Shown: positions 1 through 64,000 of the stretch, one piece after another
Numbering within the stretch: the stretch's first letter is position 1
How the letters are laid out: each line of letters starts with the position of its first letter
IMG/VR virus record: IMGVR_UViG_3300025009_000896
Coordinates: 19,189 to 83,188 of that record
Length of the DNA: 64,000 nt
Strand: one strand, 5' to 3'
Source of the DNA: a virus
Translations under genes and position numbers: made by a program
Notes under the pieces: model-generated
Seen by the model: only the letters and a program-made list of their open reading frames with translations
Told to the model about the DNA's origin: nothing
Database searches by the model: none

Positions 1-144
1 GTGACTTTCAATACAAGCCTCAAACCTTGCCCATTTAGCCTTATTAGCATCTCTTAGGGCTGCTAAGGCTAGCAGACTGAGGAAGGTAAGAAGGATAACA
101 GTAAATACCCTCTTTTCAAATCTGTTGTTTTCAGGTGCGGTCAT
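1..144 (-). CDS. Small single-span membrane protein, truncated by window edge
   Basis: A leftward frame opens at an ATG (142-144) and runs off the left edge with 48 codons visible. It has a short polar N-terminus (MTAPENNRFEKR), one hydrophobic segment at about residues 13-30 (VFTVILLTFLSLLALAAL), then a charged tail. This looks like a single-pass membrane or coiled-coil anchor protein. Function is unknown and the C-terminus is outside the window. Confidence 0.55.
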   Translation of the reverse strand, partial: MTAPENNRFEKRVFTVILLTFLSLLALAALRDANKAKWARFEACIESH

Positions 145-175
145 TGTCTTGTCTATTAGTGAGTGATTAGATTAA

Positions 176-532
176 TTATAATTGGTTAATTAATTCAAAC
201 ATATGTCCCTCCCGCCTGTAATGGTCTAGGTCGCTTTTATGACATACGGCGGTCAGCCCGGTTGAGGTAAATCTAATGGTATATAATTTTTCAAGGTTAT
301 ACCTACCTGTAAATTTATGCCCAACAGTGCCACCGTAGCCCCCTACGCGAACGCTAGCGGACTTAATAACAAAATGACAGTCTGATAAATAAATGAGGTC
401 GCGGAACCCGTCGTTATTGGTTTTTACTCCCTCTTTTTTAGCCTGAGACAATAGCCATACCCGCTGCTTTTCACTTATATTGGCTACCTCGTTGCCCTTC
501 AAAAATGCGGCTAAAATCTCTTGTGTGTTCAT
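176..532 (-). CDS. Hypothetical phage protein
   Basis: Leftward frame of 118 residues starting at MNTQEILAAF. I prefer this ATG to the upstream one because the upstream extension is hydrophobic and unlike the rest. The protein is soluble, with a glycine-rich stretch (VGGYGGTVGHKF) in the middle and several aromatic and histidine residues. I do not recognise the family. It is the first gene after a gap in a leftward run of small genes. Confidence 0.5.
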   Translation of the reverse strand: MNTQEILAAFLKGNEVANISEKQRVWLLSQAKKEGVKTNNDGFRDLIYLSDCHFVIKSASVRVGGYGGTVGHKFTGRYNLEKLYTIRFTSTGLTAVCHKSDLDHYRREGHMFELINQL

Positions 533-629
533 AGCTATTAGATTAATATGACAAAGTAAAACAATAGATGAACACAAAACAAGTAAAAAGCGATAAAAAT
601 GCAGAATTTTTGACGAATATATGTTTTTC

Positions 630-1136
630 TTATGTCAATGACATAAGTTTGTACATGAACGGCAATGTTTCAATGATGTTTAAATAGGCAAATTCACCAA
701 AATATTTCTTTGCAGCATCGTTATAAGCTAATGCGGCGGCCTCCTCTGTGCTAAACGTGCCCAAATTCATTCTTTTATTATTATATTGTATTTTGGCCTC
801 GTATTTATTACCCGAAGCCCCTACACCTTTATATTTATATCCCTGATTAGGCTTACGATTCCGCCCGTTTTCGGCGTGGGTTGCGGTTCTTAAATTATAT
901 CTTTGGTTATTAAGCCCATTATGGTCTATGTGGTCAATCATTATGCCCTTATTTACCCCTAATATGACTCTGTGCATCCTTAGCGGCTCCGGGTGCCCGG
1001 GTATGTGTCCATGTGAAACCGCATAATAACAATGTTTTTCATGCACACAATACCATCTAAACTGTGACAAATACTCATAATCTGCATCATCAACTAATGC
1101 AACCCTGTCTGACTTTCTTAACTTAATTTCTTTCAT
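630..1136 (-). CDS. HNH homing endonuclease with C-terminal AP2 DNA-binding domain
   Basis: The protein (168 residues from MKEIKLRKSD) has an HNH core at about residues 53-90: MHRVILGV, then IDHIDHNGLNNQRYNLR, the HNH_3-type pattern. An AP2-like domain follows (YKGVGASGNKYEAKI to NLGTFSTEEAAALAYNDAA), the usual partner of these enzymes. Such proteins are free-standing homing endonucleases that nick or cut cognate phage DNA and spread themselves. The start is the second Met, 8 residues into the longer frame, matching the family N-terminus (MKEI.L..G..ALVD). No intron is evident around it. Confidence 0.85.
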   Translation of the reverse strand: MKEIKLRKSDRVALVDDADYEYLSQFRWYCVHEKHCYYAVSHGHIPGHPEPLRMHRVILGVNKGIMIDHIDHNGLNNQRYNLRTATHAENGRNRKPNQGYKYKGVGASGNKYEAKIQYNNKRMNLGTFSTEEAAALAYNDAAKKYFGEFAYLNIIETLPFMYKLMSLT

Positions 1137-1285
1137 TTCGCATAAATGTAAAAGCCCCAAGTGATGCGAGGCACTTAGGGCTATCTGGTTAACCTAATAT
1201 CTTAACTGTTTAGTGTCCTCGCATTAACACGGCGTAAAGATAGTAAATTGTAATATATCAAAACCAGAGAACGTAAACTATTATA

Positions 1286-1699
1286 TCAAAGGGATATATT
1301 AAACTCACTTATGAACTTTGCATGTATAGCATCATAGTCATTAAATAGCTCATTAATGATATCTAAGCCTGCATCCGATACTCTATAATATATATGTGTA
1401 TTAGCTGTTCTGTGGTGCTCTATTAGTCCCCTATCGAGTAGCTTATTAAAATAGTATCTCATTCTCTGGTCATTGTAATACTTAACAAACCTTAATACAG
1501 CAGTGAACGTAAAATCAGCCTTAACAAGTAAGCTATATAGGTATATACCATTCAATACCAATAGATCAGTCCCAGATAACCCGTATTTCTTGCGTGAAGG
1601 CCTTAACTGCCTGAATAGATTATGATATATTAATTGTGTCCTTAGTCGTTCTTTGTCTAAGCTAATGTGTATAGTTAAGTGCGGGGAGGCTGTACTCAC
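1286..1699 (-). CDS. Winged-helix (MarR/PadR-like) transcription regulator candidate
   Basis: The frame is open from 1783, but the likely start is the GTG at 1699 (VSTASPHLTIHI), because a leftward TATATTTG box (1727-1734) lies inside the longer version. The protein (137 residues) contains a winged-helix pattern: YGLSGTDLLVLNGIYLYSLL, then a recognition region ending RYYFNKLLDRGLIEH and a beta-wing HIYYRVSDAGLDIINE. This is the arrangement of MarR/PadR-type DNA-binding proteins. It faces the divergent control region at 1.7-2.2 kb, so it may regulate both directions. It is also one candidate binder of the dispersed dyad motif. Confidence 0.6.
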   Translation of the reverse strand: MSTASPHLTIHISLDKERLRTQLIYHNLFRQLRPSRKKYGLSGTDLLVLNGIYLYSLLVKADFTFTAVLRFVKYYNDQRMRYYFNKLLDRGLIEHHRTANTHIYYRVSDAGLDIINELFNDYDAIHAKFISEFNISL

Positions 1700-2038
1700 T
1701 TGTATCTTCCGTCTCTGTTTATGCCGCAAATATAACCAAAACTTCTGACTTTGAACCCTGAACAACAACCCAGAACAAACCACGTTCTATTAACCTATTC
1801 GTACTATATACTATATATATGATAACAGCTATTTATTAACATGCTGATATACAATATAATATACATTACAACTATTCCCTATAATATTCACTATGATAAC
1901 CACGAATAAGACCACTACAATACAGGATCACACTATTAAGCCCTATATAACAGACTATATATGTCATTGCTTTTAATACTGGTGTGCAGTCATTGTATTG
2001 CTTTTCAGTGAGTTAAAAGAAAAACAATCCTTTGTTAA

Positions 2039-2073
2039 GGGGGTGGGGGGTTCTGATTTGGGTTTGGTCTGGG
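2039..2073 (+). other. G-rich block with G-quadruplex potential
   Basis: Four G tracts occur on the plus strand: GGGGG (2039-2043), GGGGGG (2045-2050), GGG (2060-2062) and GGG (2071-2073). Loops are 1, 9 and 8 bases. A C-run at 2082-2086 (GCCCCCA) could instead pair with the first G tract. It lies in an otherwise AT-rich regulatory gap. No function can be assigned. Confidence 0.35.
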
Positions 2074-2146
2074 AGAGATGGCCCCCATAATGTATCGGTG
2101 ACCCCTCGTATAACTATACGTTCTATAAAAATAAACCCCAAAAGAC

Positions 2147-2177
2147 TTGCATAATTCAAATCTATTAACTACCTTTG
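2147..2177 (+). promoter_or_regulatory. Bacteroidota-type promoter for the rightward early genes
   Basis: TTG at 2147-2149 and TACCTTTG at 2170-2177 are about 20 bases apart, the -33/-7 spacing. It is placed just before the gene starting at 2208. Confidence 0.6.
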
Positions 2178-2207
2178 CACAATACAATGTACACTTGTCG
2201 AAGACCG

Positions 2208-2438
2208 ATGAACAAAAAAACAGACATTTACATAGCAATAGACCTTTTTAAGTGGGAGGTGTATGCTACTTTAACCAAGGAAGACTTAGCGGGGTATGTG
2301 GGAGTCCATAGGAACACCATAAGGCTAACCGACAACAAGGCGATATTGGGTAAGTACCTTGTATTCAAGGGGAATATACTACTTAAGAACAACAATATGG
2401 TACGTGATTTTGAAAAGAACATCAGAAGGGACAGATGA
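2208..2438 (+). CDS. Small protein with HTH-like segment
   Basis: The 76-residue frame starts at MNKKTDIYIAI. The upstream ATGs overlap the promoter, so this start is preferred. The middle (KEDLAGYVGVHRNTIRLTDNKAIL) resembles the helix-turn-helix of NUMOD1/IENR1 modules, followed by YLVFKGNILL. It may be a small DNA-binding protein or the detached C-terminal module of a homing endonuclease. It overlaps the next gene by 4 bases (ATGA). Confidence 0.5.
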   Translation: MNKKTDIYIAIDLFKWEVYATLTKEDLAGYVGVHRNTIRLTDNKAILGKYLVFKGNILLKNNNMVRDFEKNIRRDR

Positions 2439-2947
2439 AAACCACCAAAGACAATATAGCTGAGATAGGGCTTTACTACGACATCTACCCTGACGGGAGG
2501 CTTTATTCTAAGAGAAGTCATAGATGGCTAAGACCGGCTATGAGTGGAGATGGGGGGCTAAACTACTCGATAACACTTGAGAAGAGAGCCATTCGGGTAC
2601 CAGTGGCTCGACTAGTGGCGTTAAAGTATGTTCCCTCTGTTGCGGGAAAGAGATATGTGGGGTTTAAAGATAAGAATAAGTATAACCACTGTGTAGATAA
2701 CCTAGTATGGGAAAGTAATGAAGAGAAGTTTCATAGAGGGTATTATAGTAGGTTTAAGGGAGAATTTGATTTTATGTCCTCTGGTTTGAGGAGTAGGCTT
2801 GAAGGAGATGGCAGAGAGAGGTCGGTGTGCGTAGGTGGCGTTACCTACGAGACAGTAAAGGCAGCTTGTTTATCACTTAAGATAAGTAGAAGAGCATTTA
2901 ACAGAAAGCATAATTCACATAAAACCAAAAACAATGAAAAGCGATGA
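2435..2947 (+). CDS. NUMOD/HNH-related DNA-binding protein (homing endonuclease-like)
   Basis: The 170-residue protein begins with a pattern seen in NUMOD4-HNH proteins: IYPDGRLYSKRSHRWLRP, then VPVARLVALKYVPS and NHCVDNLVWESNEEK. It ends with a NUMOD1-like HTH (VCVGGVTYETVKAACLSLKISRRAF). Some expected HNH catalytic residues are not obvious, so it may be a degenerate homing endonuclease or a DNA-binding derivative. It overlaps both neighbours. Confidence 0.6.
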   Translation: MKTTKDNIAEIGLYYDIYPDGRLYSKRSHRWLRPAMSGDGGLNYSITLEKRAIRVPVARLVALKYVPSVAGKRYVGFKDKNKYNHCVDNLVWESNEEKFHRGYYSRFKGEFDFMSSGLRSRLEGDGRERSVCVGGVTYETVKAACLSLKISRRAFNRKHNSHKTKNNEKR

Positions 2948-3182
2948 CATCTATGAAGTGGTTACGGCATTAACGGGTAAGATAGCGCCAGTGGGCGAAA
3001 GTTCGGCTGATGAAATACGACTTGAAAATGCAAATAAGTTTATCGAGGTATTAGATATGATGTACATAACAATAGACGAGATTGCGAGAAGGCACAAAGA
3101 TTCTCCTTATGCTTCAGAAAAGAGAATAGGGAAGCTATGCGCTGCAAAGATTAATAGTTTAAGTTCTATGGATAACCAATAA
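2934..3182 (+). CDS. Hypothetical early protein
   Basis: This 82-residue, mostly helical and charged protein has no recognised domain. It overlaps the previous gene by 14 bases and is 8 bases from the next, so it is part of one operon. Its last codons (LSSMDNQ) encode one copy of the dispersed dyad motif (3158-3174). Confidence 0.5.
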   Translation: MKSDDIYEVVTALTGKIAPVGESSADEIRLENANKFIEVLDMMYITIDEIARRHKDSPYASEKRIGKLCAAKINSLSSMDNQ

Positions 3183-3190
3183 CAGATAAG

Positions 3191-3523
3191 ATGAAAAAGA
3201 ACGTAAAGAACCTACCGGAGTTTAAGGCTCTGATTGAACGGTACAAGACAATACCGCTCGAAGAAATTAAAGGGGCGTTTAAATCTAACCGTATAACTTT
3301 TGATGTGAAGGCGAAATTAACGGGATTTGGCAAAACCACCTCATGTAGTTTATGTTTACCAATAACTAATCTATGGACATGTTATGGGTGTATTTATACC
3401 GGACCTACTGGATGCACAAGGCATAAAACTTATGGGGGCATATCATCTGCACGTGACCCCGAATCCCTTTTGGCGGCCTATCGTGCCCGTGCTGCATACA
3501 TGGAAACACTAATTAAGTTATAG
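3191..3523 (+). CDS. Hypothetical protein with possible Cys-rich metal site
   Basis: This 110-residue protein has a lysine-rich helical N-terminus. The second half holds CSLC (52-55), WTCYGC, and C-x-RH (TGCTRHK), which could bind zinc. Similar small Cys-rich proteins are common in phage early regions. The family is not recognised. Confidence 0.5.
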   Translation: MKKNVKNLPEFKALIERYKTIPLEEIKGAFKSNRITFDVKAKLTGFGKTTSCSLCLPITNLWTCYGCIYTGPTGCTRHKTYGGISSARDPESLLAAYRARAAYMETLIKL

Positions 3524-3583
3524 GTGATATATATACTACACCGGAGATAATAGGTTAGGTTCGTTGGACTTAATATAAAAGAC

Positions 3584-4276
3584 ATGAAAAAAGAGAAACC
3601 AATTTTATTCAGCACCGAAATGGTACGTGCTATCATCGAAGGGCGGAAGAGCCAGACGAGAAGAGTAGTAAAACCACAAAGGGAAGCAGCATCTTTTAAG
3701 ATAGCCGTAATGCCTGATGGAACTAAAATGCCATTTGGTATTGACGAAGAAGAGGCTATGCTTGATTACATCAAATGTCCTTACGGCCAGCCCGGAGATA
3801 TGCTTTGGGTGAAAGAGATGTTTTATGCCTATGGTATGTGGGTTAAAAACGGGCGCACCAAGTCCGGCAAACAAAAGTGGGTATTTATTGACACGACTGC
3901 TGCCGGTGAATATCGCTATTTTGATAACCCTCCCGCCGAAGTCTTACCCAACTCAGATAGAGAGACTATGGGATGGTTTAAGCGGAACTCTCTGTTTATG
4001 CCATATAAAGCCTGCCGGATAAAGCTGAAGGTAACGGATCGCAGGGTGGAGAGGTTGAATGACACCTCAGAAGAGGATGCGATTGCGGAGGGAGTGATTG
4101 GAGTACAGAGAGCCGGAGGATATGGGTATGGGTTAAGCAAAGATTGGGACTATAAATTCCCCATGCATGAACCAACTCGAATTATGGCTTATAAACGGCT
4201 TTGGGAATCCATCAACGGCAAGGGATCGTGGGAAAAGAATGAGCGGGTGTGGGTTATCTCCTTTGAGAGATTATAG
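3584..4276 (+). CDS. ASCH/PUA-like domain phage protein
   Basis: The N-terminus KPILFSTEMVRAIIEGRKSQTRRVVKP is the signature of a widespread phage protein family with an ASCH-like (PUA-related, RNA-binding beta-barrel) fold. It continues with YGQPGDMLWVKEMF, then KLKVTDRRVERLNDTSEEDAIAEGV and a C-terminal WESINGKGSWEKNERVWVISFE. The length (230) fits the family. A role in binding RNA or modified bases is inferred from the fold only. A dispersed-motif copy lies just upstream (3554-3573) and another just downstream (4277-4294). Confidence 0.75.
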   Translation: MKKEKPILFSTEMVRAIIEGRKSQTRRVVKPQREAASFKIAVMPDGTKMPFGIDEEEAMLDYIKCPYGQPGDMLWVKEMFYAYGMWVKNGRTKSGKQKWVFIDTTAAGEYRYFDNPPAEVLPNSDRETMGWFKRNSLFMPYKACRIKLKVTDRRVERLNDTSEEDAIAEGVIGVQRAGGYGYGLSKDWDYKFPMHEPTRIMAYKRLWESINGKGSWEKNERVWVISFERL

Positions 4277-4393
4277 ATTAAGTCCGATGGATTAGCCCCA
4301 ATCCCCTTAACGGGGAGATAATGGCTAAAACGGCACAATAGGGACATAAAAAACGGCAATTTAAGACTAATGTATAACTAAAACCAAAAAGAA

Positions 4394-4648
4394 ATGCAAA
4401 ATGTAGTAGTAATCCACGAAAAAGACCACGAAGACAATGATATTACCATTATAGGCGTGGCAAGTAGTTCAATAGAGGCGGAAAGGATGATTGATGAGTA
4501 TTATGGCGGTAAGTTTAAGGTTATCGCATTTAGAGATGTGCGTGACAGCAATATCGAATGGCAAAAGACATTAGCAGTAGACAATCACAGGGGTGGCACC
4601 TATTATGTTACGGTGTGGTTAGAATGGTTTGAGATAGACGTAATTTAA
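4394..4648 (+). CDS. Hypothetical protein
   Basis: This 84-residue acidic protein has alternating beta-strand-like segments (NVVVIHEKDHEDNDITIIGVASSS; TYYVTVWLEWFEIDVI). The family is not recognised. It is preceded by 117 bases without a gene, in which one dispersed-motif copy but no clear promoter is seen. Confidence 0.45.
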   Translation: MQNVVVIHEKDHEDNDITIIGVASSSIEAERMIDEYYGGKFKVIAFRDVRDSNIEWQKTLAVDNHRGGTYYVTVWLEWFEIDVI

Positions 4649-4667
4649 ACAACTAATACAAGAACGA

Positions 4668-4934
4668 ATGAAAACAAGACCAATTAAAGAACTGCTGATC
4701 CTGTTAAGGGATTATTTTCCAAAGTCACACGCAGATGGTCGGGATGCCCTTTGTTTTGCGATTCATGACCTATGGAAAGACCATAAAATTATTTCGTATA
4801 ACGAAGCGAAAAAACTTGACAGGCATATTCATGCACATAGGCCTAATCCTAATTCTAAGGCGGCATATTTTTTCCCTCTGGGTGAGCTCACCCCACGTAT
4901 GAAGTTTCTCAACAAGTTAATATCTGAACTATGA
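4668..4934 (+). CDS. Hypothetical protein
   Basis: This 88-residue protein is helix-rich (KELLILLRDYFPKSHADGRDALCFAIHDLW) with several histidines (DRHIHAHRPN). It resembles small host-takeover proteins in layout, but no family is recognised. It overlaps the next gene by 4 bases. Confidence 0.45.
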   Translation: MKTRPIKELLILLRDYFPKSHADGRDALCFAIHDLWKDHKIISYNEAKKLDRHIHAHRPNPNSKAAYFFPLGELTPRMKFLNKLISEL

Positions 4935-5185
4935 AAGACCTCGCAGAATCATTTGACGGACGTGGGGAAACCAAGGGGTTTCACTTTAATCTACTACACA
5001 AAAGCGGTAGGGGATACCTATATGAGGTAAGAACTACACCTACGTCTCATCACTACGAAGTGTTCGAGAGAAGAGAGAACGAGAGGTACGGGTGTGTAAC
5101 CTATCCTTCAAGTAAAGTATTCGGTAGGTATGCTTGGACATATAAAACGATCGAAAGGGCAATGGCAGAGTTTGGTAAATTATAG
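4931..5185 (+). CDS. Hypothetical protein
   Basis: This 84-residue protein is rich in Tyr, His and Arg, with probable beta strands (GYLYEVRTTPTSHHYEVFERR). It is ATGA-coupled to the gene upstream. Its stop codon abuts a dispersed-motif copy (5185-5204). Function is unknown. Confidence 0.45.
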   Translation: MKDLAESFDGRGETKGFHFNLLHKSGRGYLYEVRTTPTSHHYEVFERRENERYGCVTYPSSKVFGRYAWTYKTIERAMAEFGKL

Positions 5186-5216
5186 ATTAGGTTCACTGGA
5201 TTTTAAATATGAGGCT

Positions 5217-5504
5217 ATGAAAATACAGCCACTTATGCCCAGGGAAAGCCGAGAGTTCGGGTTACTCGGAGAGCGAATAAAACTTGCAAGGCTACGGCGC
5301 AAGTATAGTGCAGAACAGGTGTCCGAAAGAGCGGGGATATCCTTAGACGCGTTATCATCCGTAGAGTCGGGCGATGTTGATGTCAGCATTGGCGTTTACT
5401 TCTCTGTTCTAAGATCATTAGGGTTAGGGGGGGCTATTTATAAGATCGCCGAGGACGACACATTAGGCAGAAAACTACAGGATATAGAATTATTAGGGCG
5501 ATAA
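5217..5504 (+). CDS. XRE/Cro-type helix-turn-helix protein
   Basis: The 95-residue protein starts at MKIQPLMPRESREFG; the longer frame overlaps the previous gene by 56 bases. It has a classic HTH_3 domain: LGERIKLARLRRKYSAEQVSERAGISLDALSSVESGDVDVSIGVYFSVLRSLGL. Such domains occur in phage repressors and antitoxins. No toxin partner is adjacent, so a regulatory role is more likely. It ends the first rightward operon and is a candidate binder of the dispersed dyad motif, one copy of which lies just upstream. Confidence 0.75.
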   Translation: MKIQPLMPRESREFGLLGERIKLARLRRKYSAEQVSERAGISLDALSSVESGDVDVSIGVYFSVLRSLGLGGAIYKIAEDDTLGRKLQDIELLGR

Positions 5505-5676
5505 TGCCCCTCTCCCTACTGCCATAGCGGTAATATTAGCTGAAAAGCACTTATATTCCATGAAAAACGCTTATAAGCAGCTATAATCATTATAAATGTC
5601 CCAATCTTGGTAGCCACGGTACTTAAATAGGAACATTTTTAATGATAAAGGTGATGGCAACACGTTAAAACCGCAA

Positions 5677-5706
5677 GACCCGGTACACATCTTGATGTAT
5701 CGGGTC
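5677..5706. terminator. Hairpin between convergent units
   Basis: Arms GACCCG (5677-5682) and CGGGTC (5701-5706) form the base of a hairpin extended by TACACATC/GATGTA with small mismatches. It sits between convergent transcription units. It could be a terminator, or part of a leftward small RNA started at a TACCTTTG box (5746-5753, minus strand). Confidence 0.4.
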
Positions 5707-5745
5707 TCGAAACTCCTTCTTCCGATTATGGAAAGATGAGCACCG

Positions 5746-5753
5746 CAAAGGTA
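5746..5753 (-). promoter_or_regulatory. Leftward -7 box with no gene behind it
   Basis: The minus strand reads TACCTTTG, preceded by ATTTTTTAT, the same extended context as the box at 6207-6214. The nearest leftward gene downstream is over 4 kb away, and the hairpin at 5677-5706 lies about 40 bases downstream. A short non-coding transcript is possible. Confidence 0.35.
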
Positions 5754-5779
5754 ATAAAAAATAAGCAGCAGCGTCTTAT

Positions 5780-6157
5780 TTAATCTAATTTACCTGTTTG
5801 CCTCCACTCGGCTATGTTACGATCATCATTAATAAAGTCGAGCCTGAAGGTATCTATTGTCTTCCCTCCAACCATTACATAACAAGTGGCCGGGGCCGAA
5901 ATAAGAAGAGGCTTAACGTCGTCCTCCTCTCCGTGGAGTATAACCCACGAATACCAGAAATTTTGTGTTGTATCGGTATTTGTTAGCACACTCACCACGT
6001 AATCGGGCTTAAGTTGTGATACCACATCGTCAAAAGACTGCATGGGGTGTGTTACATCATTAAGTTTGCCCTCTCTGTGAGAGATTCGTTCTGCTACAAA
6101 TAGGTCTGTCTTATAGAACCCATCATTTTCTTGTGAAACTACTTTAAGTGTCATCAT
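5780..6157 (-). CDS. Hypothetical protein
   Basis: This 125-residue protein begins MMTLKVVSQEND. It looks alpha/beta, with a hydrophobic core strand (DYVVSVLTNT) and a C-terminal TIDTFRLDFINDDRNIAEW. The family is not recognised. It is preceded by a leftward box (TACCTTTA, 6207-6214), so it is the first gene of its own short unit. Confidence 0.5.
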   Translation of the reverse strand: MMTLKVVSQENDGFYKTDLFVAERISHREGKLNDVTHPMQSFDDVVSQLKPDYVVSVLTNTDTTQNFWYSWVILHGEEDDVKPLLISAPATCYVMVGGKTIDTFRLDFINDDRNIAEWRQTGKLD

Positions 6158-6281
6158 TTTTCTTCTTTTTTAAGTTATTACTACTACTTACTGCTGCTTA
6201 TTGATGTAAAGGTAATAAAAAATCCCAAATACTATCGTACTCAGGATTAGTCGGGGTGCCGCCGAGTTCTTTACTCGACCC

Positions 6282-6548
6282 CTATTTTTGTTTAGGTTCT
6301 ATGGTTTGATGATGAAAGCCCGAAGCCCTTTCTGCCGGTTCAAACCTTCTCTTTAACGCTAACCAAATGTTCTCATCGTAGCCTATGTCTACCACATCCC
6401 CTGCGAAGTTTACCCTTATGTAGTCCTCTAACATTGGGTAGGCATATCTTATACTTGGGTCTTGGGGGTCAAAGAGAAATTCAGATTCATACTCGTGTAC
6501 TTTTTTTGATTTACCTTTAGTGTAGCCGAGGGTTATCTTACCAATCAT
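6282..6548 (-). CDS. Hypothetical protein
   Basis: This 88-residue protein starts MIGKITLGYTKGKSKK. The middle is acidic and ends FHHQTIEPKQK. The TIEPK codons carry a dispersed-motif copy (6291-6307). A leftward promoter (TATCTTTG, 6562-6569) lies just before the start. Function is unknown. Confidence 0.5.
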   Translation of the reverse strand: MIGKITLGYTKGKSKKVHEYESEFLFDPQDPSIRYAYPMLEDYIRVNFAGDVVDIGYDENIWLALKRRFEPAERASGFHHQTIEPKQK

Positions 6549-6561
6549 AAGGATGTTTTCT

Positions 6562-6569
6562 CAAAGATA
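6562..6569 (-). promoter_or_regulatory. Leftward -7 promoter box
   Basis: The minus strand reads TATCTTTG 14 bases before the ATG of the 6548 gene. Confidence 0.5.
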
Positions 6570-6570
6570 G

Positions 6571-6852
6571 CTATAATTTAAGTTCTGTGGACTTAACCAT
6601 CGGAGAAGTGTTTAGGTATGTGAAACAGAAATCCCGCTTTATACGCTTAACAGAACGGTGAAAGTGCTGGGATAACTTCTTAACGGCTATATTATACCAT
6701 TCGTCGTGCTGCTCCTGAGTACACTGATAACGCTGATAGAAGTCACTTGCGTCCGTCCATGGGTTATCCTCAAAAGCCTTTTCAATGGTGATGCCGTGAT
6801 AGGGAACCATCCACCAATTGATTATATCCGCCTCTGTTAATTCTTTTTTCAT
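6571..6852 (-). CDS. Hypothetical protein
   Basis: This 93-residue protein (MKKELTEADIINWWMVPYHGI) is rich in Trp, Tyr and His. It contains TQEQHDEWYNIAVKKLSQHFHRS, a likely amphipathic helix. The family is not recognised. Its C-terminal STELKL is encoded by the most symmetrical copy of the dispersed motif (6577-6596), and another copy (6855-6872) abuts its start. Confidence 0.5.
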   Translation of the reverse strand: MKKELTEADIINWWMVPYHGITIEKAFEDNPWTDASDFYQRYQCTQEQHDEWYNIAVKKLSQHFHRSVKRIKRDFCFTYLNTSPMVKSTELKL

Positions 6853-6855
6853 AGT

Positions 6856-7050
6856 TTACGTTCCGTGGTTTATGGAATCCATACTTTCTATTACTCTGTG
6901 ATGCTCTGAGTTTACGTTCACCGGTTTGACGGGCATCTTCTTGCCCTCATCGGTGTCTATCAGCTTTAAGGCACGGATGATGTCATCAATATCAACCTCT
7001 TCAAAGTCGGCATTAGCGCAAGCCTGCCGTATTTGTTTTTCAGTCCACAT
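6856..7050 (-). CDS. Hypothetical small protein
   Basis: This 64-residue protein starts at MWTEKQIRQACANADFEEVDIDDIIRAL. The longer frame begins with a TTG; the ATG at 7050 is preferred because it overlaps the end of the tiny gene upstream in the usual coupled way. It is acidic and helical. Function is unknown. Confidence 0.45.
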   Translation of the reverse strand: MWTEKQIRQACANADFEEVDIDDIIRALKLIDTDEGKKMPVKPVNVNSEHHRVIESMDSINHGT

Positions 7051-7138
7051 CCCTGTTCTTGCTTTCAAATCTTATTCCTAATACCATTCCTATTACAAAG
7101 ATGGCGGCTACGCAGATAATGATTCCTAATGTGCTCAT
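7040..7138 (-). CDS. Tiny single-span membrane protein (32 residues)
   Basis: ATG at 7136-7138, stop TGA at 7040-7042. The protein is one hydrophobic helix (TLGIIICVAAIFVIGMVLGI) followed by a short charged tail (RFESKNRDVD). It overlaps the next leftward start and lies about 25 bases after a leftward promoter box (7164-7171), with a dispersed-motif copy (7141-7158) in its leader. It resembles other phage-encoded single-span micro-proteins. Function is unknown. Confidence 0.55.
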   Translation of the reverse strand: MSTLGIIICVAAIFVIGMVLGIRFESKNRDVD

Positions 7139-7163
7139 AATTTATGTTATTTGGTTTATAAAG

Positions 7164-7171
7164 CAAAGATA
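7164..7171 (-). promoter_or_regulatory. Leftward promoter box divergent from the GroES promoter
   Basis: The minus strand reads TATCTTTG. TTTGGAATTGTC occurs upstream on the same strand (about 7183-7194), a block shared with the promoters at 16438 and 45678. Confidence 0.5.
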
Positions 7172-7214
7172 TGCAATGTATTTGACAATTCCAAAAAAAG
7201 TTAATTATTTTGTT

Positions 7215-7222
7215 TATCTTTG
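7215..7222 (+). promoter_or_regulatory. Promoter of the single-domain GroES gene
   Basis: TATCTTTG lies 33 bases before the ATG at 7256. It is divergent from the leftward box at 7164-7171. Confidence 0.55.
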
Positions 7223-7255
7223 TACCTGAATCAACCAACAGAAACTTTTTATAAT

Positions 7256-7522
7256 ATGAAAATTCTTCCTACACTACTCTTGGTCGAAGACCACAAAGAA
7301 GCAGAGACAAAAACAGAATCAGGAATCTTTATCCCCGTAACAACCAAAACTAATCAGATGAAGGGTAAGGTTATGTTCTGTGGAAAAGGCACTTCAGAAT
7401 TGGAGATGATCTACGAAGTCGGGGACATGGTTATTTATAAACCCAACTCCGGCAGAGAGGTAGAAGTAGAAGACAAGAAACTAAGGCTCTTGGACATCAG
7501 AGAGATTCTCTTCGGGCTTTAA
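7256..7522 (+). CDS. GroES-like co-chaperonin (single domain)
   Basis: The 88-residue protein from MKILPTLLLVED matches the Cpn10 fold pattern: VEDHKEAETKTESGIFIP, GKVMFCGKGT, YEVGDMVIYKP, then the C-terminal strand LRLLDIREILFGL. Phage GroES analogues (as T4 Gp31) replace or modulate host GroES during capsid folding. It is a lone rightward gene in a leftward region and converges with the next gene, overlapping it by 42 bases. No GroEL is seen in the window. Confidence 0.85.
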   Translation: MKILPTLLLVEDHKEAETKTESGIFIPVTTKTNQMKGKVMFCGKGTSELEMIYEVGDMVIYKPNSGREVEVEDKKLRLLDIREILFGL

Positions 7523-7753
7523 ACTCAAACCAACCAACCGACCCTCCAATTCTACCATCTCTCGTAGTATGCGCTGAGTAAGGTAGAATTGCGATTGAAG
7601 CTCCTTGTCAGGGTATGCACCTTCGGCAAGGAGTTTCTGTTGTTCGGCGGGCAAGGCGGTAAGCACCTTACTTTTTAGTAACTTACTGTTCCGTAACACT
7701 TCCAATCTCTTTACTATGACCTTCTTAGCCCTGCGCTTCGCTGCTCTGTCCAT
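7481..7753 (-). CDS. Hypothetical basic helical protein
   Basis: This 90-residue protein starts at MDRAAKRRAKKVIVKRLEVL, strongly basic at the N-terminus and then helical with an acidic tail. It could be a nucleic-acid-binding or coiled-coil protein. Its 3' end overlaps the convergent groES-like gene, and its start overlaps the Zn-ribbon gene upstream. Confidence 0.45.
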   Translation of the reverse strand: MDRAAKRRAKKVIVKRLEVLRNSKLLKSKVLTALPAEQQKLLAEGAYPDKELQSQFYLTQRILREMVELEGRLVGLSLKPEENLSDVQEP

Positions 7754-7910
7754 TATCACCTATTCTGCAATTAACACACAAATCTTTGCCCGGCAACAAT
7801 TTCCACATCCACACAAAAAACATTATCCCAGCATGGGCGTCCATTGCAACATTTTGCGTTCCGCATTTATCGCAAATAATTGTCACCAACCCGTCTTCTG
7901 TTTTTATCAT
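7725..7910 (-). CDS. Small zinc-ribbon protein
   Basis: This 61-residue protein carries two CxxC knuckles, CDKC (14-17) and CVNC (45-48), which are expected to bind one zinc. A hydrophobic aromatic stretch (IMFFVWMWKLL) lies between them. It is coupled by a 4-base overlap to the glycosyltransferase upstream. Partner unknown. Confidence 0.55.
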   Translation of the reverse strand: MIKTEDGLVTIICDKCGTQNVAMDAHAGIMFFVWMWKLLPGKDLCVNCRIGDNGQSSEAQG

Positions 7911-8902
7911 ATCGTATAGTTAAACTCCTTTAAGTAATCGTTAATACTCCTTGTCGTCAATCTCTCGTTTCGCTCTCTGACCTCTTTTACGGCAGACATA
8001 TTGACCTTGATGTAATGATTAGCAAGGTTATACTGCAACAACGGAAGGCCGTGAGCGTGAAAGTTATGTTCTATGTATTGTTTAAGTTCTTTGGTTTCCT
8101 CATATGGAAACATTGTATAAAGCATAAACAGCTTATTCCACCACTTCATCTCTAACCTGCCCATCCTGTCTATCGGCCTACCAAAGACGTGCCCTGTTTC
8201 AAAGTCGGGCAAGATAAGGCTGTCACCCCCATACAGGTAGTTTTTGATAGACAGATAAGGCTCTAGGGCTCCCCAAATAGAGTGTCCTCTGAATCTTATG
8301 CCCTCTTTAGTGTCAAATCCACCTAACTTAAGATACCATTCTCTTGTAGTGAAGTAGAAGGCTCCGTGAAGGTTAGAGATAGGGGTTATGTCCGTTGGTT
8401 TGGTATTTCTCCACTTGCTCTCTATAATGTCAAAATAAGCTGGCTTTTGACGTAGTGTGCTGTTGAGCGGCAAGCTGTCCTTATCCATCTTAAACACAAG
8501 GTCAGCACCATAACGCCTTACATTAGCAGGGTCGTCAACCTCTAAGTTTTCGGGGCTCAAACCAACGCAAGTAGAACACAAGATTGAATTAGGATATTCA
8601 GATGCGTACTTAACCACATAATCGAACCAATGTCCGTTCTTTACCATTACATCTGAAGCCGTCAAGACTAAGATATCCCCCGTTGCGTGTTCCGCAGCCC
8701 TGTCAAACGAATACCCTACACCCCTGTTGTGATTGTTGGTGATGAGTTTTATCCTTGGGTCTTTGTCTAACACCGGAGGATGGTAGGAGCCGTCATCAAC
8801 GACTATGAACTCTACGTCATCGTTATGATACTCCCTAAGCCTCTTGAGTGTTATACCAAGATACTCGTGGTCGTTGTAGAATGGGAGGAGAACGCTTATC
8901 AT
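7907..8902 (-). CDS. GT-A glycosyltransferase resembling polypeptide GalNAc-transferases (GT2/GT27-like)
   Basis: The 331-residue enzyme opens with a GT-A nucleotide-binding fold (MISVLLPFYND, then EFIVVDDGS at about 31-39) and a metal-binding acidic motif in ILVLTASDV (77-85). At 210-240 it carries WGALEPYLSI, YGGDSLILPDFETGHVF, which parallels the WGxE and cGG.L.i.P.s.vGHvfR motifs of ppGalNAc-transferases. Those enzymes transfer GalNAc to Ser/Thr of proteins; whether this one acts on protein is inference. It is paralogous to the enzyme at 62.2-63.1 kb (WGTLEPYISL, ETGHIF). Confidence 0.8.
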   Translation of the reverse strand: MISVLLPFYNDHEYLGITLKRLREYHNDDVEFIVVDDGSYHPPVLDKDPRIKLITNNHNRGVGYSFDRAAEHATGDILVLTASDVMVKNGHWFDYVVKYASEYPNSILCSTCVGLSPENLEVDDPANVRRYGADLVFKMDKDSLPLNSTLRQKPAYFDIIESKWRNTKPTDITPISNLHGAFYFTTREWYLKLGGFDTKEGIRFRGHSIWGALEPYLSIKNYLYGGDSLILPDFETGHVFGRPIDRMGRLEMKWWNKLFMLYTMFPYEETKELKQYIEHNFHAHGLPLLQYNLANHYIKVNMSAVKEVRERNERLTTRSINDYLKEFNYTI

Positions 8903-8936
8903 ATCTGGAAATTATGTGTAATACCAATTGCGATTT

Positions 8937-9974
8937 TTAGTGATTAGTAAATTCCCTTAGAAAAGACTCTTTTTGCTCAACAGACCAAGTACAACTATAA
9001 TTAGTAAGAAGTTTTAATATTTCATCCAATGGCCTTGTCTTAAGGAAGCGCATCTGATATTCGTTTGGGAATTTTTCCCAATGGAGTGTTTTAAATTGGT
9101 TGTCGGACTGAATCAAACCATATAAGAAGTCTAAGGTTTTATTATTAAAGTTCCTTAAGTTTTCAGAGATAAATTTATTAACTTCGTCATAGTTTAATAT
9201 CCTTGTTTCCATACCAATTAGACACTCTCCCAACAAAATTAGCTGCTCGCTTGATATGTTTTTATTATGCTTTGGCAAAGCAAAAAGATAATAGTAATTA
9301 GGTGTTCTCCTTTTAATGCTACTGAGCAACATTTCAAAAACATCGTCTTGTAAAATACAAGGGCTTCTCATTATCAGATCATGTGGCATATTGGTTTTCC
9401 CCGCCCCATATTCAATCCAATATTGCCCTATTCCGAAAATACATCCATTTGTATTATAGTTGGGTTCTCTGACGTACTGTATTACCTCCTCTTTTGTATA
9501 ATCAAAAGGCATTTTAAACGATTCTATAAACAACACGTCCTTTGTACAATCAGACATTATAATTTTGAGTAAATTAACTACAACCTCTTTTTTTGAATAA
9601 AAGTTTACTGCTAAGTGTACGGCAAGGCTACCGTCGTTTCGGTTACAATACCATCCGTTAGCCTCTTTTTCAATATTAAAGATATTTAATAATATCCTTT
9701 CAATAAAAAGAAACTGATTTTGCTGCTTACTTTTAAAGTATCCTTGGCCGTCATCTTCTGATCGTTTTATTTTAGCAAACTCAGCTCTTAAGTAATCAAG
9801 TAGTCCTATTGCTATTTTTGAGTTGTCTACCTGTTTTTTTAGAATAGACATTTCCTTATATTGTTCCGAGTTTATGTTTAGAGCGTCTATTAGCTCTCTT
9901 TCTAATGATCCAATTTTTTCTGCAATTTGCTTAGACGCAAATTCGTTTAAATCAATTTCTAATAAATTATCCAT
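8937..9974 (-). CDS. Large hypothetical protein, AT-rich
   Basis: This 345-residue protein has an N-terminal coiled coil (about 10-65: IAEKIGSLERELIDALN to MSILKKQVDNSK) and a long helical remainder with Cys and aromatic residues. No domain is recognised. The DNA looks clearly more AT-rich than its neighbours and codon choice differs, which suggests recent acquisition. It sits between a glycosyltransferase and a tandem GroES-like protein. Confidence 0.5.
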   Translation of the reverse strand: MDNLLEIDLNEFASKQIAEKIGSLERELIDALNINSEQYKEMSILKKQVDNSKIAIGLLDYLRAEFAKIKRSEDDGQGYFKSKQQNQFLFIERILLNIFNIEKEANGWYCNRNDGSLAVHLAVNFYSKKEVVVNLLKIIMSDCTKDVLFIESFKMPFDYTKEEVIQYVREPNYNTNGCIFGIGQYWIEYGAGKTNMPHDLIMRSPCILQDDVFEMLLSSIKRRTPNYYYLFALPKHNKNISSEQLILLGECLIGMETRILNYDEVNKFISENLRNFNNKTLDFLYGLIQSDNQFKTLHWEKFPNEYQMRFLKTRPLDEILKLLTNYSCTWSVEQKESFLREFTNH

Positions 9975-9985
9975 AACTTTATTTA

Positions 9986-10732
9986 TTAAATTACCATTGC
10001 TATAAACCTTCTCTGCACTGCGTAGTACAGCTTGCCGTTATCAAAGTGGGCGTTGTAGCCCTGCCGCTCTAAGGGAATAGGCTTCGTCCCCGGAAGGAAC
10101 AATACCTCATCGCCCTCTTCTAAGTCTTCAAAGTCTGTCCAAGTCTTGTTCTCGTACTCAATATTACAGGAGCCACAGTATTTTATATGTCCTCTGGTTT
10201 CGTCTATCTTCGCCTCGGATAGCACATCCAAGGAACCTAAACTCTTCTGTTTAACTTTCTCTATTATGCAGTACCCGTTAAGACAGATAACATCCTCTAC
10301 CCACTTACTATCGAACTTACTTACCCACCTCCTTCTTTTTGCCACGAACATATCGTCATATGGTATAAGCCTATAAACTGATTCCTCTGTTCTTATCTCT
10401 GCACAGTTGGTAGCAGCCATAGGGTTAAACCATACTAAGTCATCTTCTTTTATCTCTATGGTTGACCTCCATGACGGGGAGAACGAATCATTCCTTTTGA
10501 AATAAAACTTCTCAGGCACCTTGACTACCCTACCGTACACGTCTGCCACGTCTGCTATGTGGTTATCCTTACCCTCGGCATACTGTATGTCTTTGTTAAA
10601 GCCTACGATGATGCCCGATACCGTCTTCTGCTCTTCTTTAGCCTGCGGTATCTCTACCAACACAAGGTTGTGATAAGGCATCTTAATGTTGGCAAGTTCT
10701 GCCTCGGTTAGGTTAGTCTTGTTGATTTCCAT
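9986..10732 (-). CDS. Tandem (two-domain) GroES-like co-chaperonin
   Basis: The 248-residue protein contains two GroES-like beta-barrels in series. Domain 1 (about 18-130): MPYHNLVLVEIPQAKEE, SGIIVGF, VYGRVVKVP, IKEDDLVWFNP, YRLIPYDDMFVA. Domain 2 (about 148-248): LNGYCIIEKVKQKS, ARGHIKY-type strand DETRGHIKYCG, LEEGDEVLFLPG, LYYAVQRRFIAMVI. Tandem Cpn10 is known from chloroplast Cpn20, but is unusual in phages. Together with the single-domain gene at 7.3 kb it suggests a specialised capsid-folding need. Confidence 0.75.
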   Translation of the reverse strand: MEINKTNLTEAELANIKMPYHNLVLVEIPQAKEEQKTVSGIIVGFNKDIQYAEGKDNHIADVADVYGRVVKVPEKFYFKRNDSFSPSWRSTIEIKEDDLVWFNPMAATNCAEIRTEESVYRLIPYDDMFVAKRRRWVSKFDSKWVEDVICLNGYCIIEKVKQKSLGSLDVLSEAKIDETRGHIKYCGSCNIEYENKTWTDFEDLEEGDEVLFLPGTKPIPLERQGYNAHFDNGKLYYAVQRRFIAMVI

Positions 10733-11081
10733 GAGGGAACCCCTTTAAGTTATCAGAGGCACGATACTTGATCTTTTTATCTATCGTAGCCTTCTCTATC
10801 ATTTTTTCTAAGTCAGTGCCCTTGCAGTTCCAAAACAGAATAGCAGTTCCCGTTAGCCCCATGAAGCTCTCTTCCGTTAACCACATAGATGCAGTAGCTT
10901 CTCGTCCCGAAGATTTTATGTTTTCAACCGCAAGTATATATCCTTCATCGTTTTCTAATGTAGATATGCTAACAATTCTATTGTCGGAAAACACCGCCTG
11001 TACAAAATCGGTTATAGCAATCTCCCTCTCGTTAGGAGAACCCGTTGCTACCGTTACGTGTCCATAGTTATTCTGCTCCAT
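10713..11081 (-). CDS. Hypothetical protein
   Basis: The 122-residue protein starts at MEQNNYGHVTVATG; the upstream extension is Cys/Arg-rich and overlaps the next gene, so it is probably not translated. It is alpha/beta in character (GYILAVENI; GTAILFWNCKGTDLEKMIEKA). Function is unknown. It overlaps the start of the tandem GroES-like gene by 20 bases. Confidence 0.45.
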   Translation of the reverse strand: MEQNNYGHVTVATGSPNEREIAITDFVQAVFSDNRIVSISTLENDEGYILAVENIKSSGREATASMWLTEESFMGLTGTAILFWNCKGTDLEKMIEKATIDKKIKYRASDNLKGFPHGNQQD

Positions 11082-11313
11082 ACAATACCTCCACGTCTTT
11101 TTCGTCTGACACCCACAGGCTATAACCCTTCTCAAAGCTCACCAAGTACCCCTTGCCGTCCTCTATTATCTCCACCACCTTGTCGGCTGTATTCACCGGC
11201 AGGTGGACGGTCATGCCCACAGCATAGGTTACGGTTATCTCAGTAGGGAACCTGTTGTCCTTATTGTACCCTGTTGTTTTTCTCTGATAGCTTATGGCCT
11301 CTATTTTTCTCAT
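11068..11313 (-). CDS. Hypothetical small beta-rich protein
   Basis: This 81-residue protein (MRKIEAISYQRKTTG) is predicted to be mainly beta (VTYAVGMTVHL, KVVEIIEDGKGYLVSF), reminiscent of SH3/KOW-like barrels, but no family is recognised. Its ATG lies within a dispersed-motif copy (11313-11330), and it overlaps the next gene by 4 bases. Confidence 0.45.
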   Translation of the reverse strand: MRKIEAISYQRKTTGYNKDNRFPTEITVTYAVGMTVHLPVNTADKVVEIIEDGKGYLVSFEKGYSLWVSDEKDVEVLYGAE

Positions 11314-11564
11314 TTAGGTTCGTTGGATTTGATGTTTAACCAATATTGATAAACGCCCTCAATGTCCCTTTCAGTCCCATCATCATCAAAAAACATGATC
11401 TTCCCAGCATCATTTGGGGCACAACCCTCACAACCTATTTCATCTTGCCACATAAACCACTCGATAAACTCCATGACGTGAGCAGTAATAGCATCGGCAG
11501 ACCATTCTGCGCCATCAGTAGTTTCTTCGTGTGCTTTGATAAGTTGCAGTATCTTTTCTCTCAT
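11310..11564 (-). CDS. Hypothetical protein
   Basis: This 84-residue protein starts at MREKILQLIKAHEETTDG. It has CEGC and an acidic FFDDDGTERD segment. The longer upstream frame overlaps the SSB-like gene and is less likely. Function is unknown. Confidence 0.45.
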   Translation of the reverse strand: MREKILQLIKAHEETTDGAEWSADAITAHVMEFIEWFMWQDEIGCEGCAPNDAGKIMFFDDDGTERDIEGVYQYWLNIKSNEPK

Positions 11565-11577
11565 AACTATCTGAATA

Positions 11578-11991
11578 TCAAAACGGTAATTCACTGTTGT
11601 CATCCTCGGGTGGGTCTAATAGCCTCGTATCGCTGATGACCGCATCAATCTTCCCGTCCTTAGCCGGAGTCTTGGCGGGCGCATCTGCCACTTCCTTGGC
11701 CACGTCATAAGCCTTAAGCTCGGTGAAGTGCATAGTCTTATCCTTGCCCTTGAACTCATGCCCGGCCAAAGAGAATTTGACGGTCAGTTTATCTCCGGGA
11801 CGAACCGAATCCAGCAAACTTATCTTATCATTAACAAGAATAAACTCTGGTGTCTCTAACCATGATGATGTTCCTGCATCTTCTCTTATTGCTAACCTAA
11901 AAGATATCTTCTTAAAGGTTGACGTTGTACTCTCGAACTTATTTCCTATCTCTAAGAGATGTCCTGTTACTTCTAATTTGTTGTTACTCAT
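11578..11991 (-). CDS. SSB-like ssDNA-binding protein (DUF3127 type)
   Basis: This 137-residue protein has an N-terminal OB-fold-like domain (KLEVTGHLLEIGNKFESTTSTFKKISFRLAI; ILVNDKISLLDSVRPGDKLTVKFSL). A flexible Ala/Pro/Lys linker (ADAPAKTPAKDGK) follows, then an acidic tip DDNSELPF resembling the DDxxPF tail of bacterial SSB that recruits replication proteins. This is the usual replacement SSB of Bacteroidota and their phages. A dispersed-motif copy (11994-12010) lies directly upstream of the start. Confidence 0.75.
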   Translation of the reverse strand: MSNNKLEVTGHLLEIGNKFESTTSTFKKISFRLAIREDAGTSSWLETPEFILVNDKISLLDSVRPGDKLTVKFSLAGHEFKGKDKTMHFTELKAYDVAKEVADAPAKTPAKDGKIDAVISDTRLLDPPEDDNSELPF

Positions 11992-12012
11992 TATTTATGT
12001 TTGTTGGTTTTA

Positions 12013-12483
12013 TTATATGATTGTTTTCTTGTAGTCTGCAAGATTAACAATGTTCATTCTGCTAATAATGTCGTTCTTTGCTGCACGGTATGCTTGATTA
12101 GCCTCATTGCGTTTTGACTCAATAGACTTAAGTTCGGACATGAGTAAGGCATTTTCTTCCTTCTGCAACATATATGACTTGATATCGTAATCTGATACCT
12201 GAATCTGCTCTCCATTTTTTTCAGCAATAAACCTGCCGTCTTTTCTTATACCGATGATTTTTAGTGGTAAGTATTCCCTACCATATTCTGCGGGGATGGG
12301 GACAACAACAAATGGGATAAACCCCGTATTCGTCTTTTTATAGTCATCAATAAACTTCTTTACAGCAGTAAACGACGAACTCTCCTTCGTATTTTCATCA
12401 GTAACAATACACTGAAATTTCTCATGGGTAGTATCGAACTCTATGTCAAACCCCCGGTAGTTTTCTATTAAAATTTTACTCAT
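12013..12483 (-). CDS. Hypothetical protein with C-terminal coiled coil
   Basis: This 156-residue protein has a beta-rich N-terminal half (ILIENYRGFDIEFDTTHEKFQCIV) and a helical C-terminal half (YMLQKEENALLMSELKSIESKRNEANQAYRAAKND) that looks like a coiled coil. The family is not recognised. It is directly upstream of the SSB-like gene in the same leftward unit. Confidence 0.5.
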   Translation of the reverse strand: MSKILIENYRGFDIEFDTTHEKFQCIVTDENTKESSSFTAVKKFIDDYKKTNTGFIPFVVVPIPAEYGREYLPLKIIGIRKDGRFIAEKNGEQIQVSDYDIKSYMLQKEENALLMSELKSIESKRNEANQAYRAAKNDIISRMNIVNLADYKKTII

Positions 12484-12487
12484 AATT

Positions 12488-12583
12488 TTATTTTTTACTC
12501 CTTTTGTTATCTAATAGCACGCCTATCCAAATCACAAGCAGCACTGTTGCCAAAAGTAATAAGTATTCTAACGTGTCGCTCAT
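12488..12583 (-). CDS. Tiny single-span membrane protein (31 residues)
   Basis: ATG at 12581-12583, TAA at 12488-12490. One hydrophobic helix (YLLLLATVLLVIWIGVLL) is flanked by MSDTLE and a basic tail (DNKRSKK). The start overlaps the stop of the upstream gene as ATGA, a strong sign of translation coupling. Function is unknown. It has the same design as the micro-protein at 7040-7138. Confidence 0.55.
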   Translation of the reverse strand: MSDTLEYLLLLATVLLVIWIGVLLDNKRSKK

Positions 12584-12864
12584 AGCCCACAGATTTTGCG
12601 GTCTTCGTTGTTCATGTACTCCACTCCATCAAGTAACTCCCCGCGCCACTCTTTCTTAAATGGGAACCACAGCCTTTGCATAGCATCCCAAAGGTCGTTG
12701 CCGCTAACCCACTCACAAAATACCATATCCTGCACCCGCCCCTTCTCGTCATAATATGTTACACAATCGCATGAGTGGCTATGGTGACAATAAAGAACGT
12801 GTGTTTCCGTACTCGCATAAGACCCTTCGGATTGGTAGGTGGTTTTTACTGTTGTGTGGCTCAT
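12580..12864 (-). CDS. Hypothetical His/Cys-rich protein
   Basis: This 94-residue protein contains YCHHSHSCDC (24-33), a likely metal-binding cluster, then Trp-rich segments (CEWVSGNDLWDAMQRLWFPF). No family is recognised. It is the first gene behind the leftward promoter at 12882-12909. Confidence 0.5.
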   Translation of the reverse strand: MSHTTVKTTYQSEGSYASTETHVLYCHHSHSCDCVTYYDEKGRVQDMVFCEWVSGNDLWDAMQRLWFPFKKEWRGELLDGVEYMNNEDRKICGL

Positions 12865-12881
12865 AGTTTCTGTTTATTCAG

Positions 12882-12913
12882 CAAAGATATATATTCAATT
12901 CGAGATTTGCAAA
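12882..12913 (-). promoter_or_regulatory. Leftward promoter with both elements
   Basis: The minus strand shows TTTG (about 12910-12913), then 20 bases, then TATCTTTG (12889 down to 12882). This is a full -33/-7 match, 18 bases before the ATG at 12864. Confidence 0.65.
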
Positions 12914-12920
12914 TTTATTT

Positions 12921-13325
12921 TTAAGCTCCTTGGAGGTTAGGGTTTGCAAAGCCCCTATATGCGTTTCCCTTTCCCAACGCAGACCTAAATTCCTTTATGG
13001 TACGGTCTTGTATATTTAATAATTGAGTTATATCAAACGTTTCCACATCTTCATTTTTTATTCTCATTACCTTAAGCCCACACTTTTTAACAAACCCGTC
13101 CCTACTACGATCATATCGCTGTGCTAATTGGTGACATCCACCATCAATCTCTATATTTAACATTTTTAGCGGCAAAACAAAGTCTAAAATGTAAAAGCCC
13201 AATATCATTTGGCATTTATAATCTACCCCAATAGTTTTTAGTTTCCCCTCAAACAATCCCTCGGAGGGGGTCTTCTTCGTTATTAGTCTTCTCTTATGTT
13301 GTTTTAATTGTTTCGCAGTTTGCAT
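12921..13325 (-). CDS. DUF559/Vsr-like endonuclease
   Basis: The 134-residue protein fits the DUF559 (very-short-patch-repair-like, PD-(D/E)XK superfamily) pattern: SEGLFEGKLKTIGVDYKCQ (E22 region), GFYILDFVLPLKMLNIEIDGGCHQ (D and E-x-D residues), YDRSRDGFVKKCGLKVMRIKNEDV. Such nucleases act as free-standing homing or repair nucleases in phages. It is followed by a gap with 10-bp repeats and then a replication-protein gene. Confidence 0.75.
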   Translation of the reverse strand: MQTAKQLKQHKRRLITKKTPSEGLFEGKLKTIGVDYKCQMILGFYILDFVLPLKMLNIEIDGGCHQLAQRYDRSRDGFVKKCGLKVMRIKNEDVETFDITQLLNIQDRTIKEFRSALGKGNAYRGFANPNLQGA

Positions 13326-13413
13326 ATTTTATCATTTTGCGCCCGCCCCCGGCAAGCAATTCTCTCGTGTTTTTGGTGTTTAATGTAAAAAACTCAAAAA
13401 GCAGAAGCATTTT

Positions 13414-13453
13414 ATTTACTTTTATTTCTTTTAATTTACTTTCATTTACTTTA
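13414..13453. repeat. Four 10-bp direct repeats
   Basis: Units ATTTACTTTT, ATTTCTTTTA, ATTTACTTTC and ATTTACTTTA run head to tail from 13414 to 13453, in phase with one DNA turn. They lie between the Vsr-like nuclease and the DUF4373 replication gene. A curved or iteron-like element is possible. A 69-codon frame spans them on the minus strand, but its repetitive Lys/Asn/Ser reading suggests it is not a gene. Confidence 0.45.
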
Positions 13454-13492
13454 ATTGCATAGATATATGTATGCGTTCGCATCAAATGCCCA

Positions 13493-13858
13493 CTAATTGT
13501 CATTTAGCTGTTTTTTACGCTCTCTTTCCCACCTTTCCAGTGCAGCCTTCCTTGCCGCCTCAGATTTTTCTTTTCTTAGATCAAGTCTTTTCAGCACTGA
13601 TTCACTATAAAAAATATCATCATCACATTTAAAAAGGCCGTAGTTCCGTATAATGCCACCTATGCGGTCGCATGATTCCTTGAAATCAACGGACATAAGT
13701 TTAACAAACTTTAATGGGAGATACCCGCCTTCCTCATAAAGCATTTCTATTAAACACCAATAAATTCCAAGGCCCACCATGCCCTCGTTAATAAACAAGT
13801 CCCTCATTTTTGGATCACTACGCGCATTGTAGTCGTGGGAAAAATACTCTTTACTCAT
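13493..13858 (-). CDS. Replication protein, DUF4373 (Lin1244/Lin1753-like) domain
   Basis: The 121-residue protein starts at MSKEYFSHDYNARSDPKMRDLF. The pattern DPKMRDLFINEGMVGLGIYWCLIEMLYEEGGYLPL is the signature of the DUF4373/Lin1244-Lin1753 N-terminal domain found in phage replisome-organiser proteins. The usual long C-terminal region is missing; it ends in a basic helix (KSEAARKAALERWERERKKQ). It may act with DnaB and the helicase-loader-like gene at 26.4 kb. Confidence 0.75.
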   Translation of the reverse strand: MSKEYFSHDYNARSDPKMRDLFINEGMVGLGIYWCLIEMLYEEGGYLPLKFVKLMSVDFKESCDRIGGIIRNYGLFKCDDDIFYSESVLKRLDLRKEKSEAARKAALERWERERKKQLNDN

Positions 13859-13996
13859 AACGTAAATATTAAAGCCCCCATAAAAGAGAACCATCGGGTG
13901 CTCAACAGACAAGATATGCCGTCTCCGATGGTAAACTCCTCTATGAGGGCTAATGATATTTCAGTTAATTTCAGCATATCTCTTTGTTGAGCACTT

Positions 13997-14004
13997 CAAA
14001 GATA
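13997..14004 (-). promoter_or_regulatory. Leftward promoter of the DUF4373 gene
   Basis: The minus strand reads TATCTTTG. A perfect 17-bp palindrome (14029-14045) sits just upstream of the -33 position, an operator-like placement. Confidence 0.55.
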
Positions 14005-14028
14005 GTAATAATTATTTATATACGTTTT

Positions 14029-14045
14029 GTCAGGTTTAACCTGAC
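14029..14045. promoter_or_regulatory. Perfect 17-bp palindrome, probable operator
   Basis: GTCAGGTTTAACCTGAC is symmetrical around its central T. It sits about 25 bases upstream of a leftward -7 box and about 33 bases upstream of a rightward one (14078-14085), so one bound protein could control both. No second copy was noticed in the window. Confidence 0.5.
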
Positions 14046-14077
14046 TGTAAATCCCTAGAGCATACCTATGAAAATGT

Positions 14078-14085
14078 TATCTTTG
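14078..14085 (+). promoter_or_regulatory. Rightward -7 box before a hairpin RNA
   Basis: TATCTTTG occurs 7 bases before a long hairpin (14093-14157). No TTTG is seen at -33, so strength is uncertain. Confidence 0.45.
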
Positions 14086-14089
14086 TCTT

Positions 14090-14162
14090 CGAGGGCCACC
14101 GGCCAACCTACCTGAAGAATGGAATAGACTTGTTGACGTAGTGTTGGGGTGGCCCTTATTTT
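14090..14162 (+). ncRNA. Candidate small structured RNA with terminal U-rich tail
   Basis: Starting a few bases after a TATCTTTG box, the plus strand folds into one long hairpin. AGGGCCACC pairs with GGTGGCCCT, then CCAAC with GTTGG and CTAC with GTAG, leaving a GG bulge, a U bulge and a loop of about 26 bases. The stem is followed by TTATTTTAA. The next plus-strand sequence is antisense to the phosphoesterase gene, so it reads as a self-contained small RNA. It could alternatively terminate the leftward phosphoesterase transcript, though no U-run follows on that strand. Confidence 0.45.
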
Positions 14163-14940
14163 AACTTCTAAACAGCTTATTGCCATTAATTCTGAGGTTG
14201 ATAACCTCGAACTCTCCTGCATCATTAACCTCTACTCGGGCACATCCGTGATTCCAGTTATTTATGCGGGCATACTCGGGATGTTCCTCTCCTAAGTGAC
14301 CTACCGACCATGTACTTATCAATTTTCCGTCAAGGGCGGTTTCATTGTGTTGTGAGGTACGATGAAGGTGACCACAGATAGCAGTCTTCTTTGTTTTAAG
14401 AAAAAGGGAGCGTGCGGGATTGACTGACACCCCCGCAAGGTGAACCTCGTGGCCGTGAAGAACGGGGAGGTGGCCTATATAGATAATACGTTGATCTTTT
14501 ATGACTTCAATCTTACGTTCTCCACACTTTAATAGCGTTTCAAGCTCAAACTCTTCTATGCCCAAAAGCACTGGGGCATTGCGTATTAAGAGGCGCTCCA
14601 ATCTCTCCTCGTGGTTGCCCAATTTGTAGAATGTTGGGGCTATTAGGCTACATATACTAAGGAACTGGCCGAAAGCGTCTATCTCCTCCTTCGTGTTCCT
14701 CTTACGGGGATCAGGGTTGAACTTACTTAATTGATAACAGTCCATACCGTCGCCGTTGATTAAAATGGCATCAATATTTTTCGCAATGCCATAGTTAAGC
14801 GTTTCCGTTATTGACCTTATGTTATGGTACGGAAAGTGGAGGTCTGATATTATGAGCCAATTCTTGTACTGTTTGGGTACGTTGTAATGCTCAAATGACT
14901 CCTCGAAACTTTCGGGGAGATTAAATGGGTTGTCTAACAT
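14161..14940 (-). CDS. Calcineurin-like metallophosphoesterase
   Basis: This is a metallophosphoesterase with the full motif set: SDLHFPYH, NGDGMDC (GD), GNHEER, HGHE and GHLHR, each supplying metal or active-site residues. Family members hydrolyse phosphomono- or diesters and occur in many phages, where substrates are poorly known. The frame is open upstream to a GTG at 14988, and its N-terminus overlaps the small HTH-like gene in another frame. The start given is the first ATG. It may form a single protein with the upstream gene (see findings). Confidence 0.8.
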   Translation of the reverse strand: MLDNPFNLPESFEESFEHYNVPKQYKNWLIISDLHFPYHNIRSITETLNYGIAKNIDAILINGDGMDCYQLSKFNPDPRKRNTKEEIDAFGQFLSICSLIAPTFYKLGNHEERLERLLIRNAPVLLGIEEFELETLLKCGERKIEVIKDQRIIYIGHLPVLHGHEVHLAGVSVNPARSLFLKTKKTAICGHLHRTSQHNETALDGKLISTWSVGHLGEEHPEYARINNWNHGCARVEVNDAGEFEVINLRINGNKLFRS

Positions 14941-15148
14941 ACTTCTTATTTTTAAGTGATTGTAATCTTTTTGATCCCTGTACGCCACGATAGTATCTAA
15001 CCCTCATGCGAGCACATTCAATATCGTGGAATAATTCGGGGTGTTCTTTTGCTAAAACTCGTGCTATTGTTCTATTACCGGCATCGGGAAACCTATCGAG
15101 GGTATCCCATATTACCTGTTGCAACATTTTTTTATATCCGGCGTTCAT
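14921..15148 (-). CDS. Small HTH-like protein, possible N-terminal part of the phosphoesterase
   Basis: This 75-residue protein contains WDTLDRFPDAGNRTIARVLAKEHPELF and CARMRVRYYRG, which reads like the helix-turn-helix head that precedes the phosphoesterase domain in some Bacteroidota phage proteins. It runs 68 bases into the phosphoesterase frame if the GTG at 14988 is considered. It is either a separate co-translated gene or one half of a frameshifted fusion. Confidence 0.55.
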   Translation of the reverse strand: MNAGYKKMLQQVIWDTLDRFPDAGNRTIARVLAKEHPELFHDIECARMRVRYYRGVQGSKRLQSLKNKKYVRQPI

Positions 15149-15399
15149 TATTTTCTCTTGCCGCCATGTGTCCTATCATCAATCTCGGCATCAACTGCCT
15201 TCCATGACAATTCCAGAGAACTTAATCTCTTATCTCTGAAATCTTTTTCTTCTCTTCGTCTCTTTTCATAGCCTTCTTCGTGGGCTTTATGATACAGGTC
15301 TCTTAGTATCTTTTCTATTGCCTCTTCTGATATTGGCACCTTGGCAAGTTTGTGGGCTATTGTAGGGCACAAACCGATCTGCGATATAAACTTTTTCAT
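15148..15399 (-). CDS. Hypothetical charged helical protein
   Basis: This 83-residue protein starts MKKFISQIGLCPTIAHKLAKV. The C-terminal two thirds is a highly charged helix (KAHEEGYEKRRREEKDFRDKR). It is the first gene behind the leftward promoter at 15422-15429 and shares one base with the start of the next gene. Function is unknown. Confidence 0.5.
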   Translation of the reverse strand: MKKFISQIGLCPTIAHKLAKVPISEEAIEKILRDLYHKAHEEGYEKRRREEKDFRDKRLSSLELSWKAVDAEIDDRTHGGKRK

Positions 15400-15421
15400 A
15401 TGGGTTTGATTGATTTGATTG

Positions 15422-15452
15422 CAAAGATAAACAAAGCCAACGAATTAAACAA
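15422..15452 (-). promoter_or_regulatory. Leftward promoter of the phosphoesterase unit
   Basis: The minus strand has TTG (about 15450-15452), a 20-base spacer and TATCTTTG (15429 down to 15422), 23 bases before the ATG at 15399. Confidence 0.6.
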
Positions 15453-15479
15453 GTAAAAGATAAAAAAAGTGAAATTTAT

Positions 15480-15510
15480 TTTGAAATCTCGAAATAAAGA
15501 ATTACCTTTG
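15480..15510 (+). promoter_or_regulatory. Rightward promoter, start of the 15.5-16.4 kb unit
   Basis: TTTG (15480-15483), 19 bases, TACCTTTG (15503-15510). It is divergent from the leftward promoter at 15422-15452. Confidence 0.65.
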
Positions 15511-15528
15511 TGTGGTAAAATTGAAAGC

Positions 15529-15813
15529 ATGATTACATGGGATAACATAAAAGTAGGAAACATATATAGGGTGAAACAAGATGTGTTTGCTACTACTCCG
15601 TGGGTTCATCTATTAAAAATAAGGATAACGGGAGTAGATTCAGACAAGAAACTTGTAACGTTTGAGCGATACACAACTGGCTCCATAGACCCCGGACTAC
15701 AACATGTCTATTGTGATGATGTTGTTGGTATCAATAAACTCTTTACGGAAGACATGCGAACACACATTAAATATATAAACAAGCGGAGAACAACACAATT
15801 TAAGATAAGATGA
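15529..15813 (+). CDS. Hypothetical protein
   Basis: The start MITWDNIKVGNIYRVKQD is chosen because the longer frame begins upstream of the promoter. The 94-residue protein appears to be a small beta barrel (VGNIYRVKQDVFATTPWVHLLKIRITGVDSDKKLVTFERY), the pattern of SH3-like domains. No family is assigned. It overlaps the next gene by 4 bases. Confidence 0.5.
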   Translation: MITWDNIKVGNIYRVKQDVFATTPWVHLLKIRITGVDSDKKLVTFERYTTGSIDPGLQHVYCDDVVGINKLFTEDMRTHIKYINKRRTTQFKIR

Positions 15814-16097
15814 GCGAAGAAAAGAAAGATGCCAAGTTTTTTGTTTATAAGTTTTGGCCTAAGTTAATAGAGCGACTGACGGTAGCAAAGGTAGCAATGG
15901 AGAACGGGATGGACATAAGTGATAAAGACCTATCACTAATAAAAGCACAACACAAACTATACTATAATGGAGAAGTAGAGTTTGATGACAGTTTAAGTTC
16001 TGTGGATTCTGCCATTTCGACCACTCAGGGCGAATTATTCAACAATGTTGTCATGTCCGAGTGCGACGGCACAGGAGTTGTTAAGAACGATGCATAA
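15810..16097 (+). CDS. Hypothetical protein
   Basis: This 95-residue acidic, helical protein (MSEEKKDAKFFVYKFWPKLIERL) is not recognised. Codons for LSSVDS carry a dispersed-motif copy (15992-16008), and another copy (16097-16112) lies right after its stop. Confidence 0.45.
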   Translation: MSEEKKDAKFFVYKFWPKLIERLTVAKVAMENGMDISDKDLSLIKAQHKLYYNGEVEFDDSLSSVDSAISTTQGELFNNVVMSECDGTGVVKNDA

Positions 16098-16116
16098 CCA
16101 AATAACTTAAAAAACA

Positions 16117-16374
16117 ATGGCAAGAAAATTTTATTTCTCCGATTCGTTTTTCGATGATTTCATAGACATCTTTACTCTTAGCCCCGATTTAAAGGTTTAT
16201 AACTCCAATGAGTATGAACTAAGGATCAAAGAGGGTGTAGTAGCTCGAAGAATCGCAGAAAAGGAGGAGTACATTAAGCGATTAGAGTTGCAAAGAGACA
16301 TAGAGGCAAAAGGCTATGACAATCGTATTGCTGCCGTAAAAGACGAGATAGCACAACTAAAAAAGAAACTTTGA
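16117..16374 (+). CDS. Hypothetical protein with coiled coil
   Basis: This 85-residue protein has an aromatic N-terminus (YFSDSFFDDFIDIFTL) and a coiled-coil second half (AEKEEYIKRLELQRDIEAKGYDNRIAAVKDEIAQLKKK). It is the last gene before an intrinsic terminator (16403-16426). Function is unknown. Confidence 0.5.
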   Translation: MARKFYFSDSFFDDFIDIFTLSPDLKVYNSNEYELRIKEGVVARRIAEKEEYIKRLELQRDIEAKGYDNRIAAVKDEIAQLKKKL

Positions 16375-16402
16375 GTTGACATTTTACCGACCGACAGGAG
16401 AA

Positions 16403-16426
16403 GGGGAGAATAGTCTCCCCTTTTTG
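16403..16426 (+). terminator. Intrinsic terminator
   Basis: GGGGAGA and TCTCCCC form a 7-bp stem with a 4-base loop, followed by TTTTTG. It closes the 15.5-16.4 kb unit just before the glycan-cluster promoter. Confidence 0.8.
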
Positions 16427-16437
16427 TTTAACTTAAA

Positions 16438-16469
16438 TTTGGAATTGTCAAAACTAAATGCTACCTTTG
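16438..16469 (+). promoter_or_regulatory. Promoter of the glycan gene cluster
   Basis: TTTG (16438-16441), a 20-base spacer, TACCTTTG (16462-16469). The upstream block TTTGGAATTGTC is shared with the promoter at 45678 and the leftward promoter near 7190. Confidence 0.75.
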
Positions 16470-16475
16470 CTAACC

Positions 16476-16787
16476 ATGGAACATAAAGTAACAGCCAAAA
16501 CCGAAAAGTGTCCTGAATGTGGGGTGTCTTGGGACGCCGGTAGCATCGTAGAGACGTTCAGACAACAAAGGGATAACGGAGAGAAGTGGTTAGGGGGGTG
16601 GTCTGACGAGAGAATTGAGGAGTATGTTAAGATGGCATACGCCCCTCCGTACAGATGGAGTAGGCTAATAGGCATAGAAGACCCTAAAATCTACGATGGC
16701 ATAAGTTGGTGGAAGTGCCCTGAGTGTAAAACCATGTGGGATAGGTGGACGGGGAAGGTATGTAAACCCAAGAAGCGCAAGAAATGA
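16476..16787 (+). CDS. Zinc-binding small protein
   Basis: The 103-residue protein starts at MEHKVTAKTEKCPECGVSWD. Two CPEC motifs (about 13-16 and 80-83) suggest one zinc ribbon split by a Trp-rich insert. It ends in a basic tail (KPKKRKK). It is the first gene behind the cluster promoter and overlaps the first glycosyltransferase by 4 bases. Confidence 0.55.
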   Translation: MEHKVTAKTEKCPECGVSWDAGSIVETFRQQRDNGEKWLGGWSDERIEEYVKMAYAPPYRWSRLIGIEDPKIYDGISWWKCPECKTMWDRWTGKVCKPKKRKK

Positions 16788-17560
16788 TAAGTATAGTAAT
16801 GGCTGCCCACAATAGACGACAGCAGTTAATAAACACCTTAAATTCTATTGCTTATTACTACTCCGATCCTATTGAGGTTATCGTAATGGACAGCACTGAT
16901 GATCCCAATGAGACTATTGACGACCTTGCGTATGGATACCTATTTCCAGTGAACATAATCAAAAAGAACGTAGAGTGGGTCAACCCATGCGTAGCCTACA
17001 ACATAGGCTTTGATAAGGCTAAGGGAGACATAATAATAATCCAAAATGCTGAGAGTCTTCATGTAGGTAATATTCTTAAGTATGCAAAAGACAATGTTAG
17101 TGATGGGTTATACATAACCTTCGGAGCATACTCACTTGACCGCTCACTTGGAGAGGTAGACTTTGTAAAACAGAAGGATAGTTTACGTTCTATGGTTTTG
17201 GGGGCTAAGGATACCTACCTTAACGTTCACTCAGGGTGGTACAACCACTCTAAATACAGACCCGTTAAATACCACTTTTGCGCAGCCATCACAAGGCACG
17301 ACCTTGAAAGGATCAATGGGTTTGACGAGAGATACGGAATGGGCGTTGCCCACGACGACTGCGAGATACTTGTAAGACTTGAAAATGCGGGGATAAAAAC
17401 CACCATAGTTGACGACCCCTTTGTCATACATCAGTGGCACAAGAGAACCAATGCTAAAAGGAGAGACCCACTGTGGCAAAAGAACTTTCAGCTATATAAC
17501 GAATGTACTATGAAAGAGGGGCTGACCAAGGCTCCTGAAAACGTTTACTATGTCAGGTGA
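16784..17560 (+). CDS. Family 2 glycosyltransferase (GT-A fold)
   Basis: The 258-residue enzyme has MISIVMAAHNRRQQLINTLNSI at the N-terminus, VIVMDSTDD near 33-41, and a later domain INGFDERYGMGVAHDDCEILVRLENAG resembling the galactosyltransferase C-terminal region. It should transfer a sugar from a nucleotide donor; acceptor unknown. It is coupled to both neighbours by short overlaps, so it is probably co-translated with the radical SAM enzyme. Confidence 0.85.
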   Translation: MISIVMAAHNRRQQLINTLNSIAYYYSDPIEVIVMDSTDDPNETIDDLAYGYLFPVNIIKKNVEWVNPCVAYNIGFDKAKGDIIIIQNAESLHVGNILKYAKDNVSDGLYITFGAYSLDRSLGEVDFVKQKDSLRSMVLGAKDTYLNVHSGWYNHSKYRPVKYHFCAAITRHDLERINGFDERYGMGVAHDDCEILVRLENAGIKTTIVDDPFVIHQWHKRTNAKRRDPLWQKNFQLYNECTMKEGLTKAPENVYYVR

Positions 17561-18239
17561 AAATATAAATATGTTATTGTGGGTTACGAGTAAGTGTAAC
17601 CTGAAATGTCGGTTTTGTGTTGTTAAGTACATACAGAAGCTACTCCCCGATTACGAGATGGGTATGGATGAGGTTAGAAACTTTATTCAGTCGTCTCTGA
17701 ATCGCAACATACACTATCTGTGTATAACCTTTGCGGGCGGTGAGCCTGCAATGTGGCCATATCTGAAAAACGCAACCATGCTGATACTACAGAGCGGGAT
17801 AACCGACAGAATAGAGTTAGTGAGCAACGGCACAATACCTGAAAGGATATTAGCGATAAAGTCGGTGTTGTCTGCCTATGCGATAAGCACTACTCAATGC
17901 CCCCCTGAAAACATTGATAAGTTTGTGGGCACCAAGGTTGTCCTTAACAGTATGCCACATAAGCCACTACCATTAAGTCCCGTAGAAGATACACTCCCTG
18001 CGGATTGTTGCTCTAAGGTAGACCTGTTAGGTACTGAATCCAACCAACTTAACTACATAAACGGCAAGGTATATTATTGCTGTAATGCCCTATTGCAAAG
18101 TGAGCGTGTTGGTCTTACTGAAGACTTGGTATGTGATTTTAATGATGACTTTATTACTAAGTTTGCAGACAAAGCCTATGATAAAACTATATGTAAATAC
18201 TGTTTATGTAACTCGAAAGTATGGGAGAAACTAACATAA
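17550..18239 (+). CDS. Radical SAM enzyme with Cys-rich C-terminus
   Basis: The protein (229 residues) carries the radical SAM cluster motif CNLKCRFC (Cys 16, 20, 23) and the SAM-binding GGEP (62-65). Further cysteines near the C-terminus (ADCCSK, YYCCNA, ICKYCLC) resemble a shortened SPASM/twitch domain that would hold an auxiliary Fe-S cluster. Radical SAM enzymes of this form modify sugars, peptides or cofactors. Its place between two glycosyltransferases suggests a sugar or glycoconjugate substrate, which is inference. Confidence 0.85.
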   Translation: MSGENINMLLWVTSKCNLKCRFCVVKYIQKLLPDYEMGMDEVRNFIQSSLNRNIHYLCITFAGGEPAMWPYLKNATMLILQSGITDRIELVSNGTIPERILAIKSVLSAYAISTTQCPPENIDKFVGTKVVLNSMPHKPLPLSPVEDTLPADCCSKVDLLGTESNQLNYINGKVYYCCNALLQSERVGLTEDLVCDFNDDFITKFADKAYDKTICKYCLCNSKVWEKLT

Positions 18240-19384
18240 AAGAAGCCTTTACACACATCTATGATACGAATGTGTGGGGATCAGACGAAAGCGCATCAGG
18301 AACAGGATCAGAAATGGGAAGCACAAGAGACATAAGAGAAAATCTGCCAATACTATTTGAAAAGTATAACATCAAAAGTCTATTAGACATTGGCTGTGGA
18401 GACTTTAATTGGATGAGAACTATCGTAGGTGGCCTTGATAGCTACTTGGGGATAGATATTGTCTGCGGAATAGTACAGAGAGATAGGTCTCTATACGAGA
18501 GCGATAAGGTTAAGTTTATGTGCAAAAACCTTAACGACATCAGCGAAGAAGTGTATCAGGACTTTGATGCGGTAATTATAAGGGATGTTTTTGTTCACCT
18601 TCCCCTTGCCGACGTTGCGGCTATGATTGACAAGCTAAGGTTAGGAAACATTCAGTATTTATTTTCGTCTACGTTCCTTGGTTGGGGCACGAATGTAGAC
18701 ATCAGCGCAGGACGATGGAGGCCGATTAACTTACTTAAAGAACCATTTAACCTACCACATCCGATAGAGACTATCAACGGATACTCGGAGCCATACTCGA
18801 TTACCGAAGGCGTTACGTTGACAGATAAGGCACTGCTTATGTGGAGGATGCCAAGGGTCTCAACCAACAAACATAATGTATTCTCCAACTATCATGCTCA
18901 TAGGCAGATAAGAATGATAAGACCGATCTCTGCGACTGACGTGGGCACTGGTGATGGTTATTGGGGTAAGGCTTTGAGCCTTTTGTGTCCTGAGTGTGCC
19001 GTTACGGGGGTAGAACTATCATCTAAGTGGTACGACCACTCTGCCCCTTTGGGTGTTTACTCTACAATGATAAACGATACGATGGTCAATGCCATAAATC
19101 AGGTTAGCGGAGACCTTATTATCTTCGGAGACGTGTTAGAACACGTACCGAAAGAAGATGCTATGGCTACCCTGTCTTTAGCTACGTCTCGATTTAGGTA
19201 TGTGATTATTAACACTCCGGTAGGGTTTGTGGCACAAGAGCACGAAGATACGGAGGAGATACACAGATGTGGGCTGACCCGTGAGGATATGAATGAGTTT
19301 GACGTTATGGAGTATCAGGAGTCTGATGGTAAAATTGAATATAAGGTGTTTAACTGCTTAATACGTGGCACTTATGGGGGTTAG
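18221..19384 (+). CDS. Fusion of two class I SAM-dependent methyltransferase domains
   Basis: Domain 1 has motif I at 54-64 (LLDIGCGDFNW) with YLGIDIV and FDAVIIRDVFVHLP. Domain 2 has a second motif I at 239-249 (TDVGTGDGYWG), GVELSS and DLIIFGDVLEHVPKED. The first domain resembles sugar or small-molecule methyltransferases. Two complete SAM-binding cores in one 387-residue chain are unusual and could methylate a glycan at two positions. It overlaps genes on both sides. Confidence 0.8.
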   Translation: MGETNIKEAFTHIYDTNVWGSDESASGTGSEMGSTRDIRENLPILFEKYNIKSLLDIGCGDFNWMRTIVGGLDSYLGIDIVCGIVQRDRSLYESDKVKFMCKNLNDISEEVYQDFDAVIIRDVFVHLPLADVAAMIDKLRLGNIQYLFSSTFLGWGTNVDISAGRWRPINLLKEPFNLPHPIETINGYSEPYSITEGVTLTDKALLMWRMPRVSTNKHNVFSNYHAHRQIRMIRPISATDVGTGDGYWGKALSLLCPECAVTGVELSSKWYDHSAPLGVYSTMINDTMVNAINQVSGDLIIFGDVLEHVPKEDAMATLSLATSRFRYVIINTPVGFVAQEHEDTEEIHRCGLTREDMNEFDVMEYQESDGKIEYKVFNCLIRGTYGG

Positions 19385-20129
19385 TCTAATCCTATCTTCA
19401 TTCAGACGGGCGCACTTGCTTGAGCGTAGCCTGTTCTCCATTGTCAGACAGAACGTGACCGACCTTGAAGTGGTAGTGGTTAATGACGGCATTGAGGACA
19501 GCACGGAGTCCGTTGTCAATCAGTATAGAGACAAGTTAGACATTAAATACCTCTTTAGTGGACACAGAAACGCCGATGGCGATAAGTGGAGGGTGTCGGG
19601 GTTTGCTCTGAACATAGGCGTAAAACACTGCAAGTACGATAAGATAATACTGTCCTGTGCTGAAATTTACCACCTTAATAATGCAATATCGTATTTGACT
19701 GAGGCGTTGGCCGATCCCAAGGCGTTAGCTACCACCAAGATAATTTACTTTGATGCCGATGGTAGCTTCTTCTCTAATATCAAAACCACAGAACATAAAC
19801 AATTATTTAAGATAGACAACGAGGCTAAGGACTGTAGACTTATGCCCTTCTTTATGGGTATGTGGAAGAATCAGTTTGTAGATATAGGTGGTTATGACGA
19901 AGACTTCACCGGATACGCTGCTGACGACAACGATCTTATCTTAAGACTTCAGGCTAATGGCTGTCATTACATATTTACCGATGCCGAGGTAGTTCACCTG
20001 TATCACGGCAAGAGATGTGACAGTCAGATACATTGGGAAGACCCTGCATGGGCATACAACAGAAAGTTATTTTTAGAGAGAAAAGATATAATCATTAGAA
20101 ACCAAAACAGAGAGTGGGGCAAGATATGA
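19374..20129 (+). CDS. Family 2 glycosyltransferase (GT-A fold)
   Basis: The start at MGVSLILSSFRRAHLLERSL is preferred to a GTG three codons upstream. It has VVVVNDGIEDS (nucleotide-binding loop), DKIILSCAEIYHLNN, and a C-terminal acceptor region GGYDEDFTGYAADDNDLILRLQANGCHY. This matches GT2 enzymes with a GT7-like C-terminal motif. It ends in an ATGA overlap with the next glycosyltransferase. Confidence 0.85.
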   Translation: MGVSLILSSFRRAHLLERSLFSIVRQNVTDLEVVVVNDGIEDSTESVVNQYRDKLDIKYLFSGHRNADGDKWRVSGFALNIGVKHCKYDKIILSCAEIYHLNNAISYLTEALADPKALATTKIIYFDADGSFFSNIKTTEHKQLFKIDNEAKDCRLMPFFMGMWKNQFVDIGGYDEDFTGYAADDNDLILRLQANGCHYIFTDAEVVHLYHGKRCDSQIHWEDPAWAYNRKLFLERKDIIIRNQNREWGKI

Positions 20130-20965
20130 AGAACATACCCAATATTTGCCATCTGATGTGGGACAAGTCCCCGATGGCGTACCTACAAGTATTAACTGTG
20201 ATATCATTTCATCGGCTAAACCCCGATTGGAGGATTATAATATGGATACCCAAACAGGATGTGTCCGACCTTGGGAGTAATACCTACGTTCCTGATTATA
20301 CCGGCCCCGATTACTTTGGTATGATTACGTCTATGGATTACGTGGAGATCATAGAGGTAGACTTAAACGACTACGGCATAAGGACTGATGTTCATTTTAT
20401 TCTCTGCTCCGACCAACTCCGACTGCGGATGTTATATTCAATGGGCGGTGTCTATACAGACTTTGACGTTATATGGATAAGACCTATGGAGTCATTAGCG
20501 GGCATGGACTGTATTGGCAACCCCGAAGATTTTGAGGCATCTATCTGCTATCACGAAGATACACGGGGATGGAGTAACATAGCTATTCTCATAGCAGAAA
20601 AAGAAAGTTTGTATATTCTCGAATTGATAGAGGCACAGAAAAAGATCAAGCCCCCGTATAGCCATCAGATATATGGTACAGACCTGATTGATAGCCTATA
20701 CCCTACCTTTGAAAAGGTAGAGGCTAAGTATCCTCGCATCCTTGGAGTGAGGTATAAAACCTTCTATCCATACGACATAAACAACCTTCGTATGTTGTAT
20801 AAAGAGGATAAACTCGACATGATACTTAATGATAACGTACTATGTCTGCATTGGTTCAACGGTCATGCCCGAAGTAAGAAGTACATCAACGATGAGGACT
20901 ATAACAGACCGTGCAGCATAACCTCGGTTCTTAACTATCTGAAACTTAACAAAGGACAGCTATGA
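20126..20965 (+). CDS. DXD-type glycosyltransferase (GT32-like, OCH1/capsular type)
   Basis: The start MKNIPNICHLMWDKSPM follows the ATGA overlap and the family form (IPKIIHxxW). The DXD motif appears in LRLRMLYSMGGVYTDFDVIW, typical of the glycosyltransferase sugar-binding-region family. The C-terminus keeps LCLHWFNGHARSKKY (HxW motif). It probably adds a hexose to an oligosaccharide. Donor and acceptor are unknown. Confidence 0.8.
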   Translation: MKNIPNICHLMWDKSPMAYLQVLTVISFHRLNPDWRIIIWIPKQDVSDLGSNTYVPDYTGPDYFGMITSMDYVEIIEVDLNDYGIRTDVHFILCSDQLRLRMLYSMGGVYTDFDVIWIRPMESLAGMDCIGNPEDFEASICYHEDTRGWSNIAILIAEKESLYILELIEAQKKIKPPYSHQIYGTDLIDSLYPTFEKVEAKYPRILGVRYKTFYPYDINNLRMLYKEDKLDMILNDNVLCLHWFNGHARSKKYINDEDYNRPCSITSVLNYLKLNKGQL

Positions 20966-22095
20966 AAGTAATTTCCATTTTAGGCACGAGACCAGAAATA
21001 ATTAGAACGAGTCGTATCCTCCCCAAGTTGGATGCGCTTTGCGACCACACTATAATACATACGGCACAAAATTTTACTCATAATACCAAGGATTTGTTTT
21101 TTGAAGAACTTGGACTACGACAGCCTGATATTACGTTTTATACGAGCATGAATGATGGTAATACGCATACAGAGTTTGGATTGGGCCAACAGCTTGCGGA
21201 TATGTTCCCTCAGGTTGAAAAGGCGTTTAAGGATATCAAGCCTGACAGGGTGTTTATCTTGGGGGACACCAATTCTGCCCTATGTGCTATTATGGCAGAG
21301 AGAATGGGCATTCCCGTGGGACATATGGAGTCGTCAAATAGAAGCTATAATAATAAAATTCCCGAAGAGGTTAATAGAAGACTACTCGATCACATTTGTT
21401 CTCGCAACTTATTTTATACTCCGACCAATAGGCATACCCTACTTATGGAGGGACACGATCCCCGCAAAATATTTCAATGTGGGAACCCAACATTAGAGGT
21501 GCTGACCTACTACAAAGACAAAATTAATCAGAGCAGAATATTGTGGGATTTGGGATTAATGCCACACGAATGGCCGGGGGTGGTAGACCCCCCAATACCT
21601 TATTTTCTTGTTGATATACACCGTTCAGAGAACGTAAGTAATATTGATAAATTAGATGGCATATTGGAGGGCATAAACCTTATTGCTGAACACTTTGGGT
21701 ATCCGGTAATATGTAGCGTTCACCCTAAGACAAGAGATAAATTAAAGACTTGCCGCACGGTTGTGCATGAGAAGGTTAAGCTATTAGATGCCTTTGGTTT
21801 TTTTGACTTTGTTAAGTTAGAGAAACATGCAAGGGTTGGACTTACAGACTCTGGACTATGTAGCGAAGAATATAACCTACTTAGAGTTCCCTGTGTGATA
21901 GTTCGTAATGAGACCGAGCGTCCCGAGGTAGTAGAGGCGGGTGGTGCCATTATATCGGGGATAGATCCAAATAACATTATTAGGTGTACGGAAATAATGG
22001 ATAGACTACAGCATCGTACTTGGGAAACGCCGCAAGGATATGAGTATCTTGACGTATCGGACCGTGTAGTTAATTATATGTTAAGTGAATGGTAA
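20962..22095 (+). CDS. wecB: UDP-N-acetylglucosamine 2-epimerase (WecB-like)
   Basis: The 377-residue protein matches non-hydrolysing UDP-GlcNAc 2-epimerases: GTRPEIIR (8-15), GDTNSA (101-106), HMESSNR to IPEEVNRRLLDH (121-144), HRSEN (220-224), CSVHPKTR (251-258), TDSGLCSEE (295-303) and TERPE. It would convert UDP-GlcNAc to UDP-ManNAc, supplying a donor for the neighbouring transferases. The usual EAGLR segment is altered to ESSNR, so activity should not be taken for granted. The gene symbol is by family resemblance. Confidence 0.85.
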   Translation: MKVISILGTRPEIIRTSRILPKLDALCDHTIIHTAQNFTHNTKDLFFEELGLRQPDITFYTSMNDGNTHTEFGLGQQLADMFPQVEKAFKDIKPDRVFILGDTNSALCAIMAERMGIPVGHMESSNRSYNNKIPEEVNRRLLDHICSRNLFYTPTNRHTLLMEGHDPRKIFQCGNPTLEVLTYYKDKINQSRILWDLGLMPHEWPGVVDPPIPYFLVDIHRSENVSNIDKLDGILEGINLIAEHFGYPVICSVHPKTRDKLKTCRTVVHEKVKLLDAFGFFDFVKLEKHARVGLTDSGLCSEEYNLLRVPCVIVRNETERPEVVEAGGAIISGIDPNNIIRCTEIMDRLQHRTWETPQGYEYLDVSDRVVNYMLSEW

Positions 22096-22096
22096 T

Positions 22097-22786
22097 ATGA
22101 GTGGAAAACGAAGAATATGGCTTTCTGCCGTAGCTGTTTTATCTGACTACGAAAAAACGCCGTCATTACGGATGTTGGCTAAAAAGTATGATGTCTCTGT
22201 TGTGACAATTAAGAAGTGTATCTTGGAGGCGGGGGGTGAATTAAACTTTAAGAAGGGCAGTAAGGATAACTACAGGCGAACACGAGGATGCTTTAGCCGT
22301 GGGCAGGTACCGTGGAATAAGGGCATGAATATGGGAGATAGCTTTAGTCAACGTCAGCGCGAGATAATGCTATCTAAGGTAAGGGATGGTACCTTTATAC
22401 ACCCCTTATCTTCTGAAGACGCACGAGCTAAGGGTAGCATGAGCAAACTTGGGGCAAATAATCCCATGTTTGGTATGGTGGGAGAGCTAAGCCCAGCGTG
22501 GTTCGGTGGACTAATGGGTATTCCATACCCTAAAGAGTTTAGTCGAGGGCTTAAAAAACAAATAAGGGAGCGGGATGGTTATGCGTGTGCAATATGTGGA
22601 GACTATGGCAATGAGGTGCATCATGTTGATTACGACAAAAACAACAACACATACAACAATCTTATAACGCTTTGCAAGCACTGCCATCCTATAACAAACA
22701 GAAACAGGGAGGATTGGACTAAGTATTTTGGGGAACATAAACATATTAGAGGGGATATGGCCTTATTAACAGGGGGAGGCCAATGA
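22097..22786 (+). CDS. HNH endonuclease with N-terminal HTH, inserted in the glycan cluster
   Basis: The 229-residue protein starts MSGKRRIWLSAVAVL with a helix-turn-helix-like segment (LRMLAKKYDVSVVTIKKCILEAG). A NUMOD3-like SRGQVPWNKGM and basic repeats follow, then the HNH core: CAICGDYGNEVHHVDYDKNNNTYNNLITLCKHCH. It is placed exactly between two cluster genes with minimal overlap, as expected for a mobile homing gene. No group I intron is evident. Confidence 0.85.
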   Translation: MSGKRRIWLSAVAVLSDYEKTPSLRMLAKKYDVSVVTIKKCILEAGGELNFKKGSKDNYRRTRGCFSRGQVPWNKGMNMGDSFSQRQREIMLSKVRDGTFIHPLSSEDARAKGSMSKLGANNPMFGMVGELSPAWFGGLMGIPYPKEFSRGLKKQIRERDGYACAICGDYGNEVHHVDYDKNNNTYNNLITLCKHCHPITNRNREDWTKYFGEHKHIRGDMALLTGGGQ

Positions 22787-23439
22787 TAAGCCTTGGCATA
22801 GCAACCCTCAAAGAGAGGGAGATGGGATTCAAAAAGGTATTGGAGTCTGTTTACCCACAGGTAGATGTTGTATATGCAGTCCTCAATAATTATTTGGAGG
22901 TACCTGATTGGTTAAGTTCTATGGATCGTGTGCAACCCATAGTCATGCAGAACCAACTTGGCGATGCCGGAAAGTTCATGTATGCGGGGATGTGTGAGGG
23001 AGACTATATATCGTGGGACGATGACCTGCTGATGCCCGAAGGAGCAGTGAGATACCTGCTGTCAGGCGTAAAGAAGTACAGAGGGCTTGTGGGATTCCAC
23101 GGCAGAAAGTATCTTCATCCTGTTATTAGCTTCAAGCAGTGGGCGGATAATTACCGATGTCTTAATACTGTTAGCGATGATGTTCACGTAAATTTGATAG
23201 GTAGCGGGTGTTGCGCGTATAACACCGAAACCATGGAACTTAAACTATCAGACTTTAAATTGCCTAATATGGCCGACCTTTATTTAAGTCGTGCCGCTGC
23301 TGTTCAGGGTGTACCCATGGTTGTTCTAAAGCACAGACAAGGTTACCTGCAATACCTTAAGCCACAAGGAGAAACAATATGGCAGGCTACGAGGGATTTC
23401 ACTGAGCATACAAATATTTTGCAGTCTTACGTGAAATAA
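22783..23439 (+). CDS. Glycosyltransferase-like protein (GT-A, DXD)
   Basis: The 218-residue protein has MISLGIATLKEREMGFKKVLESV, VDVVYAVLNNY, and an acidic motif ISWDDDLLMP, fitting a compact GT-A enzyme. A conserved-looking GSGCCAYN precedes the C-terminal helix region. It is ATGA-coupled to the HNH gene, implying that the ancestral cluster was continuous. Donor and acceptor are unknown. Confidence 0.7.
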   Translation: MISLGIATLKEREMGFKKVLESVYPQVDVVYAVLNNYLEVPDWLSSMDRVQPIVMQNQLGDAGKFMYAGMCEGDYISWDDDLLMPEGAVRYLLSGVKKYRGLVGFHGRKYLHPVISFKQWADNYRCLNTVSDDVHVNLIGSGCCAYNTETMELKLSDFKLPNMADLYLSRAAAVQGVPMVVLKHRQGYLQYLKPQGETIWQATRDFTEHTNILQSYVK

Positions 23440-23440
23440 A

Positions 23441-23472
23441 TTTGTTTTTCTCGTTTAATAGTTTTACATTTG
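23441..23472 (+). promoter_or_regulatory. Promoter after the first glycan sub-cluster
   Basis: TTTG (23441-23444), 20 bases, TACATTTG (23465-23472), 17 bases before the ATG at 23489. Confidence 0.6.
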
Positions 23473-23488
23473 GTGAAAATTAAGACAT

Positions 23489-23791
23489 ATGAAAACAGCA
23501 TATCTTTGTATTGTTCTATGTATTATTGCCTCGGGAGTATTCATAACCTGTATGCCAACCGAGGAGATGCACCCTATGGACTGCTATGCAGTGACACTAA
23601 TTGTAGACTCTAATACTGGGGATGTCATAAAGGTTACGGGGTCACAGGAGTTTTTCACTGATCCGTTGACGATTGATGCTTGGATAAGTTCTGACGGAGC
23701 CGTTGACAGAGACACGGTTAATCATGTGGTATTTATTGAGTTTAGGCAGTGTATAGAACCGGATAGAAAACTAAACGCACAAGAGAAATGA
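23489..23791 (+). CDS. Membrane-anchored or secreted small protein
   Basis: This 100-residue protein begins with a hydrophobic signal-like segment (AYLCIVLCIIASGVFITC) that could be a signal peptide, lipoprotein signal or membrane anchor. A polar beta-rich domain follows (DCYAVTLIVDSNTGDVIKVTG). A surface role in the host is possible. It overlaps the next gene by 4 bases. Confidence 0.5.
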   Translation: MKTAYLCIVLCIIASGVFITCMPTEEMHPMDCYAVTLIVDSNTGDVIKVTGSQEFFTDPLTIDAWISSDGAVDRDTVNHVVFIEFRQCIEPDRKLNAQEK

Positions 23792-23982
23792 AGCCGATAG
23801 AATTTAACAACAACAGCAAGATGCTAAAGGAGGCACTTATACCGATGGGGTGGACAGATTTAGATGAAGATGACGATGAAGTAATCCTTGATGAAAATTG
23901 TCCTAATTGTGGCAGAGAATATGACGAAATTGATTATGAATATCAGATTTGCCACATATGTGACCACATTAATAACCCATAA
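23788..23982 (+). CDS. Small zinc-ribbon protein
   Basis: This 64-residue, very acidic protein has CPNC (37-40) and CHIC (55-58) knuckles forming a probable zinc ribbon. It is coupled to the gene upstream by ATGA. Function is unknown. Confidence 0.55.
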   Translation: MKPIEFNNNSKMLKEALIPMGWTDLDEDDDEVILDENCPNCGREYDEIDYEYQICHICDHINNP

Positions 23983-23993
23983 ACAGAAACGAG

Positions 23994-24635
23994 ATGAACG
24001 CAGAAAGAAAACAGATCCACATTAAACCCGGAATGTACGCTTTACTTTTCTATGAACTCAAGGAGATGGCAAAGAATTATGGCTATAATCTTGTATTACA
24101 TGGCAGTCTTAACCGAGATATGGATTTAATCGCAATTCCGTGGACTGACGAACCGAGGGATGAGCAAGAAATGATTAAGGAGTTTCAGGCTTATTTAACC
24201 GGGCATACAATGATAACACTTGACGGAAGCGTTCACTATACAATATTGCCGGGCAATAGACATTCTTATGTGATTGATCTGAACAGGGGCAGTACAAAGG
24301 GTGAGTGGATAAGGTATAGTGAGCCAGAGGATGACGAACAGTATTATCTGGACATATCAGTCGTTCAACCTGCCAAACCGGAGGTAGCTGATGCGATGCC
24401 GACAGAGGAAGAGATAGAGGTATGGGCCGAGAATTGTGCAGGCAATTCAGTGCAAGATAATGACCTGCGTATTCTGATAAAAGGAGCATTGATCTTGGGG
24501 TGTGATTGGTTTCGCAACCGCGTTAAAGGGGGAAGCATCCCTGACAGTTCACATAAATGTTGTGTTTGTCACGAGAATTATGTGGATAGTGATAATGGTT
24601 TTGATACTTGCCATGACTGCTTAAGTAGAATTTAA
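23994..24635 (+). CDS. Nucleotidyltransferase-like phage protein with C-terminal Zn knuckles
   Basis: The N-terminal region NLVLHGSLNRDMDLIAIPWTDEP resembles the GS...RD.D motif of minimal nucleotidyltransferase folds, a pattern seen in many phage hypothetical proteins. The C-terminus has CCVC, then CHDC, a zinc knuckle pair. A middle linker is acidic. The catalytic role is uncertain. Confidence 0.55.
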   Translation: MNAERKQIHIKPGMYALLFYELKEMAKNYGYNLVLHGSLNRDMDLIAIPWTDEPRDEQEMIKEFQAYLTGHTMITLDGSVHYTILPGNRHSYVIDLNRGSTKGEWIRYSEPEDDEQYYLDISVVQPAKPEVADAMPTEEEIEVWAENCAGNSVQDNDLRILIKGALILGCDWFRNRVKGGSIPDSSHKCCVCHENYVDSDNGFDTCHDCLSRI

Positions 24636-24682
24636 AAGGAGACGGGGAATGAACGTTAAAATCCAACGAACTTAAACAATAG

Positions 24683-25369
24683 ATGAACTTCTGTATTATA
24701 ACAGCTAATCATAAACGACCGAAGGTATTTGCCCTGTGGTGTGAGTCAATGAGTAGACTACGAGAAGAGGTAGGCCATTTCCCGATAGTGGTAGTGTCAG
24801 ATTTGTGCGATGCCGGAATGTGTAAAGAACATAACATCTATCACATAGTTATGGGTAACAGGCCCGTAAGCGCAAAGTTTAACAAGGCTTGTAGGTTTTC
24901 ACAGACATTAGGTGTAGATTATGTTATGACAGTAGGGAGCGATGACATAATAAGCACAGAGACAATGAAGTTGTTTTTAAGTTCTATGGATAAGGGCTAT
25001 GACATGATAACTCTTGATGACATCTATTTCTACGGTGCTTATGCTGAGTATAATGGGGTGCTTGTTCACTTTAAGGGCAAGAAAGAGTTGGGGTTATGCC
25101 GAACGGTTCATAAGTCTATATTGGACAAAATAGGGTGGATGCCGTGGCGTAAACAGAGGAGTTCGGGATTGGATATGTTAGCTCGTATGGCTTATGAGCC
25201 TCATATACGAAATCCATATAACATAAACAATGCCAAGGTATTTGACGTTAAGACCGAGTTCAATATAAACAGATTCAGTTATTGGCTGAGAACCTGTGAA
25301 AGGGTAGATGCCAATATATTCTATAACATTCTGAGTGAAAGAGAAAAAGAGTTACTTAATAATATATGA
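24683..25369 (+). CDS. GT-A glycosyltransferase-like protein
   Basis: The 228-residue protein starts MNFCIITANHKRPKVFALWCESM and continues HFPIVVVSDL, then a metal-binding-like motif DYVMTVGSDDIIS (about 82-94), consistent with a small GT-A transferase. GLCRTVHKSILDKIGW may form the acceptor side. It is separated from the main cluster by small zinc proteins but reads in the same direction. A dispersed-motif copy (24659-24677) precedes its start and another lies inside. Confidence 0.65.
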   Translation: MNFCIITANHKRPKVFALWCESMSRLREEVGHFPIVVVSDLCDAGMCKEHNIYHIVMGNRPVSAKFNKACRFSQTLGVDYVMTVGSDDIISTETMKLFLSSMDKGYDMITLDDIYFYGAYAEYNGVLVHFKGKKELGLCRTVHKSILDKIGWMPWRKQRSSGLDMLARMAYEPHIRNPYNINNAKVFDVKTEFNINRFSYWLRTCERVDANIFYNILSEREKELLNNI

Positions 25370-25370
25370 A

Positions 25371-25601
25371 ATGGCAGGAAAGTATTGGATGCAGACAAAA
25401 AGATGTATCAAGTGCCTAAAAAAGGCAACCGTACATGGAGGACACGTAACCTCTAAAGAGTATAAGACAATCATTGCAGGATGGTGCGAGGAACACTCTG
25501 ACACTCCATCTCCCGACTTGCTTAATAGGGTGGGGTGTTTTGGGCATTTCGATGAGAGGTACGGAATAGAGCCTTATTGGGCTAATCTTACAACCGAATA
25601 G
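25371..25601 (+). CDS. Small Cys/His protein
   Basis: The 76-residue protein starts at MAGKYWMQTKRCIKCLKKATVHGGHV, with CIKC and WCEEH as a possible zinc site. The start follows the previous stop with one base between. Function is unknown. Confidence 0.5.
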   Translation: MAGKYWMQTKRCIKCLKKATVHGGHVTSKEYKTIIAGWCEEHSDTPSPDLLNRVGCFGHFDERYGIEPYWANLTTE

Positions 25602-25603
25602 AC

Positions 25604-25858
25604 ATGACAGCAGAAGAAATGCTAAGGCAGATAGTTGGCGAAACTAAATCGGGGTTCAAAAGGGATTTTGTTTGGTTTTCAGAAGCCATTGTTGCTATGG
25701 AGGCTTATGCCACACGGGGGGAAGAGAGAGATGCAACAAAAGAATTACTTGCCGATATTATAAGTTGGGAAAAGGATTTGTCGGAATATCTGAGTCTTGA
25801 AACAATTCTCAAACAGCGATACATTATTCGTAAACGCATTAAAGGAGAGTCGATATGA
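25604..25858 (+). CDS. Hypothetical helical protein
   Basis: This 84-residue helical protein (MTAEEMLRQIVGETKSGFKRDF) has no recognised domain. It ends in ATGA overlap with the next small gene. Confidence 0.45.
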   Translation: MTAEEMLRQIVGETKSGFKRDFVWFSEAIVAMEAYATRGEERDATKELLADIISWEKDLSEYLSLETILKQRYIIRKRIKGESI

Positions 25859-26028
25859 ACGCTAAAGAGTGGCTCTTAATAAAACAATACATAGACTTGA
25901 AAATAGTTTATGAAATTGAAGATCGCATAGAGGACGAATCCGGCTATCATGGCAATGCTATAGATGAAAGAAAGTCCGTGGAAAAAGCCGAGAAAGATAT
26001 TGACGAACATTTAGCGACTAATCCATAG
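25855..26028 (+). CDS. Small acidic protein (57 residues)
   Basis: ATG at 25855, TAG at 26026-26028. The protein (MNAKEWLLIKQYIDLKIVYE, then acidic helix ending HLATNP) is predicted to be a helical hairpin. It is coupled by ATGA to the gene upstream. The stop lies inside a dispersed-motif copy (26020-26037). Function is unknown. Confidence 0.55.
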   Translation: MNAKEWLLIKQYIDLKIVYEIEDRIEDESGYHGNAIDERKSVEKAEKDIDEHLATNP

Positions 26029-26038
26029 AACCTAAACT

Positions 26039-26431
26039 ATGAAATACTTAACCCTAAAATCAGACGATAACTTAGATAAGATATCAGAAGTCTTAGATGA
26101 GACAATAGATACTACCACTAACTATCTTTTAAGAAGAATAGGAGAGGTAGACGGCTTCTTCCCTGATAGAAACTATGCCGGAGAGTTTGTCATTGACATC
26201 TTGGACTCCATGAGTATAGACGTAAAGGCCTTTGTTCACTCGATAGTTAAATCCGAAGCCTATAACTACTTCTGCCGACTGAGGTTTTGGGGCGAGGAAT
26301 ACGACTGTCCTATTTGTGGATGCCCGATGGAGTTTTGGGACTATGCTACTGATGAAGAGGGACATGACATAGGCAAAGAGTTTAAGTGTATAAACTGTGG
26401 ACAAAAAGAAATACGAGATGAGGAAAGTTGA
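26039..26431 (+). CDS. Hypothetical protein with zinc ribbon
   Basis: This 130-residue protein has a helical N-terminal domain and a C-terminal zinc ribbon (CPICGCPMEFW, then CINCGQKE). It precedes the helicase-loader-like gene, overlapping it by 14 bases, so a replication role is plausible but unproven. Confidence 0.5.
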   Translation: MKYLTLKSDDNLDKISEVLDETIDTTTNYLLRRIGEVDGFFPDRNYAGEFVIDILDSMSIDVKAFVHSIVKSEAYNYFCRLRFWGEEYDCPICGCPMEFWDYATDEEGHDIGKEFKCINCGQKEIRDEES

Positions 26432-26828
26432 AGAGTTTTACGAACTGTGGCTAATTAATGAAAATTTTAATCTTTTAAGCCCCGAAGACTCCATGCACTT
26501 TGCTGATAGTTACCATAAGTGGATGCTTGAACAGGCAAAGGAGGCATTTAGCATGGATGAGTTTGAAGACTTTTGGAGGATATACCACCAGCGGTCAGGC
26601 AGACCTAAGACAGATAGGGACGCTGCACTAAAGTATTGGAAACGGCTTACTAAGGCCGAAAGGCTTAAGGCTATATCACAGATAGGGGCATATTGCTCAT
26701 CCATAGAAGATAAACGATTCATAAAAAAGGCTCGTACCTATTTAGAGGATAAAAACTTTAACGATGAGTTCGCCCCCCAACAGAGTTTTAGCATAGGCAG
26801 AAACGTATCAATAGATAATCTTAAATAG
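26418..26828 (+). CDS. Probable replisome-organiser/helicase-loader-like protein
   Basis: The 136-residue protein from MRKVEEFYELWLINENF has the C-terminal pattern common in phage replication initiator or loader proteins: FEDFWRIYHQRSGRPKTDRDAALKYWKRLTKAERLKAI, then FIKKARTYLEDKNFNDE. It lies two genes before the DnaB helicase, consistent with loading that helicase. The missing N-terminal domain may be the DUF4373 protein at 13.5 kb. Confidence 0.6.
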   Translation: MRKVEEFYELWLINENFNLLSPEDSMHFADSYHKWMLEQAKEAFSMDEFEDFWRIYHQRSGRPKTDRDAALKYWKRLTKAERLKAISQIGAYCSSIEDKRFIKKARTYLEDKNFNDEFAPQQSFSIGRNVSIDNLK

Positions 26829-26835
26829 ACACAAT

Positions 26836-27171
26836 ATGAAATTTAAAGTAAGTAGGACGAGCACGTATGATGGCCAGCCATGCGATGAGGCATATCAGTC
26901 ATACATAGAGTATTGGCACATAAGATCATGCACGGAGTCCGAGTTTAATGAACGCTTCTCTGCAAGAGAGGGGATGTGGATGGCGAAGGGCAAAAATCAT
27001 CATATTACAAAAGAGGGGTACATTAGTAGACAAGAGGAAGACAGAAGGGTTTGGTGCGTTGACTTGAATGGCCTCGATGATGTTTTGGCATTCGCTGAAA
27101 AGTATGGAAGCATAATTATTGGTACGGGCGTTATTCCAGAGGTAGAGATTTATGACGACTACCGGGAATAA
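26836..27171 (+). CDS. Hypothetical protein
   Basis: This 111-residue protein (MKFKVSRTSTYDGQPCDEAYQ) has alternating strands and a C-terminal helix-strand pair (LDDVLAFAEKYGSIIIG). It is a recurrent phage hypothetical type without known function. It overlaps the start of dnaB by 20 bases. Confidence 0.5.
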   Translation: MKFKVSRTSTYDGQPCDEAYQSYIEYWHIRSCTESEFNERFSAREGMWMAKGKNHHITKEGYISRQEEDRRVWCVDLNGLDDVLAFAEKYGSIIIGTGVIPEVEIYDDYRE

Positions 27172-28498
27172 ACTACCGCCATCAGCTATCGAGGCCGAAG
27201 AGGCAGTCCTCGGTGCTTGCTTCATTGAGGAGGATGCTTCAAGGGTAGCCGTAGGCATACTCAAACCTGATATGTTCTTTGTTCCCAATAACCAACACAT
27301 ATTCGCGTCTATCTATGAGATGAGCCATAAGGGTAAACCGGTGGACATAATCACAGTAACATCCGACCTAAGACAAAAGGGAATATTAGAAGAAGTAGGA
27401 GGGGCTATTTATGTTACTGAGTTAAGTTCTATGGTTGTCACTACCCACAACGTAGAGTCCTACTGTTTTATCATCAGGGAAAAATCAATTTTACGGCAGC
27501 ATATCGCATTTGCTGCCAATCTTACAGAAAAGGCATACACAGATAACGTACTAAGTGTTAACGAGTTTGCGGAAAACGAGGTCTTTAAGATATCATCACA
27601 GGCTCAAACCAAGGAACCTAAACGAGTAGACTCCTGTGTAGATGACTTGCTTGTTAGTGTGTCTAAGGTTGTTAATAACCCCGGCATATTGGTAGGCATA
27701 CCTTCGGGACTAAGTAGCATAGACAGAATAACGGGAGGGTTTCAAAACAGTGATCTTATCATAGTAGCTGGACGCCCAAGTCAAGGAAAATCAGCCTGTA
27801 TGCTTACATTAGCAACCGGAGCGGCTAGGCTAGGCACGCCTGTTGCGATATTTTCCTTAGAGATGTCAACGGAGCAGTTAACGGCAAGAATGGTGTCAGG
27901 CGTTTCGGGATACACTAATATGGAGATTCGCAATGGCAAGGTCAATATGGATACATTGGTCACCCAATCAGAGATAATAGCCAAACTGCCTGTTTACATA
28001 GACGATACTGCCCAAATAAGCATAGCCGAGCTAAGAAGCAAAACCAAAAAACTTATCCTAACAAAAGGGGTAAAGATGATTTTTGTGGACTACCTACAAC
28101 TTATGCGGGGATTGGGTGACTCCCGTGAGCAGGAGGTAGCCTCGATATCCAGAGGACTTAAAGCATTAGCAAAGGAAATGAATATCCCCGTTATTGCTCT
28201 GGCTCAGTTAAACAGAGAGGTAGAGTCTACTTCTGACAAGCGGCCTCAGTTATCCCACCTTCGGGGTAGCGGTGAGATAGAACAGGATGCCGATATAGTT
28301 GCCTTTATCTACCGCCCCAAGTCTTATCGAATAGACTCTATGAAGATCAACGGCGAGGAAATGAACACTAATTCTCTGATTTTATTTGACATACAGAAGC
28401 ATCGTAACGGCGCCTTATATCCCGTGTGTCTGTATCATAACGAATCACTCACTCAGATAGTTGACGACCGAGAGAGTATTGGGATACCATTGTTTTAA
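27152..28498 (+). CDS. dnaB: Replicative DNA helicase DnaB
   Basis: The 448-residue protein has the DnaB N-terminal domain (LPPSAIEAEEAVLGACFIE) and a RecA-type C-terminal motor. Walker A is GRPSQGKS (207-214), with IFSLEMS, Walker B MIFVDYLQLM, ALAQLNREVE and SGEIEQDADIVAF. It would unwind DNA ahead of the phage fork. The length is normal. Partners in the window may be the SSB-like protein, DUF4373 protein and the loader-like gene. Confidence 0.95.
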   Translation: MTTTGNKLPPSAIEAEEAVLGACFIEEDASRVAVGILKPDMFFVPNNQHIFASIYEMSHKGKPVDIITVTSDLRQKGILEEVGGAIYVTELSSMVVTTHNVESYCFIIREKSILRQHIAFAANLTEKAYTDNVLSVNEFAENEVFKISSQAQTKEPKRVDSCVDDLLVSVSKVVNNPGILVGIPSGLSSIDRITGGFQNSDLIIVAGRPSQGKSACMLTLATGAARLGTPVAIFSLEMSTEQLTARMVSGVSGYTNMEIRNGKVNMDTLVTQSEIIAKLPVYIDDTAQISIAELRSKTKKLILTKGVKMIFVDYLQLMRGLGDSREQEVASISRGLKALAKEMNIPVIALAQLNREVESTSDKRPQLSHLRGSGEIEQDADIVAFIYRPKSYRIDSMKINGEEMNTNSLILFDIQKHRNGALYPVCLYHNESLTQIVDDRESIGIPLF

Positions 28499-28502
28499 GA
28501 AT

Positions 28503-29420
28503 ATGATAGAAATAAACAAAATACACGAGGGAGATTGCACCGATGGGTTATCTAAATTACCCGATAAGTCTGTTAATTGTTGCGTAACGTCACCGCCTTA
28601 TTACGGGCTAAGGGACTATGGCGTTGAGGGTCAGATGGGATTAGAGGCTACGCCAGAACAATATGTGGATAATATGGTTAAATTGTTTACTGAAGTTAAG
28701 CGTGCGTTAAGGGATGATGGCACATTGTGGCTTAACCTTGGGGATAGTTACGCGGGAAGCGGAGGTGCGGGGTATCAATTTGGAGACCCTAAAAAACCAA
28801 AAATAAGTCACTTTGATAACCCAAATAAGAAAATTAATGGGTATAAGTCTAAGGATTTAATAGGCATACCGTGGATGGTAGCCTTTGCCCTGCGCACTGA
28901 CGGGTGGTATCTAAGACAAGACATAATATGGCACAAGCCTAACCCGATGCCAGAGAGCGTGACCGACAGGTGTACTAAGTCGCATGAGTATATTTTTTTG
29001 ATGAGCAAGTCTCCGAAGTATTATTACGACAATGAGGCAATAGCAGAAGATACGGTAACGCAAGATAGTGGAGTCAGGGATAGGGATAATTCTCGGCTAA
29101 ACAACACGCCGGGGAGGACACGTATGGGTGGGTTAACAACGAATGATTATGAAAGGCGTAATAAGCGCTCCGTTTGGACAGTTAATACTATGCCTTACTC
29201 AGAAGCCCACTTTGCCACCTTCCCCGAAAAACTAATAGTTGACATGATTAAGGCAGGTTGCCCCGAAGGGGGGACTGTTTTAGACCCGTTTATGGGGGCG
29301 GGTACGACAGCCGTTGTCGCCCGTAAGCTAAACCGCAACTATGTAGGATTTGAACTTAACCCTAAGTATATTGAGATAGCCGAGAAAAGGCTGTATGACG
29401 AGTTGGGGATGTATCTATAA
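28503..29420 (+). CDS. DNA methyltransferase (beta-type N4-cytosine/N6-adenine)
   Basis: The 305-residue enzyme starts MIEINKIHEGDCTDGL. Catalytic motif IV is TSPPYYGLRDYG (29-40); SPPY suggests N4-cytosine or N6-adenine methylation. The SAM-binding motif I lies later (DPFMGAGTTAVVARKLNRNYVGFELN), the order of the beta class. No partner nuclease is adjacent, so it is an orphan enzyme, probably protecting phage DNA from host restriction. Confidence 0.9.
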   Translation: MIEINKIHEGDCTDGLSKLPDKSVNCCVTSPPYYGLRDYGVEGQMGLEATPEQYVDNMVKLFTEVKRALRDDGTLWLNLGDSYAGSGGAGYQFGDPKKPKISHFDNPNKKINGYKSKDLIGIPWMVAFALRTDGWYLRQDIIWHKPNPMPESVTDRCTKSHEYIFLMSKSPKYYYDNEAIAEDTVTQDSGVRDRDNSRLNNTPGRTRMGGLTTNDYERRNKRSVWTVNTMPYSEAHFATFPEKLIVDMIKAGCPEGGTVLDPFMGAGTTAVVARKLNRNYVGFELNPKYIEIAEKRLYDELGMYL

Positions 29421-29441
29421 ATACCATTGTTTTAGAATGAT

Positions 29442-29449
29442 TATCTTTG
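29442..29449 (+). promoter_or_regulatory. Promoter box before the GIY-YIG gene
   Basis: TATCTTTG lies just after the methyltransferase stop. No clear -33 element is seen. Confidence 0.45.
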
Positions 29450-29481
29450 AGGTGATATGTGCAGATGTCTAACAAAGTTTT

Positions 29482-29530
29482 ATCCATAGGGAGTAGGGGC
29501 TGCACCTCCGAAACCTGTGGATTTTTAATT
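29482..29530 (+). terminator. Hairpin with U-run in the leader of the GIY-YIG gene
   Basis: ATCCATAGG (29482-29490) pairs with CCTGTGGAT (29514-29522), enclosing a smaller GGGG/CCTC hairpin, and TTTTTAATTT follows. It sits between a promoter box and the endonuclease ATG, so it may act as an attenuator or as the end of a short RNA. Confidence 0.5.
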
Positions 29531-29538
29531 TATGTATT

Positions 29539-30345
29539 ATGGAAAGAGTTAGTGGTATTTACAGAATTTGCTCAAAAGTTCACCCCGACAGGTTTTATTA
29601 TGGCAGTGCCGTGTGTTTCTCTGAAAGATGGAGGCTTCATCTATTAAAACTCAGGAAGTATAAACATGAAAATGCCAAACTTCAAAATCACTACAACAAG
29701 TATGGCTCAGATGATTTATTTTTTGAGGTGGTTGTAGAGTGTGACGTTGATTCCTTGCTTGCAATAGAAAATACTTATCTTAACCCCCTCCCGTTTTTCA
29801 ATATATGTCCAACGGCGGGGAGCAGTTTGGGTGTTAAGCGTACTGATGAGTATAAGGATAAGATGCGAAGGTCTAAAAAGAATCCCTCCCAAGAGCTAAG
29901 GGATAAAATAGGGATGTCCCTAAGGGGGAACATACCGTGGAATAAGGGTAAAAAATTATCAGAAGAGCATGTTAGGAAACTGAGCGAGTCTCATATGGGA
30001 TACGTGCCCACGGATGAGCATCGTAAAAATCTCAGCAAGGCGAATATGGGGCGAAAAATGACTGATGAACAGCGGGAGCGGGTGAGATTGCGGATGATTG
30101 GAAACACAAACGCGGCGGGGCGGATTATATCTGACGAGACCCGAGAAAAACTGAGTAAAGCCCTTCGTGGGAAAAAGAGATCAGAGGCCGAGGCTAATAG
30201 ACTAAGAACAATAGGGATAGGTCGGCACCCAAACGAAGAAACGAGAAGAAAAATAAGTGAAGCGTCAAAGGAGATGTGGCGAAGGCGTAGGGAGGCGAAA
30301 CTGTTAATGTTAGAGGAATCCCAAAACCATAGTTCTGAGGATTAA
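29539..30345 (+). CDS. GIY-YIG homing endonuclease with NUMOD3 repeats
   Basis: The 268-residue protein has an N-terminal GIY-YIG nuclease (SGIYRICSKVHPDRFYYGSA, then LQNHYNKYGSDDLFFEVV and IENTYLN). Basic NUMOD3 repeats follow (IPWNKGKKLSEEHVRKLSES, DEHRKNLSKANMG, DETREKLSKALRGKKRS, ETRRKISEASKEMW), which bind DNA. It is a free-standing homing endonuclease between the methyltransferase and the terminase region. Confidence 0.9.
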   Translation: MERVSGIYRICSKVHPDRFYYGSAVCFSERWRLHLLKLRKYKHENAKLQNHYNKYGSDDLFFEVVVECDVDSLLAIENTYLNPLPFFNICPTAGSSLGVKRTDEYKDKMRRSKKNPSQELRDKIGMSLRGNIPWNKGKKLSEEHVRKLSESHMGYVPTDEHRKNLSKANMGRKMTDEQRERVRLRMIGNTNAAGRIISDETREKLSKALRGKKRSEAEANRLRTIGIGRHPNEETRRKISEASKEMWRRRREAKLLMLEESQNHSSED

Positions 30346-30346
30346 T

Positions 30347-30354
30347 TACCTTTG
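30347..30354 (+). promoter_or_regulatory. Promoter of the 30.4 kb gene
   Basis: TACCTTTG lies 40 bases before the ATG at 30394. Confidence 0.55.
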
Positions 30355-30393
30355 ACCTGTATTAACCAATTAAACGCCGGTAAGGTCAAAAAA

Positions 30394-30867
30394 ATGTTGC
30401 TGAAAACCACGATTACAAAGTGCGAACATTCGTTTCGCTACGGAGACATCCCCGCCACAGGCAAGGAGTTTCTTCTTAACACAAACCGTATAAATGCGGT
30501 AAGGGCCAGCGGAGCGGCAGGCTCGTCATTTTATTTTTCTGAGAATTTATTTAGTAATAGGGAGAGTCCTACATATATGGTATCCTCAAACTCCACTCCT
30601 GCGGCCATCGCTACGGTTGCAGACCTTACGTTTGAGAACAACCTTATGGACATGACCCTTTGCACTGACAACCTGACTACGGGTGCACACATCGCCGAAA
30701 AAGTCAACGTCGAGAGTATTGCACTTGCTTGGGCACATGAGGAAGACAGTGATTATTCTTGGCTTGTATTTTTCCTCGGAGCGTTTTCGAGGAAACTCGT
30801 TCTTGTTGCTGCTCCACTCGAAGCGATCAAGGATTCCGCTGATACTGGTACAACCACCACGTGGTGA
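30394..30867 (+). CDS. Hypothetical protein, single-gene unit
   Basis: The start MLLKTTITKCEHSFRYGDIPATG follows the promoter; the longer frame overlaps it. The 157-residue protein is rich in Ser, Thr, Ala and Asn with beta-like segments, resembling small virion or decoration proteins. It has its own promoter and a strong terminator (30913-30940), so it is expressed independently and perhaps abundantly. The family is not recognised. Confidence 0.5.
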   Translation: MLLKTTITKCEHSFRYGDIPATGKEFLLNTNRINAVRASGAAGSSFYFSENLFSNRESPTYMVSSNSTPAAIATVADLTFENNLMDMTLCTDNLTTGAHIAEKVNVESIALAWAHEEDSDYSWLVFFLGAFSRKLVLVAAPLEAIKDSADTGTTTTW

Positions 30868-30912
30868 GATAGTTAGCAAGTTTCTTTTTGTTTTCATAGT
30901 TTTAGTTTTTTT

Positions 30913-30940
30913 AAGGAGGGAGCGGTTCCCTCCTTTTTTA
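30913..30940 (+). terminator. Intrinsic terminator
   Basis: GGAGGGA and TCCCTCC form a 7-bp stem followed by TTTTTTA. It is immediately followed by the terminase promoter box. Confidence 0.85.
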
Positions 30941-30941
30941 T

Positions 30942-30949
30942 TACCTTTG
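30942..30949 (+). promoter_or_regulatory. Promoter of the terminase operon
   Basis: TACCTTTG directly follows the terminator, 23 bases before the ATG at 30972. Confidence 0.6.
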
Positions 30950-30971
30950 CTGAAACCAACGGACATAATCT

Positions 30972-31658
30972 ATGCAATTAAAGGATATAGATGTTTCAAG
31001 ACTATCATTCGACATATTTGATAGCGACTTCACAACGACTATAAAAGAAAAGATACCTGAGTTCAACGAATACGAAGGAGTGATACCTGAGTTAGACGTA
31101 TTCAGGTTTGTTGTTATAATGTGGGATATGAAGTCTCCTATGTTACGTGAGGTTGATGACTATTATGCACGTATGTATGCTACCGCATCAATGGTGGGGT
31201 TCCCAAGGACTAAAAACAACTTCAGCAAGGAGGCAGACGAGATAATCATAGGTAAGAATGAGAGCGTGAACAGGATGATAGTAGCCTATACTGCGTACAT
31301 GGGCGTACCCGAGTATCAGTACCTAATGGCTTATCAGGCGCTGTTCGCAAGTGAATACGCTAAAGTTTTGAGGGGCAAGGGCGGCAAGGACAGCGACAAG
31401 ATATTAGAGAACGCAAGCGGGAAGGTCACTAAGTTCACGAGGGCTATCTTCGGGTCGGGAGACTACGATGAGTACTCTTTGAGGAGACAGGCGTTGTATC
31501 AGAAGATTGAGAAAGACAAATTAAGATTAAGACCCGAGCAGATCATCAGGGACTTAACGGATAACGGAGATTTGCCTGAAGACTTTAACCCCTACGGTGA
31601 CTACTCTATCGATATAAATAAGGATATTAAGTTCGTTGGTGATGGCAAAGAAGGTTGA
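30972..31658 (+). CDS. Probable small terminase subunit
   Basis: The 228-residue, mostly helical protein lies directly upstream of, and overlaps, the large terminase gene. It has a central basic/helical region (KNNFSKEADEIIIGKNESVNRMIVAYTAYMG) and a C-terminal acidic part. No HTH motif is certain, so the call rests mainly on position and size. It would bind phage DNA to start packaging. Confidence 0.55.
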   Translation: MQLKDIDVSRLSFDIFDSDFTTTIKEKIPEFNEYEGVIPELDVFRFVVIMWDMKSPMLREVDDYYARMYATASMVGFPRTKNNFSKEADEIIIGKNESVNRMIVAYTAYMGVPEYQYLMAYQALFASEYAKVLRGKGGKDSDKILENASGKVTKFTRAIFGSGDYDEYSLRRQALYQKIEKDKLRLRPEQIIRDLTDNGDLPEDFNPYGDYSIDINKDIKFVGDGKEG

Positions 31659-33978
31659 TTACACCGAACTTTACGTTCCGGCTGACACTGTTTTTGCAAT
31701 TAATAACCTCGATCCAGATCGAAAGACTATCGTTTTGTCTCTGCCCAAACCACCGAACGTAAACACTATTGATAATTTTGGCCTACACCCTGACGAACAG
31801 TATTTCAAACGGTGGAAGACACCTAAGAAGCTATTAACTATTGAAAAAGAGGTCTTAAGAGAACTTCAGGATATTCAAAAGGGCAACAGACAGGAGACTG
31901 TAACGGGGTATAAAATAATTGACAAGTTCTGGGATAAGGTAGAAGAAGAAAGGGACGACTTAGAGGCAGAGATAGACTTCATTAAGAAGCTGTGGTGGCA
32001 TAGGATGAACGGCTATTGGTTCTACAACGACGGCAAACCAACGTACATAACCGGAAGGCACTTCATGTTCCTGAACTTCTTTTATCAACCCGATATAACT
32101 ACTAACGACGGGTACCCTGAGTACAGAGACAGACACCGGAGGGAGTTTCTATTCAGAGAGTATCTGAGGCACGCTACCGAGACGTTTGCCAAGAGAGATG
32201 AAAGAGGGTGGGCTGTGCCTAATGCTGATGGTAGTTATGATATGATTGATGTGGGGTCGAGAGTAAGCTATGGAGACATACATCCTAAGTCCCGAAGGAA
32301 CGGTTCTACAATGATGGCATTGTGTGATATGATTGAAAGTTCGGAAAGGAGTTTTGGTATCTACTCTACTATAATTTCAAAAGACGGTGAGGCCACCGAG
32401 GAGCACTACAACCTTAAGCTACTTCCTTCGTGGGTAATGAGGCCGTATTTTCTTAAACCCGTGTGGCAGGGATCGTCCCAACCAACGCAGATAAAATATT
32501 TTCCTCCTAAAAACTACTACGGCAACGAAGCCCTGATGAGTGTCATTGACTACACCGTATCGGCCTCGGAGACTAAAAAAGATGGGTCTAAGTTTAATGG
32601 AGAACTCGTATGCGATGAGGAGGGCAAGGTTTCTGGATTAGGAGTCAACGTCTTACAGAGGTGGGACGTAAATAAGAACGCACTTGCCCTTGGTGACGGT
32701 ACTAAGATATTAGGATACTCTACTCACATCTCAACGGTAGAAGACATCAATGCTGCGGGTATGGCCTTCTTGGATATGCTTGAACTCTCTGACTTTTATC
32801 AAAGGGGAGAGAGTGGGCAGACTACATCAGGTCTTATGGCTCACCTGTATCCTTCTTATGACGGTCAGGAAAACTTCATAGATCGGTATGGTATGTCAGT
32901 CATTGACACCCCCACAGACCGACAGTGCCGCTTATCTCATTCAGCAATCTTCGCTACGCTTAAAAAGGGAGCCAAGCAATATCAACAGGAAAAGAGAGAT
33001 GACTTCTTAAAGAAGGGCACCCCTGCTGCTATGCAGTCTTATAGGGCTTATGTTAAGAAGTACCCGTGGAAGACAAGCGAACTCTATATGTCAACAGTCT
33101 CAGACATGGGCTTTGACTATGAGATACTTGACACCCGAATCATGGAGTTGAGGAAGATGAAGTCCTTGGGTAAGATGCCATATAAGGTCGGGAACTTCTA
33201 CCGTGAGGGAGACCCGTTAGAGGGTAGGGTATATTGGAAGACAGAACCCGAAGGGAAGTTTGAGTTATCCATGGAACTTAAGCCTGAAGAAGCAAATCTT
33301 AAACGTAAAACTTTGGTTTGGGATGGCACTAAGATGTCTATGGTGCCAGCTTGGGAGCCTGTTTATAAAACGAGGTTTACCGCAGGGGCTGATCCATTTC
33401 GTTTCAGGAACAGCAAAGACATCACCACTAATAAGCAATCTGATGGCGGAATAGCAGTATTATGGCACGATTTTTCTAAGCCCAATAAGTCAGAGAATAG
33501 GAAGTTTGTATTGTCATATAGGTATAGACCTCATACATTAGAAGAATACTGTGAGGACTGCATAAAAGTGTGTGAGTATTTTGGGGCTATGTGTTATCCC
33601 GAAAACAACCTCACAGGAGTATATGAGCACTTCATTAAGAGGATGAGGGGCGGATATCTTAAGTACGATCAAGACTCGATCACGGGTCGAGCAAAGGATA
33701 CCCCCGGATATTACGCATCTCCGGGAACAATAAACGACGGGATGTCCCAAATTAAAGATTACATAGTCTTCAATGGAGCAGAAGAAAATCACTTAAGTTT
33801 TTTGGAAGAGGTGCGTGGCATGAGAAGTGTAGATGATTTAACTAATAACGATAGGTTTGCAGCGCACATGGCCAGCTTACTCGGCGCCCTCAGCAGCTAC
33901 GGCAAGGCATCGGATTTTATGAATACTCAAACAATAGACCTCGGGAAAGTCTCTTGGTTACAAAAAAGATCATTTTAA
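31642..33978 (+). CDS. terL: Large terminase subunit (TerL)
   Basis: This 778-residue protein is large for TerL but within the range of Bacteroidota podoviral terminases. The ATPase region includes GRHFMFLNFFY, HPKSRRNGSTMM (probable Walker A-like, about 214-225) and GELVCDEEGK (probable Walker B, about 312). The nuclease half has TAGADPFRF (about 578) and CYPENNL (about 652), placing RNase H-like acidic residues. It cuts and pumps DNA into the prohead. A dispersed-motif copy (31626-31641) lies immediately before the ATG. Confidence 0.85.
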   Translation: MAKKVDYTELYVPADTVFAINNLDPDRKTIVLSLPKPPNVNTIDNFGLHPDEQYFKRWKTPKKLLTIEKEVLRELQDIQKGNRQETVTGYKIIDKFWDKVEEERDDLEAEIDFIKKLWWHRMNGYWFYNDGKPTYITGRHFMFLNFFYQPDITTNDGYPEYRDRHRREFLFREYLRHATETFAKRDERGWAVPNADGSYDMIDVGSRVSYGDIHPKSRRNGSTMMALCDMIESSERSFGIYSTIISKDGEATEEHYNLKLLPSWVMRPYFLKPVWQGSSQPTQIKYFPPKNYYGNEALMSVIDYTVSASETKKDGSKFNGELVCDEEGKVSGLGVNVLQRWDVNKNALALGDGTKILGYSTHISTVEDINAAGMAFLDMLELSDFYQRGESGQTTSGLMAHLYPSYDGQENFIDRYGMSVIDTPTDRQCRLSHSAIFATLKKGAKQYQQEKRDDFLKKGTPAAMQSYRAYVKKYPWKTSELYMSTVSDMGFDYEILDTRIMELRKMKSLGKMPYKVGNFYREGDPLEGRVYWKTEPEGKFELSMELKPEEANLKRKTLVWDGTKMSMVPAWEPVYKTRFTAGADPFRFRNSKDITTNKQSDGGIAVLWHDFSKPNKSENRKFVLSYRYRPHTLEEYCEDCIKVCEYFGAMCYPENNLTGVYEHFIKRMRGGYLKYDQDSITGRAKDTPGYYASPGTINDGMSQIKDYIVFNGAEENHLSFLEEVRGMRSVDDLTNNDRFAAHMASLLGALSSYGKASDFMNTQTIDLGKVSWLQKRSF

Positions 33979-33989
33979 TTTTTTATTAT

Positions 33990-33997
33990 TATCTTTG
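33990..33997 (+). promoter_or_regulatory. Promoter of tRNA sub-array A
   Basis: TATCTTTG lies 12 bases after the terL stop and just upstream of the leader ORF at 34002. Confidence 0.65.
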
Positions 33998-34001
33998 TGA
34001 C

Positions 34002-34052
34002 ATGAGAATGAATCAACATATAGAGCAGCCGATAAACTTACTTGGTGGGTGA
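34002..34052 (+). CDS. Leader peptide A of the tRNA array attenuator
   Basis: This 16-codon ORF reads MRMNQHIEQPINLLGG and stops at TGA (34050-34052). Residues 5-11 (Gln-His-Ile-Glu-Gln-Pro-Ile; codons CAA CAT ATA GAG CAG CCG ATA) use only the five amino acids carried by the five tRNAs immediately downstream, and both Ile codons are ATA, the codon read by the Ile(UAU) tRNA there. An intrinsic terminator follows. The first ATG is close to the expected transcript start; the ATG at 34008 is an alternative. Confidence 0.6.
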   Translation: MRMNQHIEQPINLLGG

Positions 34053-34098
34053 GGTAACTCTATATTGTATATAGCCCTCCCCACAAGGAGGGTTTTTT
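34048..34098 (+). promoter_or_regulatory. Attenuator A: competing hairpins
   Basis: The terminator stem is CCCTCC (34075-34080) with GGAGGG (34087-34092) plus six T. An alternative pairing joins GGTGAGG (34048-34054, overlapping the leader stop codon) with CCTCCCC (34076-34082), with one mismatch. A ribosome at the stop would cover the alternative arm and favour termination. Confidence 0.5.
34075..34098 (+). terminator. Intrinsic terminator of leader A
   Basis: A 6-bp GC-rich stem CCCTCC/GGAGGG with a 6-base loop and a TTTTTT tail, upstream of the first tRNA. Confidence 0.85.
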
Positions 34099-34104
34099 GT
34101 TTTA

Positions 34105-34189
34105 CGGAGTGTAGGTCTGTAGCTGGTAGCAGTCCTGCCTTGGAAGCAGGTGGAGCAATCCCTCGTCGGTTCGATCCCGGCCACTCCGA
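34105..34189 (+). tRNA. tRNA-Pro(UGG)
   Basis: Acceptor CGGAGTG/CACTCCG with A discriminator; anticodon stem CCTGC/GCAGG with loop CTTGGAA (anticodon TGG). C1-G72 and A73 fit proline identity. The variable region is unusually long (about 14 bases), so the class is odd. First of sub-array A. Confidence 0.75.
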
Positions 34190-34194
34190 CTTAT

Positions 34195-34265
34195 TGAGGC
34201 TTCGTTTAACGGTAGGACGCACGGCTTATACCCATGTAATCAGAGTCCAATTCTCTGAGCCTCAA
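34195..34265 (+). tRNA. tRNA-Ile(UAU)
   Basis: Acceptor TGAGGCT/AGCCTCA; T stem CAGAG/CTCTG; anticodon loop CTTATAC gives TAT, reading the rare AUA codon. AUA is the Ile codon used in leader A. Confidence 0.85.
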
Positions 34266-34267
34266 CT

Positions 34268-34341
34268 GTGTCAGATGCTCGTATGGACAGAGTGACGGAT
34301 TGTGACTCCGTTAGAAGCCAGTTCAAATCTGGTCTGACACC
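34268..34341 (+). tRNA. tRNA-His(GUG)
   Basis: Acceptor GTGTCAG/CTGACAC with C discriminator, as for histidine; anticodon stem ACGGA/TCCGT with loop TTGTGAC (GTG). Confidence 0.9.
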
Positions 34342-34345
34342 CTAT

Positions 34346-34416
34346 GTTCGGTTCGTCTATCGGTAGGACGGCGGGTTTTCATCCCGTAAAGGCGAGTTCG
34401 ATTCTCGCACCGAATA
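34346..34416 (+). tRNA. tRNA-Glu(UUC)
   Basis: Acceptor GTTCGGT/ACCGAAT; anticodon stem GCGGG/CCCGT with loop TTTTCAT (TTC); T arm GCGAG-TTCGATT-CTCGC. Confidence 0.9.
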
Positions 34417-34421
34417 CATAT

Positions 34422-34492
34422 TGCCCTGTCGTATAGAGGTGGTACACATGGCTTTGAACCATGCGGAGAAGGGTCAGTACCTTCCGGGGCAT
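34422..34492 (+). tRNA. tRNA-Gln(UUG)
   Basis: Acceptor TGCCCTG/CGGGGCA; anticodon stem CATGG/CCATG with loop CTTTGAA (TTG). The T loop (GTCAGTA) departs from TTC consensus. Last tRNA of sub-array A. Confidence 0.85.
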
Positions 34493-34501
34493 CAAAATAA
34501 A

Positions 34502-34532
34502 TTTGCATATTAAATTAAAAGTATTATCTTTG
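34502..34532 (+). promoter_or_regulatory. Promoter of tRNA sub-array B
   Basis: TTTG (34502-34505), 19 bases, TATCTTTG (34525-34532). The -33 region (ATTTGCATATTAAA) is almost the same as at sub-array C. Confidence 0.75.
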
Positions 34533-34551
34533 CAGTAATTAAGGCATAAGG

Positions 34552-34626
34552 ATGCAAATGGTAAGAAAAAATATGGTGAATATTGACCGCACAGGCGCAA
34601 CCGTGCGAAAGGGTATCCCCATATAG
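34552..34626 (+). CDS. Leader peptide B of the tRNA array attenuator
   Basis: This 24-codon ORF starts about 15-20 bases after the expected transcript start and stops at TAG (34624-34626). Residues 4-22 read VRKNMVNIDRTGATVRKGI. Of 24 residues, 22 are amino acids carried by the tRNAs of sub-array B (Ile, Met, Asn, Arg, Asp, Ala, Gly, Lys, Thr and Val); only Gln2 and Pro23 are not. All ten isotypes are represented. Arg codons include AGA and CGC/CGA, matching both Arg tRNAs (UCU and ACG). Its last codons form the 5' arm of an antiterminator. Confidence 0.7.
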   Translation: MQMVRKNMVNIDRTGATVRKGIPI

Positions 34627-34679
34627 TTCTTTGAAAGGATTATTAAGGCGGATGCCCTCACAAAATGGGGGCATTTTTA
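34610..34679 (+). promoter_or_regulatory. Attenuator B: competing hairpins
   Basis: AGGGTATCC (34610-34618, inside the last leader codons) can pair over 9 bp with GGATGCCCT (34650-34658), with one G-U. The same downstream bases ATGCCC (34652-34657) form the terminator with GGGCAT (34669-34674), followed by TTTTT. The two structures exclude each other. Confidence 0.65.
34652..34679 (+). terminator. Intrinsic terminator of leader B
   Basis: ATGCCC/GGGCAT stem, loop of about 11 bases, then TTTTT, just upstream of tRNA-Ile(GAU). Confidence 0.8.
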
Positions 34680-34681
34680 TT

Positions 34682-34754
34682 TTGGCTTATAGTTTAATGG
34701 TAGAACGCCTCGCTGATACCGAGGTAATTCAAGTCCGATTCTTGGTGAGCCAAC
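34682..34754 (+). tRNA. tRNA-Ile(GAU)
   Basis: Acceptor TTGGCTT/GAGCCAA; anticodon stem CCTCG/CGAGG with loop CTGATAC (GAT). First of sub-array B. Confidence 0.9.
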
Positions 34755-34759
34755 AACAT

Positions 34760-34830
34760 TGTGGGGTAGAGTAACGGTAACTCGTGGGGCCCATAACCCC
34801 AAGCTGAGGGTTCAACTCCCCCTCCCGCAA
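34760..34830 (+). tRNA. tRNA-Met(CAU), initiator-like
   Basis: Acceptor TGTGGGG/TCCCGCA; anticodon stem TGGGG/CCCCA with loop CCCATAA (CAT). The run of G-C pairs at the base of the anticodon loop is the mark of initiator tRNA, and the sequence follows bacterial initiator tRNA closely, but position 33 is C instead of T. Confidence 0.8.
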
Positions 34831-34836
34831 CTAATT

Positions 34837-34910
34837 GGGAATGTAGCTCGTATGGAAGTAGCTACGGCCTGTTAAGCCGAAGGTAGAAGGTTCGAGTCCT
34901 TCCGTTCCCG
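34837..34910 (+). tRNA. tRNA-Asn(GUU)
   Basis: Acceptor GGGAATG/CGTTCCC with G discriminator; anticodon loop CTGTTAA (GTT); T arm GAAGG-TTCGAGT-CCTTC. Confidence 0.9.
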
Positions 34911-34913
34911 CAA

Positions 34914-34987
34914 TGCTCTTATGGTGTAATGAACAGCACAGGGGTCTTCTAATCCCTTAGTTTGGGTTTGATTCCTAATAGGAGCAC
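34914..34987 (+). tRNA. tRNA-Arg(UCU)
   Basis: Acceptor TGCTCTT/AGGAGCA; anticodon loop CTTCTAA (TCT) with one mismatched pair (T-T) at the top of the anticodon stem. Reads AGA/AGG. Confidence 0.8.
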
Positions 34988-34991
34988 AAAT

Positions 34992-35066
34992 GCCTTCGTC
35001 GGCCCCTTGGTGGGGAACCAGACTGTCACTCTGGTAAAACAGACGGATCGTAACCGTTCGGGGGCG
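34992..35066 (+). tRNA. tRNA-Asp(GUC)
   Basis: Acceptor GCCTTCG/CGGGGGC with G discriminator; anticodon stem CCAGA/TCTGG with loop CTGTCAC (GTC). Confidence 0.9.
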
Positions 35067-35069
35067 CAA

Positions 35070-35141
35070 GGGCTGTTCGTATAGTGGCTATTACTTCTGT
35101 TTTGCAAGCAGGAAACGAGATTTCGATTATCTCACAGTCCA
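35070..35141 (+). tRNA. tRNA-Ala(UGC)
   Basis: Acceptor GGGCTGT/ACAGTCC; anticodon loop TTTGCAA (TGC). The bases CCA follow directly (35142-35144), so the 3' end may be encoded. Confidence 0.85.
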
Positions 35142-35146
35142 CCAAT

Positions 35147-35218
35147 GCGGGATAGGTGTTGACACATACACAGGAGTCTTCCAAACTTCAGTAGACGGAG
35201 GGTTACCGTCATCCCGCT
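35147..35218 (+). tRNA. tRNA-Gly(UCC)
   Basis: Acceptor GCGGGAT/ATCCCGC; anticodon stem GGAGT/ACTTC with loop CTTCCAA (TCC). Confidence 0.85.
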
Positions 35219-35222
35219 CTAA

Positions 35223-35293
35223 GTGATCGTAGCAAATCGGTTATGCCCCGCCCTTTTAAGGCGGTGAGATTGGTTCGACTCCAATCGGTCACA
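35223..35293 (+). tRNA. tRNA-Lys(UUU)
   Basis: Acceptor GTGATCG/CGGTCAC with A discriminator; anticodon stem CCGCC/GGCGG with loop CTTTTAA (TTT). Confidence 0.9.
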
Positions 35294-35298
35294 CAAAT

Positions 35299-35371
35299 GC
35301 GCTCATAGCATAATGGAAAGTGTGCAAGGCTACGAACCTTGGCGGTTGGAGTTCGACTCTTCATGGGCGTA
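35299..35371 (+). tRNA. tRNA-Arg(ACG)
   Basis: Acceptor GCGCTCA/TGGGCGT; anticodon stem CAAGG/CCTTG with loop CTACGAA (ACG). Reads CGN codons after A-to-I editing. Confidence 0.9.
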
Positions 35372-35376
35372 CTAAT

Positions 35377-35448
35377 GCTCCATAAGCATTGATGGCGATG
35401 CGCTAGTCTTGTAAACTTGAAAGCAGGGTTCGATTCCTTGATGGAGCT
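35377..35448 (+). tRNA. tRNA-Thr(UGU)
   Basis: Acceptor GCTCCAT/ATGGAGC; anticodon loop CTTGTAA (TGT) with one T-T mismatch in the anticodon stem. Confidence 0.85.
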
Positions 35449-35468
35449 CAGGTGGAATTTACAAACTA

Positions 35469-35500
35469 TTTGGAGGTTACAAATCTTTTGTATATCTTTG
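35469..35500 (+). promoter_or_regulatory. Promoter of the HNH gene inside the tRNA array
   Basis: TTTG (35469-35472), 20 bases, TATCTTTG (35493-35500), five bases before the ATG at 35505. Confidence 0.65.
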
Positions 35501-35504
35501 TGTT

Positions 35505-35924
35505 ATGGAAAAGAAAAAAGAATGTCCTAAATGTGGAATTAAAAAAACAATAGATTATTTTACTAAGTCTAAATCGCGCAAGGATGGGTTTGGGTCTTTT
35601 TGCCTAGAGTGTGGAAGAAAATACGGGCGGCTTCATTATAAAAATAATAAAGCTGAATATATTAAAAGAATATCCTCTAACAAAGAAAGGGTTCGTGATC
35701 TTTATATAACTCTTAAAAAGTCATATGTATGCAGTAAGTGCGGGGACAATAGATGGTATGTGTTAGATTTTCATCACGAAGGAAATAAGGAATCTGACAT
35801 AGCCCATATGGCATCGGAGGGATATTCAATAGATTCCATTAAAAAAGAGATAGAAAAATGTATAGTGTTATGTTCTAATTGCCACAGAGAATTACATTAC
35901 AAACAAAATGGGGGCATAGTTTAA
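35505..35924 (+). CDS. HNH endonuclease inserted in the tRNA array
   Basis: This 139-residue protein has a zinc-knuckle N-terminus (CPKCGIKKTIDYF, CLECGRKYGRLHY) and an HNH-type core (CSKCGDNRWYVLDFHH, CIVLCSNCHRELHY). It has its own promoter, and its last five codons run into tRNA-Val. It is very AT-rich compared with the tRNAs. It looks like a homing gene that entered between tRNA-Thr and tRNA-Val. Confidence 0.8.
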   Translation: MEKKKECPKCGIKKTIDYFTKSKSRKDGFGSFCLECGRKYGRLHYKNNKAEYIKRISSNKERVRDLYITLKKSYVCSKCGDNRWYVLDFHHEGNKESDIAHMASEGYSIDSIKKEIEKCIVLCSNCHRELHYKQNGGIV

Positions 35925-35979
35925 TTGGCAAAACGTTTGTGTTACATACAAGTCATGACGTTCGAGTCGTCTGCCCCTA
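35910..35979 (+). tRNA. tRNA-Val(UAC), overlaps HNH stop
   Basis: Acceptor GGGGGCA/TGCCCCT; anticodon stem TTTGT/ACAAG with loop GTTACAT (TAC). It belongs to sub-array B by position, split off by the HNH gene; Val is one of the residues of leader B. Confidence 0.85.
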
Positions 35980-35984
35980 CTAAT

Positions 35985-36010
35985 ATTGTTCGATTCCAGT
36001 AGAGACTACA
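35985..36010 (+). pseudogene. tRNA remnant (T-arm fragment)
   Basis: The bases TTGTTCGATTCCAG look like the 3' half of a T arm, with no upstream D or anticodon arm that folds. It is probably the residue of a lost tRNA between sub-arrays B and C. Confidence 0.35.
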
Positions 36011-36016
36011 AGTTTA

Positions 36017-36048
36017 TTTGCATATATTAAAAACAATGATTACCTTTG
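36017..36048 (+). promoter_or_regulatory. Promoter of tRNA sub-array C
   Basis: TTTG (36017-36020), 20 bases, TACCTTTG (36041-36048). Confidence 0.75.
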
Positions 36049-36055
36049 CCTTGAA

Positions 36056-36115
36056 ATGAGAAATTGTTGGTCATATAGTTCGTTTTTACTCTTGCTCTCA
36101 AAGCGAGGTAGATGA
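36056..36115 (+). CDS. Leader peptide C of the tRNA array attenuator
   Basis: This 19-codon ORF reads MRNCWSYSSFLLLLSKRGR and stops at TGA (36113-36115). Nine residues are Ser, Tyr or Leu, the only isotypes in sub-array C. Ser codons include TCA and TCG plus AGT, and Leu codons include TTA and TTG plus CTC, so both Ser and both Leu tRNA families are sampled. The remaining Cys, Trp and Phe are the three amino acids with no tRNA anywhere in the array. The last codons form an antiterminator arm. Confidence 0.65.
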   Translation: MRNCWSYSSFLLLLSKRGR

Positions 36116-36163
36116 CCTATATATCCATATAGCATAGACCTCGCCCATAAAGCGGGGTTTTTT
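36103..36163 (+). promoter_or_regulatory. Attenuator C: competing hairpins
   Basis: GCGAGGT (36103-36109, last leader codons) is perfectly complementary to ACCTCGC (36138-36144). The same CCTCGC (36139-36144) forms the terminator stem with GCGGGG (36152-36157) followed by TTTTTT. Upstream, GGTCAT (36069-36074) can pair with ATGACC (36112-36117). Confidence 0.7.
36139..36163 (+). terminator. Intrinsic terminator of leader C
   Basis: CCTCGC/GCGGGG stem (one T-G pair), 7-base loop, TTTTTT tail, directly upstream of tRNA-Leu(UAA). Confidence 0.8.
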
Positions 36164-36168
36164 ATTTT

Positions 36169-36244
36169 GCTCCGGTAGCCCAATTGGTAGAATGGCAACG
36201 GGTTTAAGCCCCGTTCAGTGTCGGTTCGAATCCGACTCGGAGTA
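36169..36244 (+). tRNA. tRNA-Leu(UAA), short variable arm
   Basis: Acceptor GCTCCGG/TCGGAGT; anticodon stem ACGGG/CCCGT with loop TTTAAGC (TAA). The variable region is only about 5 bases, whereas bacterial leucine tRNAs normally carry a long arm. Confidence 0.75.
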
Positions 36245-36249
36245 CAAAT

Positions 36250-36325
36250 GCCGCAGTAGCAGAATTGGCACGTGCGTTAGTCTTAGAAACTAATAGTTAT
36301 GTGAGTTCGAATCTCACCTGCGGTA
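36250..36325 (+). tRNA. tRNA-Leu(UAG), short variable arm
   Basis: Acceptor GCCGCAG/CTGCGGT; anticodon stem TTAGT/ACTAA with loop CTTAGAA (TAG); T arm GTGAG-TTCGAAT-CTCAC. Variable region about 7 bases, again short for leucine. Confidence 0.75.
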
Positions 36326-36329
36326 CTAA

Positions 36330-36421
36330 GGATGGGTGAACCCCAGTTGGCCTAAGGGGGACGGTCTTGAAAACCGTAGGTCGCTCAAAACGGCGTGGGG
36401 GTTCGAGTCCCTCCCCATCCG
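36330..36421 (+). tRNA. tRNA-Ser(UGA)
   Basis: Acceptor GGATGGG/CCCATCC with G discriminator; anticodon stem ACGGT/ACCGT with loop CTTGAAA (TGA); normal long class II variable arm. Confidence 0.9.
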
Positions 36422-36426
36422 CAATA

Positions 36427-36497
36427 TGGGAGTAATTCTTTGGAGAAGACGGGTCTGTAACACCCCAAATAGAAAGTTCGATGCTTCCTACTCCCAC
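36427..36497 (+). tRNA. tRNA-Tyr(GUA), short variable arm
   Basis: Acceptor TGGGAGT/ACTCCCA; anticodon loop CTGTAAC (GTA). Some stem mismatches occur, and the variable region is about 5 bases, though bacterial tyrosine tRNAs are class II. Confidence 0.7.
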
Positions 36498-36501
36498 TAA
36501 T

Positions 36502-36586
36502 GGAGGGCTGCTGTAATGGTATCAGAGCGGTTCGCTAAACCGTCCGTCAGCAATGGCGTGGCAGGGTTCGACTCCCCCGTCCTCCG
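36502..36586 (+). tRNA. tRNA-Ser(GCU)
   Basis: Acceptor GGAGGGC/GTCCTCC with G discriminator; anticodon stem GCGGT/ACCGT with loop TCGCTAA (GCT); long class II variable arm. Last tRNA of the array. Confidence 0.9.
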
Positions 36587-36606
36587 CACTGATTTCTCAC
36601 ATTCAC

Positions 36607-36614
36607 TATCTTTG
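36607..36614 (+). promoter_or_regulatory. Promoter of the portal/virion operon
   Basis: TATCTTTG lies 21 bases after the last tRNA and 22 bases before the GTG at 36636. Confidence 0.6.
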
Positions 36615-36635
36615 TGGATATAAAAATATCCGCAA

Positions 36636-38993
36636 GTGATTAGACTCGAAAAGTATATCGGCGGGATAAGCCCAAGTAGAGACATAGCCCCCGAGAAAAA
36701 GACAGAAGTATATTGTAGAAAAAATGCCGAGTTTCTGTATGGTCTTTGGTGCGGATCGGCCACAGCTTGGGGCTATGACTCCCTCTCGTTTTTTAATGAG
36801 ATGCGGCAGTATAGCAATGGGGCTCAGGATACAAATCAATATAAAAGTTTTTTAACCAACTCGGGGGCAAATAACTCTGAGACTTTTAGTCTGTATGATA
36901 ATGATGCAGGCATAACGCAACGAGCAAAACGCGACGGATATTATAACCTGCTATGGCAGAATCTTTCTCCTGCGCCGAAGATTCTCAATGCATTACACGG
37001 GGCTTTGGGTTCTTATGATTACGATCTTTACTGCGATACCATAGATGCCAATTCGAGGGGATTGGTAGAGTTTGAAAAGTTTAAGAAGTTTCACGAGGCT
37101 CGTGATATAAAGTGGCAAACGGAATATAAAACTAAGGCAGGTATCCCCGTCGACGAAGACGCTAACTTTCCTAAGACACTTGAGGAATTAGAAGCCTTCT
37201 CCGCAAGGGAAGGGTTTAAACTGAATATAGCCCGTGCTATGCAGAAGGTGCTAAGGCATGGGTTTAATGTCAGCGATTGGGACGGGTCTATCAGGAAGAA
37301 GCTGTTAGACGACCTTATTACTTTAGGCTACTGCGCCGCAGAAGACTTGTATGACGACGAAGATAGGCTGTTTAAAACACAATGGCTTGACCCCGCAAGG
37401 ACTGTGATGCAATTTTCCCACGAGAAAGATTATTCGGATGCAGAATATGGTGGGCACTTCTCAGAGTGGACAATCTCTAATGTAAGGCGTAAAAGACCTG
37501 ATCTTACTGAAGATGAGTTGTATGCTTTGGCTAAAAACAATAAGGGCAATTTTAACAACCCAACAATACAGTGGGGGGAGAGAACGAGTATGCTTGACAT
37601 AACAAGTAACTCTTACCTTTATGATGACTTCAAGGTAGCAGTGTTTAAGGCTTATTGGATAGATACCGACACTTACAAGAGCCTCTACTATAACAACAAC
37701 TCCGGTCGGGAGATGGTCAAAGAGGTGGGGTATGATGAGAAGATAACCCCCTTAACCAAAAACCAAATAGCTAAAGGCAAAAAGCAAGAGGTAAAACAGA
37801 CTAAAATCAGGGTTGTTTATCAGTGTTCATGGGTAGTGGGGTCTGAGATATGTTGGGATCATGGTAAGCTATTGATGGGTGCAAGGCCGCAGCCGTCTAA
37901 GCCTAAGATACCTATCCACGTTGAGCAGTTGCTACAACCTTCTATTGTCTACAGGCTTAAGCCTATCTTAGACTCAATAGCCTTGACGTGGCTACAGCAT
38001 CAGAACTCTATGGCTAAGATGATAGAGAAGGGCTATGCCGTGAATATGAGCATGTTGATGAATGTAACGATGAATGGGAAGGATGCATTAGACCCTGCTG
38101 GTGTTTTAAATATGTGGAAGCAGACGGGGATTCTACCTTATATGTATGGTGGGGCTAATGGGCAATACCCGGGTGGGGCCGCTATTCCCGTCACTCCTAT
38201 TGACGGAGGATTAGGGAATAGAATACAGGAGACCGCTATGGCCTTAGAGACTAACTTCAAGCTAATTGAGGAGATAGTGGGGATAAACCCTGTTGCAATG
38301 GGGTCTACTCCTACTAAAGACTCACAGGTAGGTACTACCGAGATGGCGATGCAGGCCACATCCAACGTGCTTAAACCTATAGTAGAGGGTATGTTCGAGA
38401 TCAAGCAGAGTCTTGGTTCAAGTTTAATGTTAAGAACACAGATAGGTCTTAGGGTAGATAAAGACATAAGAGATGCCTATGCAGGTATTATCTCTCCTTC
38501 TGATATTAAGTCGTTGGTTTTGGCAGAACACAATAGTGTTCAGTATGGCATTAGCCTTAAGGCCAAGCCTGATGATAAACGTAAAGCTACGCTGCTTAAC
38601 TTCATTACTCTTGAAGTAGAGAAGGGCACATTGGGTTCACCGGAAGGAATGTACTTTGCCGAAAGATTAGAATCGGGTGCAGACATGATAGAACTCCGTC
38701 AGGAGATAGCCTATGCAATAGAAAAAGGACAGCAGCGTAAGATGCAAGAGTCGTTGGCTACTATCCAAGAGCAGAATAAGGGTATGCTTGAAAACGAACA
38801 GCTTAAGGGGCAGAACGAACAGGCTAAGATCAATGCCGAGGGACAGGTGAAGATGGCTGAAGAAGCCCTAAGAGGGGATATAAAGCATAAGTTACAGAGA
38901 CAACAGAATAATGCAGAATTAATGAGCAGACTCTTTGATGATGTGGCTGCTGAAAAAGAAATAAAGAATGACAACACCAGAAGACAGGCTTAA
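36636..38993 (+). CDS. Portal protein
   Basis: This 785-residue protein starts at GTG (IRLEKYIGGISPSRD). Its place after terminase and before scaffold and capsid, together with its size, fits the large portal proteins of Bacteroidota podoviruses. It has a helical wing region (MQKVLRHGFNVSDWDGSIRKKLLDDLITLGYCAAEDLYD), an IEEIVGINPVAMGS segment as in podoviral portals, and a charged C-terminal helix (IQEQNKGMLENEQLKGQNEQ). It would form the DNA channel at the capsid vertex. Confidence 0.75.
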   Translation: MIRLEKYIGGISPSRDIAPEKKTEVYCRKNAEFLYGLWCGSATAWGYDSLSFFNEMRQYSNGAQDTNQYKSFLTNSGANNSETFSLYDNDAGITQRAKRDGYYNLLWQNLSPAPKILNALHGALGSYDYDLYCDTIDANSRGLVEFEKFKKFHEARDIKWQTEYKTKAGIPVDEDANFPKTLEELEAFSAREGFKLNIARAMQKVLRHGFNVSDWDGSIRKKLLDDLITLGYCAAEDLYDDEDRLFKTQWLDPARTVMQFSHEKDYSDAEYGGHFSEWTISNVRRKRPDLTEDELYALAKNNKGNFNNPTIQWGERTSMLDITSNSYLYDDFKVAVFKAYWIDTDTYKSLYYNNNSGREMVKEVGYDEKITPLTKNQIAKGKKQEVKQTKIRVVYQCSWVVGSEICWDHGKLLMGARPQPSKPKIPIHVEQLLQPSIVYRLKPILDSIALTWLQHQNSMAKMIEKGYAVNMSMLMNVTMNGKDALDPAGVLNMWKQTGILPYMYGGANGQYPGGAAIPVTPIDGGLGNRIQETAMALETNFKLIEEIVGINPVAMGSTPTKDSQVGTTEMAMQATSNVLKPIVEGMFEIKQSLGSSLMLRTQIGLRVDKDIRDAYAGIISPSDIKSLVLAEHNSVQYGISLKAKPDDKRKATLLNFITLEVEKGTLGSPEGMYFAERLESGADMIELRQEIAYAIEKGQQRKMQESLATIQEQNKGMLENEQLKGQNEQAKINAEGQVKMAEEALRGDIKHKLQRQQNNAELMSRLFDDVAAEKEIKNDNTRRQA

Positions 38994-39189
38994 GTGGGCG
39001 TTTAATATACTCGCTAAGGGTGGTTTAGATTCCGTGGATTTGTATGCAGAGTTAGGCAAGACCGAGGCTTTGGTGGGCGGTATGGGTCTTATGTCTCCAC
39101 CTCCGATGGCTCCGTCAGTCAATTCCGGTATTTCCGAACAACCACCTGTTACGAAGAATCCACAGAACTTAAACAATTTAATGCAGTAA
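38968..39189 (+). CDS. Small hypothetical virion-region protein
   Basis: This 73-residue protein (MTTPEDRLKWAFNILAKGG) has a helical start and a Pro/Ser-rich tail. It overlaps the portal end by 26 bases. Two dispersed-motif copies (39024-39041 and 39157-39174) lie within its codons. Function is unknown. Confidence 0.5.
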   Translation: MTTPEDRLKWAFNILAKGGLDSVDLYAELGKTEALVGGMGLMSPPPMAPSVNSGISEQPPVTKNPQNLNNLMQ

Positions 39190-39192
39190 GCC

Positions 39193-40203
39193 ATGCCGGG
39201 AATACGAATAGGGATTGGGGTTGATAGGAGTAGGCCCATTGGGGTTTCGTGGAATGCGTACTGGACTACACGAACCCCGACAGCGTTAATCTTAACGGCA
39301 TTGTCTCCGACCTCAATCAGGGCAGCATGGACAAATGCGGGAACGGGCTTTGATGGTCATAGTATTGAGTTAAGCACAGACGGGGTAGCATTTACCGAGG
39401 AAGATACCGTGCTTATAGGAACCAATACTCTTGACATTACAGGGCTTGACTCAGGAACTCTTTACTATGTTAGGGTGCGGGCTTACAAGGAGACCGAATA
39501 CAGTCCTTATTGTGATATTGTATCTGAAGAGACAATATCTCTGCCTAGTCAGATAGCTAACTTATATGCGTGGTATGATCCGTCACAACTAACGGGGTAT
39601 AATGATGATGGGGCCGTAGCTCCGCTTTCCGACTTTGGTGGTAGTAATAGACATCTTGCGCAGACAACGGCTGGTTTAAAGGGTATTTACAAGACCAATG
39701 TGTTAAATGGAAAGCCATCAGTGCGCACTGATGGCTCAGATGATTATTGGCAGTTGTATGGAACTTTCCCATCTCAACCTTTTACAGCCTTTTTGGCAGT
39801 GAAAAGGTTGGCGGGGGTTGACTATAAATCAGCATTGGGGACAGGTGGTAGTACAGGGATTATAGCCTTTGCCAATGACACTGAGATAAGAATAGGCAAT
39901 GGAACTGCATTGGCTAAGACAGGACTTGCCTCGCTATTAAACCGTGCAATTATTGTTAGTGCCGTAAATAACGGGGCTAATAGTGTGTTGGCTATCAATG
40001 GGGGCGAGCCTTCATCTGGAAATTCAGGTACTAGTAATGGAGATAGAATTTGCGTAGGTGACCTAGCTTCATCCGGGTCAACCAAGATTAATGCTGATTA
40101 TTTTGATGCTATAATATATACGGGGGCGTTTGACGCAACAGCAAGACGTAGGGTTGAAAAATACTTATCATGGAAATATGCTATTGAGTTAGAGCCTATA
40201 TGA
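39193..40203 (+). CDS. Fibronectin III plus lectin-like virion protein
   Basis: The 336-residue protein has a fibronectin type III domain at about 28-112 (TPTALILTALSPTSIRAAW, DGHSIELSTDG, YYVRVRAYKETEYSPYCDIV). A concanavalin/LamG-like domain follows (NLYAWYDPSQLTGYNDDGAV, FTAFLAVKRLAG, RRVEKYLSWKYAIEL). It is a likely decoration or fibre protein binding glycans. The stop TGA (40201-40203) is directly in frame with the beta-helix protein downstream (see findings). Confidence 0.7.
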   Translation: MPGIRIGIGVDRSRPIGVSWNAYWTTRTPTALILTALSPTSIRAAWTNAGTGFDGHSIELSTDGVAFTEEDTVLIGTNTLDITGLDSGTLYYVRVRAYKETEYSPYCDIVSEETISLPSQIANLYAWYDPSQLTGYNDDGAVAPLSDFGGSNRHLAQTTAGLKGIYKTNVLNGKPSVRTDGSDDYWQLYGTFPSQPFTAFLAVKRLAGVDYKSALGTGGSTGIIAFANDTEIRIGNGTALAKTGLASLLNRAIIVSAVNNGANSVLAINGGEPSSGNSGTSNGDRICVGDLASSGSTKINADYFDAIIYTGAFDATARRRVEKYLSWKYAIELEPI

Positions 40204-41433
40204 CCGGCAAGTGTATTCCTCCACAACGAGGCGAGTACTATCTACGTTAGCCCCGACGGAATGGGAGATGGTAGTACAGTAGAAAATAGCACCGAATTAC
40301 AGAATGCAATAGGTTCTTATAATCTATTGCCGGGTGACAGTATATTGATGAGTGGAGGAACATACAGCGGTAACTACTTGATGCCCAAAAATGGAACATC
40401 TGAATTACCTATAACAATAAATGCCATTGATGGGGAAAGTCCAATCATAGACGGACGATTACTTTTGAATGGTAATTATGTAATTTGGAGCAAATGCGAA
40501 TTTAAATATTCAGGTTGGCTAAAGCGTGAAACATTAATAGCCGGGCCATCCCCTTCGGACATTCCCTTAATGAGAGTTACTATCAATGGTCATGATTCTT
40601 ATTTGGATGACTGTATTATTCATGATATGTACGAAGGGCCTGAAGTTTGGACAAATGCGATTAACTCCAAATTAAGAAGGTGTGTAATTTTTAATAATGG
40701 ATGGCAGGGGCCTGATCGTGGTCATGGGCATTCTATTTATACTCAAAATGAAACGGGAACAAAGGTCATTGAGGATTGTATTTGGTTTCAATCATTTAGT
40801 ACTGGGCTCAAAATATATACAGCCGGTGGTCATGCACAGGGCTATATAGCGAGGAGGAATATTGGATTTAACTCTGGCATTCTTGCAACAATAGATGACG
40901 CTCAGTTTAATGAATGGGTACAAGACCCTAACCCCGGAACGGGTTACACTTTTGAGGATGAGCATACATATCATAGCGACCCCACATTTGACCCTGTAAC
41001 AATAGGATTATACAATGGAGTTAACGGGGTTATACTGAGAAATTGTTATTATCCTGATGGAATCGCAATACACGAGGACTGTGATATACTGGAAAACAGC
41101 GGGGGAACTTATACTAAACCCGAAAGTGGAGTATATGTGTATGTAAATGCCGTGACGGCAACAAAGGCTCACGTGGCTGCTTATAATTGGGACTTAGCGG
41201 ATAGTGTAGTGGTGGATTTAAGTGCGGCAATAGGACTGAGTGTTGGCGATACGGTAAAGGTAAAAAATGTGCAGGATTTGTTTGTTGATATTGTCGAGTT
41301 GGTATTGGATGCAGACAAGAAAATAACAGTTGATATGAGGGCAATATCTCATACGGTGGCAGCACCTGTTTTGTGGGATGCTCCGGTAGCGACATTCCCT
41401 CAGTTCGGGTGCTTTATAATTGAATTAGTGTAG
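40204..41433 (+). CDS. Right-handed beta-helix (pectate-lyase-like) fibre protein
   Basis: The first ATG is at 40261 (MGDGSTVENST), but the in-frame codons before it (ASTIYVSPDG) are the expected start of a beta-helix (IYVSPxGxDG). So the natural domain begins right after the preceding TGA, in the same frame and with no ATG, GTG or TTG. The 390-residue body has parallel beta-helix rungs (CIIHDMYEG, RRCVIFNNGWQG, IEDCIWFQSFS, ARRNIGFNSG) and a small C-terminal beta domain. It probably binds or cleaves surface glycans. It may be translated by readthrough as a fusion. Confidence 0.65.
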   Translation, partial: PASVFLHNEASTIYVSPDGMGDGSTVENSTELQNAIGSYNLLPGDSILMSGGTYSGNYLMPKNGTSELPITINAIDGESPIIDGRLLLNGNYVIWSKCEFKYSGWLKRETLIAGPSPSDIPLMRVTINGHDSYLDDCIIHDMYEGPEVWTNAINSKLRRCVIFNNGWQGPDRGHGHSIYTQNETGTKVIEDCIWFQSFSTGLKIYTAGGHAQGYIARRNIGFNSGILATIDDAQFNEWVQDPNPGTGYTFEDEHTYHSDPTFDPVTIGLYNGVNGVILRNCYYPDGIAIHEDCDILENSGGTYTKPESGVYVYVNAVTATKAHVAAYNWDLADSVVVDLSAAIGLSVGDTVKVKNVQDLFVDIVELVLDADKKITVDMRAISHTVAAPVLWDAPVATFPQFGCFIIELV

Positions 41434-41460
41434 TCGCTGTCAGTAGTTGATAAAAAAAAT

Positions 41461-41844
41461 ATGAAATATCTCACAATCTTACTGCTGTTTCTAACGCTGA
41501 CAACTTCGGCGCAAATCCCTTATGATAAGAAACTTCACGCCGGAGCAGGGGTATTAATGGGTACGTGGGGAACCTTTGCCGGTAACTCTATGCTTTATAA
41601 ACCCGAAAGGGCTGCTTTATTTGGGACGACTTCGGTAGCCGTGGCCGGATTAGGTAAGGAGATTTGGGATGAGGTTGAATACAGAGGGTTTGACGTTAAG
41701 GACTTAGGGGCCACGATGATCGGTGGATTAATCGGAACGGGGCTAAGTTATGCGGGGCTGAAGATATTTTACCATTATAAGCCAAAAGTCTTTATCGCGA
41801 CCGTAAACAACAATGTAACGGTAGGATTTAGGGTCAAGTTTTAG
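41461..41844 (+). CDS. YfiM-like (DUF2279-type) exported protein
   Basis: This 127-residue protein has a Bacteroidota-style signal peptide (MKYLTILLLFLTLTTSAQ). A conserved core follows, KKLHAGAGVLMGTWGTFAGN, then AGLGKEIWDEVEYRGFDVKDLGATMIGGLIG, typical of YfiM-like phage proteins. These are exported small proteins of unknown role, often in virion/lysis regions, and could act at the envelope. No lysozyme is adjacent here. Confidence 0.65.
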   Translation: MKYLTILLLFLTLTTSAQIPYDKKLHAGAGVLMGTWGTFAGNSMLYKPERAALFGTTSVAVAGLGKEIWDEVEYRGFDVKDLGATMIGGLIGTGLSYAGLKIFYHYKPKVFIATVNNNVTVGFRVKF

Positions 41845-41905
41845 AGCTAAAATACCTATGTTATAGGAATGACTAAATTTGCATATTAAACCAACGAAAC
41901 AGAAC

Positions 41906-43000
41906 ATGGAATTAGATGAAATTTTTGCTAAGTCTCCCGAGGAGTTAGCGGCTAAGAACGGTGAAACCATAGAACCTAAAACCGAAGAAACCCCGGAAGC
42001 AGCAGAACAGCCTGAAAAGGTTATTGAAAAGTCCTCAACGGAGGCACAGGCCACATGGCTTGATGAAGTAAATAAGAGTTTGGGAACGCAGTTCAAGGTT
42101 AAGGAAGAAATCTTAACTCATATAGAGAAGGCCAAGAAGACCGACGAGTATGAGGAGAAGATAAAGACCTTCGGAGACTTTGAGAAGCGGGAACAAGATT
42201 ATAAGCAGCGTTTGGAAGACGCTAAGAGTTCTTTGAATCCAATGAAATATTTTTCATCCCCCGATGCTTACAAGGCTGAACAGTTGCGGATGCAGTTTCC
42301 TGACAAGAACCCGATGTTGCTACAAGAGGTGGCTACTTCGGATTTAACTAAGATGGATAACGTGGAGATAATTATCAAGGGAGTCATGCTCGACAATAAA
42401 GACGTTAGTTATGAGGACGCTCGTAATTATGTGTTAACAGAGTATGGCATTGCAGAGGTAGACCCAAGCGAGTGGTCGGCAGCAGCAAAGACTAAGATAA
42501 AGATCAAAGCAGGCGAGCAACGTAAGGCACTTACAGACCTCAAGGCGCAGATAAAGCTCCCCGAGGTAGAGACTGATGAACAAAAAGCAGCGACGGTAGC
42601 AGAACTCAGGAAGCAGAAAGAGACTGCCATTGAGCCCTATGCCGACACGTTTGCCAAGTTCGAGAAGTTCGTAAGCAAGATAGATGATGAGCGCACGTTT
42701 GAGTTTACAGCCCCTGATGAATATAAGGCTGCTCTCAAGGATATGTTTAAGGGTTATTTCCTTGACGGAGGCAACGAGGTCAATCCAGAGAACCTAAAGA
42801 CTATTCAAAAGCTAAGAGATGCCATGCTACTGTATGACAACTTCCCCAAGGTCTACAAAGCCATAGAAGGCGAAGTAGGTCTGAAGTTTAAAGCAGAAGA
42901 AGACAAGAGACTTGGTAATGAGAAGCCTGAAAACAAAACACTGGCCACAGATCAAGGCGCACAGAAACCGGGAGGGATGGAGACGTTTCTTAATCAATAA
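41906..43000 (+). CDS. Probable capsid scaffolding protein
   Basis: The 364-residue protein from MELDEIFAKSPEELAAKNG is very acidic at the start (Glu/Pro-rich KTEETPEAAEQPEKVIEK), then long charged helices, and lies directly before the capsid gene. This is the usual form and place of a scaffold. The N-terminal Met nine residues upstream is rejected because it overlaps the leader region. Dispersed-motif copies occur at 41964-41982 and 42782-42799. Confidence 0.7.
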   Translation: MELDEIFAKSPEELAAKNGETIEPKTEETPEAAEQPEKVIEKSSTEAQATWLDEVNKSLGTQFKVKEEILTHIEKAKKTDEYEEKIKTFGDFEKREQDYKQRLEDAKSSLNPMKYFSSPDAYKAEQLRMQFPDKNPMLLQEVATSDLTKMDNVEIIIKGVMLDNKDVSYEDARNYVLTEYGIAEVDPSEWSAAAKTKIKIKAGEQRKALTDLKAQIKLPEVETDEQKAATVAELRKQKETAIEPYADTFAKFEKFVSKIDDERTFEFTAPDEYKAALKDMFKGYFLDGGNEVNPENLKTIQKLRDAMLLYDNFPKVYKAIEGEVGLKFKAEEDKRLGNEKPENKTLATDQGAQKPGGMETFLNQ

Positions 43001-43030
43001 AAATGTCTAACATTCTAATATAAATATAAA

Positions 43031-44461
43031 ATGTCAACTCTTTCAACACAGGCAATTACCAGCAATACTCAGAAATTTGGGTACGATGCTACATGGAGTT
43101 CACTGTACGACTTCGCTCTTAAACCTCAGGTTTGGGGCACACTCATTAAAAAGTACGGCCCGTTAATGGAGATGTTCGAGTTCTTGCAGTTTGCAGGGGC
43201 CACTACTACCGTTAAAAGTCACACACAAGACGTTCAGATAGAAGGTTCTTATGAAAGGAGTATTACTCTTGGTGCTGAGGCTACTGCCGCAGCCGAGGGC
43301 GCAACTTTCACTTTCCAACTCAGTGCCGATGATTATGACACTACTACCTCACGTCCGTATCTTCTTGTAGATGACAAAATACTCATCCCCAAGACCTATG
43401 CAACACTTGATGGCGTAGCTGTTACCTATCCTATATGGTATCAGGTTCAGACAGTAGGTGTTTTTGGCGCAGACTGCACAGCGTTCCCTCTTGACAAAGA
43501 CTATGGGATGTCAGCAAACATTCCTATCAGCACTGTCCTGATGGTATCCGGTGGTAACTACTCTCCCGGTTCAGACGGCCCCGGCTCGAAGAACAGCGGA
43601 TGGTACGAAGACACCTTCTACACAGCCATTAAAAAGTCGGCTTTTGAAATCGAGGGTGGCGTACAGTCAACCGAGAGATACTATGACAACCTCATAGGTG
43701 GCGGACAGGGTATGTTTAGCAAGGCTTCTATCGAGGCTGACCTCAGGCTGAACTCAGACATCAACGACGAGATTCTGCTTGGTCATGTGCCCGATAACAC
43801 TAACCTCACAATGGCTAACAGCAATAGCGTTAGTTCACTTGTTTACGGTACCAAGGGTATCCTTCCTCATCTTGAAGATGACGGTATGAGCCTCATTTAT
43901 AACGGAACCTTCACTATTCCCGACTTCGATCAGATCAAGACAGCGTTCTTGTCACAGGGTGTTACTGATACCCGTGCCAACTTCTTCTGCGGACCAACAC
44001 TCCACAGATATGTTGAGAACTCCGGTCTTGAGTTCCTGAAAGAATACAGCGGTGGAACCGACCTGATGGAGAACTACTCAGAGATGGGTATCGAACTTCC
44101 GGCCATCCGTAAAAATGGTATTCTCACTGTCCTTCACGAACTGAAGAGCTTTGCTAATCCCGTTAAGTACGGTATTTCGTCTTATGACTTCGACACACTT
44201 GGCTTCATTCTTCCCGAGACTAACGTAAACGTTAAGATGGGCGGAGCAGGTGCTAAGATGCAGAACGTTGTTCTTGGCTATAAGAACTACAACGGAGAGA
44301 ACAGAACAAGAATCGTGAAACCCATCCCGGGTGTTAACGGCCATGCCTCTGCTCCTAACGTAGCGGTTAATAGCTATGATGAGTACAAGGTTCAGATGCT
44401 CTCAGAGTTCATGCTGATGTTCTTCAAAGCAAATCAGGCTATCTTAGTTAAGAAAGCCTAA
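43031..44461 (+). CDS. Major capsid protein
   Basis: The 476-residue protein starts MSTLSTQAITSNTQKFGYDATWSSLYDFALK. It follows the scaffold gene, uses regular codons and is closed by a strong terminator, all expected for the most abundant virion protein. The alpha/beta composition with long glycine-containing loops (YSPGSDGPGSKNSG) and the C-terminal MLSEFMLMFFKANQAILVKK fit an HK97-type fold. The assignment rests on position and composition. Confidence 0.75.
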   Translation: MSTLSTQAITSNTQKFGYDATWSSLYDFALKPQVWGTLIKKYGPLMEMFEFLQFAGATTTVKSHTQDVQIEGSYERSITLGAEATAAAEGATFTFQLSADDYDTTTSRPYLLVDDKILIPKTYATLDGVAVTYPIWYQVQTVGVFGADCTAFPLDKDYGMSANIPISTVLMVSGGNYSPGSDGPGSKNSGWYEDTFYTAIKKSAFEIEGGVQSTERYYDNLIGGGQGMFSKASIEADLRLNSDINDEILLGHVPDNTNLTMANSNSVSSLVYGTKGILPHLEDDGMSLIYNGTFTIPDFDQIKTAFLSQGVTDTRANFFCGPTLHRYVENSGLEFLKEYSGGTDLMENYSEMGIELPAIRKNGILTVLHELKSFANPVKYGISSYDFDTLGFILPETNVNVKMGGAGAKMQNVVLGYKNYNGENRTRIVKPIPGVNGHASAPNVAVNSYDEYKVQMLSEFMLMFFKANQAILVKKA

Positions 44462-44470
44462 GCTAATAAT

Positions 44471-44510
44471 GGGAGGGGATTCTAACCCAATCCTCTCCCT
44501 TTTATTTTTA
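44471..44510 (+). terminator. Intrinsic terminator after the capsid gene
   Basis: GGGAGGGGATT pairs with AATCCTCTCCC (11 bp with one G-T pair), followed by TTTTATTTTT. Strong, as expected downstream of the capsid gene. Confidence 0.85.
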
Positions 44511-44529
44511 AACCAACACAGACAGAAAT

Positions 44530-45573
44530 ATGTTACTTGTAAATCAGAAACCCTTGCCTACAACGGCCAACGTAGACAGGAACCATGAGATGTACGGCTA
44601 TATAAAAGAGTACGAGGATGGTATGAAGAAGCTCAGGACAGAGTTTCCTCTTGGCACAATCAAATTAAACAGAGTAGGTTACCCTAAGAAAAACAAAGGC
44701 GTAGCTAAACCTATTCCTACCTTCATCTGCCCCCTTGAATGGATGGCAGAAGGTGCAACCGGATCGGCATTGTGGAGTTACTGTAAAGGCACTCCTAAGA
44801 TTATGCCCAATGGCTTGAATGACATACCCGAAAAGCACATCTCTATCAACGGTGCAGACCTTGTATTGGATTGGAAGAAGGATGCAGACTTTGCGTTCTT
44901 TATCTTCTTTAAAACACCACTCGTTAAGAAAGACGGAGTTAGGGGCACAATGGATATGTTCGCTATCAAAGACCCTGAGAGGGAAGCTATGAAGAGGGCT
45001 GACGCCAAGCGTGCTACGCTTGAGCTCACTAAGGCTGTTTACGATGGGCTTGTTGATGAGAACAAACTAAGGATAGTAGCAGCCTCATGGGGTGTTGCCA
45101 ATGCTTATAAAGACTTGCCTGATTTAGTCAGGGAGAAACTTGAAACGACGGTCTTGGCTGCGGAAGCTAAGAAATCCAAAGAACCTAATAACATATCCTT
45201 AAGAGGAATAAAAGAGTTCTTGGAAGATGTCAAAGCTGATAGCGAAATAAGACGTAAAGCCCTTATTCAGTATGCTGTTGACGAAAAGAAAATAGAGTTC
45301 GACAAGTTCTCTATGAAGTTTAAAAACAAAGAGAGGGATGTATTAAGTGTCCCTGCTCAGTATCTCAATGACCGGATAACATATGCAGCATTTTTCTTTG
45401 GACAAAAGAACAGTGAGTGGCAGACGTTTATCAGGGAGGTCATTGACGAAGACTTACTTAACAGACAGGACAAGCGTGGCTTGTATTGGATATATGGTGA
45501 GCTAGGTCTTGACCCTGAAAAAAAGAAAGTCGAGGAAATTAGAGACGAGTTGGTAGCGATGCTCGTCGTTTAG
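44530..45573 (+). CDS. Hypothetical late protein
   Basis: This 347-residue protein (MLLVNQKPLPTTANVDRNHEMYGYIKEYED) is alpha/beta at the N-terminus and highly charged and helical later. It lies between the capsid gene and a terminator, so it is a single-gene unit of the virion region. It might be a head-associated protein. The family is not recognised. Confidence 0.5.
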   Translation: MLLVNQKPLPTTANVDRNHEMYGYIKEYEDGMKKLRTEFPLGTIKLNRVGYPKKNKGVAKPIPTFICPLEWMAEGATGSALWSYCKGTPKIMPNGLNDIPEKHISINGADLVLDWKKDADFAFFIFFKTPLVKKDGVRGTMDMFAIKDPEREAMKRADAKRATLELTKAVYDGLVDENKLRIVAASWGVANAYKDLPDLVREKLETTVLAAEAKKSKEPNNISLRGIKEFLEDVKADSEIRRKALIQYAVDEKKIEFDKFSMKFKNKERDVLSVPAQYLNDRITYAAFFFGQKNSEWQTFIREVIDEDLLNRQDKRGLYWIYGELGLDPEKKKVEEIRDELVAMLVV

Positions 45574-45601
45574 GAATTTGTTTCTGTTGGTTTGGTTCCT
45601 G

Positions 45602-45635
45602 AGCCTCTCGTCGTGTACGGGGGGCTCTTTGTTTT
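45602..45635 (+). terminator. Intrinsic terminator
   Basis: GAGCCTC and GGGGCTC pair across a loop of about 13 bases, followed by TTTGTTTTG. Confidence 0.65.
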
Positions 45636-45677
45636 GTCTCCAATTTAATCTATATTTGGGACAAGATTGAAAATAAA

Positions 45678-45709
45678 TTTGGAATTGTCGTTTGGTTAAC
45701 TTACCTTTG
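45678..45709 (+). promoter_or_regulatory. Promoter sharing the TTTGGAATTGTC block
   Basis: TTTG (45678-45681), 20 bases, TACCTTTG (45702-45709). The upstream 12 bases are identical to those of the glycan-cluster promoter. Confidence 0.75.
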
Positions 45710-45740
45710 TCAATACCCATATTATAGAAAGTACTATTAA

Positions 45741-46091
45741 GTGTCGTATCAAAAAGACTTACTGAACCCTAAGTGGATAGCGAAACGCAATAAGATATTA
45801 AAGCGAGACGGGCATCGGTGCATTAAGTGCGGTGCTGAGAAACATCTTCAGGTACACCACACGTTTTATTATAAAAACAAAATTGCTCCTTGGCTATATC
45901 CTGAAGATAGTTTGTGGACGCTTTGTAGGGTGTGTCATAAGCAAATCCACATGGTTTATGGCATAATAATTAAGCCAAACCCCTTATCGAACAAGCCAAG
46001 TAAGAAAAAGAAGGAGCGAAAAAAGAAGACAAGACCATTGGCTAAGATACAAACATCAGAGCCAGTATATCGTCCCCGAAAAGTAGTCTAA
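45741..46091 (+). CDS. HNH endonuclease
   Basis: The 116-residue protein (GTG start, SYQKDLLNPKWIAKRNKILKR) has the compact HNH core RDGHRCIKCGAEKHLQVHHTFYY, then LWTLCRVCHKQIH. A basic tail (KPSKKKKERKKKTR) follows. It has its own promoter within the late region and is probably another free-standing homing endonuclease. Confidence 0.85.
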   Translation: MSYQKDLLNPKWIAKRNKILKRDGHRCIKCGAEKHLQVHHTFYYKNKIAPWLYPEDSLWTLCRVCHKQIHMVYGIIIKPNPLSNKPSKKKKERKKKTRPLAKIQTSEPVYRPRKVV

Positions 46092-46154
46092 TATAGTTTG
46101 TGCCGTTTAATCGCAGTGGGTTAATGTTGCCAAACCACAATCTTCTGTTTTAGT

Positions 46155-46162
46155 TATCTTTG
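46155..46162 (+). promoter_or_regulatory. Promoter of the neck/tail operon
   Basis: TATCTTTG lies 14 bases before the ATG at 46177. Confidence 0.55.
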
Positions 46163-46176
46163 TTAAAAAATAAGGG

Positions 46177-46776
46177 ATGGCTGTCTTAACAAATTTCACT
46201 ACTGCGCTTGATACCTTTTACCAGTTATGGTCAACTTTAATAGATGTCAACCAAAAGCAGGCTGAGATAAAGGAGCAGATACTTCGTAAGTTACACTCCA
46301 AATATGATCTATTTTTTGCCTTGGGGCGGGATGGTGAGTATGCCGATGCGCTCGTGTACTATCAGGAGATGTTAGACCTGCTTGAGGTAGATGCTGAAGA
46401 TGTGGCATGGGATGTCACCACGGCTAACCTACAGACGTTCTTTGGGGTAAGCGGGACATCTACATCATCTGCATTTCAGACGGCTGTATTTGCAAATCCA
46501 CTGAACTTAGACGCTACTACCTACAAAGACTTTATATGTGCAAGCGTAACAGGGGCAACAACCATAAACCTAAACAGCAGTTCTAATGGAGATAGTGGCA
46601 TGATAAAGTTCACAATGGATGCCGTAGGGGGATATACTGTTACTTTAGGGACTATGTTTACCGAGAGACTAGGTAGTACGGGGTTGGATGTTACGGCAAA
46701 TGCTATAAACTATGTATCATGGAGAAACGTTGGAGGAGATTTAACCTATACGGTAGATATTGCTACTGCGGTATAA
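46177..46776 (+). CDS. Probable virion protein with C-terminal beta domain
   Basis: This 199-residue protein has a helical N-terminus (DTFYQLWSTLIDVNQKQAEIKEQILRKL) and a Thr/Gly/Asn-rich beta-structured C-terminus (GATTINLNSSSNGDSGMIKFTMDAVGGYTVTLG). The C-terminus is of the kind seen in phage fibre or head-fibre proteins. Function is inferred from position and composition. Confidence 0.55.
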   Translation: MAVLTNFTTALDTFYQLWSTLIDVNQKQAEIKEQILRKLHSKYDLFFALGRDGEYADALVYYQEMLDLLEVDAEDVAWDVTTANLQTFFGVSGTSTSSAFQTAVFANPLNLDATTYKDFICASVTGATTINLNSSSNGDSGMIKFTMDAVGGYTVTLGTMFTERLGSTGLDVTANAINYVSWRNVGGDLTYTVDIATAV

Positions 46777-46787
46777 TATTAATTTGT

Positions 46788-47543
46788 ATGAGTATGATGG
46801 GATGTTTGGGTGTTTGGGTAACGGATGAGATAACTCCTACGGGGGATTATGTTAGCTTCTCATGTGTGGCAGACCGCACTATTGCCATAAACGTTGTTAA
46901 TACCATCCCCTTCTATGTAGATTGGGACGATGGAATCATAAAACTATATAGCGATATTACCGATACGGCTAAGTTTGTTGGAGCAGGTAACGTTGTGAAA
47001 CTATACGATGGGGCAAGCATAACCGACTTTAACATAGAACAAATAGATACGATATCGGGATTAGATAATATTACTGATTTACGTTCTATGGATTTGGGCA
47101 TAAATGCTGAGACCATTGACTTTATCCCTGCCGCATGGAACCTTGAGACCCTTATATTGAAAATACCCAACGCCACAAGCGTGACAACGGACGCCTCATG
47201 GCCCTTGGTCTTTTTATTTATTGGGAATGCCTCGGCGCTAACAACCATAAACACATCAGCCACGTGGGTGAACCTTGATTGGGTAGAGATAGATGGTGGT
47301 GATGGTGGGGTATTAAGTTCCTTTATAGCACATCCTGAGTGGACCGCCATGTTGTATTTCCATATAACCGATATGGCACTTACCGAAACTGTTGTCAACA
47401 ACATACTTATAGCCCTTGATGCTTCGGGAATGTCAGGGGGAGAAATAGACCTGTCGGGGGGCACAAGTGCAACTCCGTCCGGTGCTGGTGCTGCTGCCGC
47501 ATCTAACTTAACAGGCAGGGGAAATGCCGTAATAACAAACTGA
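46788..47543 (+). CDS. Leucine-rich-repeat-like virion protein
   Basis: The start MSMMGCLGVWVTDEITPTGD follows the upstream stop; the longer frame overlaps that gene. The 252-residue protein has irregular LRR-like units (ISGLDNITDLRSMDLG, WNLETLILKIPNATSV, VNLDWVEIDGGDGG) and ends with DLSGGTSATPSGAGAAAA, common in phage LRR surface proteins. It probably decorates the virion or binds host surface molecules. Confidence 0.6.
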   Translation: MSMMGCLGVWVTDEITPTGDYVSFSCVADRTIAINVVNTIPFYVDWDDGIIKLYSDITDTAKFVGAGNVVKLYDGASITDFNIEQIDTISGLDNITDLRSMDLGINAETIDFIPAAWNLETLILKIPNATSVTTDASWPLVFLFIGNASALTTINTSATWVNLDWVEIDGGDGGVLSSFIAHPEWTAMLYFHITDMALTETVVNNILIALDASGMSGGEIDLSGGTSATPSGAGAAAASNLTGRGNAVITN

Positions 47544-47544
47544 T

Positions 47545-48486
47545 ATGATAAGCTGCGAAAGTGTATATAATCTAATGCTCGACGTCTTAAGAAAAGACAA
47601 GCGTGGCCGTAGTGTGGATGTGGATGAGTTCAATAGGCTTATCGTCCTTGTCAATCAAAAGATATGGAACAAAGTTGTTAAGGACTTTGAAAGCAATATG
47701 AGTAGCACGTCAGACATGGCTATGTTCAAGATACTTAATGAGCCCATAACCATGACTTCGGGGGTAGGGGTGCTGCCTGCCGATTATTCAAGAATCATTG
47801 GGGAGCCAAGGGCTAATGAGGTTATAGACACCACTACTTATACACGTAGGGTAGACGTGATAAGTTCAATAGAATATACCCAAAGGGCGGTAGACTACCT
47901 GACACAACCCACAACTACTTATCCGGTGTGTGTCATCGGAGGCAACTACGCAAGGGAGATTACCGCTGCTGCAACTTACGGGGGAGGAACGAGCACGTTA
48001 ATAACAGCGCCCCACCATGGACTTACCACGGGAGACGAAGTGGTGATCACGGGCACGGTGAGTTACAACGGCACGTGGGAGGTTACGGTAATAAGCGTTA
48101 ATACCTTCTCTATCGCCACTGCATTTGTGGCCAATGAATATGGGGAGATGTACCTCACAAAAATATACGTGTATCCAACAAGCATAGCCACCCTTTATGT
48201 GGATTATCTAAGGGAGCCGGAAACACCGCTTTTGGATTATTACGTTGACGATACTACATTAGATTACACGTTCTTGCCTGAGGGGGAGAGCGTTGTTGTT
48301 CCCGTTGGGAGCACATACAGAGATGGTACCGCCGGAACAGGATCATCCGTGCAGTCTTCAACGTCTAACTTTGAGTGGGATGCTGATGCACTCCCGAATC
48401 TTATGGGTATCTTATTTCAACTGATAGGTATTCAGCTTACAGATCAGAATGTATATCAAGCAGGAACAATAGAGGAGGCTAAATGA
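47545..48486 (+). CDS. Neck/tail ring-type structural protein
   Basis: This 313-residue protein has a helical N-terminus (MISCESVYNLMLDVLRKDKRGRSVDVDEFNRLIVLVNQ) followed by DYSRIIGEPR. A beta-sandwich insert (APHHGLTTGDEVVITGTVSYNGTWEVT) comes next. The N-terminal part resembles proteins that form rings below the portal in podoviruses. It is followed by two further small helical/beta proteins of the same type. The assignment is structural inference. Confidence 0.6.
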   Translation: MISCESVYNLMLDVLRKDKRGRSVDVDEFNRLIVLVNQKIWNKVVKDFESNMSSTSDMAMFKILNEPITMTSGVGVLPADYSRIIGEPRANEVIDTTTYTRRVDVISSIEYTQRAVDYLTQPTTTYPVCVIGGNYAREITAAATYGGGTSTLITAPHHGLTTGDEVVITGTVSYNGTWEVTVISVNTFSIATAFVANEYGEMYLTKIYVYPTSIATLYVDYLREPETPLLDYYVDDTTLDYTFLPEGESVVVPVGSTYRDGTAGTGSSVQSSTSNFEWDADALPNLMGILFQLIGIQLTDQNVYQAGTIEEAK

Positions 48487-49106
48487 CAAAACAAGAATTA
48501 CGCTCTACAATAAAAAACCTTCTCCCTAAACCGGACAAGGCTAACTCATACCATGACGCAGTAGTTGATCGTGCTATTGAGAGAGTTCTAAGTCAAATGA
48601 TAACTGAAACATTTCTTAAGGGCGGAAATTTAGAGCCGTTTATGAAGAGATACGGTGATGCCGTTGCGCTTACTGTGACTGTTGATGCCATTACGGGCAT
48701 AAATTACACCACTCTTCCGGCTGCGTTTATTCCACTGCCAGACAAGGCCTCGGGGGTGAGAAGAATTTATACAGTTCAGATGGGAGGAATGACATTCTAC
48801 CCAATGGACTCAAGGGAAGCAGACATATTAGGGGGTAATACCTACTTCTCTACTGTTTCTAATAAGATAGGTTATGTGGTTTTCCCTACTAAGGTAGAGT
48901 ACTTTGGCATGACTACGGCTATCCGCAATGCCGGAATACGCATGGACATCTGCATACCCTTTAGTGTCTATGCTGATACGGATACTGTAAACATTCCGGG
49001 CAATGCAAGTGCAGAGTTAATTAAGGGAACATTGGAATTGCTTGGCATAGTCCAACCAGAGGACTTAAATGATAACAACACTAACGTAAGGGAAAATGGA
49101 CAGTAA
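48483..49106 (+). CDS. Neck/tail adaptor-like structural protein
   Basis: The 207-residue protein (MTKQELRSTIKNLLPKPDKANSYHDAVVDRAIERVL) has a helical N-terminus and beta C-terminal part (GVRRIYTVQMGGMTFYPM). It is coupled by ATGA to the previous gene and overlaps the next. It is a likely head-to-tail connector component. Confidence 0.55.
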   Translation: MTKQELRSTIKNLLPKPDKANSYHDAVVDRAIERVLSQMITETFLKGGNLEPFMKRYGDAVALTVTVDAITGINYTTLPAAFIPLPDKASGVRRIYTVQMGGMTFYPMDSREADILGGNTYFSTVSNKIGYVVFPTKVEYFGMTTAIRNAGIRMDICIPFSVYADTDTVNIPGNASAELIKGTLELLGIVQPEDLNDNNTNVRENGQ

Positions 49107-49809
49107 TTCTTTTGCAAACCTTAATGATATAGTTAATAGGTTTCTATTAAAGTATAAACTTCCTGCGGAGGATGCTATCATATTCACCGAACACGCTTGC
49201 GAATGCTATCGTAAAATAAGGGCAAGGCACTCTGACGCCACTACCACAAGAAAGGCGACGGTTACCTCGTTAGGTATAATAGAGATGCCCGATGACTGTA
49301 TCACGGTCATTGACGTTATGATACCCATAAACGGAGAGTGGTGGTCTTCTACCTTAAGAAAACAGATGGTCAATACCACTACCATAGTAAATGGCGCAGA
49401 GACAAGGGATAGCACAGCCCAAGGTGAGGGTGTTGATATAGACGACCCCAACTACACAACCTACGGGGGGACGGGTGGCGCTAACGACTACTATCACATG
49501 GTAGACTACGATGCACGAAGGATATTTTTGGATGGTGTTACTACTGAGTATGTAGTTCTTATTATGACTACTTCGGGTATTAACTTAGACGGAGACACTT
49601 TAGTCCCTGAAAAGTGCGTGCCGAGCATTGACGCCTATATGTATTGGAAGAAGGCATGGTGGGATGGATCACCTATGAATGAGAAGATGTACAGGGAGAG
49701 AGTATTCAATGACGAAATTCAGGAATTAAGGCTGATTAGTTTTATGCCGAGCGCAAGCCAACTCAGGGATATATTCAATAGCACAACTACACAAGCACCT
49801 AAAAGATAG
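49096..49809 (+). CDS. Tail tubular-like structural protein
   Basis: This 237-residue protein has the mixed helical/beta layout of podoviral tail-tubular (adaptor) proteins: FLLKYKLPAEDAIIFTEHACECYRKI, LGIIEMPDDCITVIDVMIP, SIDAYMYWKKAWW. It shares the stop/start junction with the next, very large gene. The assignment is inferred from position and pattern. Confidence 0.6.
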   Translation: MDSNSFANLNDIVNRFLLKYKLPAEDAIIFTEHACECYRKIRARHSDATTTRKATVTSLGIIEMPDDCITVIDVMIPINGEWWSSTLRKQMVNTTTIVNGAETRDSTAQGEGVDIDDPNYTTYGGTGGANDYYHMVDYDARRIFLDGVTTEYVVLIMTTSGINLDGDTLVPEKCVPSIDAYMYWKKAWWDGSPMNEKMYRERVFNDEIQELRLISFMPSASQLRDIFNSTTTQAPKR

Positions 49810-52800
49810 TGGGAGAAATTAAGCAAAATATAAGTTTTGTTGGTGCGGGACTTGATACCGATAGTAATCTCTCGTATATAACTGCGGGAGACGGGCTTAT
49901 AAGGCGTAACATTCTCATAGGTGAGGATGGCGATAACGGTCGTATTACCAATATGAAGGGTAACGAGGCCGTTACTGTCTCGGTAAACAACGAAGACTAT
50001 GTGGGTTCTTACCATAACCCCGACACCCGTTACACATATTGGTTAGGCCATGACGCACCTACTTCGACTAATACATTAGTTAAATACCACGTTGACACTA
50101 AGGTGGCTACGGTCATCTTTGAGGATACGGCCAATTACTTTGAAATTGACCCCACTCATAAGATGAAGGATTGGGATATGATTGGAGATTTGCTGTTCTT
50201 CAATCCCCAAACCAGTGAACCCAAAATGATAAACGTAGTCATGGCTGAGAACTACACTACTTATAGTGCATGGTCAGACTCGGCTACCTATGTCAATGGC
50301 GATACAAGACGATACTTCGGGGGTGTTTATACCGCTAACACTAACGTAGCGGCAGCCGAGAGCCCCGCTACTAATCCTGAAAAGTGGGATAGGATTGGAG
50401 ACTCTTATGACGACTACAATAACCAATTCGACATAGCGTTTAATGTTATTAAGAAGCCCCCAACTGCACCTACATTCGTATATGGCTCAGATAACGACCC
50501 TGATGCCCTAACAACTACTGAGTCTCCGATCTTAACAAGGGAGATAAATAACCTCAGAGGTAAGATGTTCAGGTTCGCCTCAAGATATATCTATTTTGAT
50601 GACTCTAAGTCGGTATATTCGGCATTATCTTCTGTCACCCGACCAATTGATGACGAGCAGTACGATGGTGAGATATTAGAGGACTTAACTACCAACAACA
50701 AGCTAACCCTGACGGTTGATTTAGGTCATGCCGCATTGGTTCAGTATGTGGAGATAGTCTTTCAGGAGATTGACGGTGATTGGAAGGTAATGACCACGCT
50801 TGATAGGCAAAATCCAGATAACATAGATAATAGTAGTGTTGCCTACGATTTCTACAACGACAAAGCCTACGAAGCGGCAGACAATGACCTTATTGACATC
50901 ATATACGATGCAGTACCCAAGAAGGCCAACTGTCAAGAGATAATTAACAAGAACATACTTTGCTACGGTGGAGTGACCGAGGGGTTTGATAACATAGACA
51001 AGTATGACTTGGATGTGTCTATGTCAGTAGCAGAGTCAGAGGTAGTCGAATCATCTACGCCGCAGACAATAAGGCACGATAACGTCTCCGCAGATTTAGG
51101 CAGCGAGCAGGTTAGGCCAACATCTGACCCATGGGAAAACTATGCCACTATTGATGTGTCAGACTTTGGATCATGGGGGCTTACGGCGGGTGATGTTTAT
51201 AAAATTACCGTTGACGGTCAGACGAACATTGTGACACTTGGCGCTGACGATATTGACACTGTTGCCCACTTATTAGCGGCTATGGCTAATGCTGCCGTCA
51301 GTATGGCTCCTATTGTGTGGGCAAGGTCAGACCTTGAGCAGCTATGGATAGGCGCCTACGAGTTCTATCCAAGCATAACCACTTCCATGTTTTATGAACC
51401 GTCAGCAGCAACGAGCGACATAAGCAAATATAGTACCTTTAAATCCGGTGCAGTACATCCTTTCTGTATATACTATTATGATGAAGCCCTCAGGCGTGGT
51501 GATTCCCAAGTGTCGGAGGACATGAAGGTCTATGTGCCTACGGTGAATGAGTTAGGGGTAAGCACGGTTAATTATAGGGAGAGAATAAGTTGGTCTGTCA
51601 ATCATACACCCCCAAGTTGGGCTAAGTACTGGAGATGGGGATATGCGGGTAATACTTTATGTAGTTGGTTTGTGCAATACGTTATTACCGACGTAGATGA
51701 CGCAGATAGTACGGATGCGTTATTTAACAACAAGACCACACTTGACATTACGCCACTTCAGACCTTAAAAACTACTGAGACAGCGGGGTGGAATAAGTTT
51801 CCTGAGTCTATTATAGACCCCTACGAGTGGCAGAGGGGCGACAGGGTTAGGGTCATAACCGAGGCATCGGGAGTGAGCTTGGGAGCCCCCATTGTTGGCA
51901 TATATGATTATGAAATATTAGAGTATGATGATACGTCTAAGAAAATAGTTATACAGTCCACTAATCTAAAGGCTCTGCAAAATGCGGGTGCGGGAACGCT
52001 TATAGAATTATATAGACCACTTGCAGTGGGAGAAAAGCTGGTTTACTATGAATTTGGATCATTGATGCCCATAGTTGACGAGTATCATTGGGGAACAACA
52101 CAGAATCAAACAGTGTCGGTACCTGCAACGGGAACGTTTAGCGAGGGAGACGTGTATTTGATAACAAGAACACCGTCTCAGCCAATAGATACCACTGTGG
52201 GATACTTTCACGAGAGCGCATGGTATTCGGACTTCTACCTATCTGAAGAGTGGTCGAAGGGTAAAATAGGGTTTGAGAGCACCTTTGGTGAGGTATATTT
52301 GAATATCATCAGATACTCTAACCAATATCTTCAGAATACGAAGGTAAATGGACTCTCTACCTTTGAAGCCTTGTCCTACAAAGAACTCAACGATCTCTAC
52401 GGAGAGATTAAGTTTATGGTTGAGAGTGGCGACACTCTAAAGGTGTATCAAACTATTAAGTCAGCTTCGATACAGATAGGGCGTACCGAGTACACGGACA
52501 CTACGGGCTCTACTCAGGTTGTGGCAAGTGACAAGATATTGGGCTCTATAAGGTATTCGTTTACCAACTATGGTACCGTTTATCCAACGAGCATAACCCA
52601 AAATAACAGATACATCTACGGCTTCGACATCTTCAACGGAGTAGTATGGAGGGATAGTGCTAATGGACTGTTCCCTATTAGTGGGAGGTACGAGGCCGCT
52701 GATGCAGGTGGTGACTATAAGATGCAGACCTACTTCAAGTCTAAGGCTGCGGCATTACTAACGTCAGGCATAAGCAATACCTTAGTTCAGACAGTGTACG

Positions 52801-53462
52801 ATGAGGAGTACAAGATGTTGTACGTGTTATTCTCTGATTCTCTTACTCCGGCTAACAATGATGTGATAGCCTATCACGAGCCGAGCAACAGGTGGATATC
52901 TTTTTATGACTTTGTTATTCCCAATACAGATGATCCCCCTTGTTGGGTGCAGTCAATAGGGATGTCGTTTCTGTCGTTTGCTCCTATCGCTGCCGAGTCA
53001 ACGACTACTGAAGCTGCTACAACCTTAGAAGAAGATAACACATCTTCGGTATGGCGACATAACTCAGACAATGTTGATAGGTGTAGTTTTTATGGTACTA
53101 CTCAGGATTGCGTGGTACAGATTGTGGCCAACGAAAACGGTGGAGAAGTAAAGATATTGGATAGTTTGGAGATACACAGCAATAAGTTGTGGAGTGCTGT
53201 TATAGAGATTCCAGAGAACATAAACTATTACCGAGGAATGTACTCTATAGTACCCAAAACAAGGTTTAGAAAGCGTGAAGGTATCTTAATGTCAGAGTTT
53301 ATGCGCAATGGATTGACCACATCGGGGGCTATCAGAACCTTGGACTATCTTAATGGAGAGGCACTTAGAGGATATGCCGCTAAGATAACTCTTACCAATG
53401 ATGACACCACTAAGGTATCGTTGTTGATGGTGAATGTGAACATGAGTAACAGTAAAGTGTGA
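49809..53462 (+). CDS. Large tail/nozzle structural protein
   Basis: The 1,217-residue protein starts at GTG (GEIKQNISFVGAGLDTDSNLSYITAGDGLIRRNILIGED). Repeated beta-propeller-like or beta-sandwich segments (YVGSYHNPDTRYTYWLGHD, MLYVLFSDSLTPANNDVIAYHEPSNRWISF) resemble podoviral tail nozzle or muzzle proteins, which are large and follow the tubular proteins. It ends with SLLMVNVNMSNSKV. The specific role is inferred. Confidence 0.6.
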   Translation: MGEIKQNISFVGAGLDTDSNLSYITAGDGLIRRNILIGEDGDNGRITNMKGNEAVTVSVNNEDYVGSYHNPDTRYTYWLGHDAPTSTNTLVKYHVDTKVATVIFEDTANYFEIDPTHKMKDWDMIGDLLFFNPQTSEPKMINVVMAENYTTYSAWSDSATYVNGDTRRYFGGVYTANTNVAAAESPATNPEKWDRIGDSYDDYNNQFDIAFNVIKKPPTAPTFVYGSDNDPDALTTTESPILTREINNLRGKMFRFASRYIYFDDSKSVYSALSSVTRPIDDEQYDGEILEDLTTNNKLTLTVDLGHAALVQYVEIVFQEIDGDWKVMTTLDRQNPDNIDNSSVAYDFYNDKAYEAADNDLIDIIYDAVPKKANCQEIINKNILCYGGVTEGFDNIDKYDLDVSMSVAESEVVESSTPQTIRHDNVSADLGSEQVRPTSDPWENYATIDVSDFGSWGLTAGDVYKITVDGQTNIVTLGADDIDTVAHLLAAMANAAVSMAPIVWARSDLEQLWIGAYEFYPSITTSMFYEPSAATSDISKYSTFKSGAVHPFCIYYYDEALRRGDSQVSEDMKVYVPTVNELGVSTVNYRERISWSVNHTPPSWAKYWRWGYAGNTLCSWFVQYVITDVDDADSTDALFNNKTTLDITPLQTLKTTETAGWNKFPESIIDPYEWQRGDRVRVITEASGVSLGAPIVGIYDYEILEYDDTSKKIVIQSTNLKALQNAGAGTLIELYRPLAVGEKLVYYEFGSLMPIVDEYHWGTTQNQTVSVPATGTFSEGDVYLITRTPSQPIDTTVGYFHESAWYSDFYLSEEWSKGKIGFESTFGEVYLNIIRYSNQYLQNTKVNGLSTFEALSYKELNDLYGEIKFMVESGDTLKVYQTIKSASIQIGRTEYTDTTGSTQVVASDKILGSIRYSFTNYGTVYPTSITQNNRYIYGFDIFNGVVWRDSANGLFPISGRYEAADAGGDYKMQTYFKSKAAALLTSGISNTLVQTVYDEEYKMLYVLFSDSLTPANNDVIAYHEPSNRWISFYDFVIPNTDDPPCWVQSIGMSFLSFAPIAAESTTTEAATTLEEDNTSSVWRHNSDNVDRCSFYGTTQDCVVQIVANENGGEVKILDSLEIHSNKLWSAVIEIPENINYYRGMYSIVPKTRFRKREGILMSEFMRNGLTTSGAIRTLDYLNGEALRGYAAKITLTNDDTTKVSLLMVNVNMSNSKV

Positions 53463-53468
53463 ATTAGT

Positions 53469-53476
53469 TATCTTTG
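53469..53476 (+). promoter_or_regulatory. Promoter of the internal-protein genes
   Basis: TATCTTTG lies 17 bases before the ATG at 53493. Confidence 0.55.
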
Positions 53477-53492
53477 TTAAAATATATAGTAT

Positions 53493-54194
53493 ATGGTACC
53501 ATTATTGGCAGGCGGACTTATATCGGGCGGACTTAATCTTGCGAAGGGAGTTTTTGGGGCAATACAGGGGATAAGCGCATCCAGGAAACTTAAAAACTTA
53601 AAAGCCCCTGCCTATGAGAGACCTGACGAGGCTAATGAACTTCTTGACCTTTACAGGCAGAGGGCATCAGTATCACAACTCCCCGGTCAAGACGCTATGG
53701 AGTCTCGTATGGATGCGGGGGTAGCTTCTTCGGTGGGAGCCGCAGAGAGGGTAGCCCCGAGTTCTGTGTCTGCATTAGGGGCGGTTACAGATGTTTATGG
53801 TAAAAAACAAGATGCGATAAGAGATTTGGCGATAACTTTTGCTGGCTATAAGGCCGACAGACAAGGTGAACTTGGCGGTGCGCTAAAAACCTCAGCCGAC
53901 TATACCGATAAGGAGTTCGAGATGAATAAGTGGATACCATATCAGACAAAGATGAACGAACTCACATCTCAAAAACAGGAGGGGTTCGCTAATCTCTTTG
54001 GTGGGTTAGAGGGCATGGCGTCAACGGCCACTAACCTGATAGGCACTCAGAGTTACTTAGATGTACTGAAGGGATTGGGCAGCGACCCGACGGGAGGCGG
54101 ATTTGGTCAAACAACCAACACTACTGCTGCACAGACATCGGACTTACAGGGTAATGCCAATAACGCAAGAATACCTAACATATTCAATAGATAA
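53493..54194 (+). CDS. Internal virion protein-like
   Basis: This 233-residue protein starts with a glycine-rich hydrophobic segment (VPLLAGGLISGGLNLAKGVFGAIQG). An Ala-rich helical middle and Gly/Thr/Asn-rich tail follow. It resembles the small ejected internal virion proteins of podoviruses that insert in membranes. It shares one base with the next gene. Confidence 0.55.
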   Translation: MVPLLAGGLISGGLNLAKGVFGAIQGISASRKLKNLKAPAYERPDEANELLDLYRQRASVSQLPGQDAMESRMDAGVASSVGAAERVAPSSVSALGAVTDVYGKKQDAIRDLAITFAGYKADRQGELGGALKTSADYTDKEFEMNKWIPYQTKMNELTSQKQEGFANLFGGLEGMASTATNLIGTQSYLDVLKGLGSDPTGGGFGQTTNTTAAQTSDLQGNANNARIPNIFNR

Positions 54195-55522
54195 TGGCAT
54201 CATTTGACATCTTATATACGGGCAAGGATTCTGCGGTTAAGATACCCGACTTCGACAAACTTGAAAGGTCAGAGTCTAAGTTCTATGACAATATTGTTAA
54301 GGGTCAGGAGCTTAAATATTCAGAGGAGAAGGCTAATGAGGCTGACTTCCTAACGGCTATGAAGACTAACCCCGTACTGTTAATTTCAGATGCTAACAGG
54401 CAGAGGCAGGCGGGCGCACTTGAACAATATAACAATGAGTGGGGCTCTAAGTGGGCGAAGCAAGGTAGGCTATCCATGCAAGATAAGATAAAGATGCAGT
54501 CCCAAAAGGAGGCATTGACTATGACTCAGAATACCATGCTTGCTGATGAAAAGAGATGGCAAGCCGAGAAGGAGACGATAGATAAGGATATAAGGGGCTT
54601 TTACGATAAGAAACAGTTTGAAGACGCCACTAAGCAGTTCTACGAAACAGGAAAGTACCCGAGTTCGGGGCTTGTCGCTGTTCCGCAGGAGTTTGTGTCT
54701 CGTTTGCAGAAGATAAAAGGTCATGGTGAATTGAGGACGGTAACGGGCAAGGGTGGATCTACTGTTGATTATGAGTCTAACATGACTCTTGATGAGGCTA
54801 AACAGCTTGTAGTATCCGAGTTAATGAGCAACGAAGGGTCTCTAATGAGAGCTGTTAAGGATTTTAATAATCAACCTGACTCTGAGATAGCCAAATACTT
54901 TGAGGACAGTAATAATAATGGTATTATAGACCCTGCCGAAAAGAAATCTCAACTTGACGAACCAAAGAACCTAAATAATCCTATTCTAAAGTGGGCTCAG
55001 GACTTCTACGGTAATCAGGTAAGGACAGAGAATCCGGGCCCGTCTAAGAGACCTTCGGGATCAGGTAGTGGTAACGGGTTCAGCATAGGTTTCGGTGGTA
55101 AGACAATAAAGTATAATCCCGTTGACCCGATAGACACTACGATAGGAGACAGAAAATACAAGCATTGGAACTATGTAAGGCTAACGGGTGATGAAACTAA
55201 CCCTCAGTATCCTGTATCTTTAAATAAGGCCACGGTGCTTAAGAATACGGGGAGTGGCACGTTAAATAGGAATACTACGATACAAGATGCTACGTTAACT
55301 GGATTTGGGTTAACCCCATCGGGCGATGTAGAAGTAACGTTCTTAGTGCCTACCGATAATTGGACAAAGATAGGCTTAGGCAAGGGGTCTGAATTATCTA
55401 TACCCATTAGTGAAGCGCCTGAGTACGGAGAGATAACCGTTAAATATGAAGGCAAGAACGTTAAGTTAAAAGACTTAGCAGGGACAAAACAGACCCAAAC
55501 CAGCAAACCTAAATTATATTAG
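54194..55522 (+). CDS. Probable internal virion protein
   Basis: The 442-residue protein (MASFDILYTGKDSAVKIPDFDKLE) is highly charged and helical in its first half (KIKMQSQKEALTMTQNTMLADEKRWQAEKETID) and beta-like in its second. It sits between the small internal protein and the giant one, as in podoviral internal-protein gene sets. It ends next to a dispersed-motif copy (55497-55514). Confidence 0.5.
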   Translation: MASFDILYTGKDSAVKIPDFDKLERSESKFYDNIVKGQELKYSEEKANEADFLTAMKTNPVLLISDANRQRQAGALEQYNNEWGSKWAKQGRLSMQDKIKMQSQKEALTMTQNTMLADEKRWQAEKETIDKDIRGFYDKKQFEDATKQFYETGKYPSSGLVAVPQEFVSRLQKIKGHGELRTVTGKGGSTVDYESNMTLDEAKQLVVSELMSNEGSLMRAVKDFNNQPDSEIAKYFEDSNNNGIIDPAEKKSQLDEPKNLNNPILKWAQDFYGNQVRTENPGPSKRPSGSGSGNGFSIGFGGKTIKYNPVDPIDTTIGDRKYKHWNYVRLTGDETNPQYPVSLNKATVLKNTGSGTLNRNTTIQDATLTGFGLTPSGDVEVTFLVPTDNWTKIGLGKGSELSIPISEAPEYGEITVKYEGKNVKLKDLAGTKQTQTSKPKLY

Positions 55523-55523
55523 G

Positions 55524-58500
55524 ATGGACGACAAATTAAAGACATTATATAACAACCTTAGTGGCTCCTATGACCTTCCTGATTACGAGACATTCGCTCT
55601 TGATATGCAGGATAGTGTTAAGTCAAAGAAACTCTATGACAATCTTGTAGACTCTTATGATCTACCCGACTATGATACGTTCGTGGGGGACATGGGGCTT
55701 AAAAAAAAAGACCAAACTTTTTTGCCTACTCCGGGAAACTTGCAAAAAGATTTTCAGGAGCGGCCAGAAGATTTTTCAGTAGTTCCTTCACCATCACCAT
55801 CCGATAAACGAGATACGTCCGTTGGTGGTGACCTCTTAAGAACTCTAAAATCCACTTCACTTAAAGCATTAGGTGGCATAGCCGGACTTCCTGAGTTAGC
55901 CGATAGAACTATTGATAGGATATTCATGTATCCCATTGCTAAGGCAATGTCTCCTGATGCAACTGATGAGCAGATACAGATAGGTCTTGACACTATGAGC
56001 GAAGGTACGTTTATGGGTTCACAGTTAGAGGCAGTGTCCAATGTAGGAGAAGGTATACAAACCAAGCTAAATAAGGTCGCACAGCGTACCGATGCCCGCA
56101 TGAAGCAAATTGAGGGAGGTATCATTGAGAATTTTAAGAGTGGTAACGTTGGTGAGGGCTTTGAGCAGTTGGCAAGAGGAGTGGTTGGTACTATTCCTTA
56201 TCTTGCAGAGGTAGCAGCTACCGCAGGGGCGGGTACTCCCGCAGTTCTGTCTACCATTGGGGCGACCGCTGCATCACAGCAGTACGGAGACATCAAGGGC
56301 AGAGAAGACCTTAGTGAGGGGAAAAAGATACTGAACAGTTGGATGTATGGAGGGTTTGAGGCCACAGGGGAACTCGTTACCGCAGGTATATTAAATAGAA
56401 CGTTCAGGGCTGTACGTGGGGCAGGTAAAGACGTACCCAAAGAGGTTATTGATAATATGGCTAAGTCCATAGCTAAGAAGTTCGGTTTAGTTGCTAAGGA
56501 GGGAACAGAAGAGGCGGGATCAGAGATGGCTACCCAAATAGGACAGAACCTTACGGCTATGGCTACGGGCGAAGACCCTAACAGAAGGCTCTTTGATGGA
56601 GTATGGGATGCAGGCCTGATTGGATTTATCCCCGGTGCTGGCTTTGGTTCTATACAGGCTGCCGTAGGTGGCCGTGCCGTTGCTACACAGAAAGAGGTAG
56701 ATAAGGTTAATGAGAGCCACGAGAAACAGGCTACTATAATAGAACAGATAGAAACATCTGAGACTCCCGCAGCAAAAGAAGCCTTAGAGGGCGAACTCGC
56801 AAGACTCAAAGACGAAGAGTATGCCGTCATAGATAAAAATATTGAGATAGCACAGGGACTTACCGATGAGGCTAAAATAGAAGCCGGTAAGTTACAAGCG
56901 GCAAGGACTGAGTTGCAGTCTAAGTTAGAGAGTGGGGAGATTGCTGAAGAAGAAATACCCACCATCGAGGAGTCTGTTAAGAGTATTGATAAGCAGATTG
57001 AGGAGATAAGAACTGCCCCCGAAAGTCAGGTAGTTGTAGAACCGGAGGCCGAGGTAGTCCCCGAACCTGTTGCTGAAGCTAAGGCTGAAGAAGAAGCTAA
57101 GGCTGAACCCTTAAAAACTAAAGAAGAGATTACCGCCATTAGTGACAGAATGGGCGAGATAGAAAAGATTGCGGGAGCGGAGGGGTATAGGTTTGAGATA
57201 GAGCAGGATGCCGACCCCGACATGACTACCGTAAATGTCTTTACGGGAACTAATCAGCAGATAGGCGTAGATGAGTTACACGAGGGCATAAAAGAACTGC
57301 ACGATGAATACACTGAACTCGTCCACGAATGGGGAATATCGGCAGAGTTAGAAGAGCCAACTGTTGCAGAAACAGCACAAATTGAGGCTAAGGCCGAGGA
57401 AGCCCCTATGGTGGAAGAAACGGCACAACCCGAAACCACAGAACCTAAACCTAAAGTATCTATTGGTGAAAAGACTCCTGCCACTAAGGCTGAACGTAAA
57501 GTATTAGGCATAAAATCAGAGACAGCCTTTACTACCCCTATTATGCAGGGTGAAACAGAGATAGGCAAAGTTACAGTAGAGGATACCGATGAGGGGTGGA
57601 GGATAAAGTGGATAGACACTGACGGAGCTCGCATAAAAGACCCTACTACAAGGGGTACGGGTAGAGAGGCCATGAGGCTAATTAATGCCGAAGCACAGAA
57701 GGTGGGCAAGGTTGTAATATCCGATGTAGTGGGTAAAACGTCCGATCAGGCTACGAAGGCATGGGATAAACTTGTTGAATCGGGCGATGCAGAAAAGGTT
57801 GGCGAGGGGTATAGGTTTATACCACAAACTACTGAATCTATAGAACCTAAAGTAATATCTCAGAATCTTGGTATAAACTACATAGGAGAGACCGAGGGCT
57901 TAGAAAACTACTCTACTGAGGTAAACGGTGAGACCTATAACTTCACCACTAAGACGGGGGCTACTGAAGGCGAAGTGGCTAAACTCAGGGATGAGATAGT
58001 TAGAAATGCCACAGAGAGACCGAGTAACATAGAGGAAACTATACGAAAGATAGAAGATGCGGCTAAGGCCGAATCCACAGAACCTAAACTACCTGAACCT
58101 CCTATTGAGGAAGCTAAGGTAGAAGAGAAAGAGCCTACACGTAAATATGAGATAGGTAGAAAAGTAGTTGAGGATAGCACTCTCCCTGATGAGGTTAAGT
58201 CAGACCTATTAGAGAGAGGAATAGAATATGTCCCAAGGGGAAGAAAATACACCGATGCAGAAGCTAATGAACTTGTGTCTCTTTACGAAGGAGTAGAAGG
58301 AGGGTTGGATAAGTTAGCTTCAGTGGTTTACAACCTATCCAACGATATCTTGCCGGATACGAGAACTGTTCTTAATGTTTACATAGCTGACAGGTACTCT
58401 AAGCAGTTGAATGACGCCACAACCACAGAAGATAGACTAAAAATAAGGACTAAATTGGCCGATGCTTTTGTTTTTGGTCAGGAGCAGGCTAAGATAGCAG

Positions 58501-61500
58501 GTCAATGGGTAGAGAGCCAAAAAAAGTGGAAGGATATATTAGCAAGAGACCCCGAAGCTGTTATTGTTATTAAGCGTAGGGCACAGTCTAAGGACAACGA
58601 CATTGCATTAGAACCACTTAAAGAAGATGTAAAGACTGCCAAACAGATGCTCGATGAGCTCCTTAACACGGATGAGTTCAAACAAATCATTGAGCAGAAG
58701 GTAGGCGAAGAAATAAACAAGATAGGCACTAAGAAGTTCGGGGCTACGGACAAGAAGAAGATAGATGACTTCTTTGACTCCTTACTTATCAAGACCGACA
58801 AAGCCTTTGATGCTACCGTTGGTATCCCTATTGCCGTTTACAACGGGGCCATGCTGACCATAAAGAAAGCTGTTTTAACGGGGGTGGACTTGGTTAACGC
58901 CATAGCGCAGGCCGTTGATTACATAGATAAGTGGTATAAGGAAAACTATGCCAAGGGCACTATCCCTTCTCCTGATTGGAATAAGGATGACTACTCTGCC
59001 CAAATGAGGGAGGTGCTAAAACCCTTAACCAAGAAGGTAAAGAAAATTAAGTTTAAGATACCCAAGAGTGCAGAGCAATCCATAGTAGATAAGATATATG
59101 CTAAGATGGAGGTTGCATCCAAGCCTCAACTACGGAGACTTATTCAGGGTTACGTTGCTGAATTGGAAGAGAGTGGCGTTGTTACAGAACAGAAGTTTAA
59201 GGACATCTTTGCAAGGGCTATTGGGTTAGATGTTCTCTCGGTAGAGGATGAACAGGTTATAAGGTTAGCCGGACAAAGCATTAATCATGCCCGCAAGAAG
59301 GCCGACAGGCTTATGGAGAAGTTCAGCGAATATCTCCAAGAGGCACAGTCCGAAAAGCCCGACAAGGCTAAGTTAGCCCAAATAGAAAAGGACATTGAAA
59401 TAGCCAAGGCCGAAGCCAAGAAGTCAAGGTTAAGTGCTCAGAGGGCAGCTAAGAAGTTAGATGATATATTAGCAGAAGAATCTACTCTTGGACAGACTGT
59501 TATGAAACTTGTCCAAGCCGGTTTGCTTACCCCGATATCATTGGTGTCTAACATCGTTGGTAACATATCATTCCTTCCGTTCAGGGGGCAGGCCGCAATG
59601 GCTGCCTCAGCTTTAGATGCCTTAGTTTACGGTCTATCCAAAGCCTATACACCTATTATTAAGAGAATAGATGTTACCAAGAACCCAAGGCTCGCAAGAA
59701 TACTCAAAGGGCTACCCGAGCCTAAGAGGGTTTATAACAACTTTGCTTATGCAAGAGGTTATGGTAGGGGTTTTGTTCGTGGTGGCATTGAAGGATTAAG
59801 AGGTTTGGTCGAAGGACAGTCGCCAGAGGACTTACAGAAAAGGGAGATATCCAAAGGACTTGAACCTATAAAAGCATTACTAAGATTCAGGGATACGCTT
59901 AAAGGCAAAGAACAACTTAAGTTTGATAGGTTCTTCTCTGATATGTTAGAGATGTTGCCCGCAGGGTACATGGGTGAGGCAATGTTCCGTGCCCTTAACT
60001 TGGGTGACAAGCCGTTCCGTAGGGCAGCAGAGAACGCAAGGCTATATGAGATAGCATCCCTTAAGGGTCTGTCGGGGAAGCAAAGAGAGCAGTTCTTAAT
60101 GAATCCCGATGCCGAGTCTATGTCTGAAGCAAAAAAGGCGGGGGACATTGCCGTATATCAAGAGGATAGCATAATATCTAATTGGATTAGGAACTTAGAT
60201 ACCTATCTTAAGCGTCAGGGGGCAGACGACAAGGGTAAGGAAATATCTATAATAGTTAAGGCTATGGTTTATCTGCTCAGAACCACGTCGGCACCTTACA
60301 TTAAAACACCTATAAACCTTGCTAACGAAGCTATTGAATATGCTACTCCACTATACTCATTAGGACGTGGCATTGAGAGGGTAACAAAGGGTGACAGGCG
60401 AGGGGCTCTTGACTACTTCGGCAAAACAATAGTGGGATTAGAAATACTTGCTATTGGGTCGTGGCTAATCAGGGAAGCATTACTTACATCTCCCCCCGAT
60501 GATGACGAAAAGGTGCGTCAGGCACAGTTCGAGGGTCGTGGTGCTTACAGATTAAACATCTCTGCATTATGGCGTAGGCTTGGCGGGGGAACGAGTGAGT
60601 GGAAAGACGGAGACCGAAATTGGAGCATACAGAGGTTTGGGGTATTGTCTATGATACTCATGGGTATAGCCAAGGCATATAAAGACACCCCCGTAAAGGA
60701 AATGGATGAACTTGGCATGATACAGAGGAACATAGCGATGATGCCATCTATTATGGCAGGTTCTCTTGACCAAGCCTTCCTGTCGGGGACATCTACTGCA
60801 CTGCAAGCCATCTTAGAGGGTGGCCCGTCAATGGATACATGGTTGGTGAGTTCATCAAGGGCGTTATCGGCAGTTGTTTATCCTAACGTACTTGGTCAGG
60901 TTAGCCAAACATTCTTTGACGACAACTATATTAAGGAGGTTAAAAATATGTATGACGAGGAGAAGGCTCTTGGTCAGCAGATTAAAAATACCTTTAAGGA
61001 TAGAATGTTCATGGGCAAAGACCTACCTAACAAGATCAGCGTGTGGGGCGAACCCGTATTGAGGGTTCCCGAAGGTCGTAACTGGCCGTATATGCTGTTC
61101 GATACCCGCAAGGAGGTTAAGTATCAGAAGTCATCCTTTGGCGTGAAGATGTGGGAGTTCTATGATAGGTATAGGTTTATAGACGAAGACAGGGCTAAGG
61201 TAATATTACCTTCACCTCCGAGTGCAAAGACTGACGTGGGATGGGATAGCAGAAACATGACCTCGCAGGAGGTAGAACAACTGCTTATGAATGTAGGCCG
61301 TAGGCGTAAGTCTTATGTAGAATACTTTATGAACTCAGCCGAGTGGGAGGCAATGTCAGAGGAGGAGAGAATAGATGAACTTCAAATCATCTATCGTGAG
61401 GCCGCATCTCAGGTTAAGGCTCAGATGTTTATGCTTGACATTTTACAGAAGGGCTATCCCGATGCGTGGAAGGTTATCTATGACAATGGACTAATACCCG

Positions 61501-61742
61501 TACCAACTAAGACCGTTAAGATAAAGGCCGGAGAACGGATTATTACACTTGAAGGTGAAGATGCTGCTGAATACTACGATATGGTTCAGAGATACTTTGG
61601 TGAAATGGCTGATGGTAACATAACGTGGGCTAAGGGAGCCAAGTTGTCAGAGGACGAACTGATGTCTCTCACTGAATCACTAAATAGTATGTGGTTAGGT
61701 GCGAAACAGATGGCTAACGGTGACTATTTGGCTAAGGACTAA
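55524..61742 (+). CDS. Giant internal virion (cargo/ejection) protein, 2,072 residues
   Basis: The N-terminus carries two copies of a 20-residue unit: LYNNLSGSYDLPDYETFALD (8-27) and LYDNLVDSYDLPDYDTFVGD (about 37-56). There follows a hydrophobic region (GVVGTIPYLAEVAATAGAGTPAVLSTIG) and a Glu/Ala-rich repetitive linker (about 400-620). The centre and C-terminus hold long helical regions with probable membrane segments (QAGLLTPISLVSNIVGNISFLPF). This is the form of ejected internal proteins of podoviruses. No catalytic motif is certain. Several dispersed-motif copies lie in the EPK-rich linker. Confidence 0.65.
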   Translation: MDDKLKTLYNNLSGSYDLPDYETFALDMQDSVKSKKLYDNLVDSYDLPDYDTFVGDMGLKKKDQTFLPTPGNLQKDFQERPEDFSVVPSPSPSDKRDTSVGGDLLRTLKSTSLKALGGIAGLPELADRTIDRIFMYPIAKAMSPDATDEQIQIGLDTMSEGTFMGSQLEAVSNVGEGIQTKLNKVAQRTDARMKQIEGGIIENFKSGNVGEGFEQLARGVVGTIPYLAEVAATAGAGTPAVLSTIGATAASQQYGDIKGREDLSEGKKILNSWMYGGFEATGELVTAGILNRTFRAVRGAGKDVPKEVIDNMAKSIAKKFGLVAKEGTEEAGSEMATQIGQNLTAMATGEDPNRRLFDGVWDAGLIGFIPGAGFGSIQAAVGGRAVATQKEVDKVNESHEKQATIIEQIETSETPAAKEALEGELARLKDEEYAVIDKNIEIAQGLTDEAKIEAGKLQAARTELQSKLESGEIAEEEIPTIEESVKSIDKQIEEIRTAPESQVVVEPEAEVVPEPVAEAKAEEEAKAEPLKTKEEITAISDRMGEIEKIAGAEGYRFEIEQDADPDMTTVNVFTGTNQQIGVDELHEGIKELHDEYTELVHEWGISAELEEPTVAETAQIEAKAEEAPMVEETAQPETTEPKPKVSIGEKTPATKAERKVLGIKSETAFTTPIMQGETEIGKVTVEDTDEGWRIKWIDTDGARIKDPTTRGTGREAMRLINAEAQKVGKVVISDVVGKTSDQATKAWDKLVESGDAEKVGEGYRFIPQTTESIEPKVISQNLGINYIGETEGLENYSTEVNGETYNFTTKTGATEGEVAKLRDEIVRNATERPSNIEETIRKIEDAAKAESTEPKLPEPPIEEAKVEEKEPTRKYEIGRKVVEDSTLPDEVKSDLLERGIEYVPRGRKYTDAEANELVSLYEGVEGGLDKLASVVYNLSNDILPDTRTVLNVYIADRYSKQLNDATTTEDRLKIRTKLADAFVFGQEQAKIAGQWVESQKKWKDILARDPEAVIVIKRRAQSKDNDIALEPLKEDVKTAKQMLDELLNTDEFKQIIEQKVGEEINKIGTKKFGATDKKKIDDFFDSLLIKTDKAFDATVGIPIAVYNGAMLTIKKAVLTGVDLVNAIAQAVDYIDKWYKENYAKGTIPSPDWNKDDYSAQMREVLKPLTKKVKKIKFKIPKSAEQSIVDKIYAKMEVASKPQLRRLIQGYVAELEESGVVTEQKFKDIFARAIGLDVLSVEDEQVIRLAGQSINHARKKADRLMEKFSEYLQEAQSEKPDKAKLAQIEKDIEIAKAEAKKSRLSAQRAAKKLDDILAEESTLGQTVMKLVQAGLLTPISLVSNIVGNISFLPFRGQAAMAASALDALVYGLSKAYTPIIKRIDVTKNPRLARILKGLPEPKRVYNNFAYARGYGRGFVRGGIEGLRGLVEGQSPEDLQKREISKGLEPIKALLRFRDTLKGKEQLKFDRFFSDMLEMLPAGYMGEAMFRALNLGDKPFRRAAENARLYEIASLKGLSGKQREQFLMNPDAESMSEAKKAGDIAVYQEDSIISNWIRNLDTYLKRQGADDKGKEISIIVKAMVYLLRTTSAPYIKTPINLANEAIEYATPLYSLGRGIERVTKGDRRGALDYFGKTIVGLEILAIGSWLIREALLTSPPDDDEKVRQAQFEGRGAYRLNISALWRRLGGGTSEWKDGDRNWSIQRFGVLSMILMGIAKAYKDTPVKEMDELGMIQRNIAMMPSIMAGSLDQAFLSGTSTALQAILEGGPSMDTWLVSSSRALSAVVYPNVLGQVSQTFFDDNYIKEVKNMYDEEKALGQQIKNTFKDRMFMGKDLPNKISVWGEPVLRVPEGRNWPYMLFDTRKEVKYQKSSFGVKMWEFYDRYRFIDEDRAKVILPSPPSAKTDVGWDSRNMTSQEVEQLLMNVGRRRKSYVEYFMNSAEWEAMSEEERIDELQIIYREAASQVKAQMFMLDILQKGYPDAWKVIYDNGLIPVPTKTVKIKAGERIITLEGEDAAEYYDMVQRYFGEMADGNITWAKGAKLSEDELMSLTESLNSMWLGAKQMANGDYLAKD

Positions 61743-61770
61743 TCCAAATAACATAAAATTATAGATTGAT

Positions 61771-61778
61771 TATCTTTG
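61771..61778 (+). promoter_or_regulatory. Promoter of the 61.8-63.1 kb unit
   Basis: TATCTTTG lies 17 bases before the ATG at 61795. Confidence 0.55.
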
Positions 61779-61794
61779 TAAAAACATATTAAAA

Positions 61795-62205
61795 ATGAGT
61801 GAATACAGATCAAGCGGAAGAGTAGCATCATTAATATTGGATGATGTCTATGAAAGAGATATAACGATATTAGACTTCTGTCCGCTTACGGACTCAGTTT
61901 TCAACGACGGCACGGCCAAGAACACTGCCCTCAGGGATCAGATGATGAGGAATGGCTTTTACGTCAAGCCCAACACCGATGGCGACCTCTACGTTATTAC
62001 CGTAAAAGCCTACGAGGATAACAAATTTTCGTTTACGGGACTACAAGCGGTGAACCTTAACGGCAAGGCCGGAGTATGGGAGCCTGTATTGGTTGTTAAG
62101 GTGTTCTCACAGATGGCATCTACCACTACCACTGACAGCGAGGGCGAAGTATGGTTCTCTAACTCTGCATCTGACTTCATAAACATAGGACTCTCAAGAT
62201 CATAG
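61795..62205 (+). CDS. Small virion-region protein
   Basis: This 136-residue protein (MSEYRSSGRVASLILDDVYERDITILDFCPLTDSVF) is beta-rich (DLYVITVKAYEDNKFSFTGLQAVNL; WEPVLVVKVFSQM), consistent with a small decoration protein. Its last codons overlap the start region of the glycosyltransferase downstream. Confidence 0.55.
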   Translation: MSEYRSSGRVASLILDDVYERDITILDFCPLTDSVFNDGTAKNTALRDQMMRNGFYVKPNTDGDLYVITVKAYEDNKFSFTGLQAVNLNGKAGVWEPVLVVKVFSQMASTTTTDSEGEVWFSNSASDFINIGLSRS

Positions 62206-63134
62206 TCTCAATTATTATAACCTATCACGGAGAGGGGCTACCCTTTCTTATGACGTGCCTCAACCAAATACGAGGCACTTCTGTTGTTGATGAGATTATA
62301 GTAGTAGACGACCGTTCAGAGATACCCCTACCTGAAATAGAGGGGGTAAGAGTAATAAGGAATATAACTAACGTAGGTGTAGGGGCATCATTTGATGTAG
62401 GAGTAGAAGCAGCAAGAGGAGATAACATTATCCTTACAGCCTGCGACATGAGGTTTGCGGATAATAATTGGTTAAGTTTGTTGGTTTCGGATATAGAGGC
62501 TAATCCAAAGAGCCTAATCTGTACTTCTTGTGTGGTATTAGGTGAGGCAGATCAACAGATAAGACCCGATAGAAAGAAAAGCTACGGAGCAACTATACTG
62601 TTCTACCACGACCGCAAAACCAACCCTAAAAAGCACCGCAAATTCAGGGGCATAATAGAGGCACAATGGTATCCCAAGCAGAAAGAAACTATTTACCAAA
62701 TACCCTGTATTTTAGGTGCGTGTTATGGCGTTAAGAAGTCATGGTATCAGCACATTGACGGCTTTTGGGGACACCGGAAGTGGGGTACGTTAGAGCCTTA
62801 CATTAGTTTAAAAAGTTGGATGTTTGGCGGTAGCTGTCTGATAGACCCACGTATTGAGACAGGGCACATCTTCAAACGTGCAGGAGCTCACGGAGTTGTG
62901 CAAGACGACCTGTATGTCAATAAGATGATAGTGTCTAAGCTGCTGTTCCCTGATAGCGATAAGATGATAAGGTTTTTGGGCAACAACGCTTCAGTTCAGA
63001 GGGCTACGACGATAGTCAAATCCATAGAACATAACCTATTGTTAAAGAGAGAAGGGTATAGGGAGAAGACTGTTTATCCTATTGAGTCTTTTGTTGAGAG
63101 GTGGGGCATTGACTTCAACGACAGAAATCCATAA
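62202..63134 (+). CDS. GT-A glycosyltransferase resembling polypeptide GalNAc-transferases, late-gene copy
   Basis: The first ATG is 62250, but the conserved first strand of the fold (IVSIIITYHGEGLPFL) is encoded just upstream with no ATG, GTG or TTG. The frame is open from 62175, so an ATA or ATC start near 62199-62202 or translational coupling is likely. Motifs: DEIIVVDDRSE, NIILTACDMRF (metal site), WGTLEPYISLKSWMFGGSCLIDPRIETGHIF (acceptor/WGxE-like motif). It is a paralogue of the enzyme at 7.9-8.9 kb but lies among virion genes, which suggests it may glycosylate virion proteins. Confidence 0.75.
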   Translation: MVSIIITYHGEGLPFLMTCLNQIRGTSVVDEIIVVDDRSEIPLPEIEGVRVIRNITNVGVGASFDVGVEAARGDNIILTACDMRFADNNWLSLLVSDIEANPKSLICTSCVVLGEADQQIRPDRKKSYGATILFYHDRKTNPKKHRKFRGIIEAQWYPKQKETIYQIPCILGACYGVKKSWYQHIDGFWGHRKWGTLEPYISLKSWMFGGSCLIDPRIETGHIFKRAGAHGVVQDDLYVNKMIVSKLLFPDSDKMIRFLGNNASVQRATTIVKSIEHNLLLKREGYREKTVYPIESFVERWGIDFNDRNP

Positions 63135-63148
63135 TTTTCTGTTTTGAG

Positions 63149-63156
63149 TATCTTTG
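63149..63156 (+). promoter_or_regulatory. Promoter of the terminal fibre genes
   Basis: TATCTTTG lies 20 bases before the ATG at 63176. Confidence 0.55.
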
Positions 63157-63175
63157 TGAGCATAAAGCAAAGGTA

Positions 63176-63652
63176 ATGCAGTTAACATTAACAAGCCGTC
63201 ATACAAAAATTGTAGAGTTTACACGGGTTGGTATTAACCCCAAGGTGTTTGGGTTATCAAGCACTCATCCTGTTATATTACCATCGTTTGCGAGTGCAAG
63301 AATAGACAATGCCACACCTAACATTATCACGTTAACATATAATGCTCCGCTTGATGAATTATATGACCCTGATACGTCATACTATAGCGTTACGGCTAAC
63401 TATGTTATGGAAACTAACGTCGTTGGGTCAACCGTTGTATTAACGTGTCTGCTTAGCTATGCCTATGGGCAGGTTGTGGCCGTTAGTTATTACCCGCTGC
63501 CCGATGCCCAACGGCTATTGGGCGCTAACGGACTTTATGCGGCTGGTTTTATAGATAAACACGTTGCCAACAATATATTACCCACAACAGTTACCGTAGA
63601 CAGCACAATTATTACCGTAGATAGCGGGACAATAACATCTGATAGAATATGA
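63176..63652 (+). CDS. Small virion protein with SwmB-like beta domain
   Basis: The 158-residue protein contains NIITLTYNAPLDELYDPDTSYYSVTAN, which resembles the repeat domains (SwmB-like) seen in phage and surface proteins. It ends in a Thr/Val-rich tail (TTVTVDSTIITVDSGTITSD). It is coupled by ATGA to the partial fibre gene. Confidence 0.55.
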   Translation: MQLTLTSRHTKIVEFTRVGINPKVFGLSSTHPVILPSFASARIDNATPNIITLTYNAPLDELYDPDTSYYSVTANYVMETNVVGSTVVLTCLLSYAYGQVVAVSYYPLPDAQRLLGANGLYAAGFIDKHVANNILPTTVTVDSTIITVDSGTITSDRI

Positions 63653-64000
63653 AAAAGCTACTGACATTATTAATATTACTACTGGTTGGAGTTACCTCTT
63701 ATGGGCAGCTTGATTCCGTAAACATAGGGACAGCCGCTAATGCGGGTAATGGTGATCCGCTAAGAACAGCAATGATAAAGCTAAATGCAGGGATAAATCA
63801 ACAGAATTATCTTAACCTACACCTGCTATTGCCCGCCGAGGTCGCAATACTTGACGGAGCATTGGTCTCAACCACAGAACTTAACCGATTAGTTGGTGTA
63901 ACATCTGGAATACAGACACAGATAAACCTTAAGGCTAATATAACATCTCCTACATTCCTTACATCTGTAATTCTTCCCGCCACTACTTACTTCCCTGCAT
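63649..64000 (+). CDS. Tail fibre-like protein with signal peptide, truncated by window edge
   Basis: A frame opens at the ATG at 63649 and is open to the window end (117 codons). The N-terminus MKKLLTLLILLLVGVTSYGQ is a Bacteroidota signal peptide. It is followed by VNIGTAANAGNGDPLRTAMIKLNAGI, the typical start of Bacteroidota phage tail-fibre proteins (IGTxANDGTGDPLRTAFxKIN). A secretion signal on a structural fibre is unusual. The C-terminus lies outside the window. Confidence 0.7.
   Translation, partial: MKKLLTLLILLLVGVTSYGQLDSVNIGTAANAGNGDPLRTAMIKLNAGINQQNYLNLHLLLPAEVAILDGALVSTTELNRLVGVTSGIQTQINLKANITSPTFLTSVILPATTYFPA

Follow-up and report, generated by a model that had tools for sequence, protein, structure and literature searches.

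Codon-matched leader peptides precede the tRNA sub-arrays of a Bacteroidota phage and probably gate their transcription by attenuation

Results

The IMG/VR phage IMGVR_UViG_3300025009_000896, a virus of Bacteroidota bacteria, carries an array of 21 tRNA genes flanked by terL and portal. The window analyzed here is a stretch of 64,000 nucleotides from this record, and all features described below lie on its plus strand. ARAGORN called 18 tRNAs in the window, and relaxed thresholds added Gln, Gly and Tyr; by Rfam score, Gln lies above the cut-off and Tyr just below it. As had been claimed in the original prediction, the array is split into three sub-arrays, each with its own TAnnTTTG promoter, an ORF of 16-24 codons and an intrinsic terminator at its head, and all of these elements could be located. 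According to ARAGORN and Rfam, sub-array A (34105-34493) encodes tRNA Pro(UGG), Ile(UAU), His(GUG), Glu(UUC) and Gln(UUG). The main part of sub-array B (34683-35449) encodes tRNA Ile(GAU), Met, Asn, Arg(UCU), Asp, Ala, Gly, Lys, Arg(ACG) and Thr, with tRNA Val(UAC) as its last member at 35909-35980, and sub-array C (36169-36587) encodes tRNA Leu(UAA), Leu(UAG), Ser(UGA), Tyr(GUA) and Ser(GCU). A 139-aa ORF with its own TATCTTTG promoter is located within sub-array B (35505-35924). By eye it is HNH-like, with CxxC and CSNCHRELH motifs, and a Pfam search returned no match for it; it is probably a homing-endonuclease insertion.

All three leaders have a promoter of the Bacteroidota -33/-7 type with TAnnTTTG close upstream of the start codon. 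The -7 element is TATCTTTG for promoter A (33990-33997, 4 nt upstream of the leader ATG) as well as for promoter B (34525-34532), and TACCTTTG for promoter C (36041-36048, 7 nt upstream of the ATG). Since the start codons of leaders A and C are so near to the -7 element, the corresponding mRNAs should be almost leaderless. The leader ORFs encode MRMNQHIEQPINLLGG (A, 34002-34052, in which QHIEQPI matches sub-array A), MQMVRKNMVNIDRTGATVRKGIPI (B, 34552-34626) and MRNCWSYSSFLLLLSKRGR (C, 36056-36115). As in trp/his-type attenuators, an intrinsic terminator with a T tract is present between each leader ORF and the first structural gene, at 34074-34099 for A (stem 34074-34093), 34651-34682 for B (stem 34651-34675) and 36137-36166 for C (stem 36137-36159).

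The correspondence between leader codons and downstream tRNAs was then quantified. A readable codon in its own leader is found for all 21 window tRNAs (shuffled mean 12.4, p=5e-5). The amino acids of the downstream tRNAs occur in the leader peptides as originally described: leader A covers all five isotypes of its sub-array, leader C matches the Ser, Tyr and Leu tRNAs, and leader B covers 10/10 isotypes with 22 of 24 residues matching (start Met counted), a high raw match that is partly expected because sub-array B spans ten isotypes. The codon inventory also confirms the match at the level of isoacceptors. Leader A contains AUA for Ile(UAU), leader B has both AGR and CGN codons for Arg, and leader C has UCN and AGY codons for Ser together with UUR and CUN codons for Leu. 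Leader C further contains codons for Cys, Trp and Phe; the tRNAs for these are absent from the window phage and present in relatives.

In principle, such a match could be due to chance or composition, so that any short ORF would do and the terminators would merely insulate the blocks from read-through. The ten isotypes of sub-array B, which make up about 60% of residues, speak for this possibility. However, when the 20 amino acids were relabelled (200,000 trials per phage), the observed match was reached in none of the trials. Equal matches are also rare among the window's short ATG ORFs, 436 in total: for A and B no ORF other than the leaders reaches the same match, and for C one further ORF does. 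This composition test, which the original prediction had named as potentially refuting, thus came out in its favour. Permutation across seven phages, described below, gave p<=5e-5 in six of them. On the basis of these three tests the chance explanation was rejected; it is also contradicted by covariation and by a forecast made in advance (see below), and we regard it as hardly conceivable.

In the comparison with other phages, two divergent IMG/VR phages, L006 and L019 (terL 41-42% identity), were found to retain all three leaders. QHIEQP of leader A is conserved in L006, L019 and L024, NMVNIDRTGAT.R.GIPI of leader B is conserved in L006 and L019, and leader C has homologues in L006, L019 and L027. 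Trp, Phe and Cys tRNAs matching the codons of leader C are present in L006 and L019 (Cys assigned by eye), and in both phages the three leaders jointly cover all 20 amino acids. The same design, with the tRNAs partitioned differently, occurs in the cultured marine flavophages phi38:1 and phi4:1 (host Cellulophaga baltica), Panino (Maribacter) and Gundel_1 (Tenacibaculum), two phi38:1 leaders having the promoter variant TATATTTA. Leu, Asn and Arg(ACG) are located in these phages in other blocks than in the window lineage, as is Ile(UAU) in phi38:1, and the leader codons have moved along with them. The covariation between leader and tRNA content that had been predicted for relatives was therefore found: homologous blocks with different tRNAs have correspondingly different codons.

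Taken together, the seven phages have 150 tRNAs, of which 148 find a match in their own leader, the two exceptions being Met tRNAs, as compared to 103/289 matches by sister leaders; a few tRNAs in these counts were assigned by eye or below tool thresholds. As in trp/his-type attenuators, the short leader ORFs are thus enriched in codons related to what the genes behind them do. Per-phage permutation gave p<=0.0075 throughout, although the phages do not count as fully independent, given the apparent homology of leaders within a type. For a second array of Panino that had not yet been seen, Tyr/Ser/Asn/Trp/Phe/Cys tRNAs were forecast in advance; the array proved to be Tyr/Ser/Ser/Asn/Trp/Phe/Cys, behind MKTKGNTFSWFNYSNCSDCNC... 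and a terminator.

Whole-genome scans for a promoter, short ORF and terminator return mainly codon-matched leaders, and no leader was found in the tRNA-less phages scanned. L024/L025 retain leader A with mere remnants of the array. Most matches to the leader A pattern (L008-L015, L017 and L018), as well as the matches to the leader B and C patterns in L020 and L021, are not accompanied by a tRNA array and were discarded as chance. Portal alone as a query against viral contigs gave no match, terL alone retrieved only the tRNA-less relatives L002-L005, and tblastn with leader B matched no annotated phage.

The sequence conservation of the leaders could also indicate that they encode small functional peptides next to ordinary terminators, as their residues are conserved at 41-42% terL identity with 1-6 synonymous changes in each leader pair between phages. 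Against this, the order of residues in type C leaders varies (SYSSFLLLLS vs SYSLFSLLLL; CW vs WC) while their composition stays within the tRNA set, the same block has different peptides tracking the tRNA content in different families, and the tRNA-less phages scanned have no leader. Because the order changes while the composition follows the tRNAs, a conserved peptide function was rejected as very unlikely.

RNA folding of the three window leaders gave structure z-scores of -2.9 to -3.0 against shuffled sequences, i.e. better folding than the shuffled controls. For each of them either the terminator or a mutually exclusive antiterminator built with the last leader codons is predicted, in line with the original prediction that these codons or the stop can pair with the 5' arm of the terminator and that folding would show mutually exclusive hairpins. 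In leader A, GUGGG in the last codons (34045-34049) pairs with CCCAC (34080-34084), and segment 1, AUAUAGAG, over the codons CAU AUA GAG (34018-34025), folds with segment 2, CUCUAUAU (34058-34065). In leader B the antiterminator 5' strand GGGUAUCC (34611-34618) shows 8/8 pairing with GGAUGCCC (34650-34657), and this antiterminator is the default predicted fold in the absence of a ribosome. In leader C, GCGAGGU in the last leader codons (36103-36109) shows 7/7 pairing with ACCUCGC (36138-36144), and segment 1, AUAUAG in the codons UCA UAU AGU (36073-36078), pairs with CUAUAU (36117-36122). In all three, a ribosome at the stop codon would cover the antiterminator 5' strand, an arrangement that is unclear for several leaders of other phages.

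The B and C antiterminators pair in all leaders of the window lineage, with double compensatory changes (one for B in L006; for C, a compensatory change in L019). Some apparent changes on both sides (C segment 2:3, A segments) result from shifted registers and were excluded from covariation. For leader A of L019, types 1 and 3 of phi38:1 and type 3 of phi4:1, pairing of the leader end does not exceed what synonymous codons give. When the leader end was masked in folding, the terminator formed in every leader of all lineages; with a free leader end, the antiterminator was favoured in only about half of the leaders.

Discussion

Based on these sequence comparisons, each sub-array probably forms its own transcription unit, controlled by a trp/his-type leader-peptide attenuator that carries the codons of its own tRNAs. 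RNA polymerase would initiate from the TAnnTTTG promoter, and a ribosome would begin translation of the short ORF. With all cognate charged tRNAs available, the ribosome at the stop codon would cover the last codons, i.e. the antiterminator 5' strand, the terminator would form and no tRNAs would be made. If any cognate tRNA is short, the ribosome would stall upstream, the antiterminator would form with the terminator 5' arm and the whole block would be transcribed. Like its counterparts in trp and his, the segment 1:2 hairpin of A and C would in addition allow transcripts that escape translation to terminate, and in B the antiterminator would be the default fold. Since shortage of a tRNA would open its own block, the circuit would adjust the supply of its own products by negative feedback. 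With a test peptide of the tRNAs' own codons beside a stop signal, the virus seems to reserve replacement tRNAs for times of shortage, and the trigger may be amino-acid shortage, the codon demand of the phage or host tRNA cleavage. The idea that attenuation here senses the very tRNAs under its control is supported by the covariation, the composition test, the Panino forecast and the predicted exclusive hairpins. Speaking against it are the two Met tRNAs that lack a match, the Cys, Trp and Phe codons that the window phage has without the tRNAs, leader A of L024/L025 beside its array remnants, and those leaders in which folding with a free end does not favour the antiterminator or synonymous codons would pair as well.

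The sign of the response might be reversed, or the coupling translational, so that a completed leader favours read-through or tRNA transcript processing. The proposed direction is deduced, and leader B is predicted to adopt the antiterminator even when no ribosome is present, but the terminator is the predicted fold of every leader once its end is covered, as in trp, his and pheST, which makes a reversed sign unlikely.

Leader-peptide attenuation senses charged tRNA in amino-acid biosynthesis operons. The phage leaders share with the trp, his, thr and ilvGMEDA attenuators (Rfam RF00513 and kin) the short ORF with regulatory codons, the exclusive antiterminator and the intrinsic terminator, and for A and C also the segment 1:2 hairpin. 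Leader C, though not built to match, even resembles the Rfam Trp_leader model (E=0.0018-0.0078), with 27.7 bits in the window and 30.0 bits in L019, below the RF00513 gathering cut-off of 41 bits. In contrast to these attenuators, the leaders described here are located in phages, control tRNA genes instead of biosynthesis enzymes, and carry codons for up to ten isotypes. pheST of E. coli is attenuated via the leader peptide PheM and thus also places sensor and product of a gene acting on tRNA charging in one loop; it encodes, however, the aminoacyl-tRNA synthetase of a single amino acid, whereas the phage products are the tRNAs themselves. In T-box riboswitches, read-through is likewise set by tRNA charging, as proposed for the phage leaders, but the RNA binds the tRNA directly, without leader translation. 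Rfam scans of five phages gave no match to the T-box model up to E=1, and a T-box identity was rejected.

A variant with the same anatomy is that the attenuators track amino-acid starvation, i.e. charging, and not tRNA loss, with the extra tRNA as a side effect or scavenging aid. Classical leader-peptide attenuators respond to charging, and uncharged and absent tRNA are inseparable by sequence. Nevertheless, the controlled genes are tRNAs and not genes for biosynthesis or transport, and the match tracks individual isoacceptors that change block (AUA with Ile(UAU), CGN with Arg(ACG)), which amino-acid charging alone would not require. We therefore consider starvation sensing possible but rather doubtful.

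Both the purpose of phage tRNA arrays and their control have been an open question. The tRNAs of tRNA-rich phages are believed to substitute for tRNAs that host defence destroys (PMC10264068, PMC11555353). These papers concern which tRNAs phages carry, whereas the leaders concern when they are made; leaders or attenuation are unmentioned in PMC10264068, and the papers on Panino, Gundel and Calle do not go beyond tRNA counts. In agreement with the earlier remark that no tRNA cluster controlled by matching leader peptides was known, no description of leader-peptide control of phage tRNA genes, a closed loop in which tRNA genes are controlled by translation of their own codons, was found in the literature searched, most subscription papers lying outside its scope.

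Overall, the leaders may quite possibly represent a mobile, modular control in which a near-complete tRNA set is distributed over three codon-matched attenuators, so that loss of a single tRNA, e.g. by a host anticodon nuclease, would switch on only the block replacing it, as a damage sensor for tRNAs of all amino acids that would at the same time be the repair response. As the design is present in the cultured phages phi38:1, phi4:1, Panino and Gundel_1, it is testable at once. The leaders could serve as parts for multi-amino-acid biosensors and as a readout of the tRNAs depleted in infection. A codon-matched attenuator before each block would show the signal that the phage itself heeds, namely shortage of those very tRNAs.

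Leader-tRNA blocks in the window and its lineage

The IMG/VR virus record containing the window comprises 83,188 bases. The tRNA array is flanked by the genes for the terminase large subunit (terL, 31636-33978) and the portal protein (36636-38993), whose products are distantly related (~22-25% identity) to their counterparts in marine flavobacterial phages, e.g. phi46:3, phi38:1 and Gundel_1. The anatomy described in the original prediction was found to be correct at the coordinates given there: three TAnnTTTG promoters, three leader ORFs (A, 34002-34052; B, 34552-34626; C, 36056-36115; 16, 24 and 19 codons, respectively), three intrinsic terminators and 21 tRNAs. ARAGORN identified 18 of these tRNAs at default settings and the remaining ones at relaxed thresholds; with Rfam, tRNA-Gln scored above the cut-off and tRNA-Tyr just below. 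An HNH-like ORF (35505-35924) with its own TATCTTTG promoter is inserted ahead of tRNA-Val and overlaps its start; the arrays of L006, a phage of the same lineage, and Gundel_1 also contain ORFs, different ones at different positions. Elsewhere in the window, a GIY-YIG/NUMOD3 homing endonuclease adjoins a DNA methyltransferase gene (29539-30345 and 28461-29420), and several glycosyltransferases, a radical SAM protein, a methyltransferase and a UDP-GlcNAc 2-epimerase (16784-22095 and 7907-8902) perhaps form a glycan-modifying cluster. A terL relative in the tRNA-less record L002 (7983-11495, 1170 aa) carries, by eye, an intein-like insert (CFGKGTEIRMFDGS ... VAHNT).

Two further phages of the window lineage, L006 and L019, were located with degenerate patterns of the leaders (terL 41-42%, portal 45-47% identical to the window). 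All three leaders, promoters and terminators are present in both. The L019 array is located upstream of terL and that of the window between terL and portal, arguing that the leader-tRNA module moved as a whole. Block C of L006 and L019 encodes tRNAs for Trp, Phe and Cys (Cys by eye), which are precisely the residues that seemed superfluous in the window leader C; with these tRNAs, the three leaders and the tRNAs alike span all 20 amino acids. The order of residues in leader C differs between L006 and L019 (SYSSFLLLLS to SYSLFSLLLL) and remains within the set. An additional tRNA-Leu(CAA) is found in block C of L019 (8098-8171) and of L027 (300-373), which has a leader C homologue; leader C contains TTG codons there. 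In L032 (terL 42%), neither tRNAs across the entire 84-kb record nor a QHIEQP leader were found. In L024 (about 433-560) and L025 (about 356-480), leader A and its terminator are followed by an apparent hybrid tRNA remnant (5' half Pro, 3' half Trp), Phe and Cys. This looks like a recent deletion by recombination between two tRNA genes and is a mild counterexample.

Codon match and different partitions in other phage families

For all 21 window tRNAs the own leader holds a readable codon, as compared to a mean of 12.4 when tRNAs were shuffled between blocks (p=5e-5). Upon relabelling of amino acids, the observed match was reached 0 times in 200,000 trials in each of the three window-lineage phages. 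The proposed match also withstood a composition test: when the window's 436 short ATG ORFs were compared, leaders A and B were equalled by none except the leaders themselves, and C by one other ORF. In seven phages pooled, 148 of 150 tRNAs were matched by their own leader, as compared to 103 matches in 289 pairings of tRNAs with sister leaders; both unmatched tRNAs are Met tRNAs.

The same leader design occurs in phi38:1 (Pervagoviridae), phi4:1 (Lightbulbvirus; 146 kb; absent from the window terL matches) and Panino and Gundel_1 (Pachyviridae). In phi38:1, phi4:1 and Panino, the first block comprises Pro/Glu/Gln/His/Leu/Leu/Arg(ACG), the second Ala/Lys/Ile/Gly/Met/Asp/Thr/Val (with Arg(UCU) in phi38:1 and phi4:1, and Ile(UAU) in phi38:1), and the third Tyr/Ser/Ser/Asn/Trp/Phe/Cys; Gundel_1 has only two blocks, one being the third set lacking Asn and the other Pro/Gln/Met/Asn/Leu. 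The leaders in these families read MKIQRLHLQELEQP..., MKTQRLHQELEQP... and MNVTLLHQEPLEQLRLP... (type 1), MKTIMNIATDIRTKGV..., MRAATGIAIIGRTKDK... and, with GTG start, VQLTKTGITVIDKTKGARA... (type 2), and MKTNMTYNNFSWYSNCSFSSYN..., MKTNYCTYNNSNWSFSY... and MKTKLYSYSCFSSWF... (type 3). Leu belongs to the Gln/His/Glu/Pro block here and to the Ser/Tyr block in the window lineage, Asn to the Tyr/Ser/Trp block (Pro/Gln in Gundel_1) versus B, Arg(ACG) to the Pro/Gln block versus B, and Ile(UAU) to the Ala/Lys block of phi38:1 versus A. The codon counts follow each of these shifts, so that leader residues covary with tRNA content as anticipated.

An Rfam search revealed a second tRNA array on the opposite strand of Panino. 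Before it was read, the recorded prediction was a Tyr/Ser/Ser/Asn/Trp/Phe/Cys array headed by a leader in which these residues abound. The array consists of exactly these seven tRNAs, preceded by TATATTTG, 4 nt, MKTKGNTFSWFNYSNCSDCNCGGTGCVCKFDLV and a terminator of -18.5 kcal/mol. An annotated tmRNA lies inside the Ala/Lys/Ile block of Panino (L088, 5140-5472); the same leader may therefore also control the trans-translation RNA.

As controls, the gut Crassvirales crAss001 and cr111_1 (arrays of 24-26 tRNAs) showed no leader with terminator at the places examined, phi46:3 has neither tRNAs nor leader, and no leader is in view at the lone tRNA-Ile of phi4:1. Thus, the system belongs to a set of phages, not to all tRNA arrays.

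Predicted RNA structures

Compared with shuffled sequences, predicted folding of all three window leader RNAs is much stronger (z -2.9 to -3.0). In leader A, segment 1 (AUAUAGAG, within codons CAU AUA GAG) is predicted to pair with CUCUAUAU, and the last codons GUGGG with CCCAC of the terminator. Predicted pairings are GGGUAUCC with GGAUGCCC in leader B, and in leader C GCGAGGU with ACCUCGC and AUAUAG (Ser-Tyr-Ser codons) with CUAUAU. When the leader end was masked to mimic a ribosome at the stop codon, all leaders examined were predicted to fold into the terminator; with the last codons freed, the antiterminator was predicted for each of the three window leaders and for roughly half of the leaders overall. 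Within the window lineage, pairing of the antiterminators in B and C is complete and each shows one double compensatory change; another is found in a hairpin within leader B. Relative to synonymous codon choice, leader-end pairing is unusually strong in L006 A (0.002), L019 C (0.0025), phi38:1 type 2 (0.003) and Panino type 2 (<0.001), but not in other leaders; this evidence therefore lends support, though not uniformly. Against the Rfam tryptophan leader model, leader C scored as a hit below threshold (E 0.0078 window, 0.0018 L019).

Mechanism and biological role

Leader-peptide attenuation has long been known. The simplest reading is classical attenuation in which tRNAs are both sensed and controlled, in line with the original prediction: a ribosome completing the leader would block the antiterminator and transcription would stop, whereas stalling at any sensor codon would allow the antiterminator to form. 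The nearest known case is pheST, where a synthetase is under such control; here it would be tRNA genes. In the literature searched, no account was found of tRNA genes under leaders of their own codons with sets spanning the whole code, and publications on Panino, Gundel and Calle give tRNA counts only.

Type A/1 and C/3 leaders start 4-9 nt past the -7 element in most phages (4 nt in most; 33990-34002 and 36041-36056 in the window), as compared to 18-24 nt for type 2 and mostly 9-26 nt for the remaining window genes with the same promoter. Type A and C transcripts should thus be (nearly) leaderless. This short spacing is common to unrelated phages and calls for an explanation. Since phage tRNAs are known to counter host tRNA cleavage (PMC10264068, PMC11555353), such cleavage is an attractive candidate for the natural trigger; amino-acid shortage or late-infection demand lowering the tRNAs would be equally compatible.
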